Origin: Bryum argenteum
Taxonomy: Eukaryota; Streptophyta; Bryopsida; Bryales; Bryaceae
Direction: 5' to 3'
Length of the DNA stretch: 64,000 nt
NCBI GenBank assembly: GCA_037043015.1
Contig: CM073330.1
Coordinates: forward strand, 12,976,512 to 13,040,511
The notes beneath the pieces are model-generated. The model worked only from the letters and a program-made list of their open reading frames with translations. It had not been told where the DNA came from and searched no databases. Numbering within the stretch: the stretch's first letter is position 1; every line of letters starts with the position of its first letter. Of the stretch, positions 1-64,000 are shown in pieces. A program made the translations under genes and the position numbers.

Positions 1-1975
1 CGACGACATTCCGATCTTCCTGTAACCTGCCATCGATCTCTGGCTCGATTTAGTGGCTTTCTGGCTTCGTTTCAAGAACTCCAAGTTGGAACATGAGCAC
101 TGAGACTATTATGCAAGTTCTCGGTACCCAAAGTAGATCTCGATTGCAGGTTCGAAGACTATTATGAAAATCGGTACCCACAGTCATGCAAGGGATGATG
201 ATGAAAGTTCTGGAAACATTCTAGATCAATCGAATCGCCGGTTCAGTTTCAGGAACTCCAAGTTAGAGCTTAGCACTGACACTCACTAATTCTAAAAACT
301 ACCGGTCCCTCAACGCAGAAACTGTATGGGAAAGTGAATAATTATGACGATGAAGGTCTCACTGGAACCACTCTCTCCTGCAGCTCAATCGATCGGCACT
401 CTCACTAGTGCAGTTTCAAGACCAGTGAGTTTGATTCTCCGCTCACTGACTTAAAATCTCTTCCGTAACTCGTTGCCTCAACGCAATGGTGGAACAAAAC
501 TCTAGCTTAGACAGCTCGATCGATCGACACTCTAGTCCAGTTCAAGACCTGTAAGTTAGATTTCACGCTCACTAACTTAAAAAGCTCTAGTTCAGCCTAC
601 ATAGAGGCAGGACCTGCAAGACTAGAAAAAATATCTGTCGATCAATCGACGCTCTGGATCAGTTTATAATAAAACTGTCGTTAAACTCGGCGCCTCGACG
701 TTGAATTGTAGTAGCTGCTTCAGAAATCAATTTAAAGCGATGCCCACTTGATGATGTATAACATATATGGTAAAACTTACGGAATTTCGTGCCTGGGTGG
801 ATCGATCACGACCCAAGCGTGACTTGAACATATATTTATTAGTCGCCGCCATTATTCACTCAACAGTTCTGCAGTAGTAAAACAACCTGCTTTAACACGT
901 TGCTTACAATGGCATCGAAGCTCGCGCCGGCCGGTCGGTATCGACGACACTGGGGAATTGGGGAAATAGTTCTACTGCACATTGTTAGACATGCAAGCGT
1001 GCAACCATCCTTGAAAGAGTCGCAGCAGTGGACTAGTGGGTGGTTGACTTGTGCTTCGTCAATCACCACGTGTGGGCTGCCTTCCCGGAAGCAAACTGTT
1101 TTTGAGCATCCACTCTAGTGAGATCGGTTGCTTTATTGCAAAAAACGGTAGATAGTGGCCACCTACTTTGAAGATTTTGGGGGTCTTCGATGTACACGTA
1201 TATTCAGCAGCAAGTGGTGGTTACTAACCTTAGTTCTGTTAAAATGGCGGTATTATTTGTGTCATTTTGCTAAAGCCTTGATGTGCCATTTGGCAGCGTT
1301 CTAAAATATGTCATTTAAGAGGCATATTTTTAAACTCAAACTCAAAAATATTTATACTTCTAAATCTGATCTTGTCATTCTTGGAGACAATATATTGCAA
1401 ATAAGCTTGTATATTGTTGTTGACTACTTCTGCACGAACTATTGTCCATACCACAAATTGCAAATTAGAATTTACAAACATTGTGCAAACACTGTAGTAG
1501 TAACAACTAGTCCTACAAAGAATATTAGAGATCCCTACATGGTATAATTCAAATCAAACATTTAGAATTAAACCAATCAATCAATGGCAACTTGCTTCAC
1601 TTTTCAAGAAATCTTCAAGGATGTTACAAGTGCAAGCAATTTTTGTGCATGGAGAAAATTAGTAAAAAGATAGAGAAAGTGGAATTATCATTTTGGGACT
1701 CTTTTACAATGAGTTTTGAATTTTTGAAGTTGTAAATATAGAGGGCCTTGCAATATGAAGTCCAGAGGTCCACTTGATGAGCCCACATTCAAAAATGTAG
1801 TTTGAACTGGGCCTAACAAATGAACCGATCTCGAGGGCCTTATATAAGGGCTCATTTCCAAACCCTAGCATCAACCAATAAGAGTGCTTAGATTGTTCAA
1901 ATGGGTCTAAGAGGAAAAGTAGGTCTTCATCCCCTGAAGAGCCATTTTTACAACTAGTGTCCATAACTTTCCCTC
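1..1975. other. Gene-free stretch with degenerate short repeats
   Basis: I see no coding region. The first 700 bases hold several imperfect copies of short phrases, for example AACTCCAAGTT near 80 and 250, CTCACTAACTTAAAA near 430 and 570, and many GATCGATCG-type words, so it looks like decayed repeat. Around 1236-1320 the phrase TTCTGTTAAAATGGC is followed by further GTCATTT words and resembles the ends of the MITE at 30512-30766. Open frames here are short and show no recognisable domain. Confidence 0.5.
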
Positions 1976-4583
1976 CACTAGTAGAAAATCGCCAATAAAT
2001 GACTGGGCTAAATGACTCTGTTTACAGTCATATGACTCATATGTACCAAAATCAATCGTAAGGTGACTAGGGACGCTCGATGAAGCCTGTGTCATAGAAA
2101 GTGAGTAATATCGACCATTTGGTCGAAATGACTTGGGCTTCATCCGTCCGCTGTCATCCGCCTTCGTAGCCGACGTGGCTGCTGACATGGCCGATTTTTC
2201 GAAGGAGTTCTCCACCTCAGCCAAAATGGCGGGACCTACGTTCTGACATGGACGTTGACTAGATTTGGGGCAGTGAGGTAGGTTGACCGGAAATCCTACG
2301 TGGAAGCGCGGGATCTGACGTGGCGAAATTTGTGCACCCTTACTGTGTGACTTAAAAATGACTGGATGGTTTTTTTGGTAGTCGACGTGTTTAACTGTCG
2401 TTGGTCCACGTGTCTAGGCCATTTTTAGAGTATAACTCGTGGCAAAGTTATTGTCATGCCAAAGTCATAACAGAGACATTTCTTAGTCATTTATTAATAT
2501 AAAGTAGACAATGTGTCTAAGTTTGGTTAGTCCACGTGTCTAGGCTAGTTTTACGGTGTAATTCATGCTGCGGGGGGGGGGGTGATATTTGTTGTCATAT
2601 CACTGTCATATCGGTGTCATTTTGAAGTCGTTGATTGCGCTAAATGACTACTCATTTGCAAGTCATACAATGATTGTGTTAAAGTCATTGATGAGTAATA
2701 TTATTATTTTATTATTGGCTATAATACATAAGTCATAACATCGTCAAAGATGTGTCATTATGTACATGTGATTGAACTATGGCTACAAAATGACTAACAA
2801 GGCTACACTATAACTATTAGCTATTTGCCAACAATATTTTTGAAATAAAACTCCTGCTTGCTGCTGAAAATGCCACTCATGTGGCATGGTACTACCTTGG
2901 ACCTTGTCATATTTAGAATAAAACAAAACACCTCTTGCACAACTGTAAATTACACCAAACAATTTAGAAATACAACACAATCAAGTAGGAAATGTGCATC
3001 ATGGATTTATACTACTCATACTTTGGTTCCCTACGAGTCATTCTTTAGTCATATTTTGGTACTTCCAAATCATTTCTAAGTCATTTTGATGTCATTTCTA
3101 AGTCGTACTATAGTATTAAGATCAAAACCCTAAAATTTCAGCCCTAGTATGGCGGCCTTGACAATATTAGGGTTTTCAAGACTGTCCAGGTACGTGAAGA
3201 TTGAGTGCTGAAAAAATTTGGTAGGCTTCATTATTGGCATGTGTGTATTCTCTCATCTTTGTTTAAGTGTTAGGCTGCTAAAAACATTACTTCAGGGTTT
3301 CTAATCACCATCTGCTTGAACTTCCTACCGCTCTTGCAAACAGAAAAAGAAGAAAGGAAAGGAAGGAAATAGACATACCTTCACAACCATGCTTCTCCAC
3401 TCCTTACTCAAAGATGGCATCATAACACCTAAACTCACAAAAAGAACCAAAAAAAAATGCATGTCTAATGAGTAATGTTTGTGCTTTTCTCTAACTACTA
3501 CAAATCAACTACTCTAAACCAAAGGCAATAAGTGCAAGGTAATCAAGAGAAGAGAGGAACTTTAATAAAAAAAACTCAAGAAAAAGAGAGCTTCAGATTA
3601 AGAGGAGAGAGAGTAATCTAAACTTCAGAAAATGGTATAAGAAAAAGAGAGTTTGAGAGATGGAGCAGACCATTATATGTGGTGCAGTTAGGGTTAGGGT
3701 TTGATAAGGTCCACCACACTAATTTATGACCATTTTGCCTACACTATTTGTTGTTGAAAAAAAAAATCTTGATAACACAATGACTACAATATGATACCAA
3801 GTCATCCACGTCAGATAATTATTTCCAAATATATGAAATACAAAACAAAATAGAAGAGCCATATAGGGAAAAAATATAAAGGTAACTACGGTTCTCGTCA
3901 AGAAATGACTACAGCATGACTCCAACTTATCTACGTCACAAAAAAAAAACACCCATGTACTCATTCTACAGTCATATAGGAAGACTCCTTTGAGTCCATG
4001 CTAGCAGATTATACTAATTAGATAAGAATGAACTCGAAGTTCTTGCCAACTCAGCCGAATAGAAAATTTCCCCTACCGAAATGAGTGTAGAATGACTAAG
4101 AAATATCCACGTCAGAAAATGATTAAAACACAGAAAAACTAAATATTAAAAGCTAGAAGCCACGTATGATACCAAAAAACAGTCCCATTTTCCACCACAT
4201 CTTTATGACTGCGAAATGACTTCTACTTATCCAAGTCAGCATATAGTTATCCTCCCAAAATTATGGATACAAAGTATACAAGCCACGTCTTATTACATAA
4301 ACTTGCCGTAAAAATAGAGCACAGTCAGACCGATGGTGAGACGTATCCATGACTGCGAAATCACTAGCGTCTGGCCACGTCGGCAAGCGAGATGAGAAGC
4401 TGTGGATGGAAATGAAATTCCGCCACTTTCATCTCTCAAGCTATTTGTAAATGACAGGCGAATGACTAGGACCATTTTTTTGAAAAATCTTTAGTCGTAT
4501 GAGCGGATTTAGTCAATCTTTAGTCATTTGGGCCACAGAGTCATTTAATTCCCGGTCACCAAAACATGTTTTTTCTACTAGTG
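1976..4583. mobile_element. Non-autonomous CACTA (EnSpm-type) DNA transposon
   Basis: The left end reads CACTAGTAGAAAA at 1976 and the right end is its exact inverse, TTTTCTACTAGTG, finishing at 4583. Both ends are flanked by the same three bases, CTC (1973-1975 and 4584-4586), which is the 3-bp target duplication expected of CACTA elements. Both subterminal zones are packed with AAATGACT / AGTCATTT words, and on the right these recur as longer units ending in ATCCACGTCAG (near 3800, 3920, 4100, 4210, 4370). Such subterminal repeats are where CACTA transposases bind in known elements. The 2608-bp interior has no transposase frame, so it would depend on an autonomous partner. It contains an interstitial telomere-like GGTTAGGGTT near 3690 and a run of G near 2572. 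Confidence 0.88.
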
Positions 4584-5525
4584 CTCCAAAATGCCTCTAT
4601 GTCACCTTCCACATAAGCTCAAGGAGAAGTAGGCCAACTCTCAATGTAAAGCCCTTGTGCCCATTTGAGGAGCAATTTTGACAATTTAACCCTAAAGGTT
4701 TTGTAGAGCCGAAATGGGTTTTTGGTGTTTTGGGCAACTCAGAGCCCCAAATGGAGTAACTTAATTTAATATTATAGGCTATATATTAGTCTAAGACTTG
4801 CCTGTACTACAAGGTGTGTGTGTGCAAAAATTTGGAAAGTTAATTTCCAACTTTGGATTTTTTATTCACACAAACTTTTGTTTTCAAATCCAAATAGGGC
4901 AACACAAAATATAAAAATATAAAAGGGTTTCTTTGGAATTTATTGAAACAAAAAATATGCTCACAATAATACTACTACCAAACTTTTCAAATGAACCAAG
5001 ACTACTACTTTTACAAGGGCAACCCCAAAAATTTCAGATACAATCTTCACAATGCTCAAAAACAAACTTGGGAGACAAAAAAAAACACCTCCAATCTAGG
5101 GATTGTGTCTGTAATCCATATATATCCATATTGCCCATGAAATCACTCCCCTAAGCAATTTCCACAACAACTGGAGGATTGAAGGCGCATGTTCGACGAG
5201 TCTGGTCTCGACGTCTCGGCGTTCGAAATCCTCACCATTGAATTTAATAGGGAGAAGTTGTCTCTTTGTTTGGGCCATTTCTTGTAAAGTAAAGCTGTAT
5301 GGTGTCATGGTGATCGTCACTGCGTTGAAGCGGTGCTCTTCGACGGCATTGGGCGGTGATAAAACTGACCATGTAAGTTGCTGATTCCGGAATATCTCAT
5401 TTGTGTGTCTTTAGTTATAAAAACGTGCTATGCCGGCATGCTAATCAGAGTGTTAGGAACAAAGTTTGTTTCTGTGTCAGGAATCTTCCACATATGCTTG
5501 TGTCACTTTCAATACACAAGAGTTC
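4584..5525. other. Gene-free spacer, one possible piggyBac-like end
   Basis: No gene is recognisable. TTAA at 4686-4689 is followed by CCCTAAAGG and then GCCGAAATGG, close to the start of the MITE at 7849, so a decayed relative may begin here. I found no matching right end. The rest is AT-rich with poly-A runs. Confidence 0.4.
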
Positions 5526-5529
5526 TTAA

Positions 5530-5789
5530 CTCCTAACTTCCCTTAAAACCCGAAACTGGTTTTGGAGGTTTGTGCAGGAGAAAAACTCAGCCAACTTTGA
5601 CCATTATAATCTCACAAATGAGGAAGAATGAACCGTTCAAATTTGGTATGTGAGAAGAATGTCAAGTGAACTTTGAGATCTTACGGTTGAATCTTTTAAA
5701 TAATGCTTGGATTGAGATTTTTTGAGCTTAATCTTAAGGAAGGTCAAATTTTGTGACCTAGACCGTTGTGCAACAAGGAGAGTTAGGGG
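5530..5789. mobile_element. PiggyBac-like MITE, 260 bp, TTAA-flanked
   Basis: TTAA lies on both sides (5526-5529 and 5790-5793). The left end is CTCCTAACTTCCCTT and the inverted right end is CCCCTAACTCTCCTTG. PiggyBac elements insert at TTAA and begin with CCC, and the larger element at 35278 begins CCCCTAAACG. The interior holds no frame. About 120 bases of its middle, including CCAACTTTGACCATTATAAT, are shared with the MITE at 7849-8099. Confidence 0.65.
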
Positions 5790-5793
5790 TTAA

Positions 5794-7576
5794 TTAGTGT
5801 TACAAACAGTGATTGTGAACTATGTCATCATAGAGTTACAACACTGATTGTCAAACCATAACACTACATGTGAGAGCATGTACACTTTCTTGGAAGTGGA
5901 AAAGTTTATTGGAAGTGGTGCAATTGGTGGCTTACACTAATCTCCATGTAACACTAACTAAGAACTCTTGTGTAATACAAAATTGTTCGTGGTACACTAA
6001 GAATCATACTCATGAATACACCCCGAGCCCTCAGTACACTTCGGTGTACTCAACACATCCGTAGGTGTAAAACACCACTCCTCAAATCTGGTGCAAAACC
6101 AAGGATCAAATAGGGACAAGGCGGTGAACAATGGTATTGTAGCCTGGTGAGTCACCAACGACGAAAGGTTTGCAAGAGCAAATGATAGCTGGTTGGAGGG
6201 GTCGACCCCGCGTCGGCTAGAACATGAAATATGTAACTTCTTCCCGGATGTACTACCCAATGAGGCGACAACATGAGACGGATCATTTGGGAAACCCTCC
6301 GATGGTCCTCACCTACATAAGATGATTTGCATTGTTGGTCTTTCAATTATATTGGTAGTATTAAAATGGTTACTTTTTGTGTATCTTGCAACCCTTTGGA
6401 GTAACCACGTAATTTGGTGGTCCTACCTTTGACCCTACTCCCCCATAGAATTTGGATGCTGAGGTTAGAAGATTCTTGAGATACACAAACTTAATGGTTA
6501 GCAGAGCAAGATTTCGTGGTGGACTAGTGTTATTTTCGGCTTCATAGAACAAGATAAACCTCATTACTCTCACGAGTACATCAAGCTCCTTCTTCCGTGT
6601 AGTTGCCGAGTATACAAAGGACAATTTTCCTTTACTGTCTGTACTTCACATGTTTTTAAAACAATTTCTAAGTATGTATAATTCGAGGCATGAGTATGTG
6701 TTTGAAATTTCAAAGTATGAGACTATTTTTGGACTTTGATTCCTAGCTAGTAGTGTCAGCACTGGATCAGAAAGAGGTGTCACATCTGATGCAGTTGGAT
6801 ACACTGCCCCGTTGTCAAGTGACAGTGATGATGCAGGACCAAAATCTAGTCTTCTCTATTTTGACCGGCCCCTTTGGTGAAACAAGTACTGCAACCTGCT
6901 GAATGAAGATCTATTCTTCATCGGTAGGGCAATGCTTCAAGTTTTAGTCCTAGCTAAGATTTTAGTTTGTCTCATGATTATTATATGAAATATATTCTTG
7001 AGGGAAGGAGGTAATCTTCAATGTGACCATTTTGCAATTTTTACTAATAGTCAGAGGTGATTTTCGATATAAAAAATACCTAGGAGGGGAGGGGGGGGGG
7101 TTTAGTTTTTTTTTGTCAAACGTTGCTAAAATGAAACAATGTCCTCATACTTGGTCTAACAATCTTCTGAAGGAAATTAGGTATTGTTATTTATAATTTC
7201 ATAGATTTGAGGTTGAAAACAATGCAAGAGTAAGTATTAGTGTGGTGCTTCATATGAGCAACATTGAAGCTGCTCAAATTGCAAACCCCGGCTCTTAGAT
7301 TAGTGATATTTAGGCTTGTATAGAAAAAACATTATTATATAGATGGTTTGTCATATACTCATATTCTTCTTTAGTTGATTCAACTTCCACCTATTGTAAG
7401 TGAGATACCTAAGTAAATTTTCAAGCATTGATAAACACAACCATAGTTTTTGCTCTAATGACCTACTACAATCACATGCTCATCACATGCCATGTGGGTC
7501 ACATCATTTTAAACACTTCACACTTCGTAATATATTGGAATAAGGTGCTCACTTGATAATTATTACCAAAATTTGT
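5794..7576. other. Gene-free spacer
   Basis: No gene, RNA or complete mobile element recognised. Short open frames on both strands lack domains and codon bias. A G-run sits at 7086-7100. Confidence 0.5.
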
Positions 7577-7667
7577 ACTCCCTCTCTCTCATTATAATAG
7601 TGAAGTTGAGAGGTAGATTAATTTGAGGAAACCTAGTAGACAATCATAATTACTAAGACAGAGAGAG
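7577..7667. mobile_element. Stowaway-like MITE, 91 bp
   Basis: The segment starts CTCCCTCTCTCTC after TA and ends GACAGAGAGAG before TA. The ends are imperfect inverted repeats, and TA on each side fits the target duplication of Tc1/mariner-type Stowaway MITEs, which typically begin CTCCCTC. The short length and low-complexity ends make this call tentative. Confidence 0.5.
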
Positions 7668-7848
7668 TATTCAAAAAAAAAGAGTTAGAGCACTCAAGAC
7701 AAAATTTGATAAAATTTTAAAATTTGGACTCATTATACATAGGAACATTCTTATCAAATGAATTCTACATTACCAATAACAAAGCGACAAACCATTGTCA
7801 AAATCAAAGTTAACGATCTAACTTGGGCAATGGATGTAAAAAAATTAA

Positions 7849-8099
7849 CCCCTAAAGATCCAAGAAAGTCGAAATGGCTTTTTGGGATTTCCGCAGTGAA
7901 AAATGTCAGCCAACTTTGACCATTATAATCTCAAAATCAGAGGAAAATCAACGGTTCAAATTTTACATATGAGTAAAGGATCAAGTTAACTTCAAGATCT
8001 TACGGTTGAATCTTCTAGTTAATACTTAGACTGAGTTTTTTTAGGCCTGAAGCACAAGAGGATCCTTTTAGACAATTTTGTATCAAGGATCTCTAGGGG
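7849..8099. mobile_element. PiggyBac-like MITE, 251 bp
   Basis: The left end follows TTAA (7845-7848) and reads CCCCTAAAGATCC. The inverted right end reads CCCCTAGAGATCC and is followed by CTAA, one base away from TTAA. Its middle is homologous to the MITE at 5530-5789 (shared words CCAACTTTGACCATTATAAT and GATCTTACGGTTGAATC). There is no coding content. It probably belongs to the same family as the complete element at 35278-41715. Confidence 0.65.
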
Positions 8100-9133
8100 C
8101 TAAAACTCACACAATAAAGACAACAGGAGCCACTCACTGACACATCGCATGAACCTTGCAGCAAGCAAACGAAAGCATTATTACAGAAACAAGTACTGTA
8201 GTACTCCATGGCAGCTGACAATAAGCTATCAAGTCGGTTAAATGTTGAGGAGTCCTGGTAAATACTTATCAAGTGCACCTCGTGGACAGGGCGCCAACAA
8301 CTCACGCCAAAGCTGCCGCCCGCTCATCGACAGTCTCACCTACTTCGTCGTCTTCTCCGATTCCCTCTCCCAGATCCACCCATTCAGACACAGACTCCTT
8401 CTGCATTGCTTTTGTTTATGGCACCATGCATTTTTTTAGTGGAGGCGTGGAACTGCAGGGTACTAGATCTTGTTGAAGATTGATCAATTGCTTTCGGGAC
8501 ATGAGCTTGTTAGCTATGACCTCGTCGACGTTGATCGCATTGGGTGGGTTGCAGCGCCATGTATGGAAGCTGGCGTAACTGATCGTCATGGCGGGGATCA
8601 TGGTGATGGCTTTCGTCCCATCAGGTTCGATCGTTGTTTTTTGGTCTTTTCATCTTCATTGGACGATTGTGATAGTCTGGCTAGTTTGCACTAGATATTG
8701 GAGTTGGCGTTGACGAGGTGATTTCCAGCAGAAGCGGATTCCGATGGCCTGTGATAGTGTGGATGTAGAGTCTAAGAAGCTGTTTTGCTCTGGAACGGAT
8801 TCTATTTTATTGCTGAGCTTCAATTGAATGTGTGACGGGTGAACTATGTACCTATTGAAACTGTATATTAAAATTGGCATTTTGACGAGTACAGAGATTG
8901 GTTGATCCTTTTTGTGCTCCTCGAACAGTTTCCCTTTCCTTTCATCATCCGGAATGCAATCTCTATCCTTCCTATCATGATAAACAACAGTCCTCTTTTT
9001 CTTCTAATCACATTGTACAATGTTTTCATCCTTCTTCTGCTCGATCTACCCAAATGCATTCTAGCGCTACAATAAAACGGGGGTCCTGAATTGTGTACAA
9101 TGGATCCGATTGTTTGATTGCTGGCGATGCAAT
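8100..9133. other. Spacer upstream of the GDU-like gene
   Basis: No gene recognised. It probably includes the promoter and 5-prime UTR of the gene at 9134, but I see no clear TATA box or intron. Short open frames overlap on both strands without recognisable domains. Confidence 0.45.
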
Positions 9134-9664
9134 ATGTTGATTGCGATTCCAGGCGTCCATTTTGGATCTATCTCGTCGTCTGAGAGGGAGTGTAAAATCT
9201 GTGCATCAGGGAGGAGACTGATGAGCAGAGTGGGAGTGGAGCCGAAATGGCTCATGTCGACGAGGATCGGCGCGCTGCGAACAGCGCCAGGGGGCTTGAG
9301 AGCCGTGTCAAACCACCGGCACGAGCACGGGTCGCAGCAGCAGCACAAGCAGCAGTGGGGGTATGTGGCCATTCTGGGCGTGGCAGCAGGCATGGTAGCG
9401 CTCATCTGCTTCTACCTCTGCGTGTGGCTGGTGCGCCAACAGAGCCGGCAACGCGGTCTCGTCCAAGTGCCTCACCCACCACCACCACTACTCGCTGAAG
9501 AAGACCACCAGTCATCGCCCTCTTCGACGGAGACGATGCTGAAGAGAGCGCCCAGTGGCGATGGCGACAATGCGGCGCACTCTTGGAACTCCGAGAGCGT
9601 GGAGCTCGTGGTCATGGCTGGCGAGCATGTGCCCACTTTTGTTGCGCACCCGGCCAGCCATTAG
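9134..9664 (+). CDS. Glutamine-dumper (GDU)-like membrane protein
   Basis: Single-exon frame of 176 residues from the first ATG. One membrane segment is visible (about residues 76-98, WGYVAILGVAAGMVALICFY onward), followed by a proline-rich and acidic cytosolic tail. The C-terminus contains VELVVMAGEHVPTFVAHP, which matches the VIMAG motif that defines plant GLUTAMINE DUMPER proteins. In Arabidopsis these are small plasma-membrane proteins that stimulate amino-acid export and whose VIMAG motif interacts with the E3 ligase LOG2. The N-terminus before the membrane segment (about 75 residues) is longer than in typical GDUs, so translation may instead start at an ATG near 9221 (MSRVG) or 9252 (MSTRI). 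Family assignment rests on topology plus the C-terminal motif only. Confidence 0.72.
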   Translation: MLIAIPGVHFGSISSSERECKICASGRRLMSRVGVEPKWLMSTRIGALRTAPGGLRAVSNHRHEHGSQQQHKQQWGYVAILGVAAGMVALICFYLCVWLVRQQSRQRGLVQVPHPPPPLLAEEDHQSSPSSTETMLKRAPSGDGDNAAHSWNSESVELVVMAGEHVPTFVAHPASH

Positions 9665-10739
9665 CAACGCTCAAGTAATGTATCCTTGAATACTATAACC
9701 CAAGAAGATACTTACCAACTTAAACGGAGCACCTCTCATTTTTTGCTCCACAAGGCATAGGCAAATGAACGTCACAAGGACCTCCCACTTCACCACTTAA
9801 CTTTTATTCATATTTGATATGATCATCAACCGTAGGAAATGAGTACGAGTGAGTACAAATACAGTGTCTCATTCACATGTGTCGAGAGTTCAAATGGCTG
9901 CACTACGAAAAATTCTTGCACTGCTCACCTCTTTTTTAACGTAACGCGACCACCAGCCATAAGCAAGAACTACACTCACCTCTCCATTTCTTGTTTAATG
10001 CAAACCTGCACCTTATCTTTCCCAGACCGATGTGTTTTTATTCAAGACTCCAATGGGAGTTGAAACAGTAATATAATCCCAATCGTGGGAAGCAAAATCA
10101 GTCTAAAACTTGACCCTAGATCGTCAAATTTTAGAACACCTTGGAATCGAGGTGGAGATTTCTATAGACTTGGACTGAAATCTATTGTTCTTCATTAATC
10201 GAACCAGACGAACACACTCATATATGATTACACCGCTTCACGACACTGTGCTTGAAGCTCCTTCTTTATTCAAGAACACACACAAGAAGACGAACAGACA
10301 ACAACGTGACAGTGAGACAGAAACAAAGTTATTCCCACTCAGCTGAACACAGGATGAGAACGAAGACTAAACTTCATCCAAACAACGATAGTCATCTAAA
10401 CTAAAGAACTAAAGAGCTGTTCATGCTACTAAGTACTTCATCACAATGTAAACCAATAAAATCCAACCGCGAACAGACACTGGGTGAACGGATTGTTGGA
10501 GAAGAAATGGCAACATCAGTACGCTTTTCATGTCTGTTTTCTTCCATAGACCTCTTGAACAATTTTAGATCTTTCATTCCCAAGTCAAGAACGATTTCAG
10601 AACACCTTCTCTAGAACCTTACAAGGCTAGGGAGATTTTTACCACAAAAGTATACCTGGATTTGGAAGTCAATTACCAACCGAAGCTGGATGAACGGGTT
10701 GACGAAATAGCGGAGCTGAGTGGACTAGGCGGAACATGA

Positions 10740-13698
10740 TCAGTAAGCTTGCGGATGAGGATCCCCTTCGATCGGGGGTGGGGGGTTCTGCATGTGATTA
10801 CGTATGCCCAGGCTGTAGGAATTCGGGAACCTTTTACAAGCCCACACCACGAAGAGGACCACCAACAGAAAGGCTCCTATCACACTGCCAGCAATCACAC
10901 CCGTATTGGGCGAATCATCGTGAGTGCTACATTCCTCACAGCAAGCGAGGTCTTGGATGGTGCTTTTTGTGTCTGTTCTATTGCACAGACCTCCGTTGTC
11001 CGCATACCCTTCTGCACATGCTTGCACTGTTCCATCCTGTTCCATTCACCTCACTCTCGTTAATTGCAGGACTGGTGGCATTTGGCATTGAGCCACAATT
11101 GCAAGCATTATTTACGAGTGATTGTGCTTACCGGGAAGCTGGTGCAATTTGCAGAAGTATGTAGGATCGCCTTGGTAGGATGACTGTATCCTGTCACTCT
11201 ACGTCGTAATGCATCTTTGACAGGATTCGTCCGGTTTCCCAATAGATCCAAGTAGATCGAAACGCCAGTCACGCCAATGAGATCACCGTTAGCGTTGAAA
11301 GCTGCATTCAGACTTACAATATTAGCACAAAATCAACGCATCAAGCAATTGACAAAGTGTAATTCAGGATTATTCTCAAGCGTACCGTTTCGAGACACAG
11401 AGATTGCAAGTACCTGGTTGGGTGACACACGTTAAGTTGCCGCCGATGAGCTCGAAGTCCTGGTATATATCGCTGTACTGAGGCATCCCGTTGGTTTCGA
11501 TTCGCTTAAGGTTGGCGAAGTAGGAAAAGTATTTGTTGAGAACAAGCAGGGGATTCTCCAAGTCCCGCACGACGGCTTCGTAGTGACCACCAATTCTACA
11601 GAGCTGCGTAATCAGTGACGACGAGGTGTTCGCCAGAGCCACGTCCTCCTCCTTACTCTGCGGCAACTTGTATAGAAACACCTTCAAACCCGCGGCAGCA
11701 TCCGGAATTGTAACATTCCCGAATGTCGTAAACACAGCATCGGTGAGCACCAGAATCGCCTGCAATCGCACTTTCAGACTCCAAGGGTGATAAATGTCAC
11801 TTCTAAATTCTATCACAACCAGGATCAATAGGTGCCAGGGATGAAAAGCTCGGTCGCTCGCACCTTGGCAGCCAAGGAATCGGAGTCGAAATTGGGCAGA
11901 GCAACCAGAATAGCAGCCGTGATATTCGATTGCTTGTTTTGGCTCTCAACATCTAGGCTCTCCAACTCGTCCAGCAGATGTCTAAGCTCAGTTCGATCGG
12001 TGTTGTCATGCTCGACTAGGATCTGTTTCATGCCACGAAACAGTGAACTTGGCAAACAGAGTTCAAAGGTGACGCTTGGTAAACGTTACCTACACTAGTG
12101 CAGAACCGTGGTGTTTCAACTGTCTACTGATAAATAAACTTCATACAAACATTAGTGGTATATTGAAACATTAGTGAGAGAAAATGGTTGATATGTTGAT
12201 GATAATCTCCGCACTGTTTCAATGTTTCGACCATGGTTCTGCACTATCGCTATATGAAAACTTAAGACAACTTACTGACTGCAGGCTCAGGGGATACGCT
12301 CCCTTGCTGTTAAAGACAATGAAGTTGACGTGGTCACCGGCGCTGAGCGTTGTCATCAACTCCCTGACAATGTTTCTCGCCGCTTGCAGCTTCGTTCCGA
12401 CTCCGTTACCGGGTGGCAGGTTGCCGTTCATGGACGATGCTAGGTCGATGAGCACGATCACCACCTTCGTCACCGACGTCGACGTCCGAAACCATGGCCG
12501 TGATCTAAGGTCGTAGCTGTCACAATCATGCTCTCGAGCCTGCTCCCAAATGAAAGTAACATTTCTCAACGACAATTTTGGACTAGTTAGGTGATGCAAT
12601 TTCTGGCTGTACATGTGCAACCTGATTGATAATGATCACGAATAAGTTCTCGAATGGACATCTACGGTTTGAAACTGTTACCGCTCCGGGGAGTACTCGC
12701 CGCCAAAGTTCCGAAATAAGATCGAGTGAAAGTATTTGAGTTCGCCATTGCCCACGTCTTTAGCAACGGATCCAACTCTCTGTGTGAACATACGGAAAGC
12801 ATTGTATTCACACTGCCTCTGCTCGAAGACTTTGCCAATCTACAGTCACACACATTCAAGCGCCACCTTGTCAGTAAACACCGAATCTCAAACCGTGTTG
12901 GAAGCAAGCTTGATGAGACCTTGCTAATTGCAAAAAAAGCATACCTGACATAACTCTGCTTGTAATCCAGATTCATGCTCTTACAGGGGCTGCCTCCGAT
13001 GGCTGGACAATACGGGCTATTGATGACCGGTTTGCACGAGAGCCCCTCTCTATCCCCGCGCAACGGCTCACAAACGCCGTGCGAACAGTTATTGTAATTG
13101 TCATAATAGCACGTTGCCAGCAAGACTGCAAGCAAATCGATGAGCCCATCTATCAAGTTTTAGCGCATAAAGAAACCTCACACTCGTTGTGTGTAATCAG
13201 TAAGGATGTTCAGGTGCATTGCCACTTGAAACCCGAGAGCAGGTATGAATGAATCTAGTTACAGAAAGTCAATCTGAAACTCCAGAGCTAAACCAAGACT
13301 AGCTAGACGTAGAAGTAAGGATAATGAAAAGAATGGTGAGGTCGAAATTAACAGTTCAGGCTCTATATTGAATGCCTTGCTAGTATTTGCAGCACCGGGC
13401 ACTTAACCAAGCGGTATTTTTTGAGTTCTGAAGTTGCATTCACTGTAGAGTAAACGATCAAGACTCTGATTACGACTGTTTCATCGAAGGCGAACGGATA
13501 CGCGTGGGTACTAATTCCGAAGAGATGGTGCAAGAATATGTTACCACATTGTGTATTGTAGTTGGCGATGGCGAGTTCAGCTAACTTTTTCACCTGGGCT
13601 TGACATGAGTCCAAGAAATCATCCCCTTCGTCTCCAACAACGGCGCGAGGACCAGAGAACAGCAACACGAGCAGAAGCAGGACCCAACACGTATTCAT
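10740..13698 (-). CDS. VWA/Cache-like single-TM protein, copy 1 (alpha2delta/CACHD1-like), probably impaired
   Basis: Eight exons are visible on the minus strand: 13698-13512, 13149-12950, 12839-12682, 12582-12276, (12089-11864), 11759-11414, 11301-11132 and 11036-10740. The product has a signal peptide (MNTCWVLLLLVLL; an in-frame ATG two codons earlier also exists), a Cys-rich segment, a VWA domain with DLASS at the metal site, a Cache-like segment (GDLIGVTGVSIYL) and a C-terminal membrane helix. This order matches animal alpha2delta and CACHD1 proteins. Compared with copy 3, exon 3 is 8 nt shorter, but with the CTAG acceptor at 12582 exon 4 also differs so that the frame is kept. Exon 5 has lost the acceptor used by copies 2 and 3 (CGTCAG has become CGTCAC), and the upstream alternative runs into a stop. 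Skipping exon 5 would keep frame and give about 554 residues. Confidence 0.68.
12093..12246. mobile_element. MITE-like inverted repeat in intron 4 of copy 1
   Basis: The intron is bounded by CACTAGTGCAGAACCGTGG and the inverse of AGTGCAGAACCATGG. The same termini bound intron 4 in copies 2 and 3, so insertion preceded the triplication. No coding content. Confidence 0.5.
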
Positions 13699-14039
13699 CC
13701 TCATACCTACTATTAGAGTGATACTACAATCTGTAAGTTCGATTTCAGGAACTTGAATATGAACCTGCAAACTAGGAGACTAGACAGAGTACTTCGAATC
13801 AAGGAGTTAGTTGTCGGTAGGACACATGCACCCACGGATAAACGCTGATCGATACTTGAACAGCGGAGCTCGGCCGGAAATCTATCATGAGCTTATTCAA
13901 TCTGGGCATCAGCATTATCCGGTTTCGGGTGTCAGGAACTTCGTTGCGTACGTTCGATACCCGGATGTGCTAGTCCAGTGATCGAGCACAAGCCGGACTC
14001 ATAGTCTATTTCTTGCACTGATATTTCCATTTAGGTCGT

Positions 14040-14760
14040 CACTCGCTTCGATTCGTTTTCTGGTGGAGTGTGTCTATGTATGAAGCTAAAGTTCTTGTAA
14101 AATTCAAGGTACTTCTATAATTTGTTCGATTCATATTATTTTGGAGGTCAACTGTGGTTTAATTGACTGGTGTGCATGAATTTCGATTGCGTTCAGTAAG
14201 AGATTCATCTATCTTACTGTGATCAGTAACCTCAGTAACTTCATGACTCCGATGATTGTACCGTAAATTCCCTGACGCATTTTGGTGTGAATGGCGATGG
14301 CTGGGATGGTGTTGGCGGTATTGGTCCTTGCCATAAAAGCAAATAGGGGCAATGGTGATAGCTTGGATGACGGTGGTGATAATGGTCCTTGCCATAAAGG
14401 TAGGGACGATGGTGATACCTAAGATGGCGTTGATGATAATGGTGCTTGTCGTCGAGGAAAACGGGGACAATGACCGTGCTTGGATGGTGTTGACGATAAT
14501 AGTGCTCGCCGTCAAGGCCAACAGGGACGATGGTAATGGTGATAAAGTTGCTTGTTGTCAAGGCAAGAGGGGTCAAGGCAAAGTGGGACAATGGGATGGC
14601 TTGGATGGTGTTGGCAATGATGGTGCTCGTTGTCAAGGTAAAACGGGATGGCGAATGATGACTTGGAAGGTGTTTGGCGATAATGGTGCTCTTTGTCGAG
14701 GCAAACTGGGCCAATTCTAGTAGTATGGTACTCTGTTTCAAAAATATTGATACAGGTTGA
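14040..14760 (+). pseudogene. Copy of the acid phosphatase 5-prime region, with minisatellite expansion
   Basis: 14100-14200 contains GGAGGTCAACTGTGGTTTAATTGACTGG..., clearly related to the sequence upstream of the phosphatase start (25670-25720, GGAGGTCAAATTGGGGTTAAG). From 14283 to 14712 there are about six copies of a roughly 65-70-bp unit built on GCTTGGATGGTGTTG and ATGATGGTGCTCGT. The same words encode the phosphatase signal peptide at 25872-25925. Long open frames here are a by-product of the repeat. I read this as a decapitated 5-prime end carried by the tandem duplication. Confidence 0.55.
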
Positions 14761-15379
14761 ATTGATCGACCTAATTCGACCTAATTTGAAGCATTTTAGC
14801 TGAAAGGAGATTTAGCTTGACTGCCTCCATGGAATCCGACCACTTTATTGCATATTTTCACTTCGGAAATTACAACGAATAGTCCTACAAAGAAAAAGTG
14901 TGAGTACAAGATTTAACCTCATTGCCAAATTTTTCGAGCACCTTAGAATGAGGCAATGTTTCTCTCGAAGAAACTAAACTAGAATTTTCATTCTAACACA
15001 ACTTTGTCAGAGACAGATTGAATGAAACAAGCCAGGTACTCTACTCACCTCTCTATTTCCTTGCATCTTATCCTTCCTAGAACTACATCGATCAATGTGT
15101 GTACCTTCAGAAATTCTAATGGGAATTGCACCTCATCCTTCCTATCACTACCTAGATTGATGGGTGCAATACCTAGCAAATGATTTACTTTCAATGTAGA
15201 GAATAGACTTGGAGATGTTATTTTGAATTGATATTACAAAATCAATTTTGGGCCAAATCATGGATGGAAAATTGCATTGGAAAGGCAACAAAGTGTACTT
15301 AAACTTATTAAGAATATTTTACAACAAACTTGCAAAATTATATAACAATATAGTATCTTACAATAGGATACACTACCTA

Positions 15380-15650
15380 CCATCGTATGCTACCACCTTT
15401 AGCATCAATTACAGCCCTCATACGTTTAGGCGTGCTAACAATGAGGATCTCGGTTATTTCCTAAGAGATATCTTCCCATACTTGTTCAATGGATTCAATC
15501 AATTCTTCTTGGTTTTGTGCTAACGGTCCATTTTGTACATAGCCCTTTACAATCTTCCATATATTTTCTATACGCGATCTCTAAAAACCTAAAATCTATG
15601 ATTGTTGACATTTCAGAACGTCCCAAATGCAACAACTGATGAATCACGAA
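15380..15650 (-). pseudogene. Tc1/mariner transposase C-terminal fragment
   Basis: The minus strand reads WKIVKGYVQNG, then EELIESIEQVWEDIS, a stop, then a frame ending RMRAVIDAKGGSIRW. This layout (W-K, EELIE...W, then RIxAVIxAKGG) is the usual C-terminus of Tc1/mariner transposases. An in-frame TAG and the absence of the catalytic region make it a dead fragment. Confidence 0.65.
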
Positions 15651-16042
15651 TATGGTTTTCATGTTTCCACACAGTCTCACAGCTAGATGTTCAAAATTCT
15701 TATCAAATTCTCATTCCGAAGTCACCCTACTCCAACAAACTTGCGCCAGCAGAAACGAACATATCCCATTCGTTGAATATTGTACAACTTCAGAATTCCA
15801 ATATGAATTGACGCAGTATCACAAAGCAAACTGAACAAAAGCGAAGTGAGTTCAGAACTTGACCTCTTCGCCAAATTTTAAAAACCTTAGAACCTCATAA
15901 ATGAGATGTTTACCACAAAGGTAGACTTGGACCACAAAGCTAACCACCAACAGAAGCTGGATAAACTTTGAAGATATGGCTAGCTGAGTGGACGTCCTCA
16001 ACGTCAAGCGCGCTAATATTCTGCAATGCGCTTGATCAAGGG

Positions 16043-19000
16043 TTATGTGATCGGGAGTTGTACGATCGGGCGTATTGGGCCTTGGTCATTCACCGGCTTC
16101 CGGAACCTTTTCAAAACCCACACCACGAAAAGGACTAATAACACAGCACCCAAAATGGTTCCTACCACACTGCCAACAATCTTCCTCGTATTGGACGGTT
16201 TGTCGGAACCACCCTGACATATCTCACAGCAAGCGAGGTCTTGGATGGTGCTTTTCGTGTCTGTCTGCTCACACAGACCTCCGTTCTTCACATATCCTCC
16301 AGCACATGCCTGCGCTGTGCCATTCTGCCATTCACCTCACTCCCGTCAATTGCAGGACAGGAATCATGTGACATTGAGCCACATTGTAAGCATTGTCTAT
16401 GGGTGATTGTGCTTACCAAGAAGCTGGTGCAATTTGCAGAAGTAAGCAGGATCGGCTTCGTAGGATAACTGTACCCTGTCACCCTACTTCCCAATGCATC
16501 TTTGACGGGATTTGTCTTGTCTCCCAGTAACTCCATGTAGATCGAAACGCCAGCCACGCCGATGAGATCCCCGTCGGCGCTGAAAGCTGCATCAGCACTT
16601 ACAGTGTTAATGGAACACATGCCTGACAAGCAACTATAGTGTATCTCAAAATAAATTTCCAGCGCACTGCTTTGGAACAGAGATTGCAAGTACCTAATTT
16701 GGTGACAGTAGTTACATTGCCGGCGAGGCGCTCGTAGTTCGGATATATATCGCTGTACTGAGGCATTCCGTTGGTCTCGATTCGCTTGAGGTTGGCGAAG
16801 TAGGAGAAATATTTGTTGAGGGCAAGCAGGGGATTCTCTAGGTCCCGCACGATGGCTTCGTAATGACCCCCCAAGGTACAGAGCTGCTTGATCAGTGACG
16901 ACGAGTTGATCGCCAGGATCACGTCAGCGTCGTTACTCTGCGGCAGTTTGTATAGAAACACCTTTGCACCCGCCGCAGGTGGGATTGTTACGTTCCCGAA
17001 CGTCGTAAACACAGCATCAGTGAGCACCAGAATCGCCTGAAAGCAGCTACCAAACGCACTCTTAGTCATTGATACTGCTGGGTGATCGATTTCAGTTCAA
17101 TCACAACCGAGAATGTGAATATTACACGAGGTGGGGATGGATCGCTCGATCGCTCGCACCTTGGCAGCCAAGGGATTTGAGTCGAAATTGGGCAGAGCAG
17201 CCAGAATAGCAGCCGTGATATTTGATTGCTTGTATTGGCTCTCAACATCCAGGCCCTCCAATTCGTCCAGCAGAGGTTGAAGCTCAGTTTGAATGTTGTC
17301 ATGCTCCTTGACTAGAATCTGTTTCAGGCCAAGAAACAGCAAACAGAGTTCAACCTGACGCTTGGTATATACGTTACCTACACTAGTGCAAAACCATGGT
17401 TGGATGGTTGGGACATTGGGTTGGTTCATCATAGTGATTCACCCATACCTTTAGTTGATGGTGTTTCAACCTTGTCTACCGATTAAATGGCTCCTCTCAA
17501 ACACTAAAAGAGTGGTTTATTGAAACACTGGTGTGAAAATATGGTTGTAACACATTCCCCGCAATGTTTCAACCATGGTTTTGCACTTACTTACTGAATT
17601 AGGGCTCAGTTGATACGCTCCCGTGCTGTTGAAGACGATGAGGTTGATATGGTCACCTCCATTGAGCGTTGGCATCAAGTGCCTGACAATGTTTTTAGCC
17701 GCTTGCAGCTTCGTTCCGACGCCGTTAGCGGGTGGCAGGTTGCCGTTCATGGACGATGCTAGGTCGATGAGCACGACCACCACCTTCATCACCGACGTCG
17801 CCGTCCGAGACCATAGCCGTGATCTATGGTCGTAGGTATCACAATCCTCCTTACTTCGAGCCTGCTCCCAAACGAAAGTGTCCTCAACGTCCATCAACCA
17901 CGACTACGATTGGAATGTAGCTTTAGCTACTCTCCCAGAACGTGGTACTTACGGAAACAAAGTCGGTCGAATACTAATAGTGAACACTTTGGCCACATTC
18001 AATAAGCATAATTTGACTAGCAAGCTGATGCATTGTTTAATTTGTGCATGTGTAACCTGATTGAACGATCATGAGTATGTTCTAGAATGGATTTTGCTGT
18101 TACCGATGCGGGAAGTACTCGCCACGATCCATCTAATGTTCCGAAATAAGATCGAGTGAGAATAGTCTGGTTCGCCCACGTCTTTAGCAACGGATCCAAC
18201 TGTCTGTGTGAACAGATAGATAGCATTGTATTCAGACTGTTTCTGCTCGTAGACCTTGCCAATCTACAGTCACAAACATTCAAGCGCCACCTTGTCAGTA
18301 AACACCGAACCTGAAACCGTGTTGGAAGCTACCTTACAAAGGCCTTACCAAGTGCACAAAAAACACAAAAAAACAGCCTACCTGACATAACCCTGCCTGT
18401 AATCCAGATTCCTGCTCGTACAGGGGCTGTTGCTGCCTCCGATTGCTGGACAATACGTACTGTCGATTACCGGTCTGCACTCGGTCCCGCCTATATCCCC
18501 CACCAACGGCTCACAAATGCCGTGCGAACAGTTCTTGTCATTATTGCACGTTGCGAGCAAATCTGCGAGCAGATCGACGAGCCCATCTATCAAATATTTG
18601 CGCATAAAGAAACCTCACACCCGTTGTGTGTAATCAGTAAGGATGTTCAGGTGCATTGCCCACTTGAAACCCGAAAGCAGGTACGAATGGATCTAGTTAC
18701 AGACAGGCTATCTTCTAGCTAGTGTGGGTTTAGCTAAACCCCATAGCTAAACCCACACTAGCTAGACGTAGAAGGATAATGAAATGGTGAGGTCGAAACA
18801 GCTCAAGCAATCGATTGAATGTCTGCCTAGTGTTGCCAGGCACTCGAACAATCGCTATGTTTTGACTTTTGAAGTTGCATCCATTGCAACGATCAAGACT
18901 CTGCCTTCGACTGTTTCATCGAAGGCGAACGGATACACATGATTGAGTACACATTTCGAAGAGATGGTGCAAGAATATGTTACCACATTGAGCATTGTAG

Positions 19001-19137
19001 TTGGAGATGGCGAGTTCAGCAATCTTTTCCACTTGGGCTTCACATAAGTCCAAGAAATCGACCCCTTCGTCTCCGACAACGGCATCACGACATCCCAGCA
19101 ACAACAAGAGCAGAAGCGGGACCCAGGAAATATTCAT
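16043..19137 (-). CDS. VWA/Cache-like single-TM protein, copy 2 (alpha2delta/CACHD1-like)
   Basis: Recognisable exons are 19137-18951, 18586-18387, 18263-18104, about 17882-17595, 17354-17160, 17036-16694, 16586-16417 and 16324-16043. The product starts with a signal peptide (MNISWVPLLLLLLLG), followed by the Cys-rich segment, VWA domain (VVVVLIDLASSMNGN), a segment GAKVFLYKLPQ, a Cache-like segment (GDLIGVAGVSIYMELL) and membrane helix VVGTILGAVLLVLFVVWVL. The region before exon 4 differs from copies 1 and 3 by an extra segment of roughly 100-200 bases, and the usual exon 3 donor does not fit the exon 4 phase. A donor 22 bases earlier (GTGGCG) would restore a 600-residue frame. Whether the gene is expressed intact is unclear. 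Exons 5-7 are nearly identical to copy 3. Confidence 0.7.
17381..17586. mobile_element. MITE-like inverted repeat in intron 4 of copy 2
   Basis: Left end CACTAGTGCAAAACCATGG, right end the inverse of GTGCAAAACCATGGTTGAAA. It is the cleanest of the three copies of this insertion. The first bases resemble CACTA-type termini, but no 3-bp duplication is evident because the flanks are splice-site sequence. Confidence 0.55.
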
Positions 19138-19439
19138 CCTCGAACCGTTTATCAGTCACTGCTACAATCGGTACTTCGGTACAAACAAGGACATTCCGTG
19201 CTTGAAGTGCAAACAAGGACATTCCGTGCTTGAAGTACGTTGACGGAACAGAGGGGTCATTTTTGGCGGTAGGCTATTCCCGCGCGATTCAGGGGATTCC
19301 AGGTCTCGGTATAGAATGTGAGCTGGTGACAGATGGGTTGTATCAAATACATTCCTGCGTAGTAGCAGATTCGCGCGGGACTTGTAGCGATTTCTTGCAC
19401 TAGATTTTGCAGTTAAATCATCCCTCTCGCTTCAAATCG

Positions 19440-19720
19440 TTAGACGATGGAGTGAGTCTATGTTCAAGGCTGAAGCTCCCGTGAGGTGTTTCATTATTTT
19501 CTTTCCTTCAGGAAATTTGGGGGTTTATTGTGCTTGAACTGGCGAGTGATTGATGAATTCATTGTTTTAAGTGAGAGATTCATCTATCTTAACCAGTACT
19601 CTCAGTGCCTTCATAGTTTCTGTGTTTGTAGACAACTTGGTATGACTGGCGATGGCTTGAGAGGTGTTTGACGAAAATGGTGCTCATCGTCGAGGCAAAC
19701 GGGGCCGATTCCAGTAGTAC
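19440..19720 (+). pseudogene. Second copy of the acid phosphatase 5-prime region
   Basis: GAGAGATTCATCTATCTTA near 19574 also occurs at 14200 in the first copy. The stretch 19640-19700 (GGCGATGGCTTGAGAGG, AAATGGTGCTCATCGTCGAGG) carries one unit of the minisatellite seen at 14283-14712. No phosphatase exon beyond the signal-peptide region follows. Confidence 0.5.
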
Positions 19721-20391
19721 GGTACTCATTCTAAAAAATATTCATTCAAGTTGAGTCGACCTAATTTGAAGCATTTACACTTGAGAGGAGATTCAGCTTG
19801 ACTGCCTCCATCGAATCATATGACCATTTTATTGCCTATTTTCACTTTGGAAATTAATGTAGTCTTACAAAGAATACTCCTACAAAGGAAAACTGTGAGT
19901 ACAAAATTTGACCTCAGTGCCACATTTTCAGAGCACCTGAGAATGAGGTGAGTTTTCTACTAAAGAAACTAAACTAGACTTTTCAGTCTGACACAACTTC
20001 GTAAAGACGGACATTGAACGAAGAAAGCCAGATACTCTACTCACCTCTCTGTTTCCTGATCTAAACAACCTTTCACCTAATCCTTCTTAGTACTACTTTG
20101 ATCAATGTGTATGTCTTCAGTATTGCGCCTCATCCTTCCTAGTACTACTACCAGATCAATGTGTAAAATTTTTAATTCCCAATGCGAATCGACGTAGTAT
20201 CACAAAGCAAATTGCGCAGAAGCGAAGTGAGTTCAGAACTTGACCACTTCGCGAAATTTTGGAACATCTTAGAACCTTGTAAGTGGGATTTTTACCACAA
20301 AAGTGGACTTGGATTTGGAAGTCAACCACCAACAGAAGCTGGATGAACTGGTTGACGAAGACATGGCGAGCTGAGTGGACGAGGCGGAACA

Positions 20392-23300
20392 TCAGTGAGC
20401 CTGAGCAGGAGGAAGCTCGTCGGCGATCGGGGGTAGGGGACCCTCTCCATCTTGCAGGGGGTGATCATGATGCCTTCTCCAAGCCAACATCCCGAGGAAG
20501 CCCATCAACAGAGCAACAAGAAGGGATCCTACCACACTGCCAGCAATCACTCCCGGATTGGACGGTTTATCGGAACCACCCTGAGCGCTACATTCTCCAC
20601 AGCAAGCGAGGTCTCGAATGGTGATTTTCGTGTCTGATTTCACACACAGACCTCCATTGTCCGCATATTCTCCTTCACATGCTTGCGGTATTCCATTCTG
20701 CCATTCACCTCACTCCCGTCAATTGCAGGACTGGTGTCATTTGACATTGAGCCACATTTGTAAAGCATTGTCTATGGGTGATTGTGCTTACCGGGAAGCT
20801 GGTGCAATTTGCAGAAGTAAGTACGATTGGCTTGGTAGGATAACTGTACCCTGTCACCCTACTTCGCAAAGCATCTTTGACAGGATTTGTCCTGTTTCCC
20901 AATAATTCCAGATAGATTGAAACGCCAGCCACGCCGATGAGATCCCCGTCGGCGCTGAAAGCTGCTTGCACACTCAAAAGCATCAGCACAAAATCAATGC
21001 AACACATGCCTAACAAGCATTTCGAAAAAATGTTCAAGTGTACATATTGTTTCGAAACAGAGATGGCAAGACAAAGCTAAGTACCTAGGCTGGTGACAGA
21101 CGTTAAGTTGCCGCCGATGCGCTCGAAGTCCTGGTATATATCGCTGTACTGAGGCATTCCGTTGGTCTCGATTCGCTTGAGGTTGGCGAAGTAGGAAAAG
21201 TATTTGTTGAGAACAAGCAGGGGATTCTCCAGGTCCCGCAAGATGGCTTCGTAATGACCCCCCAAGGTACAGAGCTGCTTGATCAGTGACGACGAGTTGA
21301 TCGCCAGGATCACGTCAGCGTCGTTACTCTGCGGCAGTTTGTATAGAAACACCTTTGCACCCGCCGCAGGTGGGATTGTTACGTTCCCGAACGTCGTAAA
21401 CACAGCATCAGTGAGCACCAGAATCGCCTGAAAGCAGCTACCAATCGCACTCTTAGTCATACTGCTGGGTGATCGATTTCAGTTTTCTCACAACCGAGAA
21501 TGTGAATATTACACGAGGTGGGGATGGATCGCTCGATCGCTCGCACCTTGGCAGCCAAGGGATTGGAGTCAAAATTGGGCAGAGCAGCCAGAATAGCAGC
21601 CGTGATATTTGATTGCTTGTACTGGCTCTCAACATCCAGGCCCTCCAACTCGTCCAGCAGAGGTTGAAGCTCAGATTGATCGGTGTTGTCATGCTCCTTG
21701 ACTAGAATCTGTTTCAGGCCAAGAAACAGTGAACTTGGCAAACTGAGTTCAACCTGACGCTTGGTATATACGTAACCTACACTAGTGCAAAACCATGGTT
21801 GCACACTGTGTTAAACTGATAGTGTGTCAAACACATGTGCCCAAGCCTTAAAGTAATCCACTCCTTCCAAACACTACACTAATGTTGAATAGTGTTGTCT
21901 TTTTCAAATTTGAAAATGCTTTAAGTCTATACTCTTGACATTAATTTTTACCAAGTTAGAGCATTGATGCCTATACTATTAAAAAACCCCATCTTGAGCA
22001 CTTTAGAGGGTTAGGAGATTGGTCATCAACATAGACGTTTAACATATTTATGTAAACTAGTGTACCTAACACTAATCAACATTATCACCGTAGTAGTACT
22101 TAGTGGCATGTTGAGACACTAGAGTGAAGTTATGTTTGAAACAGTATCTATGGTAGTAGTAGTGGCATGTTGAGACACTACTGTAGAGTGAAGTTATGTT
22201 TGAAACAGTATCTGTGGTTCAACTATGGTTCGGCACTGCTTAGTGCTAAATGAAAAACTTAAGGTAACTTACGGCATCCGGGCTCAGCTGATACGCTCCC
22301 GTGCTGTTGAAGACGATGAAATTGACGTTGTCACCTGCGCTGAGCGTTGTCATCAACTCCCTGACAATGTTCTTCACCGCTTGCAGCTTCGTTCCATCGC
22401 CGTTCCCGGGTGGCACGTTGCCGTTCATGGACGATGCTAGGTCGATGAGCACGACCACCACCTTCATCACCGACGTCGACTGCCGAAACCATATTCGTGA
22501 TCTAACATCGTAACTGTAACATTCCTCATCACTTCGAACCTGCTCCCAAATGAAAGTAACATTCCTTAACGAACAATTTTGGACTAGTGAGCTAGTGCGA
22601 TTTCTAGTAGTTCATGTGCAACTTGACTTCAATGGTGTGATAATGTTACCGTTCCGGGGAGTACTCGCCACGTCCCGACCAAAGTTCCGAAGTAAGATCG
22701 AGTGAAGGTAGTTGAATTCGCCATTGCCCACGTCTTCAGCAACGGATCCAATTCTCTGTGTGAACATACGGAAAGCATTGTATTCACACTGTCTTTCTTC
22801 GAAGACTTTGCCAATCTACAATCACACACATTCAAGTGCCACCTTGTCAGTAAACACCCAATATCTATCCGTATTGGAAGTAGCTTGATGAGGCCTTGGT
22901 AATTGCAAAAAGAGCATACCTGACATAACTCTGCTTGTAATCCAGATTCATGCTCTTACAGGGGCTGCCTCCAATTGCTGGACAATAAGGACTATTGATG
23001 ACCGGTTTGCACGAGAGCCCCTCTCTATCCCCGCGCAACGGCTCACAAACGCCGTGCGAACAGTTTGTGTTCTTGGTATTATAGCACGTTGCCAGCAAGA
23101 CTGCAAGCAAATCGATGAGCCCATCTATCAAGTTCTAGCGCACAAAGAAACCTCACACTCGTCGTGTGTAATCAGTAAGGATGTTCAGGTGCATTTCCCA
23201 CCTGAAACCCGAAAGCAGGCTCGAATGAATCTAGTCACAGACAGGCAATCTGAAACCCCATAGCTAAACCCACACTAGCTAGACGTAGAACTAAGGGTAA

Positions 23301-23659
23301 TGAAATAGTGAAATCGGAACAGTTCAAGCATTTGATCGAATTCCTGGCTAGTATTTGGAGAGCTGCCACGCAGTTGAACAATCGCTATCTTTACATTTTT
23401 GAAATTGCATCCATTGCAACGGTCAAGACTGTGCCTACGACTGTTTCATCGGATACGCGTGAGTACTAATTCCGAAGAGATGGTGCAAGAATATGTTACC
23501 ACATTGAGCATTGTAGTTGGCGATGGCGAGTTTAACAATCTTTTCCACCTGGGCTTGACTTGTGTCCAGAAAGTCATCCCCTTGAACATCTCCGACAACG
23601 GCAACAACAAGACTCCCAAGCAGCACCGCGAGCAGAAGCGGTACCCAGCATCTACTCAT
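20392..23659 (-). CDS. VWA/Cache-like single-TM protein, copy 3 (alpha2delta/CACHD1-like), intact
   Basis: Eight exons join into one open frame of 631 codons: 23659-23467, 23124-22925, 22815-22650, 22583-22273, 21753-21547, 21427-21085, 20961-20792 and 20697-20392, all with GT-AG signals and matching phases. Residues 1-22 are a signal peptide. A Cys-rich part follows (about 65-130), then YNAFRMF-type sequence before the VWA domain (about 228-400). The YDVRSRIWF stretch just before it corresponds to the YDxRxRPWY that precedes VWA in alpha2delta. The metal site is D234-L-A-S-S238. A Cache-like segment lies around 475-530 (GDLIGVAGVSIYLELL). A Cys-rich stalk and one membrane helix (about 579-601) precede a 30-residue basic tail. 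In animals such proteins traffic and tune calcium channels; the plant role is unknown. Exon 2 could include an extra upstream exon that I cannot judge. Confidence 0.75.
21780..22236. mobile_element. Expanded MITE-like repeat in intron 4 of copy 3
   Basis: Same left end as in copy 2 (CACTAGTGCAAAACCATGG) and a degenerate right end. The interior has grown and includes a direct duplication of about 65 bases around 22100-22210 (TAGTGGCATGTTGAGACACT occurs twice). Confidence 0.5.
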
Positions 23660-23700
23660 TCTTTAGTGCTCGTCAGCCACTAATGCTACAATCTGTACTA

Positions 23701-24524
23701 GCAAACATACAAACAAGGATACGCTGAATTCCGAAGCGTGGGAGGATGAAATCAGGGTCCTCTTGTCGGTAGACCATACCCACCGCTTCACAGGCTTGGC
23801 GGACCATCAAAGTCAAAAAAGGTGCAATCCATTACAGTGATATTTCAATTTCTTCGACAGAAAAGTCAACAAGGTTCCGATTCGAGCATCGGGCATCATC
23901 GGGTATCATTATAGTCGATAGCCGGGTTCCGAGATCGCGCTTACTGACGACCATGTCCAAGTAGGAGCGGATAACATTCATACAATGTTCATCCTTAGGG
24001 CCATACCACATGGGAGGAAAGGCAGTGAGATGGAAGATTCGTATTGGTTCTAATGAGCAAGTGGTTGCCACATGTGAGGAAGTAGGGAGAGTGGCAAGAG
24101 TGACATGGAGCAACTTTGTAGCTTTGGGTTTGCTTTGGTTGTTGCTTTGGGATCTACATGGCAATGACGTGGCACACGGGAGGCACTTGAAAACTACCAG
24201 GCACTAGTGCCTGGAAGTCGACCGGCAGTGGAGAAAATTCAGGAGAAAAGTCGATAATCGCTGCTACAGCGGCAGCAGGCAGGGGCGGCCTGCCGATGGT
24301 GTGGCAAGGGCCTTATTGACCTATAGAACCTATAGAAATGCTTGGAGAGTTGGAGGTATGCTGAAACTAAAATACATGTCTTTGACAATAGAAAAGGCAT
24401 GTGAAAATTTCTTGAATTGGAAATCGAAATGGTGAGATCATGTCTTGGTACCTCTTTCATGTGAACAAAAAACTAAATTTGAAAAAAAAGTAAATCTTAA
24501 GTTTTGGTGAATATTTGAAGTTAC
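23701..24524. other. Gene-free spacer
   Basis: No gene recognised. Short frames at 23832-24207 have no domain. The stretch is probably decayed repeat. Confidence 0.45.
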
Positions 24525-24822
24525 TAAGGTAGAGGCACCCATACCCGACCACTTAAGGATTTTAGCACATGATATTAAGGTATATATTTTTTTTAGAATT
24601 TTTCATGTGTGCAAACATAAGGTTCTTGTTGAATGCAAAAAGTTTCGTGATTTTATTTGCATTATTCAAATGGTTATAATTGTTTAAAGTGAAAAGTTGC
24701 TTGAAACCTAAAGTCGATCACATGCTCAAATATACAAATGAGGTACATTTGTTCTTTCAAAATCTAGGAATTGGGCTTGATCGGGTATTGGTTGCCGGTT
24801 GGGAATGGGTGCCTCTACCTTA
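24525..24822. mobile_element. TA-flanked MITE, about 298 bp
   Basis: The ends are inverted repeats: AAGGTAGAGGCACCCAT at the left and ATGGGTGCCTCTACCTT at the right, perfect over 17 bases. TA sits at each edge, as in Tc1/mariner-derived MITEs. No coding content. Confidence 0.7.
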
Positions 24823-24999
24823 AGATCCAATTGATTTTGGGCAGTATCAGAGAATAATAGAGCATATTCAGCAGATTGGGCAATTTTGGGTAGATTTCAA
24901 ATAATGTTATCAAACTTTGCCCATGAATAGAGAAATGCGCTAAGTAGTCCCCAGTCCGTCGTTTCGTGCCTTGTTTTTAGTTATTAGCTAAATAGAACG

Positions 25000-25240
25000 G
25001 ACTCGGGACCAAATGCACCAAACTTGGGACCAGATGTAAACTAGGGACCAAATCCCTCGGTCTTCTACACATCACGGTGTGGATTGGGCACCGAGTTGAA
25101 TTGGGAACCGAACTCTGAAAACCATCAAAATCATGCATTTTTGAGTTTAGTCCCGCGTTCGACCTTAGAGTACAGATTTGGTGCCTACTTCGACGTTTGG
25201 TCCCTAGTTCGACCAGAACTGGGTGTTTTGGTCCTTCGTT
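25000..25240. repeat. Inverted GGGACCAAA-rich repeat
   Basis: The left half repeats GGGACCAAAT / GGGACCAGAT and the right half carries the inverse, TTTGGTCCCTAGTTCGAC and GTTTTGGTCC. It can fold back on itself. It is probably a decayed MITE, but I cannot define its ends. Confidence 0.4.
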
Positions 25241-25871
25241 TGTTGTACTTAGTATATTTCTCTAACATTATTAAAAAATATGAGGAATTTTGAAGCATGA
25301 GATAACTTCACAGAAAGATATGGGGAAAATCTACAATGTGCAAAAAAAAATCAACTTTATGAATCTATATATAGTAACTGAGAGCATTACCAGAGTCAAA
25401 TCGACCACGATATGACTCTTTTTCGACTTCAGAGAGTAAGGTAATTATACAAATGAGTTTGTCATTGGTTTTTAAAGTACAATTACGATGTTTACTGAAA
25501 ATATTGTAGAGAAAATATGTATATGTTTGAAATTTCCTCCAAACAAATCTAAACACCAACAACATAATCTTACGTATATTTATGGAAGCATAGTGCGACT
25601 ATGCGTGAAGCTGAAGTGACTGAAAGAATTCGAGGTTTTCCTTTCTTTCCATTCTTTCTCCGATGAGGTTTTGGAGGTCAAATTGGGGTTAAGTGACGAG
25701 AGTGCACAGAAGTTGCATGTTAAGTGGCAGATCTTCCGTTCTTCGATGAGGTTTGGGAGGTCAAATTGGGGTTCAGTATACGAGCGTGCATAATTTTCGA
25801 ATGTGTCAAGTGTCCGATTCGTGATTTGTAGGGAAATGTTTCTGAGGTAAAATTGGGGGTTATGCTTGAGA

Positions 25872-28410
25872 ATGGCGATGGCGTGGATGGTGTTGTTGAC
25901 GATGATGGTGCTCGTCAATGGGGTCGTTGCGGCGCCTTACGTGCGGCCACCAGCTCGGAAGGCTCTCTCGTTCTGGGGTGGCTGTAAGAAAGCCTCCGAA
26001 ACTCAACAGGTGACGCTCATTCTTTCTTTGGACCTAGGGTTCCATATCAGTTTCTATGACTACATTACGCTTCGTATCAATTCAGTGTAGTTAGCAATAT
26101 CACGATCATAACATAGTAGGTAAGCATCGAGAGGAAATCGTCCGCGGTTTTGATTAGTGAGGTCTAATGGAGTCAGATGCTAAGGAAAGCTCTATGTGAA
26201 ATTGCTAACAAGCTCGAGGCAATCTCCTGCTACAGATTCTTTTGGTTCTTAAGCTTGATGTTATATTGATGTGTTTACAAAGGTAATCCTTAGGGTTGCT
26301 CTTCTTCTTCGAACTTGTGTCAAGTGAGAAAGAATCGGCTAGAAAAGAATATACTTGGCCTGTTCCTTTTGATGAAGCTCGAGATATTCTCATCAAATTT
26401 TGCGGATTTTTATTGCAAAGTGGCTGTAGTGTAGGAATTCAAATATTTACAGCAGCAGAGAAACAAAATGATTGCAGATCTCCATTGCCGAATGGCCACT
26501 TGAATCTGTAGTAGTGCAGCAATTTTACCGGTTTTAGCAGCAGGGGAACATTCGATTGTGGATCTTCATTGGTAAATTGAAAGCTAAGTAGTGTAGCACT
26601 TTTACTTATTACAGAAGCAGTGAAACAAAAGCCTGTTCTGGAAGGGTAGACCAACTGACGTATGGATTTGGCAGGTGCATATTTCATTAGCAGGGCCGGA
26701 GCACATGCGAGTATCATGGATGAGTTCCAAGAGTGCAAAGAACAAGTCACTGGTGGTGCAATACGGTGTGACATCAGGGAACTACTCCGCCACGGCCACT
26801 GGCACATCGACCAGTTACTCGTATCTTCTCTACTCGTCGGGGACCATGAATCACGTTGTCATCGGCCCTTTGGAACATAGCACAACTTATTACTATAAGT
26901 GCGGCGGTGCTGGTGAAGAATATCATTTCAGAACCCCTCCACCTCCTGGACCCGATGTCCCCATCAATTTCGCCATTGTCGGTAAGCTCGTCCTAGAATT
27001 TGAATCCTCAATCAGCAATTTATCATTCAAAATGGTAACGAAAAGATGGTTGATTCTGGAGCTCAAATTGAGGTTGTCAACAATATCACGAGACTCTGTT
27101 TCATTTGTGCAGGGGATTTGGGTCAAACGGGATGGACGAAATCGACACTAGAGCATATAGGAAACTCCAAGTACGATGTACTACTTCTTGCTGGGGATCT
27201 ATCATACGCTGATTACTACCAGCCGTCGTGGGATTCATTCGGCGAGCTTGTTGAGCCTTACGCCAGTGCGAGACCGTGGATGGTAACGCAAGGAAACCAT
27301 GAGGTCGAGGTGCTTCCGATCTTCGTGGAAGGGTTTCGTGCTTTCAATACGAGGTGGCAGATGCCGCATAAAGAAAGTGGATCCGACTCCAATCTGTATT
27401 ACTCTTTCGATGTTGCTGGAGTTCATGTTATCATGCTCGGCTCGTACGCTGACTTCGATGAAGGCTCTGATCAATACTCGTGGCTTCAGGTCAGAACCAC
27501 CACTTTACTCTGATATCGTATCTATTGCTGTCACTAACTAATATTCTTCGTTTGTATGTTGCAGTCGGATCTGTTGGAAGTAGACAGGAGCAGAACGCCA
27601 TGGGTCATTGTGGTTCTGCACGCTCCGTGGTACAACACAAACCATGCTCATCGGGGTGATGGAGATGACATGAAGCTGGCTTTGGAGCAAATGCTTCACG
27701 AGGCCCGGGTTGACATCCTCATTGGAGGCCATGTGCATGCTTATGAACGCACGGTAAAGCTCACGATTGCTAATCACAAATTGAATGACGATTGTTTACG
27801 CATCAAATCGAAGCATGAAGTCGAAACTCTTCGTGTTAGTCCAGTTCTTGGGGCTTGTTGATGAGTGCATAATCTGCATTGATTAACTTATCACTTGTCG
27901 ATTGTGGATTGGTAAAACAGACACGGGTGTTCGCCAACAAAGTGGATCCTTGTGGAATAATGCACATTACAGTGGGAGATGGTGGCAACCGGGAAGGTCT
28001 TGCCAGAAAGTAAGTCTTTTCATCATCACTTGAGGCTAGTTTGTATTTTACACTAACTACTTCAACTACAGTCATTGGTTCATTAGCGCTGTAACTTTGT
28101 ATCTGTGCTCTTCTTTATGATCTGACATATGAAGAATGTGATATATTTGTGATAACAATTGTGTGGCTGTAGGTTTTATGATCATTCACCGGATTGGACT
28201 GTATTCCGAGAGGCCAGTTTTGGGCATGCGGAGCTGAAAGTGGTGAATGGAACGCATGCGCACTGGACTTGGCACCGGAACGATGACGACGAAGCCGTTC
28301 TCGCGGACGAGTTTTGGATCACGAGCTTGAGTGCTAACCTCTCCGAATGCTCCTTTCCACAGCCCAGCGTCAGGAGAATTCTGAAGCCTGTGGGAAAGGG
28401 TAGACATTAG
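25872..28410 (+). CDS. Purple acid phosphatase (plant metallophosphoesterase)
   Basis: Six exons join into 445 residues: 25872-26009, 26675-26981, 27113-27489, 27565-27753, 27921-28009 and 28173-28410, all GT-AG. Residues 1-22 are a signal peptide ([20 protein letters not shown]), so the enzyme is secreted or vacuolar. The N-terminal fibronectin-like part carries [15 protein letters not shown] and [11 protein letters not shown]. The five metal-ligand blocks are complete: GDLG (D150), GDLSY (D177, Y180), GNHE (N210), VVLH (H293) and GGHVH (H330, H332). The enzyme hydrolyses phosphate monoesters with a di-metal centre, usually in phosphate scavenging. The size fits the shorter plant PAPs (PAP18-22-like). 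The signal-peptide codons are made of the minisatellite unit found at 14283-14712, and the upstream 200 bases contain two roughly 90-bp direct repeats. Confidence 0.93.
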
Positions 28411-29224
28411 ACTAGTTCAATAGCTTGATTTGAGTGTAACATAGTAATGTATATCAAACCTCGTAGCTTTATCAGAAGCGTGCCTGAAACCATCCAATTT
28501 GTGAAGCTTTTTCTGCAATGATGCTGCATCTAAAATGAGGATGTATGCTGGGCCTCAACAATCATTCAACAGGTTGTTCACCCAATTTGGAATGAATTGG
28601 AAGTCTGACTGGAAGAATTTGACGTTGCCTTTTTGGTCTATGAATCATTACCTCATGTTTAGCGAAGTGGGAGATTGGATCAATTGGAATGTTTCTGGAC
28701 TCTTTTAAGATTTGTTCCCCGTTGATACTATGCATGCACTGATCTTTTTACATTCATGACTGGATCCCTTCACATTCCATTGAATCTTGCTTTTCCGTTT
28801 TATCGACCAATAGCTACGCCAAGTTGACCCAATCATCTGCAAGCGACCATTTGACCCCTTCAACCAGCTCACCTTATTCCGGCACAGTAGCAGCAGCCAA
28901 ATACATCCAACACTAACAGAATCTGCTCTGTAGCTCTCAGTGTACTCAACATTGCACTTAAATTTTGATGTCAAACTGGACACCTTCTTCTGAGAGCTTC
29001 TGAATTCAAATGCGTTAGCAAAAACTTGATTAGATTTTGATTGAAAATTGGTCATAAGAGTCGCTGGAAATTTAGGAATTTCGACATTCCTAAATTTCGA
29101 CTACTGCAAAATTCGCACGGTCATAAGGTGTGGTGCACAGCTTCAGGGTTGGTATCCTACCAAAATAGGTCCAACCGCACGAATATAGGCTCCGCGGTCC
29201 GTAGGTATACGAGCTCAGGCTGAT
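28411..29224. other. Spacer after the phosphatase gene
   Basis: Probably contains the 3-prime UTR of the phosphatase. No other gene is seen. Near 29068 there is a short palindrome (AATTTAGGAATTTCGACATTCCTAAATT). Confidence 0.45.
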
Positions 29225-29539
29225 TTAGGGCCACTTTATACTTGGGGCCGGATTGAGCGGCCCGAAATCTTCAAATTTCAACCAATAGGATGGCTCGATT
29301 CTTTCAAATCGGGCCTAAGGGCTTTATACTAGGACCCGACTAGGGCCCAACCAAAACTTCACTTTATCCTATGTGGCATCCCACATGGCACTGTTTTGGT
29401 GCCAAAATATTCGGGCCCAAGTGATGCAATTGGGACAAGGTTTACCAAGTCCCGAACTCCCCAACTTGGGCCCAAGCCCTAATTGTCGAATCCGGCCCAG
29501 CCTACAGCCGACCCTGGCCTCTGTATAAAGTGGCCCTAA
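29225..29539. mobile_element. TA-flanked MITE with GGGCC termini, about 315 bp
   Basis: Left end TTAGGGCCACTTTATAC and right end GTATAAAGTGGCCCTAA are exact inverses over 17 bases. The interior is rich in GGGCC / GGCCC words. TA at the edges suggests Tc1/mariner-type insertion. Non-coding. Confidence 0.7.
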
Positions 29540-29638
29540 CTTATATTGAGAACTTTGATTGGATATAGTTTAAAATCCGTACGGTTCAGATATATGAAAT
29601 TTGGTACGTGGACTAATTGGGTATTCCTAAACAGATCT

Positions 29639-30147
29639 TAGGGCCGATTTACACCTAGGGGCCGGGCCAAGTTTTCTTGGGGCCAATTGCTTGAAATTTC
29701 AGCCCATTTGTGGGTTGGGGCCGGCCTCAAGTCCTCATTATAATATGATTAGAATGGGGGCCGATTTTCCTATATGTAATGGCCTTCGGGCCAAGAAGCC
29801 AGGCCAATTCAATAAAGTCCAAAAAAAATCAGCACTTCTCAAAAAACGGACGGATTTGATTTGGTGAAAAAAAAATGTTTTTTTAAAAAAAAGGTTTTTT
29901 TAGACAAATCTGACATTGGCCCCCAGGCCAAGAATTGGCCTTCCATTCTCGGTGCACCCAATTCACCGAGCTCGGGCCATGTCAGAACTTGCATTTCTTG
30001 ATTAAAAAAATTCTGACACCAAATTGGCCCGGCCTCTAGGTGTAAGGGGGTTGGGCCCGATTTTTGCCTTTCGGCCAATCACGAGTGAGGATTTCAGCCC
30101 TCAAACGGGCTGAATTGGCCCGTCCCCTAGGTGTAAAGCAGCCCTTA
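29639..30147. mobile_element. Related TA-flanked GGGCC MITE, about 509 bp
   Basis: Left end TAGGGCCGATTTACACCTAG, right end the inverse of TAAGGGCTGCTTTACACCTAG, with both continuing into GGGGxCGGGCCAA. It shares the start TAGGGCC and GGCC-rich interior with the neighbour at 29225, so the two are one family. A poly-A/T patch lies at 29820-29905. Confidence 0.65.
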
Positions 30148-30274
30148 CAGTCAGAATCTCTCGATCTAAGTTTTAAAATTTGCAAACCTATTTGCAATAC
30201 TATCAGTTGGGAAGTATTCTTAGAGACAGTTTGATTGAAACATAAGTTTATAGTTTTTCATTTGGGGATTACCC

Positions 30275-31000
30275 TTGACTCTGAGTTCGATATTTGAGTG
30301 TTCTTGGGAACATTACACAAGTATTCAAGACTTCCACATGATGTGTGGAATTGAAGGTCGCCTCAATGAGCATGAGCATCAAAAATCCTTGGATGACCAT
30401 CTCTTTGGTACAATTCAAAAATATAATATAGATGCATCAAGAGTCATATTTCAACACAATAATGCACATGTACATAGGAGTAATAGTATGCAACAATGAT
30501 TTTATGGGCAGAACCCCAATTCCGTTAAAATGACACTATGCCATGTGCCATTTTGTCACACTAGATGTTACATTTGTGCTCATATAAAATGATATATTCT
30601 GTAATATCACAATTTTTTGTAATATCACTTCTTTAAATAGATTGTCACTCATTTTCCCTAATATCACCTTAAAATTCTGTTATATCACATGGTTTTTGAA
30701 CTACAGTTCAGAAAGTTGAGGTGTGCCATTTTACCGGAATAATGCCATTTTAACGGAATTGGGGTTGCAGCCTTTTTGGGTCTTATCTTAGCTTGCTCAA
30801 TCTCTAGATTTGAATCATCTAGAACATGTTTGGGCAACATTGAAAACGGGAGATTAGATCGATATGACACACCACCAAGAGGGATACTTGATTCAAGGTC
30901 TTGAATGTGTAAAAGAAACCTTCCCTTCTCTCAGTGTTGATGATTGCAAAAGACTTATAGAATCAATACCCAGACTAATAGGGGCTACATTAAAATCTTA
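30275..31000 (+). pseudogene. Tc1/mariner transposase relic, split by a MITE
   Basis: Before the insertion the frame reads GIEGRLNEHEHQKSLDDHL and then FQHNNAHVH, the counterpart of the catalytic FQQDNAPxH, with the Asp replaced by Asn. After the insertion it resumes with LAQSLDLNHLEHVWATLK, the counterpart of AQSPDLNPIEHVW. Removing the MITE and one copy of its GCAG duplication joins both halves in the same frame. Several in-frame stops and the lost Asp show that it is dead. The right terminal repeat is probably ACACTTTTGAAGGTCAC at 31227-31243, and the left end seems missing. Confidence 0.75.
30512..30766. mobile_element. MITE inserted in the Tc1/mariner relic, 255 bp
   Basis: AACCCCAATTCCGTTAAAAT at the left is exactly inverted at the right end (30747-30766). 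GCAG flanks it on both sides (30508-30511 and 30767-30770), consistent with a 4-bp target duplication. Internal words such as AAATGACAC and GTGCCATTTTGTCAC recur in the dynein intron at 63050-63390 and near 1236. Confidence 0.75.
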
Positions 31001-31036
31001 AGGAAAATGGACAAACGGGTGAGGAATTTCTATGTT

Positions 31037-31243
31037 GGACCTTCAAAAGTGTACCAATATACGAAGTAGCTTTAGGTTTTTTTCCTTTCTCATTGAGCGC
31101 TTCAATTTTTTTATAATTCTTGTAAACAATTAGTACATTGTATGTACTATTTCAATAAATTTACTACATTCCATGAATTTCTCTTAGCTTCATTATTTTT
31201 TGAATGTAACTCGTACAAACATTAGAACACTTTTGAAGGTCAC
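31037..31243. repeat. Inverted repeat at the 3-prime end of the Tc1/mariner relic
   Basis: GGACCTTCAAAAGTGT at 31037 is mirrored by ACACTTTTGAAGGTCAC at 31227-31243. The outer one has the form of a Tc1-type terminal repeat. Confidence 0.5.
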
Positions 31244-31961
31244 TGCATGTGCCATGGCTCCACGCCCATGTGCGAATTTTTTCTGAATAAATAAATAAAT
31301 AAAACATTAAACACTCTCTAATATCTTCCAAATGCTGATTCATAGAGGGTGTGATAATACAGAGTTCGTCGTCCGCTTCCTTTTCTGATTGATCCGTTAC
31401 AACCGAAATGCACCTCGAGATGTTCCATTACTCATCGGACGACCGTTGGCGATCGATCATAGAACGATTCCACAATAATGAACCGAATATAGTTCCAGAT
31501 CTCCTGCTTTACAGGCCTGCCGTTGTCCATCGACTTCTTTATTACTTCCATTTCCCCTCATGTTGCCAACGAACACCTGAATGTTGTACCTGATTGAGCC
31601 TTTGTACGTCAAACGAACTTGATTTAGTCACCGCCGAGATTTGACAAGCTCTGAATATTATTGCTGTTATTTACTTCAGAATCGTACCTCCTTCATATCA
31701 CATGTGTCTCGCAGTGACTGCAGTGTCAGTTCGAACATAGAATGTCATTTACAAGAGCTAGCGGTCAGAACATCATCGATCTGTAGAAGTTTAAAATCAG
31801 TGTGAGATCTTAGACTCTCCTTAGACTTTGTTGAGGAAGTTCTCTACTCTGCGTGTTTTGAAGTGGGTCGGTTGAATAGAAGGTCAAGGTATCGCTGTTT
31901 AGGATTTGGGTGTTTTTGTCTTTCTGCAGGAAACTCTTGTCGGTTGATATATTAGCTAGCC

Positions 31962-32627
31962 ATGGCGTGGAATCGTTTGAAATCAGGTGAGGACGTTGAA
32001 GGGCACCCAGAGCATCGTCACCGTTTTTCACGTCTCTGCGGGGGCTGTTGCTGTGCGCTCTGCACGTGTTTCATCTTCCTGGTGATAGTACTAGGGCTGG
32101 CCGTGTTGATCGCATGGTTAGCGCTCGACAGGCCGAAGTCGTCGCACTACTCTATCGTGTCGGCCTCGGTGCCAACTCTGACAGTCGCAGGCGACACCAA
32201 CAGCCTCCTGTCGAACTCGCAGATCAACGCCGTCTTCACTTACGGCCTGGAGGCTCGGAACCCAAACAAGCGAGTGACTCTGGAGTACGAGAAGTTTAAT
32301 GTACATACCTCGTACCTCGGCGTCGACATCGGCTATAGCTCAGTTCCCGGCCTCCGAGTGGGGAAGAAAAGCTCCGAGATTGTGACTGTGACAACCTCCG
32401 GGGGTGCTGTCGGTGTTAGCAACATCGTTGGGTCTGCTTTGAAGGCGGACATCAACCGAGGCTCTGTTACCGTGAAGGTCCGGATCGATACGCGCGTGAA
32501 AGCGCATATTGGAGGCTACAGCTCCTTCTGGATATGGCTTCATACCGACTGCCATGTGACTGTTTCCACGCCGAATGGCCGGACTCCTGGGACACTCTTG
32601 TCATCCAAGTGTGACATGAGCAACTAG
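31962..32627 (+). CDS. LEA2 / NDR1-HIN1-like (NHL) membrane protein
   Basis: Single exon, 221 residues. A cytosolic N-terminus (about 30 residues) leads into a Cys-rich entry and membrane helix (about 33-56, ALCTCFIFLVIVLGLAVLIA). An LEA_2 beta-domain follows, with the family pattern of AVFTYGLEARNPNKRVTLEYEKF, then LGVDIGYSSVPGL and a late VKVRIDTRVKAHIG. Proteins of this group sit in the plasma membrane with the LEA2 domain outside and are linked to pathogen and abiotic stress responses. The short stem YDxxxV is not evident. The start is the first ATG after an in-frame stop upstream. Confidence 0.85.
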   Translation: MAWNRLKSGEDVEGHPEHRHRFSRLCGGCCCALCTCFIFLVIVLGLAVLIAWLALDRPKSSHYSIVSASVPTLTVAGDTNSLLSNSQINAVFTYGLEARNPNKRVTLEYEKFNVHTSYLGVDIGYSSVPGLRVGKKSSEIVTVTTSGGAVGVSNIVGSALKADINRGSVTVKVRIDTRVKAHIGGYSSFWIWLHTDCHVTVSTPNGRTPGTLLSSKCDMSN

Positions 32628-35273
32628 CACTCTCATCGCCATAGCTGGCAAGTTTTGTTGCGTTCCACTGTGTAGACGTAGTTGCTTCTTGCTCTGTACA
32701 AATTGTGACACTAGATTATTTGCAATTTCGTTTCTTTTGCTTGTGGTTTGTGTTCGCTTGTAGCAACTTTTGCAATAAACAGATTCGAGTACGAGTTCGT
32801 TCCGCCATTTTGTGTCTTTCCAATCTAGTAAGCTTCTGGCGATGGAGATAAAGCCTTCCGCACCTTTCAAAGGATACAAACTTCCGGTTTGTGAATTCCA
32901 GATAAGTATGTTCTTGGGTTGACAAAATCTTTTCATCAATGAAAAGCACATCAATAGGTGCACTCGACTGCATAACAAAAGTGGGCGTTTTCTCTAGGGA
33001 TGTGGGTCTTGATCAGGGTTGTTGAGCAACATACATTCATGGATAAGTGAAGATGTGTTTCTTTCCTTACTGCACAGGAGAGCGTTACAGAATTATCGTT
33101 CTGATGAATGTAATGGGGCATAAACTCTACCCGCCTCCAACTCGAAAGGGAGAAATTTTGCTAGATTACTCGAAATCTTCGTGGACTATGTCGTTCGTAG
33201 AGTTTCGCATGGAGACCACAACCTTAGCCTAGCCTTAGCCTTAGCCAAAAACCCGAAGTCGTCGTGGAACTTCCACCCGTTGAGACAAACGTAGGTCACA
33301 GGAGTACAGATCGACCAGGTCGCAGACAGTGATCTTTTCGAAGTAATGTAACCCCTACTGCAGTGTAGTACCAGATGATCATGATTGTGTTTCCAGACTG
33401 CTAGCAGTGTGGGGACAGTGGTGGTGCAGACAAACATACTTAGCTTCTGGCTGACACTATCCGGCCGGCCCAGCCGAGCCAGCTAGGTCCAGCCCCTTTC
33501 GTAATGAAGCTCCTGCATCGTAATGAAGTGTCAGGAATGACTCCATGCGAGAGACTAGTCCAAGGAAGGATCGTACTCTGTGAACGAGACGACCGAGCAA
33601 GCTGGATTGCACCGACGGAGCCTGCTCTGATCTGTCCCGCCTCAATCAAGTGATCAACGCAGCAGCCAGAAGCTTACCATTCTGCTTACGATGTAGCTGC
33701 ACTCTGGTCGAGATAGTTAAACATTCCACGTGGTTAGAATGTGGAACACGGAATCTATGTCAACTTTCACCAGTTTCGATAATTGAAGGACTTGACAAGA
33801 GAAGATCCTGCTCGTCATGAAGATCCTGCATTCTTACGTTGAAGGCTTAGAATTTAGGTTTTGTGGGCATCGTGAAGTTTGTACCTACAATCAATCATTA
33901 TCGATCGGTGAGAAGTTTTAGTAGAGTGGTCTATAATGGATAGGTCTCATAATGAAACTCTGGTAATCTTCATTCAAAGGTACATAATAGTTTTGCCATG
34001 CAATAGTATCATGTACTCATTTCAAACATTGCAGGGTGTCACATTAGGGCCATTCTAATAACATTTATAATTCTATCTTCAAAAATTTGTAACTCATTGC
34101 ATAAGAGTCCAAGATTGATGATTTCACTTGCTCAATCTTACTACTAATTCTCTCTATACTTGTAACAACTGTGTAGACTTCTTGTGCTGAAAATTGAGCC
34201 ATTGTTGAATACCTTATTGTGTTCGGATGCTTGGGTAGTGGGAAATCTTAAAGTTTGGTTTTTTCCGTATGTACATCACATATAAAAACTTTGATTTGTT
34301 TAAGTTTGGAAGATTTCTTACATATTCAAGTAGACTAATGGAAAAGAGTCACCATTGATTGTATGACTCTTCTCCTTAAAATCAATAGTTCCCTCTACCA
34401 ATATTGGGCAACTTCAAATTTTATACAATTTTTTGTCATCCGTTGAATGTTTTTGCAGATTCTCTCAACAGTTGAAGTCTTGACTCAATTTCAATTCACG
34501 AAGGTTGTGGATGTTGAAAAAAGTGTTATATTTTTATCAAAATGAGGTGAAAGAATAATATTGGGAGCAAACTTGTTCTTGCAAGAATCAACCCCGGACG
34601 TCAAAGGGTTGGATTAACTTATAATAAGGTGTAGAAGATGACATAATGCATAGGTCTTGAGAAACACTAATTTGATATTGGCTTGCTACATTGATATTTT
34701 CTACTTTTACGTTTTAGATTTTTTTTGGTATTTTTAGAAGAAGTAAAAGTGAAACCATTTACAAAATATAATGAACGAGAATCTATAACCGAGTGCCAGT
34801 TTTGCCATCAATCCTCTACATCAGGACCACAAGCCAAAGGTAAGAAAACAAACTGGGGATTAGAATGTGGTGCCTAAATGATGAAACTCCTGTATGATGT
34901 CCTCTTTGAAGGGTGGGCGTATCATCAAGGGTATGTCGAACGGACACTACGGTCGAGTGTCCTAAAACCACCACCTTCCCCATCTCTGATATGTAGACCT
35001 TTCTTAAACCACCACAGTTCATATCCAGAAACACCAAATATTGACCAATCCCTGCAAAGAAAAAGCTGGTGGTTTTGGGTACCGCATGGTGTGACATTGG
35101 GAAAATCTACAGATCGGGTTTGGGTCACGAAGTACTTTTACCTTGAGAAATTTGTATCTATTTCAGTATTGGGCAGAAAATTCCGAAAAAATTTGCATTT
35201 TGTTAAAAAATAACTTTCCTACATGGGAAAAATATACCCCAAGAATAACTCTGCAAAAAAAAGCTCAGAATCC
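32628..35273. other. Gene-free stretch
   Basis: No gene, RNA or complete mobile element recognised over 2.6 kb. There is a short CCTTAG direct repeat near 33225-33245 and AT-rich sequence from 33900 to 34760. Confidence 0.5.
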
Positions 35274-36199
35274 TTAACCCCTAAACGTCCCTGGGGTAAA
35301 ACTGCGAGAAAATAGTGAAAAATGTCAAAATTTTCTATTGCGTGTAAAATCGCTTGACAGTAATTACTTGAAAATCCAACCGTAGGATCTTGAAGATAGG
35401 GTGATGCAATTCTAGTATGCTAAATTTTAGACTTTGGTGATGAATAGGATGCAAGGATTTTCTGAAAAAGTGATAAAAAAGGGGGCTGAAATTCTTGGGG
35501 CAGTTGCTATTTCTCAACTTTGGGCTTGAAAATCGCATTGTTTGAGGCACCAAATGAAAAAATGGTCAACTACTGTCGGGTAGGGCATCAAGTTTAGAAC
35601 AACATTCGAAAAATACATCACTAAAAAAAAATCAATAGCTTATTGTAGCCACCTTGCAATGCAAGGTGGTTCAAATTTGGCATTTTTGTGAGTACTATTC
35701 CCCACTGCCCATGCAAGGGGAAGCATGTGGGGGCAAGCATGAGAAAAGAAAAAATTCCAAAAGAAATCTGACATATTCTAAAAAGATAGTTATAAAAAAA
35801 CTACATATGTGGGACCTCCTTGAAAAAGGAGGCATTTGATCCTTCCATGGAGCTAGTACCCCATAAAAGCTTCTCTGCCATGTCAGTGGGTGACCCATGC
35901 TTGTATGTGGGGTCCCCTTTTCATGCCCTCCTTGAAAACATGTGGATCATGCTCATGTATGCCAAGAACTGCCACTTCATAAAAGCCACCTTGCTGCCAC
36001 CTCAAAATGTATAGGGGCCACCTCAAATGTATGCGTCCAGTCACTGCTGAATCCCTCCTCAAATGGGCCCCTGAACAATCAAAGGCCCCTGGAGTTTACT
36101 GCAATGGAATCTACACCATTTGTCTCAAAAAAAAAAAAAAAAAAAAAGCCCCTGGAGAGGCAAGAGATAGATAGATAGAAATTCCGGTCCCTTTCTAAG

Positions 36200-36537
36200 G
36201 GGCCGGCGTGAATGAAGTGTCCGTTCGTAATGCTAATATCCCGATGGCCACCGGACAAGGGGAAATTGGAACAATACTACTTCCCCCTCTTGAGGGTGGA
36301 CACTGTAACCACGCTAGTTTCTAGCCTAGTTACTAATGCCTTGAAGATACTTGACATAGTATCCCCCCAAATGGGCTTTGAGGTACCCATACAACAAGGT
36401 CCAAAGACCCCCCACAATAGTTGGGTGGACTATAGTGGTGAGCACCACGCCGACATGGGGAATAGAACCCACGACCTCCTCATTGGGGGCCTAAGCCCTA
36501 ACCACCAAGCCAAGGCTTGTGGTGCCTAACAGGCAAG
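36200..36537 (-). mobile_element. tRNA-derived SINE nested in the piggyBac element
   Basis: Read on the minus strand from 36537, GCCTTGGCTTGGTGGTTAGG resembles an RNA polymerase III A box, and about 35 bases later GGTCGTGGGTTCTATTCCC resembles a B box (GGTTCGANTCC). This spacing is that of a tRNA promoter, but the rest does not fold into a cloverleaf. A homopolymer run lies beyond the far end at 36127-36146. The boundary at 36200 is approximate. Confidence 0.6.
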
Positions 36538-36578
36538 GCTCCTGGACAGGCCAAAAAAATTTGTTGAATTTTTTTTTT

Positions 36579-36806
36579 TTCATGAAATTTGTTCATAAAA
36601 TTGCTATGGCTTTCTGTATGTGTTTATCTCTCAGTAAAGCATATACTGGTTCAAGAAGGAAAAAAAACAAAAAAAAGTTCATTCATAAAATTTGTTCATA
36701 AAATGTGTTCATAAACTTTGTTCATCAACTTTGTTCATAAACTTTGTTCATCAACTTTGTTCATAAAATTTGTTCATAAAATTTGTTTATAAAATTTGTT
36801 CATAAA
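36579..36806. repeat. AT-rich tandem repeat (TTTGTTCATAAAA unit)
   Basis: About ten imperfect copies of a 13-16-base unit, TTTGTTCATAAAA or TTTGTTCATCAAC, mostly from 36679. Non-coding, downstream of the transposase. Confidence 0.8.
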
Positions 36807-37026
36807 ATTTTGTAAAAGATTCCAATACCTTATAATATTATGCAAATACAAGGAAAATATAAGCTAATTCACAAAGAAAATGACAGAAGGAAATTTGCAA
36901 AAAGAAATAGGTGAATTAGTGAATAGGGATGGTGACTATCACATGTAATCCAAATACAACATAAACAATCAAAACTCAATACAAATTAGAGAAGATATAA
37001 CTCACTATTGGTAAAAATAAATATGC

Positions 37027-40000
37027 TTAGCGCCGGCGTGGGAAATGAGCTTTTGCGTGGCACTCTAAATGCATCCAAACATTGCCACAATCTCGACAAA
37101 TGTAGTTAGTGCGCCTATTTTTCGACTTGCAATGGCCACATCGGTGTCGAGATTTTGGCACTCTCTCTAAAGAGTGAGTGCCCGGGGTGGAGTTGTAAAA
37201 TGAGACAACTCCAAGGCGCTCCAAAGTCCACTTCTCCATGAGAGAAAAAGCTAGATGTTTGACAAAATCCAAGTGAGTTTTTGCTTCTTTAGATAACGCC
37301 TTGTGCTCCCACTTGTGAATAATCCATGAATTTGTAATAGCGACATCAATTAGAAACATAAATAATCGATGCCACCACTTGTGACTTTTTGTTAGAGTGG
37401 TGTACACTCCACGTAATTGATCTGAGACATCCACACCACGCATTTTGGTGGTGTATTCTACATGAATAGGGGATGTAGGGATTCGCAAAACCCGCCCCTT
37501 AGAGTAACGTGGCACCGTTAGTGGCTCAAGTGCTACCGGCTCCGCATGAGATGATAATAGAAGCACGGGCTTCTTATCAACCCATACTAATGCACATAAT
37601 GATCCCGTGGAATGCATCATCCATTCCATAGTGCCTTGGGGTTCTTTGGCCCATCTCTTTTTGTCAATCAACAAACTAGGTAACCCCACACGGTTGGCCC
37701 TCACCGTTCCCGTGCCATATGTACCCAAATTATACAAATCCACTAATAACTTGGGAGAAGTGAAAAAATTGTCGGTGACAACTACATGGCCTAAGCCATG
37801 TAATCCCTCCATCAAACCCATGACTACTTCATACCCGGTTTTTGCTTCCCCCGGTTTAGCCAAACGTAGGTTTTTTTTCAAGTCCGCCCCCGTGTACACT
37901 TGAAAATTGTACAAGTACTTAGAATTTGCATCCGCCGCCGCCCAAATTTTGAAACCAAACTTCACCGGTTTATTGGGCATGTATTGTTTCATGCCATGCC
38001 CATAACCTCCTTTGTAACGAACCATAAGTTCATCAATAGTCACATATTGGCCTAAATTCCAATTAGTAATGCAACATGTCCTCACTTCCTCAATTAGCCA
38101 ACGTAGTTTAGCTAATTTATCAAAATCAGGATGGTTTCGATCGGTAGGAGCCCCCGAATCATCATGGACATGTAAGCACTTAGAGATAGCTTCAAACCTC
38201 TTTCTACCCATAGTGCGTGCCATTCTATTACAATAAAAGAAGGGCTCATTCCGGTGCCAATAAAGCCTCCTATTTGGCAAAACTTTCAAACCCATGAGCA
38301 TTATGATGCCAAGCCATGCTTCTAATTCTTGAACTTTCAATCTCCACCAATTACTTGGCCCACGGGTTTTCCCGGTGTTTGGGTCAATAGAGGCTGCATA
38401 GCGATTAGTTTCCATACATATTTTCTTTAGTGTGAGTTTTGAAAAAAACTTATGGAATAAGTCATAGATTGATGTGACTTCCCTAAGAATATGAGGAGGA
38501 CCTTCCATTGGCCCAATAAAGTTAACATGATCATGAGAGTACTTAGAACGTTGTTTACCCCAATATTTGTCCTCATAGCATTCTTTGAATGTTGGACCAC
38601 TCTCCCAACATACTGGAGCTCTTTCTATGACACTTCTCCCACCTCGTGTATGTCTAGTAACACCCCTTCCTCCACTAGTAAGTCCCCGGCCCCGCATACC
38701 TTGTAAATTCAATGTACTGCTGAGTGAAAGCGATTCACGTTCGGATAAGTCCCCTCTCTCGTAAATAGATGTGCTCAATTGTCTACCAATATCGTCCAAT
38801 AATTCATTTGGAATTAAAATATCCGGCGCCACATGGCCGTTGTCCACATGCTCTACATGTCCAGCTCGATCGTGATAAAGACTGCCTCCAATAAGAGCCG
38901 CTAACGTCGGGTCGATGGTGGGGCTTTCACCAACGGCTGTTTCAGCTACTCGCTCGGTCCGTGGAGGCGAAGATAACGGCTCCCTTGGCTGCCCCTGACC
39001 CCTGCCTGGTCGCCCTGACCTTCTGGCTCGGCTCCTTCCTGCCATATGCCGCCCTCGATCGCTCCCAGGTCGCTCTTCCCGCCATCCGTCGAGGCGCGAT
39101 CGCCACTCCCGCCCTCCGACCTCGTTGCCTGGCTCCGCCTCGTGCTCCAGCGCGACCTCCAACGACTGCTCCGGCATTACTTCGAAATTCTCGCCGCTGA
39201 CTTCGCCTCTCCGCCCACCAACATGGCTGCCTGCAAGCACACTGGATTCGTTGGTTGTGGCGATGGTGCGCTGAAGAGAGTAGATTGAAGCAGTTGAGTC
39301 TGCATCTTCCACACCAACGTCGTCTTTCATGAGTAAGAACTCCAACTCTTCTTCGTTGTCTGAACTGTCAGGGCCTGCAGAGGACTCATGTTCGTCGACA
39401 CACTCATGTTCATCTTCCTCAATATTTGTCTCTGTGTGTGCATAGGTTGACTCAATAAATCCGAACGGAACATTCATAATTTCCCCGTTTATTTCCACCT
39501 CATACGTCAATGTCTTAGAATCATCGGATACAAAACTTCTCAAAGCACTTCCCATGATCCACTCTTCTTCTTCCTGACTATCTTGAATCTGAGTTAGATC
39601 ATGATTTTTTAGTATCCTCACTCGCATTGGGGCTATGAGATCTGCAGGTACTAGCGCCCAAATCGCTTGCGGTTCGTGATCACTGCTCCTGGGCTGCTGC
39701 GCCGCTGTCGAAGGTGGATAAAACGCCGCTGTTGGGCTCCTGTGACAAACTTGTGCCATTGCAGAGCTCCTGCCGCGACCCTGACCATTGATCTGCTTCT
39801 TCGCTCGAGTTTGGAGTTGATGCTCTCTTCCGGGTCTTCCGCGTTCTTGTGACTCGGAGTCGTTTAGTGCGTCGCTGCCGAGGTCGATTGGCTGCTCCAG
39901 CGTGCTCATGATCACCTGCGTATCCTCCCTGGTTGCTGACGACCGGCGTGCTTGCCTTCCCGACGTCCTCGGATTCGGCGCCGTACTCTTGCATGACCGC

Positions 40001-40350
40001 TTTACCTTCGTTGTTGGGACCGTGGGGCTCTTGCTTCCCAGCCTTACCGCCGTGGTCGGTGACGCCGTAGACCCGCCAATCCGCCTTGCTGCAGTTGCCG
40101 TATCTAGCAACGTGATCTCCAGTCTCTGCCTTGCCGTCGTAGACGAGTCCGCTGCGCTCCTCTCCCGCCGCCTCAATGCAGTCGAGTTGCGAACCATTCG
40201 TCCCTCCGCCGACAGCAACTCGTCGGACGCCTCCAGCGACATCCGCCTCCTCTCCGAAGTCGACATCGACCGCTCCTGCGATAAGCGCCTCCCCTCCGAA
40301 ATCGACCTCGACGGCTGCAGCGACTGCGCTGGACTCCTTGGCATCGGCAT
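37027..40350 (-). CDS. PiggyBac transposase (DDE_Tnp_1_7)
   Basis: A 1107-codon open frame. The first 560 residues are low-complexity, Ser/Arg-rich and acidic. The catalytic domain runs from about 600 to 1010, and the three acidic residues are present: D773 in TIDELMVRYKGG, D860 in VVTDNFFTSP and D974 in MRGVDVSDQL. A C-terminal Cys/His-rich finger (CGHCKSKNRR, CRDCGNVWMHLECHAKAH) corresponds to the DNA-binding domain of piggyBac. It acts in the nucleus to cut and paste TTAA-flanked elements. No stop or frameshift interrupts it, so it may be active or only recently silenced. The N-terminal start is uncertain: an overlapping frame upstream suggests a spliced first exon. It lies between the inverted ends at 35278 and 41715. 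Confidence 0.9.
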   Translation of the reverse strand: MPMPRSPAQSLQPSRSISEGRRLSQERSMSTSERRRMSLEASDELLSAEGRMVRNSTALRRRERSAADSSTTARQRLEITLLDTATAARRIGGSTASPTTAVRLGSKSPTVPTTKVKRSCKSTAPNPRTSGRQARRSSATREDTQVIMSTLEQPIDLGSDALNDSESQERGRPGREHQLQTRAKKQINGQGRGRSSAMAQVCHRSPTAAFYPPSTAAQQPRSSDHEPQAIWALVPADLIAPMRVRILKNHDLTQIQDSQEEEEWIMGSALRSFVSDDSKTLTYEVEINGEIMNVPFGFIESTYAHTETNIEEDEHECVDEHESSAGPDSSDNEEELEFLLMKDDVGVEDADSTASIYSLQRTIATTNESSVLAGSHVGGRRGEVSGENFEVMPEQSLEVALEHEAEPGNEVGGREWRSRLDGWREERPGSDRGRHMAGRSRARRSGRPGRGQGQPREPLSSPPRTERVAETAVGESPTIDPTLAALIGGSLYHDRAGHVEHVDNGHVAPDILIPNELLDDIGRQLSTSIYERGDLSERESLSLSSTLNLQGMRGRGLTSGGRGVTRHTRGGRSVIERAPVCWESGPTFKECYEDKYWGKQRSKYSHDHVNFIGPMEGPPHILREVTSIYDLFHKFFSKLTLKKICMETNRYAASIDPNTGKTRGPSNWWRLKVQELEAWLGIIMLMGLKVLPNRRLYWHRNEPFFYCNRMARTMGRKRFEAISKCLHVHDDSGAPTDRNHPDFDKLAKLRWLIEEVRTCCITNWNLGQYVTIDELMVRYKGGYGHGMKQYMPNKPVKFGFKIWAAADANSKYLYNFQVYTGADLKKNLRLAKPGEAKTGYEVVMGLMEGLHGLGHVVVTDNFFTSPKLLVDLYNLGTYGTGTVRANRVGLPSLLIDKKRWAKEPQGTMEWMMHSTGSLCALVWVDKKPVLLLSSHAEPVALEPLTVPRYSKGRVLRIPTSPIHVEYTTKMRGVDVSDQLRGVYTTLTKSHKWWHRLFMFLIDVAITNSWIIHKWEHKALSKEAKTHLDFVKHLAFSLMEKWTLERLGVVSFYNSTPGTHSLERVPKSRHRCGHCKSKNRRTNYICRDCGNVWMHLECHAKAHFPRRR

Positions 40351-40735
40351 CTAGTGGTCCGATTCCTCGTTGTTGATCACAACTGTATTCCCTTGCAGGT
40401 CGTGTTTCTTCTTTTTTGTTGTCATGTTGAATCTCTGAACTCCAGATTTGTCTAACTAAAGAGTACAAAAGAGGGCTGATTCCACGTGCATCACCCTCAA
40501 CAACTCTATCTTTCCACCCTAAGATTGAACCAACATGATGGTAGAACAAATGTCGAAGTCCACTAGGGGAATCTTGTTTGTAAACCTTTTTGGAGCAAGG
40601 TAATCCAAGAAGGTAATCCTTGTCCAAGAGTGCTTGCATGTATTGAATCTGTAAGCTCCCTAAACCCTTCTCTTCTGATCCCCATCTCTCTATCTCTTGT
40701 TTTGCAGCCTCAACTAGGTTTTGGGTGGATTCCAT
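39680..40735 (-). CDS. Overlapping upstream frame, possible first exon of the piggyBac transposase
   Basis: A 351-codon frame beginning MESTQNLVEAAKQEIERW overlaps the transposase N-terminus in a different frame over 670 bases. Its first 110 residues look like a folded domain (LRHLFYHHVGSILGWKDR, GISPLLYSLVRQIW). The rest is Gly/Asp-rich and ends with a basic stretch (RQRRTKRLRVTRTRKTRKR) like a nuclear localisation signal. It may be exon 1 joined to the transposase frame by an unseen intron, or a separate accessory protein. I do not recognise the family. Confidence 0.5.
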   Translation of the reverse strand: MESTQNLVEAAKQEIERWGSEEKGLGSLQIQYMQALLDKDYLLGLPCSKKVYKQDSPSGLRHLFYHHVGSILGWKDRVVEGDARGISPLLYSLVRQIWSSEIQHDNKKEETRPAREYSCDQQRGIGPLDADAKESSAVAAAVEVDFGGEALIAGAVDVDFGEEADVAGGVRRVAVGGGTNGSQLDCIEAAGEERSGLVYDGKAETGDHVARYGNCSKADWRVYGVTDHGGKAGKQEPHGPNNEGKAVMQEYGAESEDVGKASTPVVSNQGGYAGDHEHAGAANRPRQRRTKRLRVTRTRKTRKRASTPNSSEEADQWSGSRQELCNGTSLSQEPNSGVLSTFDSGAAAQEQ

Positions 40736-41018
40736 AGTTTTTGGAAGAAGATAAACTAGTTTTGTAGATCAAAGACTTAGGCTTCCATGTAATTTGTACA
40801 TGCATAATCTGAAATCCTTGAACTTGATGCCATGTTGGTAGGGTAGCTATGTAGTAGTTGAGCATTGAAATTTATCAATTGTTGCACACAAATTATATGC
40901 GGAGTTGGTGGAATGGCTATGTGTTTGGTAGCATACTTCAATTTCATAATTGAATCACATGGATGCTTGTATGTGTGGTTGGTACAACTAAAAAGGCTAA
41001 TTTCAGTGATTTATGGGC

Positions 41019-41125
41019 CAAGTAAGTACTTGGGGTGCCCAAGTAAGTGCTTGGGGACCCCAAGTAAGTGCTTGGGGACCCCAGGTAAGTACTTGGGGTG
41101 CCCAAGTATCCCAAGTACTTGGGAT
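41019..41125. repeat. Palindromic 20-base tandem repeat near the piggyBac 5-prime side
   Basis: Five copies of a unit like CAAGTAAGTGCTTGGGGACC, each containing the near-palindrome CCAAGTACTTGG. It lies between the first ATG of the upstream frame (40735) and the element end (41715). Confidence 0.75.
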
Positions 41126-41715
41126 ATCTAAGGAAAAAAAATACAAGAAGAACATGAATTACTAAGATAATATTTATGAATGATTGTTGTACAATCTTCA
41201 TTGTATTTTGGTGTGCACTAATCTTTTTGTTGGTTTATAAGTGAATAATAAAAGTCACCTAAATTGTGTTGGAAAGAGGGCTGTAGATGTTCTTCCATTG
41301 TGTTAGGTTCAAATTGATGAGAGCTGACCCACATGGCAGAATTTCTGACTTTTGCATTGAATGTTTCTTTCCAATCTACCGTTGCTTGTGAGTGAATCAT
41401 CTTTCTCACAAGCTTTCTTTTTATGCTGCCCAAACATGGCAATCTGCCCCCCCTCACTTACCCGAATACTAAAATTTTAGATCAAAATTTTCAAAACACT
41501 CTCAAAACAAAAAATGGTTTTTACTCAAAACACTCTCTAAGAATGGCTGTAACTCCTCTAATAACGTAGAAAAGACCATAGTAAACTAGACCCGATTTAC
41601 TACAGGGTAGAAAAAAAAACGGATGAAAAATGTGATGGATGACGAAATGGGAGCTTTGCAAACATCCCCACGCTCATCCAGATTGTATCAAAACGACCAC
41701 AGGGACGTTTAGGGG

Positions 41716-42635
41716 TTCAGTTGGTGGTTTTAGGGCAGTCGACCTTATATTCACGCCAACCCATACGGGTCTGGTGTTCTTCTTTCTTCTTTCTTCCTCT
41801 ATGAAACACCTTCCACTATGACTGGTAACGCAAGTCACCGGTGACGGCATTACCTTCACGGTTTTGGATCACCGCGCATCGTTCCCGGCTCCAAGAAAAA
41901 GATGCCCTGTAGTGCTGCTTTTTCGAGATACTCAATCACCTCGAGCACTGCTGCAAGCAACTCCATTCGAACAATTCATTGCGCTACAGTCCCCATAGAT
42001 TTAGTGGGAGCCACAGCTGCCACGGCCGTCACTTTATTGAATGCAATGCAATTGTTGGCCATGGCCACTTCCGGAAGAATAAGCAGCAGCAGCTCCTCTT
42101 CTTCCTGTGATTACAATTGTCTCATGTTTTCACGGTTTCTCGTGGACGAACTTCCGAAATTGCGTCCCTTGGAACCTGGCTGGAATCAGACAGGAATTTC
42201 ATCATCTTTTCGCTTTTTCAGGAGGTGTGGACGTTAGTTAGGGTTGCCATGTGGCTTACACTCGGTCAGGCTTCTATTTATGCATTTTGCGTACTTGAAT
42301 GTTGTCCCATGTGTCAATTTGCTGTGATGATTGAAAGAAGGAATTGGACAGAGCTGTGTTTTGAAGAGAGAAATATATGCTGCAGTATTTCGCCGTTCGT
42401 AATTAAAAAGTTTGTTGTAAGCGGTTGATTATTAGAGGAAGGCCTAGTGTGTGTGATACTGTGATAGTTGACAGGAGGAGTATGTCTGAGCAGTTGCGGG
42501 CACGGAAGTTCTTGAATTTGAGATTTTCTGTTGTTGCTGTAGGGAAGCAATTATTGAGAGGAAGGGCAGTATGAGGAGAGAGGTGCGAAGACAATTTGTT
42601 CCTGGCGTGTAGCTGGAGCAATTGGCGGTTTCAGG
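41716..42635. other. Spacer upstream of the PP2-B gene
   Basis: Contains a 111-codon frame at 41902-42237 (Ser-rich, no domain) that I do not accept as a gene. The last few hundred bases probably include the promoter and 5-prime UTR of the F-box gene. Confidence 0.4.
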
Positions 42636-43828
42636 ATGGATTTGAGCGAGCTTCCAGATGATTGTTTAGTCTCGGTTTTCAGGCGCTCTACACCATGGGA
42701 CGCGACGCGGTTGGCGAGCGTATGCTCTACTTTCAAGAGAGTTGCTGACTCTGATATGCTCTGGTTGAAATTCCTACCTAGCGATTACGAGAGCATATGT
42801 GGAACGCAGAGGATATCTTCAAGCAAGAAAGAGATTGTGAGAAGGCTTGCCGCCGGCGTGTTCCTTGATGATGGAATGCAGAAGTACATGCTTCTCCCCC
42901 GGTCTGTTGGCATCTCCCGCAAGCTCTCGGTGGCTGCCATGGATGTCGCCTGGGGCTCAGACATGAGGTTCTGGAAGTGGGAGCAGTCTCGAAGTTCCTG
43001 TTTCAGCAAGGTAGAGCTTCGCTTCTCGCTCAAAAGCTTGGACACTTTCTGGCTTCAGGATTGCAATTTGGACTCAAAAACTTTATTCAGAATAGTCCAA
43101 GGCATCTAGTACAGTGTTATAAAAAATGTGGTCATTAGAAAGGCTTTCCAGTTCTTCCTTATGATTTCGGTGGCCACGGTACAAACTTTTCTGATGAATT
43201 CTGTTGACTCCTGGCTTTATGCTAACATATTTCTCGGCTTGGACTCGTAGCTTGATCAAATTCTGGTGATAACTTATGTAGCTTTTCTGTAGGGTTAGCA
43301 ACTTGTTGTTTTTGCAGAGACCGGAGTGTGGTTCTCATGAGCTTTGTTGCCTGTGAGTGCTTTCAGGTTGCTCATCTGCTTGCAATCTGCTGGCTGGAAG
43401 TTCGTGGAACGTGGAGTTGCTCTCTGGCTCCAGGCTCATACACCGTAGTGTGGCGTCTTCGTGTTGCAAACCCGCAAGGTGGTCGACTTTACTTCCTTTC
43501 ATGGCAGAAACCTCTTGAATTTACCGTCTCCACCGCGGACGGCCAAGCGCTGGAGAAGACGCTAGATCTTTCCCAGGCACCGAGAAAGGGCTTCGAAGAT
43601 TGGGTTGAGTTTGAGGTAGGAAGCATCACGGTGCCGGGGGAGGAGTTTTCTGCTGTCCAGCTGGTCGACATTACTTACGGCATCCGGGAGACCGATTGCT
43701 CGTACTGGAAGGGAGGCCTTTTTCTTGATTGTCTCTCATTGCGGCCAACAGGATGCCAGGATGATATGCAGTCTTCTTTGAAGGACAGAGAGTTAAGCAA
43801 AATTCGGGGTCACTGTGGCGTGTTTTAG
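42636..43828 (+). CDS. F-box protein, PP2-B type (phloem protein 2-like lectin)
   Basis: Two exons, 42636-43010 and 43367-43828, join in frame (SSCFSK|VAHLLAICWLEVRG) into 277 residues. Residues 2-45 are an F-box (LSELPDDCLVSVFRRSTPWDATRLASVCSTFK), which binds SKP1 in SCF ubiquitin ligases. A PP2 domain follows, with the typical YMLLPRSVGI, MRFWKWEQ, CWLEVRG, YTVVWRLRV and KGGLFLDCLSLRP blocks; in flowering plants it is a carbohydrate-binding (Nictaba-like) module. The protein therefore probably recruits glycan-bearing or other targets for ubiquitination. The intron of 356 bases is longer than most in this region. Length is normal for PP2-B. Confidence 0.92.
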
Positions 43829-43867
43829 CCTGCATCCGAGTTAAGAGAAGCGGGTGGTTGGGCTTCA

Positions 43868-44040
43868 CGGCACCGGCATTGCAGCATCAGGTCTGCCTTT
43901 TCAGTTTAGTCTTTGACATGCTGGCGCTCATGGCACCGGCACTGCGGCATCAGAATTTGCCCTGTAAATTATGAGTCTTTGATACGGCAGCGGCACCGCG
44001 GCATCACATTGAGTGTTGTAAATTATGAGTCTTTGAGAGC
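43868..44040. repeat. Short tandem repeat 3-prime of the PP2-B gene
   Basis: GGCACCGGCACTGCGGCATCA-like units occur three times, and TGTAAATTATGAGTCTTTGA occurs twice. It may lie in the 3-prime UTR. Confidence 0.6.
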
Positions 44041-45126
44041 ATACTAAAAATGTACAGGAATTGCATTATAATATGTTTCAGGCGTTCAGCAATCTTATAT
44101 CTTGGCAGTTACAGATATATCTTGTTCAGCTTGAGGGTCATCAGTCTGAGACCTCTTTTGCCTAACATGTTAAGGTTATCTGTAACGAAACCTTGAGTTT
44201 TGTCTTCGTGGATGCTTGTGTACCTTTAGTTTGAGTGTGACTGAACCCTGAAGTATCAAAGGCGCTTGGTCACTTTGAGTACAGACGTATGCACTTCGAG
44301 ATTAGAAATGATGGTGATGGCCTTTCGTGTGATCAATCTGCTTGTGCTTGCTCTGAAAATAAAACGAAAAGTTGATGATATTTGCGTCAATTAATTTTTT
44401 TGGGGATATTCTTAATTTGGATTCTCGTTAATTCAGTTCACCTCATTTTTCGGTAGAGTAGTTGACCTTTTGTGATCCAAGCTCGTTCGTTTGCATGCAT
44501 CAGAATTCAGAAGCCAAAGTTGACTTACAAGCAAGAAGTTGCTTGTGAAGCACTTCGCTTTATAATCTTGTCTCTACTGAGATGATTCATCAGAAATCTG
44601 AAGTCACATCCAATTCCTGCCCTGCTCGTGCTGTCTAAAAAGTGGATAAGAATGTCCGATTCTGTCGGTGAAGATGTTCGTTACTGGACAGCCACTCACG
44701 AGAGGAATGAGAAAATTCAAAATCCGGAAGATTGGTCAGGAATGTACAAATGGATCGAAATACTGAAAGATTTGAATTCGAGAAGGTGATGCACGATAAT
44801 TCTGTACCGCCACGAGATATGGATGTAACTTAGATTCGACTAAAACGACTGCGCACAATAATGACTCATTAAACACTAGAGGCTCCCACTACGCCCTTTA
44901 AACTTCAGTTCTGGGGCCTTTGTCCGGGTTTAACCGCAGTTTAGGGTTTATGGTAGACACTGAGCAGAGTATTTGCAGTTGAGCTTGCTTGATGAGCGTC
45001 TCCTTACCAGATCGTGCAGTCAATTCATATGCAGGGTGTAAGAAGTTTAGTGGTGCGAGAAAAAAACTACTCATGATGCTGAGCGTTACCTTGGTTAGAT
45101 GATTTATTGGTTATTAGAGCCAAGCA
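44041..45126. other. Gene-free spacer
   Basis: Nothing recognisable. The last part presumably holds the promoter and 5-prime UTR of the SAP-domain gene. TAGGGTTTA near 44943 resembles a plant telo-box. Confidence 0.4.
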
Positions 45127-47860
45127 ATGGCGTCTGCCACAGTCCGCAATTTCGGAACTTCGGAGGGATCAGAGAGGGAGGTGATTAACCTTGAGGAGGA
45201 GGACTGGGATCCGGGATCGGCGAATCGAAGCAACATTGTAAGAGAAGAGGAAAGGCTCGGTACTGCAGAGAACCCTAATGCATTCTTGCCGGCCATGAAC
45301 AATCTGGGATCAGCAAATAGTAGCGACATTGGCTCGAACTTTCAAGAGAAGGAGCGATGGCCCAGTTTAGCTGGTACCGCACACAATCCTATCGCCTTGT
45401 GCAATCCGGCAGAGATTTCTCGCGTCGCTGGAATTGACTTGGACGATCCGGAGGTGCTCGCTGCAATTATGGATTATGACTGTTTTATCGTTGACGTCGA
45501 ATCACAAGAAGCCCAAGTCGTCGATGTGAGCAGCAGCGATGACGAGTATGATATTTCTTCTTTTCAATCCCAATGTGATGAGATTTATGCCACAGATTCA
45601 CAGAAACTAAATAAATGTGAATTTCTCCTGTTCTCCTTTTTGCACAATCTACTGTATATGTTGAAATTAGTTCTATATCATGATGATTGTTCGAAAATTT
45701 ATGGAATCGTTTACGACGCAGTGATGCAGGAGAAGCTGATCACATAGCTGAAGAGCAAGAGGAAATAGTCACGACTCTTAGTCGTGAAGATTCACTAGTA
45801 TTTGCTGAAGTGATGAAAGTTATCAAAGGTGTGTACAATGCTGTTTCTGGTGACGAACTCTTGAAGGAATGTCGAAAAGATCTCACTAAAAGTTGGCTGT
45901 GAGTGTGCAGAAGGACGTGATTTGAGGAAGTTCAAAGTAGATGAACTGAAAACCTATTTGCGTCACCATGGACTTCGTATGAGCGGAGCAAAATTTGAGC
46001 TACTGACTCGCATTCAAGAGCACCAAAGGTACTCCAGAAATCTCATTCGCAGAGTTCAGGATTTCAATCTTTTTCACTATCCCCCCATTTTTCTTCATTC
46101 TTGTGAGAATTTGCATAGAATGAAAAATTAGATACGGAGGCAAGCACCCTAAACCCTAAACCTTGTGGTTCGTGTATATCAGAATCAAAGATCCAGGGCG
46201 TGCCGAAGAGATATATCCAAGAGTTTCATTTTCTATCGACTGCAAAGGTGAAGCTAAAAGTATACTTCTCTGTTTTTCATGTCCTCTCTCTCTGTTGTAT
46301 CATTCTCAAAGTCTGTTTGTGATGGCTCTTTTTTTTGCAGGTGACGTATGTCATGGAGACATGGTGCTATTCTTACAGACCGTATATAACATGTGAGAAC
46401 TTGTATGTCCAGATTTTGTTTAAGCTTCTTAGTCGATATGCGTTTTGGAGCTGACCTCGAGATTCGATGTGCCAGTGGTTCTTCCGTGGGGAGGCGATGG
46501 GTGGCTGGTAAAGTTATCAGTGAAAGTTACGGTGCTGGAAAGCAGCAGCACACATTCACCGTGAGTAACTTCTACAGAAATCTCATAAAAATCTGTTGTC
46601 ACAAACTTACTCCTCTTCTTTTCTATGACAGATTGAGATCTTGTGGAGTCAAGGGGTACAGCCATTTTACTGCATGCGCCCTGTTAAAATCAAAGGCCGC
46701 AATTTGTATCGCATGGTCACTATGAGGCAGGTATGGCATTCTTCCTCATCAGTAAATTTCCCCAATCGAGGACCATGGTTGTTGATAGAGGTTAGTGTTT
46801 TTGTTATTGCAGCCGTGGAGTAACGAAGCCGAGAGGCAGAAGGTGTTGGACGAGAAGCATGGTCGTGGCGAGGCAGCTCGTGCAATCAGACGGGCTGTGA
46901 AGGATAGGCATAAGTCGAAAGGTTTGCAACAATTTTCACTCTCTTATCATCCTTTTGTTGCTTGTTGCGATTCGATCACAGTAAACATTCCATCAGCGTG
47001 AGTACCAGTCTCATCACATTACGAGGAGGATTGCAAAACCTAGCTTGTTGCTCATGCCATTACAAGCATACTTCGTGCGGGGCTTCTTCACTAATCTCAG
47101 ATTCTGAAGTCCGGAATCGATATCCCAACTGCATGTCTTCAACATAAATTCACTCGATCGTTGTAGGAACTTGGATAGTGTTCACCTTTAGTGGGTTTAG
47201 GAGTCCTTCGCCATTGGGCACAAACATCAAGAGTAAGTCAGATGAATACTCTGTTCATGCTAGTGTCAAAACGAGGCATGGCGTACTCAATCTTGTGCTG
47301 CTCAAACAGGAAAGTCAAGGGCAGATTCGAGGATACATCCTTACGGACCAGAGTCGAGCAGAGCTTCTCAGCAAAGTGCCGGCATCCACACGCGGTCGAC
47401 ATTCCATCAAGGGAGCAGTTCAACGACAACCCTTCCTCTCCGCCATGATGCCTTCACGAAGCGGGTGGTGAATGAGACCTCCAACCCTGGTCGTCCTCGA
47501 ACGAGCTCTAAGGATAGCGAACGGCGTGTTCCAGGACCGGCACATTATCCTCCTCCTCCGAAGGTTTACGAGAGTTGGAGCTTCCACAGAGAGCAAGACC
47601 GGGATAGTGAATGGCGGGTTCCAGGACAAGCATATGCTCCTTCTCCTCCGCAAGTTCACGAGAGTTGGAGTTTCCAAAAAGAGCAAGACCGGGACAGGAG
47701 AGCACCTCCAAAGCAACGCAGGATCGATTCACAGCACCATTCACATCTGTGCTCCAACACTAAGTGTGAGCAGGCAGGTTCCCACCGATGCATCACGAGG
47801 TTATGTGGTACCTGCTGTTACAAGACCACAGCGAAGGGCGTATGTCAAAGACATCGATGA
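45127..47860 (+). CDS. SAP-domain protein like zinc finger CCCH protein 62
   Basis: Multi-exon gene. Exon 1 (from 45127) encodes an acidic N-terminus with DLDDPEVLAAIMDYDCF and VVDVSSSDDEYD. The next exon resumes near 45749 (EEQEEIVTTLSREDSLVF) and ends at 45828; 45911-46028 encodes a SAP DNA-binding motif (LRKFKVDELKTYLRHHGLRM). Then 46183-46247 and 46341-46392 give PRVSFSIDCKGDVCHGDMVLF. A later exon ending at 46560, 46632-46730 and 46813-46921 carry VAGKVISESYGAGKQQHTFT, IKGRNLYRM and EAERQKVLDEKHGRGEAARA, the conserved core of plant C3H62-like proteins. The last exon (start near 47262, stop at 47860) has two 30-residue Tyr/Pro repeats (ESWSF) and a Cys cluster, CSNTKCEQ...CITRLCGTCCYK...CQRH. 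Junctions near 46393-46432 and 46922-47262 are unresolved. Probably a nuclear nucleic-acid-binding protein. Confidence 0.75.
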
Positions 47861-49344
47861 ACACTGAGGTACATGCTCTTGAAATAGATTTAAGGACCTG
47901 CCTGGCAATCAACAACTTGGAAATCAACTCGTATCGGTCCGATGCTTGGTTGGAAGGAACTGACCTCACTTGTTGCTTCTTTTTTTGCAGGGGCATCGTC
48001 GCTGTCGTCTACTTCTTCTTCCTTGGGTTGTGTGGATTCAATGTTTCGATGCGGCATTTGGTGAATTTCACGTTGAAGTTTGATTCAGACTCTTAGGTAG
48101 AAGGTTAGAATTCATGACCCCCAGAAGGAAGTGGGGAGGTACACACCATCCTTATCAAGGGTTTAGCGGTGTAGTTGCTGACTTTGTAGTCGATGGTGAC
48201 CGGAAAAATCACTTTGTGAACCGGGCACGGAAGCTGACCATTCACCGAATGTAGAAATTTACTCATTGTACTTTTTAGTAGCTCTTTACTCATGTTGTGA
48301 AGATTGGATAGCTTGTGAACCATTTGATATCAACGAAGCTCGTGATTGAGCACTTGCCCCCCTTCGAGCTGCTTGCACCATCCCCGCTTCACCCTCCACC
48401 TCTGAGAATTCTTGCAGCAGCTTCTATGTTCTCCTTGAGATAGCTTCTCGCCAAGCAAAGTAACGTACCTCTCGTTCTCTGCCCACCATCATGCTATGCT
48501 TGATATTCTCAAAATTCGTTTAGCTACTGCTTGTTCCTATGGCTCAATCGCTGTCCTTTTGTAGAGGATTATTCCCGTTCGTCGTGGTTACCTGCATAAC
48601 CCCTACAGCATCTAGATTCGAAGTCAACTAAAGAGAGCAAAAACCAAGACCTGCACACAATCGAGCACTGGTATTCAGAGTATGACAAGGAAAATTTATT
48701 AATAGTGATGTGTAACATACACAGTAAGATAACTAACTCTGAACTAGACACAAAGGTCAACTGAGGAAGAGGCCAACACTAGCGGAGACAAAAGTCTATG
48801 CAAATATCACTGCAACATGCTTCACCCGAGGCCTGAGATTCGTATGCAAAATCAATTTGTAATCTGTAACTACAGCACCCGATGGTTTGCTTAGGCTTTG
48901 AGAAACATGGCAGAAATTCATGTGGAAGCACGAGAAGGACCAAACGGGAATTCGTAGATGAGAGATATTTGACAGAGTGAAAATTTGAGTAGAGGTGGAC
49001 GATTTTGAAACCATTGCAGGGATATTGAGAGACGGTGAAATGATGTGGAGGTCGTTGTTGGAATCGGCTCAATGTGGGTATGGCGGAAGCGATCGTCACT
49101 TTGAAGCAAGTCGGGCACTGTCCCTTGAAAAACACTATCTACTTCCTTGTGCATGAAAAATGTTAACAAGAGAGGTTTTCCATTTTTTTGGAGAGTACTG
49201 CCCGTGACCGTGACCGGGCCGGGCAGCGATCAGGGTTTTAGGGTTCAGGGAGCCCTAATGAGGCAGAAGGTCTCGCATTGACGCTCCTTTTCGCTTCTCC
49301 CTCGCCATAGCCAGGCTCCGGTGCAGGCGCGGCCTTCTCCGACA
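47861..49344. other. Spacer between the SAP gene and RPL15
   Basis: No further gene is convincing. Minus-strand frames at 48105-48323 and 48779-49169 show no family. The last 150 bases are likely the RPL15 promoter and 5-prime UTR. Confidence 0.45.
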
Positions 49345-51195
49345 ATGGGTAACTTCGTCTTCTCCACCTTACCCACCTCCGTGATTTCCCGGTTGGGGCC
49401 CATCACGAAAGCTGCAGGTGCTTAGATTTTTTCGGGGATTGGCTTTTGCAGGTGCGTACAAGTACATCGAGGAGCTGTGGAGGAAGAAGCAGTCCGATGT
49501 GCTGCGTTTCTTGCTGCGTGTGCGCTGCTGGGAGTTCAGGCAGCTGCCTGGTATCGTCCGCGTCACCCGCCCTAGCCGCCCCGACAAAGCTCGTCGTCTC
49601 GGCTACAAGGCCAAGCAGGTTAGCTCCAATCTTCTCTCGCGGCTCGGAAACGTTCCTTGAATCTCTGCTTTTAAGGTCAAAATGACACCTAGGGTTTTTA
49701 GAATGTCTCGTATCCGCGCTCCTTACCTCGAAGAGTGCAACAGATTGACGGAGAAGTCGATAGCATCCGAATAACAGGGGTAAAAATGAATGTCTTCGTT
49801 AGTATATGAATGATTTCCAGTGCAGGTTAGCATGTATTATCTGGACTCTGATTGAATTCTCTTAGTAGTGCTCAAACCTGACATCATCTCTTTGCTCATT
49901 TGTCATACACTCGTGATACTCATTGTAAAACCAATATCTTGTTAAGTTGCGAAGCATCAGTAAACTAAAGCTTGTTTCAACAGAATGTATATCATGTGGT
50001 TACCCAGATAAGCGAGCAAACATAGCAATGGCTCTTCATCAATTGGCTCTTTCTGTATAAATATAGTTCATAATCATTCGTGATCAAGCGCTGTCTTATT
50101 ACATGCACCGGCGTAGCGCCCCGGTTGTTGCCGACTGCGTCGGTAGTCTTTGTCGGTGGTCCAGGTCGGGTGGGCAGTTTGAGTCCGTGCAATTTTCGTT
50201 GCATATGCCAAGAATCTAGAGATGTCTTTACTTGAACAGGGTTGGCTTTTGAATTTTGTTTCGTTAGATGAGTTTTGATGTTGATCAATCTTCATTGGCT
50301 TTTTTAGGGTTACGTGGTGTACCGCGTCCGTGTACGCCGTGGAGGCAGGAAGCGTCCAGTTGCCAAGGGTATTGTGTATGGAAAGCCCAAGAACCAGGGT
50401 ATTACCCAGCTCAAGTTTCAGCGTAACTTGAGGTCCGTCGCTGAGGAGCGTGCAGGACGCAAGCTTGGCGGCCTTAGGGTCCTCAACTCGTACTGGATCA
50501 ACCAGGTACTCAATTTCTCCCCTTCACACATTCTAAGATCGTGATAACTAAAGCTTAACGGTGCATGCTCACATGAAACTATTAGACTATGTGTAATGCC
50601 CTTACTCTAATTGCTGATAAGGCGGATTCCCATGTAACAATTGGGAGTGTTTCAATCTTCGCAATTTCACATCATCTGTGAGAGCAGAGTGTATCATCTG
50701 TCCTCGAGCTGAGAGCAACAATCAGCTGTTATTACAATAAATGAGTCGAACTTCTGACATTGTGTTGATAGAAAATTATATCACCTGTGCATTTGTGCAT
50801 GTTACTTTTGGGATTGTTTCAGAAAATCAACACGTCTTTCAAGAGGGTAGAGTGTATCAGTTCTTGGGCTGAGTATGAGAGTCTGCACTTCTATGTGTGT
50901 TGTATCGTTACAAGTAGTTGTTTTGACGTCGGTGCTTTTGCTTGCGCAGGATTCGACGTACAAGTACTTCGAGATCATCTTGGTGGACCCCCAGCACACG
51001 GTGATCCGCAAGGATCCTCGCATCAACTGGATCGTGAACCCGGTGCACAAGCATCGTGAGTTGCGAGGACTGACCTCGGCCGGAAAGAAGTACCGTGGTC
51101 TGCGCGGCAGAGGTCACTTGTACACCAAGGCTCGCCCTTCCATCCGTGCCACTTGGAAGCGCAACAACACCCTGTCTCTCAAGCGTTACCGATAG
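49345..51195 (+). CDS. RPL15: 60S ribosomal protein L15 (eL15)
   Basis: Four exons: 49345-49348 (only ATGG), 49452-49618, 50308-50505 and 50950-51195. They join to 204 residues, exactly the usual eL15 length, starting [21 protein letters not shown] and ending [10 protein letters not shown]. All introns are GT-AG (103, 689 and 444 bases). eL15 is a core rRNA-binding protein of the large subunit near the exit tunnel. The start is fixed by homology, since the residues after Met-Gly (AYKYIEELW) are only reached by splicing the four-base first exon. The long introns could host small nucleolar RNAs, but I could not identify convincing C/D boxes. Confidence 0.97.
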
Positions 51196-52005
51196 AGACA
51201 AAGAGTCTAGGGTTCTTGTTGAGTTTTTGTTCTCTCGTGTTGGTCTACATCAATTTATTAATGTAAATGGCCTCTCCCAATTTTGAGCATGCACACTTCT
51301 CAATGTTCACCAATCATTCAGATCAATTTTGCAGATGAGAGTGGTTCTCTTACACATATTCGTTTTGTACTGTGTTTGAATTCTATTTGACGAGAGGTTG
51401 ATCGTGTTAGTATCAGCAATTTCAAATGAGCTTTCCGAAATTCCCGTTCCAAAGCCTCCTACTAAACATGCTCTATGAGTTCGCAGATAGACCACAGGGG
51501 TTATGTTGTTTGGATCCTTTCGATTCTTCAGAGTTATGTTTTGTGTACCATGCGATTCTCCATGTTGTAACGTCGTATTGGTACACAAGTGGGGGACATG
51601 TTGCAATTTTGTTACCAGTAACAGATTGTTTGTTACCATATCATACAATCACTATTCTATTGAGGAAGTCATCATTATTATTCTTATCTTGTTTTGTCTG
51701 AAGCGTTTCTTGGCGATGTTGATCGCCATAAGGGCCACAGTTTCTCATCACTATCAAACGAGAAATGCGCGCGTTATTTTCGCAACCCTCATGTCAATAC
51801 CCAAAATACGGTACAGCTGTTAACCATGTGTTCGACTGTAAGCACTAATATTTGAGTCATTGTCATGAAAGGTGTTGTTATTGATTGTTGTTTGTGGACC
51901 ACGGATGCGAAGGAGAATCACGATCTATCGGGCGATCGCAGCTTCCTCTGAGCCTTGAAATTGCTGAGTCTTCTACCGTAAACCGCAAGACAGGATTGTG
52001 AAAAA
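51196..52005. other. Spacer between RPL15 and the C2HC gene
   Basis: 3-prime UTR of RPL15 and promoter of the next gene. Short frames here are not supported. Confidence 0.45.
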
Positions 52006-53466
52006 ATGAAAACATCCGAGCGATCGTGCAAGCCGATCGCGAGCAGCCGGCCTCGAATGCTCATGTGCTACCTGTGCGGCCGCGAATACGGCACTCGAAG
52101 GTCATCACCTGAAACTCATGAAAACTGCGATGCATGAGAAAACGAAATTAACATTTCTAGACTCGTTCCATGCAGTTTGCCAATTCACATTCCCCGCTGC
52201 CAGAAGAAGTGGTTGCTGGAAGAGGAGACCAAGCCTGAGCACGAACGTCGCCCTCTGCCTCCCCAACCCAGTGCCGAACTTGGCAACCTGGGGAGCAGGA
52301 CCGCATTCGAACGCTTCAATGCCGAGTAATCTTCCAGATTGTCACCATGTTTTTAGGGTTGCTGGGATCGCAAATGGAGTAACATCCGATTTGGGTGCAG
52401 GGCATTTGCGGCGTTTGAGCAGACGTTACAACAGTGTCCTCATTGCCAACGACGTTTTCAGCCGAAGCCGTTTTTGCATCATGAGAAAGGATGCACTGCA
52501 GCAAATCCGGCCAAGCCTGCCGGCACCGGCCTCATTGCCATCTCCCTCACCAATCGACTCGTTCCTGGTGCCATCGCTGGGTCGTTGCATGGGAAAGCAA
52601 GTGGGTATAGTTCTTCTCACTATCATGTCTTCTAACTGTTTCGAGTAGGTCACGTAAAAGCTTTCTATTCTTACAGTGTTATTTCTTTAGATACTCCCCC
52701 TAAATGACACATTCGAAAACAGATATGTTTCCATCGAGACTATTCATCAATTACGATGACTGTGATCAGTGCTGTAAATGCGCTCTACCATGGATTTCAT
52801 TGCTGGGAAGCTCTCAATTGGTTTCCAGTTTTCAATGTATTGAGGGTGGTTTCCGCAGGAGAACAGCACATGCCTTTGCGTCTATGTAAGCCTGCGGAAG
52901 ATTCTAAACTGAAGATGTCAAGGCCGGCATCGGCCAGGCCAAGCTATGAAGATGATTCATTCGCAATGAATGAAACGAATTCGGTAAGACCAGCTCTTTT
53001 TTCATATTCATCAAAAACTGTGAGATCGATGACATTCATATTGAATAAGCAGTATTGTCTGATGATTGTCTGTAGGGCAAAAGCTCCAGTTTCAATGTCT
53101 TCTGGAGTGAGCCTCGGACTCAAAAACGACCACCGAACTCCAGACGATCTTCGCACAACGGCATTGGTATGTAAATTCTCTCGTGGGAACAGCGCTCCCT
53201 TTAAGAATTTTTTTAAAGTTGGATGTGGTGGTTGTTGTTGGGCAGGTAGTGAGAAACCAAATCATGAAGGTAAGTTTGGAGACTTGTGGAGAAGTCAGAG
53301 TAGCAGCAGGGGAGAGGAGTGGTGCTCACAAGTGGCTGCAACTCCACGGCCCAAGACTGCCTCCGTCAAGTCTCAGTCAAGCAAGCAGTCTCCCAGGTCC
53401 TCGCAAGCTTCTCCCCGAGAGCGGAAACTAGACCTGGCTCCTCGTGGAACTGGCCATTGGCGATAA
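52006..53466 (+). CDS. Two-finger C2HC zinc protein (ZC2HC1-like)
   Basis: Six exons join in one frame of 293 residues: 52006-52100, 52176-52325, 52401-52600, 52859-52983, 53076-53166 and 53246-53466, with introns of 75, 75, 258, 92 and 79 bases. The first finger is [20 protein letters not shown], split by intron 1, followed by QKKWLLEE. The second is CPHCQRRFQPKPFLHHEKGC. Both match the C2HC pattern (CxxC...H...C) of ZC2HC1/FAM164 proteins, which are conserved in ciliated eukaryotes. The C-terminal half is disordered, Ser/Lys/Pro-rich. The function is not well known; presence beside a dynein gene in a plant with motile sperm is suggestive of a flagellar link but not proof. Confidence 0.88.
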
Positions 53467-53803
53467 CATTCCTAAATCCTCGACTTACTTTACAAGGATG
53501 TTAACATGGTTTTTTGAGTGGAATTGGGCAAGCTAGATGAAGACTAGTGCTTCAGTGATTCTTACTTGAGATAGGGCTTGTCGATTTTATGCAAATAGAG
53601 CATTCGCGGCTTTCTTTTGGAATTCAAGGGTACCGGAGTTCGAGAATCCTAATCATACTTTAATTTTAAGCTACATACTTACACTTCAGAATCTACGTAC
53701 TAGAGAATTTTGTTTTGTACTTACAGATAAACTGAAGATTTCAAAAATGTTACAAGTACAAGAATCATGGGCGAAGTATACTTCGACAATGTTCTGAATG
53801 GAT

Positions 53804-54688
53804 TCATGAGCTTGCCTGTACAGATTTACAAAGCTTGATGATGGACTGGACCTTGTCTGCATCCACAGTCCAAGTGACAGAGTTTTTATCTCCCGGAAGT
53901 AGACATGGAGCATCACCAACACGAAGCTCCTTCCGCATGCTGCCGTGAAGCTCACTGACACCCAGCTGACTAACAATGAAGCTCGCATTCGCTTCCGTAA
54001 CGCCTGCGCCAGGCAAGATCAAGATACTCGTACTACTCCCCACCTCCGCCATCAAATCACGCAGTAAAGGAACGCCCTCCACCACCGTGCGCTTCTGTCC
54101 CGAGGTCAGAACACGGGATACATTCCCGAAGGCCGAAAGTAGCTTGAGGGCTTGCAATGGATCCCCGACGCAATCGAAAGCCCGGTGGAAAGTCACAGAC
54201 AGGTTGTGCCGCTCACATTCCTGCAAAAGAATGTGAACCATGCTGTGAAGAATGCATCACCACCCGATGAGGACACCAATCATCACACCCTAGTGGTATA
54301 GTGGTTAATTGAAATACAGAGGAATGTGAAGAGTGGTCCCTGCCTGCAAGAGGAGATGCATGGCCTTTAGGTCGATTTCGCGAGAGGGTGTGAGGGCACC
54401 AATGACCACTCCTTGGAACCCTAATTGGGCGACGGTGTCGATGTCGGCCTTCATGACTTCGAGCTCGAGATTGGAGTACACGAAGTCGCCGGCGCGCGGG
54501 CGGATGAGGACGTGCACGGGAATTTGCACGCGGGATTTGACGAGCTTCATCAATCCGTAGCTCGGTGTTACCCCTCCTGTGGCATCAATGCTGCCGCACA
54601 GCTCCAGTCGCCCTGCGCCTCCGCGTTCGGCCTCCATCGCTCCATGGAGCGAGTCCACGCATACCTCCAACAGAAACTTCTCTCCCAT
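53804..54688 (-). CDS. CutC family copper homeostasis protein
   Basis: Two exons, 54688-54344 and 54220-53804, encode 253 residues: MGEKFLLEVCVDSLHGAMEAERGGAGRLELC at the start, then GVTPSYGLM, PVHVLIRPRAGDFVYS, GFQGVVIGALTPSREID, LSVTFHRAFD, RVLTSGQ and LPGAGVTEAN. These are the conserved TIM-barrel blocks of CutC, a cytosolic protein associated with copper tolerance whose exact activity is debated. The best join uses a GC-AG intron (CAG|GCAGGG...TTTTGCAG|GAA), giving LLLQECERHNLSVTFHRAFD with no gap relative to the family. A GT-AG alternative (donor near 54318, acceptor near 54242) would insert about 16 extra residues. Confidence 0.9.
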
Positions 54689-55894
54689 GGCAGAGCCCTA
54701 TGCTTCTAACAAAGAACGGATCTGGTAATCAAAGACTATGCTCCTACCAAAAGATTCTTTGATCATCTTAGAAGCGACATAGCTGAATACTTTCCTGCCT
54801 CAGTGAGAGCGTTTTCGGGGTCAAAGTTGCCTAAGACCAGCATTGGTTGCCGTCACGACAACAACCGTCTCATTAGAGAACATCTTGAGAAGCTGCGTAT
54901 CGTCTGCAGGTTCTCGCAGCTTCGATTCAACTATTTGAGCATGTATCCGTTTTCCAGTTTCATTTCGAAACGGAGCTCTGAGCATCAGTGTTTGAAATTT
55001 TCTTGCAGTGAAGAGATATTCGAACTTGACATCGTCCCCAATTGACGTGAAGGAGCTCTCGATTGTTCTGATTGCGGACAAACACTCATGTCCTCAAAGA
55101 TCAGTCTCACCCTTCCACCATGTACTATGGATTCCAATGGTGATCATTGCCAGTGTGCACGAAAATCGACGTGTAAATCTTGACATGTCTTTCTCCACGG
55201 CCTCCAAGGATGGTATGTAAACACTTACTGCTTCGTTTCTGTACAGTACAGTCTCCGTTGCTTCACAGACCATTGATATCTACTTACTGTCTTGAAAGTT
55301 CACAATGACAAACCCAACCCCAAAAATCACGATAACGAATAATTTATTGCCTCCAAGGATGGTATGCTTACACTAAGTGCATCGTTTCTGTTCAATTTAG
55401 ATTGAACTCAGTTGCATCAGCTTGCCATACTCGTCTACACATTGTCTGAAAGTGCACAATGACAAATCCAATCCTAAAAACTTGACAATTGATACATGAA
55501 TGCCTTGAAGGATGGTATGCTTACACTCACTGCTTCATCTTTGTTTGATCTAGATTCAACTCATGCGATATACGTTTACTCATCGGCTGGTAGTTTACAT
55601 GGCAAATTCAACCCTTAAATATTGACATTTTTACTTCAATGCCTCAAGAATTGAGTGTTTGTACGTACTGCTTCATTTTTGTTCGATCTAATCTACTAGA
55701 TTGAACTTCGATTGCATCAACTTGCCGAGCATGTCAGTACACAGGAAAACAGTCCTACCAAAATTCTCTACAAAATTGAGTGGGCTGTGCAGTTGAGGCA
55801 CGAAATTGCACACCTACAGGTCGATTATGGCCGGAAGCAGGTGTAAACAAGGGCAGCTGTTTGCAACAAGTGCAACGATTATGGCAGGAGGTTA
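54689..55894. other. Spacer between CutC and dynein genes
   Basis: The two genes lie in the same direction. No other gene is seen. Most of the right half is the tandem repeat listed separately. Confidence 0.5.
55195..55740. repeat. Diverged tandem repeat, about 150-bp unit, four copies
   Basis: CCTCCAAGGATGGTATG followed by ACTTACTGCTTCGTTTCTG recurs with starts near 55202, 55351, 55502 and 55641. Later copies are more diverged and each also carries a GATTGAACT...GCATCA...TTGCC segment. Non-coding. Confidence 0.75.
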
Positions 55895-58800
55895 TCAGTC
55901 GTTCAATGACAGAAGCATGGCAACTCCTCGGCGAACCCAATGATCCGGGTCCAGAATTGTGGGCAGCTCGCAATTGAAGACGAAGTTGGAGGAGTGACCC
56001 GTCGTTGCCAACACACCCCGCCGCTCCGATGTTCGATATAATGGACACATGTAACACCTCTGATGTCTCTTCTCCGCCATCGTTGTGGGAAACAACCACA
56101 ACATGGGCGCCTCCGAGAACAAAACCTGCACAACAGTCAACATCCAGACCTCGTTCAGAATCAGCCAAATGTTTCACAGGAGCATAAATGTCGCAGAAAG
56201 CTTTGATACCTTCTCAAAAGACTCCATGACAGACATCTCGCCGTCATCCCAACGGGCGCCATTCATAAACATTCCATAAACGTAGCACCCATCCTCGGGT
56301 TTCTTGCTGTAGTCTCCGGATTTCTTCAAGGTGTTGAACTCGAAGCAGACGGTATCGATGGGGATTCGATACTTTCTGGCGTAGTTCTGCAGCACGCCGG
56401 TGAGAAAGGCGTGCGTGAAGTAGAAGCCACTGATCCAGAACTGCACGGGAGGGCCGTGGTCCATCCAGTCCTGCAGCATCTTCAGCCTCGCCACCAGATC
56501 GTTGAAGTAGCTCCCCAGCGGCATCATGGTCGGGTAGCTGGCCGGAGCCCACAGGACCGGCATCTTCTGGTTGAAGAAGTTCACCGACAGCGTCTCAATG
56601 GCCGCCGACATCACCACCAGCCCCTGCAGTGCCTTTTTTAGTGTCCCCAAGCTCGCCCGGATCACCTGCCATGCTCCAAATCAAAGTCTGAGTAACCCCA
56701 TTTTGAGAATCATCGAAAGAGTATCAAGGTTCGACACAGTCACGTACATCGGTAAGCTTGTTGAAGCGGACCATCTCTTGCACAAGCACGGAGTTCATGC
56801 TCTCCTCGTAGCGCACAGGGTACATGAATCGGGTCAGCTCCAGATCAAATGCAGGTGGCAGCCTATTCAACTGATCCACCACCATCTCCATGATGATACT
56901 CTCCCGGCTTCTTCCTCCGCCTGTTCTACTTTGGGCCTGCAACAACAGTTGAGCTTCAGTTTCTTTCTTTCTTTCCCATTGAATATGTGAACAGGAGGAC
57001 GAGAAGGTTGTGAGACCTGAGTGGAGCGAATGGAAAGCAGGAGCAGGTCCACTTCTTGTTGGTCCTTGGTGATGTCTGCATTTTCATGCAGGCCAAAGAC
57101 TTCCGGAGTGGCCAGCAGAGGAAACCTCTTCACATGTTCAATGTACTCCTCCCATGCGCAATCTTCAGGGACGGTGTAGATGCCGGAGGGCGAAAGTTTG
57201 TACTCATGGTCCGTTAGAATCTCTGGCTTGTAGATGACCGCTAGGATGCTGATGAGCGTCCTTCGGTCGTGCGAGTCCGTCACCCTGCCACCGTAGTTAC
57301 ACTCTCCCGTCACGTAATTCAGTGCCTGCACTCAGTTTTTGAGTTTAGTTACTGATTTGTGCTGGTTTGTCACAAAATGTGTATTTTGCAGGAACAGCTT
57401 GAAGTTGATGTACCTTCCATGGAACGACATCAGGCCATTCGATGAGAAACGATTGCAGCTGTCTCATACTGATTTTCAGGTCAGGATCACTGAATTGGTA
57501 AGGAATATTCCATCCGAGAGGGCCGAACTTGACACGCTCTTGCACTGCTGCATGGAAAAAGCAAAGACCAAACAACATCTTTCTCCATGTTGGCGCTTTG
57601 TCGCCGTCGATCTCGTAGAAAAACTTTGGATCATTGATAGGATAACTCGAATAACTCTGATCAACCCGCATTCGTTGACAAGGTTAGTAACGGTTGAGTT
57701 TATGAGCCTCGAGGCTCTGCCTTCACTCTCACGCAAATCATTTCCTGCCGGTACAATGCTCTGTATCCCAGGTACTTACTTGAATCATGTTGGCTCGCAG
57801 TCCTTTGGGCGACTCATTTGTCATTTTGACTCCATTTTGGAGAATAGAAACTGGAAACTGGTCTGAAGGGTAGCTGGTGAGCCAGAGCCGGAACATCACA
57901 TTCGTCGTCTCCGAAGTGAGCTCCTCGCAGATCTTCTCCAGAGAAGGCATCCATGAAGGCGCCAGGTGACAGTTTTGCAGCACCACCCAGTCCCCATTCC
58001 TTGTTCCATTTGCAATCAGCTCTGCTGCCTTGGGACCTTGCCCTTGCCCCAGAGAGATCGTAATCACCTGTTGGTTGAATCAAATCAAACAGTGAGCAGA
58101 ATTCTCTACAACCTATCATTCGACGATTTTACTACAGAATGCCGGAGCAGTACCTCGTGGGCGTCTTCTTCGGCGTATTTGAGGAGAGCAGCCATGGGAT
58201 CTGACCCGGGGGAGAGCATGAAAATGAGGGGAATGAGGGCATTGGAATCGCCGAATGCGCCTGCCAAGTTGAACCCAGGAGGCTCGATGTAGCGTTGTCC
58301 CATGGCATCCAGCAGGTAGCTATTCACAGCTCCCACCAGTTTGTCCGGTCGTAACACACGGATCACCAGCAGCCTCCGGAAGATGGATATCTTGCTCGGC
58401 CAGTTCTCAGGCATGAGCTCGTTATACGGCTCCTGGCAGTTGTAGAAACCCTGCCATCCTGTCGTGTTTTTGGCGAACGAGTCGGACAGTCCCTGCCACA
58501 TGCAACCCAATCCTTATACTCGTGACTTCTCTTAAAGCAACAACATTCAAAGTAATGGTAATGTTGGTACCGCAAATGCTGGCAGCTTGGAGAGCCAGAC
58601 CATTTCGTTCCATAGCTTATCGGACAGCCATTTGGAAGGGTTTGGGTCGGGGACTTTGGCAGTGGACGATGGGCCAGCGAGGAAGAACGTCCACTCGTCC
58701 TGATCCAAGGTCCCCTCCCGTGACATGTTGGTTGAATTGATGAGCAACGACAGCAGCATCTTGTCTTTCTCAAACAGACTCCGAGAAAGGTTGCAATACA

Positions 58801-61800
58801 GCAGATACTGGAAGTAGTCGTTCAGAATGCTGATGCGTTTTGGAAGGTCCCTCGACTTCTCTGACTTCACCATCGCGTTGTTGAACAGTGTTAAGTACCT
58901 GCACAATTCCATTTCTCTTCATTCCATGCTTTATCGAGTTTTACAGGAGGTTTTTACAGGGGATGCGCACGTTAGAGCTTACCATGTGAGAGAATACTGG
59001 TACATGGGATCGATGTTGGCAAGAGAAGAGACGGTGAAAAAGAGAGCTGACACATGCTGAGCCACAGGGACGTAGCCCAAGCGCGCTGTATCGATCTTGG
59101 CCTCTGTCACCACTGCAATCTTCTGTTTCTCGGAGATTTCCGTGGACAACACTTTGGACGACGAGATGATATTGATGGCCGTTTCGTCTTCCAGGATATT
59201 GCCCTCCGCACTTGACAACACCTGCCAACCTCTACATTCTTTGAGAAACATTCATCGTGAAACCTCAAAGTTTGGAATGAGACCAGTGTAAGATTTGACG
59301 TAGTACCTCTATAATTCGGTCCTCAGTTTCTTTCAGTTGCTTAGCATTCTCAGCACCCTGCAATACGAGCTGCGTTTTCTCTTCCTCCAAATCAGGTCTC
59401 TCATGCTTCACAGCCTCACCCAACAACTGATCTTGCAAACCCTCAGGCGTAATCATGAAATTCAGCAGTGTCACTTTCACTGCAACCTGCATACGAACAA
59501 GTCGTTTGTATTGAAAGCATCCATAACTCTGTCCAGGAGGTTACTTCTACTGTAAGAGTTTCATATTCTGGAAAAACGACATTAATGTGTGGCAAGCTAT
59601 CGATTTACAAGTACTCGGATTAAGCACTTCATTGATAATCTAAGTAGAAGTTGAACCTCTGGGAAATAATGCGGATTTCGTAGTTTAGTAGTGATGTAGA
59701 ACTTGAACTTCGGATTGTACTCAAGGATGTTGTCTCCTAATTTGATCTGGTACGAGCCACCAGCTTTGAAAATGGCTTTCTTGAGCACAGGCTCTAAAGC
59801 TGGATCAAGCTCTTCAAGGACGTTCTCAAGGAGCAAAGGGAAGCCGAATTGCAGGCAAGCTTCGAGTTTACGCATGAAATCTCCATCACTCAGCTTCATG
59901 GCTTGTAAGTTGTTCGCTTTCTCTTTATTCTGCGTCAATCATCAAAATGCACGCTTCCTCATCAAATACGACGGTCTACATGCAATTTGTATTATGTATT
60001 CTCAATAGAAAGATAGAGCAATTGATGTATGATTAGTGAGTACTCTGATCCATTTGTTGGCTTGGCCCTGGGGATCGATCAGCAACGGCCATCGCCGAGC
60101 TACACTCATGATGATAGCATTATCGATGGAGAAGTTGTCATTGGGAAGGCCAGAAATCACCCAGTCACGAATGATCACGGGGTCACCGAGAATTTTGGCC
60201 AACGAAAACTCTTCTGAGCAAGGAATTTCGTAGCCTCGACAGGCCGTGTCCCAATCCTTGAGCGTGCTTTCCCGGTAAGCAGTACTCACAGCCCCAAGGT
60301 AAGCAATGTACCCAGACGACAACAAGACGTCGCCCATCAGGTTTATGTACTGCACTCCTAAATCCTTTATAATCTGTGTCCACCGAACCTTCTCGCCTCC
60401 TAACCCATTTATAAGCTGCGCTGCTCTTGTAAGTTTCTGCAATGCCAAGCTTTCCATCTCAGAACCATACCAACAGCGTATGCCATATTCTACTCAACCT
60501 GAACTTCTCTGTAAAATTTGGACTGAAACAGATTTTGGCTTTTCCTATCTCCGAATGGTTCATATCTTGTTTACACAACCATCGGAGGAGCCCTACATTC
60601 TGGACTGCTCGAAGTCTATAAGTAGTGTAATACTTCTGAACTGCTCGAGTCTAGGAGTTATATCTGATATAGTTGCTTCTGTATAAGAAAAAGCTTGGTG
60701 ATGAGATAATTAGTACGTTTTCGCAATTCAGGACTTCGGCTTCGAGAGCAGCTTTCTCTTCTCCTTTTTGTCGTAGTTGCTCTTGAAGCTCAGCCAGCTT
60801 CTCCTGCACTTGTTTGAGAATCGCTTTCTTTGCAGCCAGTGCTGCCTGGAGCTCCTCGAATTCGGCGTTTGCAGCAGCAAGCTTCGCCTTCTTCGGTGCC
60901 ACTATCTGTAAAGAATCGAAACCAGGTGCTCATTCTCTGATACATTACTCCTGCTCTTCCTACTACAAAACAGTTTTTGTTTGATAGCATTGATTGCAGG
61001 TTTGAGTGATTTACCTTGTTCACTTTATCATAGCTTTCCATAGCACGAATCCAACAGCACAGTCCATACGCTGCCTTGGAGGCCTTCTTTACAGTAGCAG
61101 GTTCGAAATTGGGATCAGCAATGTAAGGTCGAATTTGGACCATGAGAGCCTCGGACATGTTATCTTTATCGTATGTTTTCAGTGATGCAAGGAAGTTGTT
61201 ATCTGCCAACATTTGCTGCGCTGGTCCCCAGTAATCGATCATCTTAGACCCGGGTTTATTAGGATCTGGAATCTTCCTATACGCCACCTGCAATACAAAA
61301 CACATATGTAAATTATACATGTCCATTTCCGGGATCCAAATTTCAATATCAGGATTATGAGTGTACCCCTTTCATGATACAACAGGCCTCCATAACAAGC
61401 TTGACAGCTGCAGGAGGATTCTTCATGGCCTTCACTTCAGTGATATCGGCTTTCGTGAGGGTATCCAAGGCAGCAAGGGCAGCATTCAACATGGGCATCG
61501 CCTATGCAAAATCAATTAACAGTAAGTCAGCTTGTAACCAACAAATGCTCCATGGAATGCGATGTGATTAAGCATGTGTATTGATGGTTGTACAGATTTT
61601 GACTACAGTGAGTTTCCTGCACTTGTCTCTATTCACTACTCTTATATGTGTTCTGCAGATATGTGTACTTACCACAGCAAGCTCAGCCTCACAATCATCT
61701 TTGATGGCTTTGGCCTCCCCGGCTTTGATATTGGCAATGGCTTCCTCTGCCTCAACAATTGCACGAGTGGCTTCGGCTTCCTTGGTATCTCGATCAATTT

Positions 61801-63713
61801 GTGCCAGAAGAATGTTCGTATCTTCCGCGGTCTTGAGCAGAATCGGCTGCAGATCTTCCAACTCCTGCTTCATCACCGTCACTTGACCCTCCGCGAAGAA
61901 GACCTTCTCCAGTCCCATCTGCACATCCACTCATGGCGGATAACCCATCTTGTGATATCGAAAGTGCACCAATTTCTTTACATTCTCATCAAGATTCAGA
62001 AAATTAAGGCTGGTTTGAGAGTACCGCGTATCTGTTTCGGACGCGGTCAACCTCTGTGCGCTTGAGATGCAGAAGGTCTTTGTACGTAGCCAGAAGCTCC
62101 AGGTACGAGGTGGGAGTTACGTATATGTACCGCCCTTGCTCTTGGAGGAACGCAGCAGACAAAGCAGAGCCTCGAGTGTGAAACCTCATGCACATATCTC
62201 GCACCGCCAAGTGATATTTCTCGTCGATGCCAATCTGCACGCCAACCATTGATCACTCAACACCCTCGAAAAAGTAATCCACATCCACATCCTTTGGATG
62301 TCATCAACTTATGGAGGAGGAGGAGGTACATAGCAAGCTCTCAATAATCTTTTGGCAACAATCCTCAGGTGAGTTCCACAACAACTGCTCGATCGGATTG
62401 TCATGAAAAGAGTACATAAACATGTGATCCTTCTCATGTCTATCCGAATTTGGCACAATCGTCAGCATGCTCAGAACAATCCAGTGAGTGAGGATGATGA
62501 GCAGCTTACAGAGGCAACAAAATTGGTGGCGACGGAGCGCAGAGCCTCTTCAGGCCATTCACTGAACCAGTCGATAGTGCAGCAATTCACGAGTGAAGGG
62601 AACATACGCAGGCGAGTGCGAAAGGCATCTCCGAAGGGACTCATGGCAATCACCATGTGGAGGTTGGTTCGGCACTGGTCTACGAAATAGAGGTACAGCT
62701 CTGCTATGGAACCATCCCGGCCGGCTTTCTTCGCTCGGTTTCGCACTGCATCTAGCAATGGCATGATCTCGTCTTTTGGGTACAGATTCGGCACCTGCAA
62801 GATTGAGCAAGTGTCGGTAGAATTCTTTGTCCATGTTTCAGTTTTTCAATTCAAAGTTGTAAGATCAAGTATGTTAATACCTCGCCTGTGTTGAGGATGT
62901 TGTTGATATCTTCCAGAAATTGCTCCAACTTCAGCTGTGTGTCGTTGAATAGAAATACTGTGGGCATGTTGTCTGCCCCTGCTTTTTTCAGTACCAACTG
63001 TGAATGAAGGCATATACAAACGTTAATGAACCACTCGAATATTCCATTTTGACATTCTACCATTTTTGTCACAATGGCATATTTGGTTAGGTTTCCAAAA
63101 TGACACCTCCAATGTTGTTACAGAGCACCTATTGCTTCTTTGTAGTATCACTTATCCATCAGGGTTGTCTTATCAGTCAAAATTCCTATTCATTTGTCAC
63201 ACACAATTTAGATGAGATATACATCTAAGACGTCTTCAATCTCATCTAAATTGTGTCTAACTGTAAATGAATAGGAATTTTGTCTAATAAGACAACACTG
63301 CTATCCATGTAATATCATCCTCTCATTTTGTTGAATTCTAACCCCGTGAAAGTGTCATTATAGTGGAATATTGTCTATTTATTGGAATTGAGGTTTTTGT
63401 ATGAAGGTTGGGTACCTTGAGATCTTCACACCATTCTAGAATGCCATAGAGTTTTGTGATTTCGACTTGGAAAAGACCGAATCCAGCCATAGATGTGGCA
63501 AGTCGAGTGAGAGATTGGCGACCACCACCTCCCACTCCTACCAAGAGTGCATTACCAAAAGGTTGCCTGATAATGCGACTAATTCGTAGAACATGTTGTG
63601 CGGCGTATGTGAAAAGTACAAGATGCATGGGGCTTCTTGTTTGTGCATTAAATTCATTCAATCCTTCATGAAGCATTTGTAACAATTTGACATGGTCACT
63701 AATCTCTTCGTAC
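55895..63713 (-). CDS. Axonemal dynein heavy chain, C-terminal part (inner-arm type), truncated by the window
   Basis: Twenty exons join into 1739 residues without a break: 63713-63416, 62997-62882, 62794-62510, 62234-62025, 61918-61673, 61501-61366, 61287-61015, 60905-60717, 60436-60044, 59929-59657, 59486-59307, 59221-58983, 58898-58571, 58492-58154, 58067-57780, 57656-57414, 57325-57017, 56936-56748, 56665-56210 and 56125-55895. Order of parts: AAA4 P-loop ([11 protein letters not shown]), stalk coiled coil 1, microtubule-binding tip (near [15 protein letters not shown]), coiled coil 2, AAA5 ([30 protein letters not shown]), AAA6 ([26 protein letters not shown]-type block) and the C-terminal cap ([29 protein letters not shown]). 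It is the motor of sperm flagella. The cap resembles single-headed inner-arm chains (DNAH3/7/12 group). Upstream exons lie beyond the window. Confidence 0.93.
63050..63390. mobile_element. MITE with long hairpin in a dynein intron
   Basis: The intron 62998-63415 contains two arms, 63164-63221 and 63240-63296, that are near-perfect inverses (TTGTCTTATCAGTCAAAATT against AATTTTGTCTAATAAGACAA, continuing to ACACAATTTAGATGAGAT). The hairpin is surrounded by words such as AATGACAC and CAATTCCAATAA that recall the MITE at 30512. The ends given are approximate. Confidence 0.65.
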
Positions 63714-63800
63714 CTGCAAGTCAACAATATAAAAATATTACAATATTAGCTCTTGCAAACAAAAAACATTATGCCTCTTAAAGATATAAACAAAATAGTC

Positions 63801-64000
63801 TTAAGATTTACCGTTGGAGTTTTATGAGGTTGAAATTGGGTTATAAGGGTTTTGGAGAGCTAATCTCACTCCACTTTGAACATTATGATCTCATAATTAG
63901 ATAATAATAACTGAAATGGAACTTGAAGATCCCGCGGTTGGGTCAATGTTCAATATACTTCTGATAGTGAGGCTTATGAGGCCTAAATTGCAAGAGATTG
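63801..64000. repeat. Diverged copy of the piggyBac-like MITE family, cut by the window end
   Basis: CACTTTGAACATTATGATCTCATAATTAGAT and GAACTTGAAGATCCCGCGGTTG-type words align with the middle of the MITEs at 5530 and 7849. I cannot see a TTAA-CCCC end. It lies in an intron of the dynein gene. Confidence 0.45.

Follow-up and report, generated by a model that had tools for sequence, protein, structure and literature searches.

The window, by which we mean the whole stretch of 64,000 nucleotides of the Bryum argenteum assembly analysed here and to whose first letter all positions refer, contains three tandem copies of a gene, all on the minus strand. The tandem arrangement noted in the initial annotation is borne out both by repeat families (D1-D7) that run in register, with a copy-to-copy spacing of about 5.3-5.4 kb and 4.4-4.7 kb, and by alignment; the genes themselves span 10743-23659, rather than beginning at 9975 as had been given. 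Copy 3 (20392..23659) is an intact gene of 8 exons (23659-23500, 23100-22920, 22815-22650, 22539-22273, 21753-21547, 21427-21085, 20961-20792 and 20697-20392) with GT-AG introns, and its modelled product has 599 aa instead of the 631 residues previously stated. Copy 2 (16043..19137) is likewise intact, with 8 exons (19137-18984, 18562-18382, 18263-18104, 17861-17595, 17354-17160, 17036-16694, 16586-16417 and 16324-16043), GT-AG introns and a product of 583 aa. The exon borders of copy 3 were reproduced when the copy 2 protein was aligned to copy 3 DNA with a purpose-written spliced aligner, which is local, so that the last exon stopped 18 nt short of the gene end. The likeness within the array greatly exceeds what chance would give: 449 of 581 aligned residues are identical between copies 2 and 3, with a dN of 0.128 and a dS of 0.266. 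In copy 1 (about 10743..13698), 8 nt are deleted from exon 3 and the CAG acceptor of exon 5 is gone; to keep its frame open, three splice sites must be shifted (acceptors before 12532 and 12074, and a donor after 12280), and modelling it with unshifted sites yields many stops. This copy is probably decaying.

The same window harbors a gene for Phloem protein 2 (PP2), which belongs to a plant family and thus agrees with the plant setting proposed earlier, and a dynein heavy chain gene. Land-plant dyneins are axonemal, and the latter gene supports the presence of flagellar genes in this plant, to which flagellate sperm had been ascribed. Neither an Rfam nor a tRNA scan gave a match in the window.

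The two intact copies encode proteins with the same order of parts, namely a signal peptide, a Cys-rich part, a Cache half ending in a Y-D-x-R-S-R-x-W motif, a VWA domain, the other Cache half, a second Cys-rich part, a membrane helix and a short tail. In copy 3, hydropathy places the signal peptide region at 23576..23659 (hydrophobic residues 1-28) and the single transmembrane helix at 20476..20562 (residues 544-572), both, like all features of this gene, on the minus strand. The motif Y-D-V-R-S-R-I-W-F (22486..22512) closes the first Cache half and aligns with YDVRRRPWY of alpha2delta-1. The VWA domain (21203..22467), with a MIDAS-like D-L-A-S-S, T309 and D334, is split over exons 4-6 and is followed by the second Cache half (20876..21202, exons 6-7), in which IYQDF...LIGVAGVSIY aligns with VYLDA...LGVMGVDV of alpha2delta-1. 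All the parts listed in the initial annotation are accordingly present. Each protein has only two hydrophobic segments, and the tails comprise 27 residues in copy 3 and 18 residues in copy 2; the tail of copy 3 gave no Pfam match over cut-off. Copy 3 has 9 N-glycosylation sequons and 17 cysteines, copy 2 has 10 and 19. A Pfam scan of single open reading frames and an NCBIfam scan recovered no match over curated cut-offs; with the exons joined, the intact copies score 31.6 and 32.4 bits against the Pfam VWA_2 model (cut-off 27). In full-length copies 2 and 3 neither VWA_N nor dCache gave a Pfam match at E up to 1, and for copy 3 the Cache model PF22673 scored no more than 12.9 and 13.4 bits.

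The affinities of these proteins emerge from comparison with characterized structures. In a search of the PDB with copy 3 alone, all 13 distinct sequences recovered at E up to 10 were alpha2delta-1 (best E 0.0019). A profile built from nine family members, including divergent paralogues described below, retrieved 29 sequences with an E of up to 1, of which the top 13 were alpha2delta-1, with E values of 1.5e-25 to 1.8e-25 and a continuous match that spanned the first Cache half, the VWA and the second Cache half with its GVxGxD (profile positions 118-439). Among chemoreceptors, the bacterial PctB (2e-5) and PctA (4e-5) matched the first Cache half alone, and 6d8v (0.011) and 4xmq (0.065) matched the second. 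Since the match to alpha2delta-1 is unbroken and those to chemoreceptors are confined to a Cache half, the VWA-Cache order of the alpha2delta/CACHD1 type that had been claimed for the array holds. CACHD1 itself was absent from the nine-member profile's matches at E up to 1; the paralogue L051 alone found both alpha2delta-1 (3.7e-11) and CACHD1 (8s7c, 7.7e-4). Smaller profiles gave an E of 0.012 with two members and, with four members (W3, W2, L049 and L044), a score of 50.6 bits where shuffles reached at most 6.7. In Smith-Waterman comparisons with an alpha2delta-1 segment, copy 3 scored 113 (shuffles: mean 37, sd 4.7, maximum 61) and copy 2 scored 100 (shuffle maximum 56), scores that in either case were reached by none of 500 shuffles. 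Taken part by part, the copy 3 score was reached by 4 of 2000 shuffles before the VWA, by 0 of 2000 within it, and by 41 of 2000 after it, a count that rose to 139 of 2000 on inclusion of the second half of the VWA, so that the half behind the VWA carries little signal by itself; a profile of this part alone gave 16.2 bits and an E of 0.09. Copy 3 from mid-VWA on retrieved from the PDB, at E up to 10, no alpha2delta and only four designed WRAP proteins (5.5e-7 to 5e-6), E values that are sums over repeats whose single stretches are insignificant.

The array was initially described as triplicated, which is accurate for the window and understates the family, as 15 further loci, 5 of them with stops, were modelled in the same assembly, giving 18 modelled loci in all. 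For the divergent paralogues, the gene models were obtained by homology-guided splicing, and their ends are rough. Pfam VWA or VWA_2 exceeded the cut-off in five of the six paralogues scanned, and in four of the six PF22673 followed right after the VWA with E values of 8.3e-6, 5e-5, 6e-4 and 0.056, corresponding to 26.7, 24.1, 20.7 and 14.3 bits, none of which passes the cut-off of 27. In a tree of the family there are paralogues with branches of more than one change per site; the long-branch pairs L048+L051 and L049+L050 meet in it, and its deep order was disregarded. Spliced genes together with such branches make a recent transfer from a bacterium unlikely. A scan of 84,980 prokaryote species, which is weak in that it employed only two N-terminal peptide patterns, returned 59 pattern stretches and no relative. 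In a published survey the Cache sensor domain is reported in plants only from other proteins, and a literature search, with most subscription journals outside its coverage, had no such plant family among the matches listed.

With alpha2delta-1 (CACNA2D1) the plant proteins share a VWA inserted in the Cache fold, with YDxRxRxW before and Y...GVxG after it, and an ectodomain anchored to the membrane, as described for alpha2delta-1 in PMC9901441. They differ from it in their plant host, in extra Cys-rich segments and in size, the alpha2delta-1 chains of the PDB having 1046-1115 aa against about 600 aa here. Alpha2delta further possesses a second dCache, making four Cache modules in all, which the plant family lacks: the match covers the 552-position profile only as far as position 439, and the approximately 80 Cys-rich residues that follow before the helix contain no Cache match. 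Like the plant proteins, CACHD1 is a type I membrane protein that combines Cache and VWA; PMC6231325 and PMC7615972 describe it as such, with dCache and a disrupted MIDAS, and PMC7615972 adds two dCache domains, a Frizzled-binding part and a length of 1290 aa in zebrafish. The window proteins are half that size and without the second dCache, and the absence of a Frizzled-interaction domain is judged by length alone. With PctA and PctB, of the bacterial dCache_1 type, the plant proteins have in common the first Cache half, including the R and W of the amino-acid motif. Chemoreceptors of this type have an uninterrupted dCache without a VWA insert, cytoplasmic signalling domains as output and no introns, whereas in the plant proteins the VWA interrupts the Cache and only a short tail follows.

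The amino-acid motif of alpha2delta reads Y....R.WY before the VWA and Y...D after it in PMC9901441. The corresponding residues are Y R W F, then Y and S, in copy 3, and Y R W S, then Y and S, in copy 2; hence the Cache-like ligand pocket foreseen by the initial annotation retains the R, the W and the post-VWA Y in both copies, while its Asp is replaced by Ser and the last Tyr of the pre-VWA motif by Phe or Ser. In L051 the motif is complete (Y, R, W, Y, Y, D), and across nine members W and the post-VWA Y are conserved in 9/9, the pocket R in 8/9 and the pocket D in 5/9. A complete MIDAS has the pattern DxSxS, T, D. It is absent from copies 2 and 3, where DLASS replaces one Ser with Ala and T309 and D334 are present; in L046 and L046b DxSxS is intact and the last D is N or K. 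Because the second dCache domain is missing, the pocket Asp has become Ser and one MIDAS Ser has become Ala in copies 2 and 3, the window proteins are, as far as their sequences tell, alpha2delta/CACHD1-like proteins and not alpha2delta subunits.

Starting from what can be read from the DNA itself (gene structure, homology, domain order, a single hydrophobic helix close to the C terminus and a tail without recognised domains), we favor with moderate confidence a single explanation, in which the array is homologous to the part of alpha2delta/CACHD1 holding the first Cache and the VWA, the family is old and has expanded in the plant, and the proteins, by analogy, most likely work as extracellular co-receptors or accessory subunits. 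They would be type I membrane proteins in whose ectodomain a VWA is inserted into a Cache sensor fold, with Cys-rich segments framing the whole. The Cache part may bind a small extracellular ligand, possibly an amino acid or amine in the full-motif paralogues and a different one, or none at all, in the window copies, and the VWA part could bind a partner protein whose trafficking or contacts ligand binding would then alter. An effect via a partner is suggested because so short a tail would hardly signal by itself, and this partner would more likely be a receptor or a non-Cav channel than a Cav channel. A bolder version, which we offer tentatively and consider rather doubtful, is that alpha2delta-type ectodomains are not tied to Cav and were kept and multiplied as surface receptors in a plant of a reportedly Cav-less group, with the full-motif paralogues binding amino acids and possibly gabapentin, and the window subfamily, having lost the pocket Asp, having moved to another ligand. 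Should the lack of Cav in land plants hold for this species, the alpha2delta fold would be uncoupled from Cav, and it would become possible to test, in a plant background without Cav, how the gabapentin-binding fold arose and what it first did.

It is unlikely, in comparison, that the proteins are stand-alone amino-acid or amine sensors, in which free amino acids would bind to the split Cache, as they do in PctA and alpha2delta-1, and the VWA would serve only to hold the fold or to dimerise. PctA and PctB are amino-acid receptors, and their occurrence among the profile matches, like the complete motif of L051, speaks for such a role, which is countered by the altered Asp and Tyr positions of copies 2 and 3 and by the lack of a recognised cytoplasmic output domain. 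We regard as distinctly unlikely an adhesion protein of the matrix or cell wall, with the VWA and the Cys-rich segments binding wall or partner proteins and the Cache being a relic. VWA is a common adhesion domain, the sequons and cysteines of both copies would suit this role and pocket residues are altered in the window subfamily, but a relic would not be expected to keep the pocket W and post-VWA Y invariant in all nine members and the R in eight of them. A true auxiliary subunit of a Cav-type channel in flagellate sperm appears improbable, despite homology to alpha2delta over the VWA-containing part and a dynein gene suggesting that flagellar genes were kept, as closeness to such a gene means little in a plant, the second dCache domain is absent and the MIDAS of copies 2 and 3 is incomplete. 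The last argument is tempered by CACHD1, which acts on Cav2.2 despite its disrupted MIDAS according to PMC6231325; the sperm calcium-channel role is nevertheless unsupported, given that a published survey (PMC11085791) reports land plants to be without Cav. Finally, an unrelated plant VWA or copine-type protein resembling alpha2delta by chance has a negligible probability even with 8 PF00092 matches elsewhere in this genome and the failure of copy 3 from mid-VWA on to match alpha2delta, for 0/8 of those places coincide with family loci, shuffles never reached the whole-protein scores, and the likeness spans both Cache halves and the VWA, with an E for the best VWA-only chain (4.8e-6) that lies about 19 orders of magnitude above that for alpha2delta-1 (1.5e-25).

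A repeat search combined with alignment recovered a tandem array of three minus-strand copies that align in register (window 10743-23659), bearing out the three genes of the initial annotation. By hand, copies 2 and 3 could each be modelled with 8 exons, all with GT-AG borders and agreeing phases, yielding proteins of 583 and 599 amino acids respectively; the 631 residues previously given for the copy 3 product did not hold. The exon borders of copy 3 were reproduced when the copy 2 protein was placed on copy 3 DNA with our own protein-to-DNA spliced aligner, except that the last exon ends 18 nt early as the alignment is local. The two proteins are identical at 449 of 581 aligned residues (dN 0.128, dS 0.266, ratio 0.48), with the strongest constraint in exon 5 (ratio 0.175) and exon 7 (0.189). 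Copy 1 lacks 8 nt in exon 3 and has lost the exon 5 acceptor; since shifting three of its splice sites still gives an open model, it is probably decaying, though not proven dead. Intron 4 of copy 3 holds two tandem 64-bp units (window 22093-22218).

A search of the whole assembly (258.8 Mb, 25 contigs; the window is C10:12976512-13040511) with the copy 3 protein gave at least 73 matches, which visual inspection sorted into the window array plus 11 further regions located on contigs C2, C5, C6, C7, C8, C9 and C11. From 13 stretches of DNA we modelled 18 loci, the window's three included, using the family's own consensus as a guide, so that small end exons of divergent loci are doubtful. Thirteen models have no stop, meaning only that a stop-free splice path exists, and five have one or two. 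Nine of the 13 open models were used, without any animal sequence, to build the family profile A2; copy 1 and the loci L039, L043+ and L047 were excluded as near-duplicate or doubtful. L039 (C6:10126000-10131500) is 96.5% identical to copy 3 over 4055 nt, and its VWA region is damaged in the model. Three further loci, L040 (C7:16.30 Mb), L041 (C8:1.93 Mb) and L042 (C2:18.67 Mb), are mutually 98.7-99.3% identical over ~2.2-2.3 kb and ~92% identical to copy 1, and they have a stop in common and lack the same portion of the VWA. They are one broken family member that has been copied as a fragment to three contigs, perhaps by way of a mobile element.

The copy 3 protein has only two hydrophobic stretches (residues 1-28 and 544-572), 9 N-glycosylation sequons and 17 cysteines. 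Among the domains for which an HMM search of copy 3 had been proposed, the VWA was recovered, exceeding the Pfam cut-off of 27 bits (VWA_2: 31.6 bits in copy 3, 32.4 in copy 2) only after its three exons were joined, whereas the VWA_N and dCache models had no match in the full-length window proteins at E <= 1. PF22673, a PDC (Cache) sensor model, reached only 12.9 and 13.4 bits in copy 3, at the expected place. About 80 residues with cysteines separate the second Cache half from the helix, and the window proteins lack the further dCache domain that alpha2delta and CACHD1 have. Matches of the helix and tail to PF13801, PF19857 and PF21314 were weak, each below its cut-off.

Searched alone against PDB, copy 3 recovered 13 distinct sequences at E <= 10, all of them alpha2delta-1, the animal Cav calcium-channel subunit (best E 0.0019). 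Its alignment to an alpha2delta-1 segment scored 113, against a mean of 37 and a maximum of 61 in 500 shuffles, and that of copy 2 scored 100 (shuffle maximum 56). By part, the copy 3 score was equalled by 4/2000 shuffles before the VWA, 0/2000 in the VWA, 41/2000 after it and 139/2000 when the latter part was taken with the second half of the VWA. A two-member profile matched alpha2delta-1 at E 0.012, and the 9-member A2 profile did so at E 1.5e-25, in an alignment running unbroken from LDslf...YfGsvdG...PG...ydpRkrpWy through the VWA to iYedferl...LiGVvGvdv, which bears out the alpha2delta-type order of Cache half, VWA and Cache half. The best VWA-only chain in PDB reached E 4.8e-6 with this profile. 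When A2 was divided into parts, these scored 27.9 bits before the VWA, 40.1 within it and 16.2 after it; the corresponding shuffles, of which 1045, 1350 and 1113 out of 2000 were reported, reached at most 8.3, 8.6 and 7.4 bits. A profile of copies 3 and 2, L049 and L044 only scored 50.6 bits over its whole length (shuffles <= 6.7).

Cache-type chemoreceptors matched the part of A2 before the VWA (PctB 2e-5, PctA 4e-5, 6pxy 1.2e-4) and, weakly, the part after it (6d8v 0.011, 4xmq 0.065); other notable entries among the 29 PDB sequences matched by A2 were a kinetochore protein at E 0.02 and, with E values above 0.1, a few VWA proteins. CACHD1 in PDB had no match to A2 at E <= 1, and the paralogue L051 alone matched alpha2delta-1 at 3.7e-11 and CACHD1 at 7.7e-4. 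PF22673 lay directly after the VWA in 4 of the 6 paralogues scanned, in none over its cut-off of 27 (L048 8.3e-6, 26.7 bits; L044 5e-5; L046 6e-4; L051 0.056), and had no Pfam match in L049 and L050. From mid-VWA onward, copy 3 matched four designed WRAP proteins in PDB and no alpha2delta. By these sequence comparisons combined, the VWA is flanked on both sides by Cache-like sequence, as in alpha2delta; the case is weaker for the flank after it, which is marginal when copy 3 is taken by itself. PMC4822843 confines Cache of plants and fungi to histidine kinases. None of the papers listed, a subset of those matched by our literature searches and mostly outside subscription journals, describes a plant family resembling alpha2delta; other plants may well have such proteins deposited without a name.

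According to PMC9901441, the amino-acid motif of alpha2delta-1 is interrupted by the VWA, and Arg241 and Asp491 are important for the gabapentin effect. In our reading, the aligned motif columns would correspond to the alpha2delta-1 pocket residues. The nine A2 members have W (9/9), the post-VWA Y (9/9), R (8/9), the Y that closes the first motif half (6/9), D (5/9) and the first Y (4/9, with F in 4 and V in 1). The Cache-like ligand pocket of the initial annotation has its complete motif in L051, with every residue present, but in copies 2 and 3 Ser occupies the D position and Ser or Phe that of the closing Y. Set against the counts in the nine members, these changes suggest that an amino-acid type pocket is kept by the family as a whole and altered in the window subfamily. 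Copies 2 and 3 have D-L-A-S-S as their MIDAS, where the full pattern is DxSxS. CACHD1, like these copies, has a disrupted MIDAS, despite which it raises Cav2.2 currents (PMC6231325).

With a cytoplasmic tail of 27 or 18 residues and no domain over cut-off in it, output would most likely pass through a partner protein, and the simplest reading is that of a putative co-receptor or accessory subunit. The alpha2delta/CACHD1 fold is not tied to channels, since CACHD1 binds Frizzled and LRP6 (PMC7615972). A Cav channel, as in the calcium channel of sperm initially considered, is an unlikely partner because Cav is said to be absent from land plants (PMC11085791).

The sole basis for a role in sperm is the dynein gene in the plant. 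Dynein heavy chain pieces (window 56177-63745, minus strand; Dynein_C, AAA_9, MT stalk and AAA_8 over their cut-offs) suggest flagellar genes in Bryum argenteum; land plants are not known to retain dynein heavy chains unless their sperm have flagella. Other genes in the window fit a plant source: an F-box frame precedes a match to Phloem protein 2, a plant family (E 1.3e-18), and a LEA_2 gene is present, as is one for a purple acid phosphatase. A 1107-aa open frame (window 37030-40350, minus strand) contains a DDE_Tnp_1_7 transposase domain of piggyBac type (E 2.1e-71).
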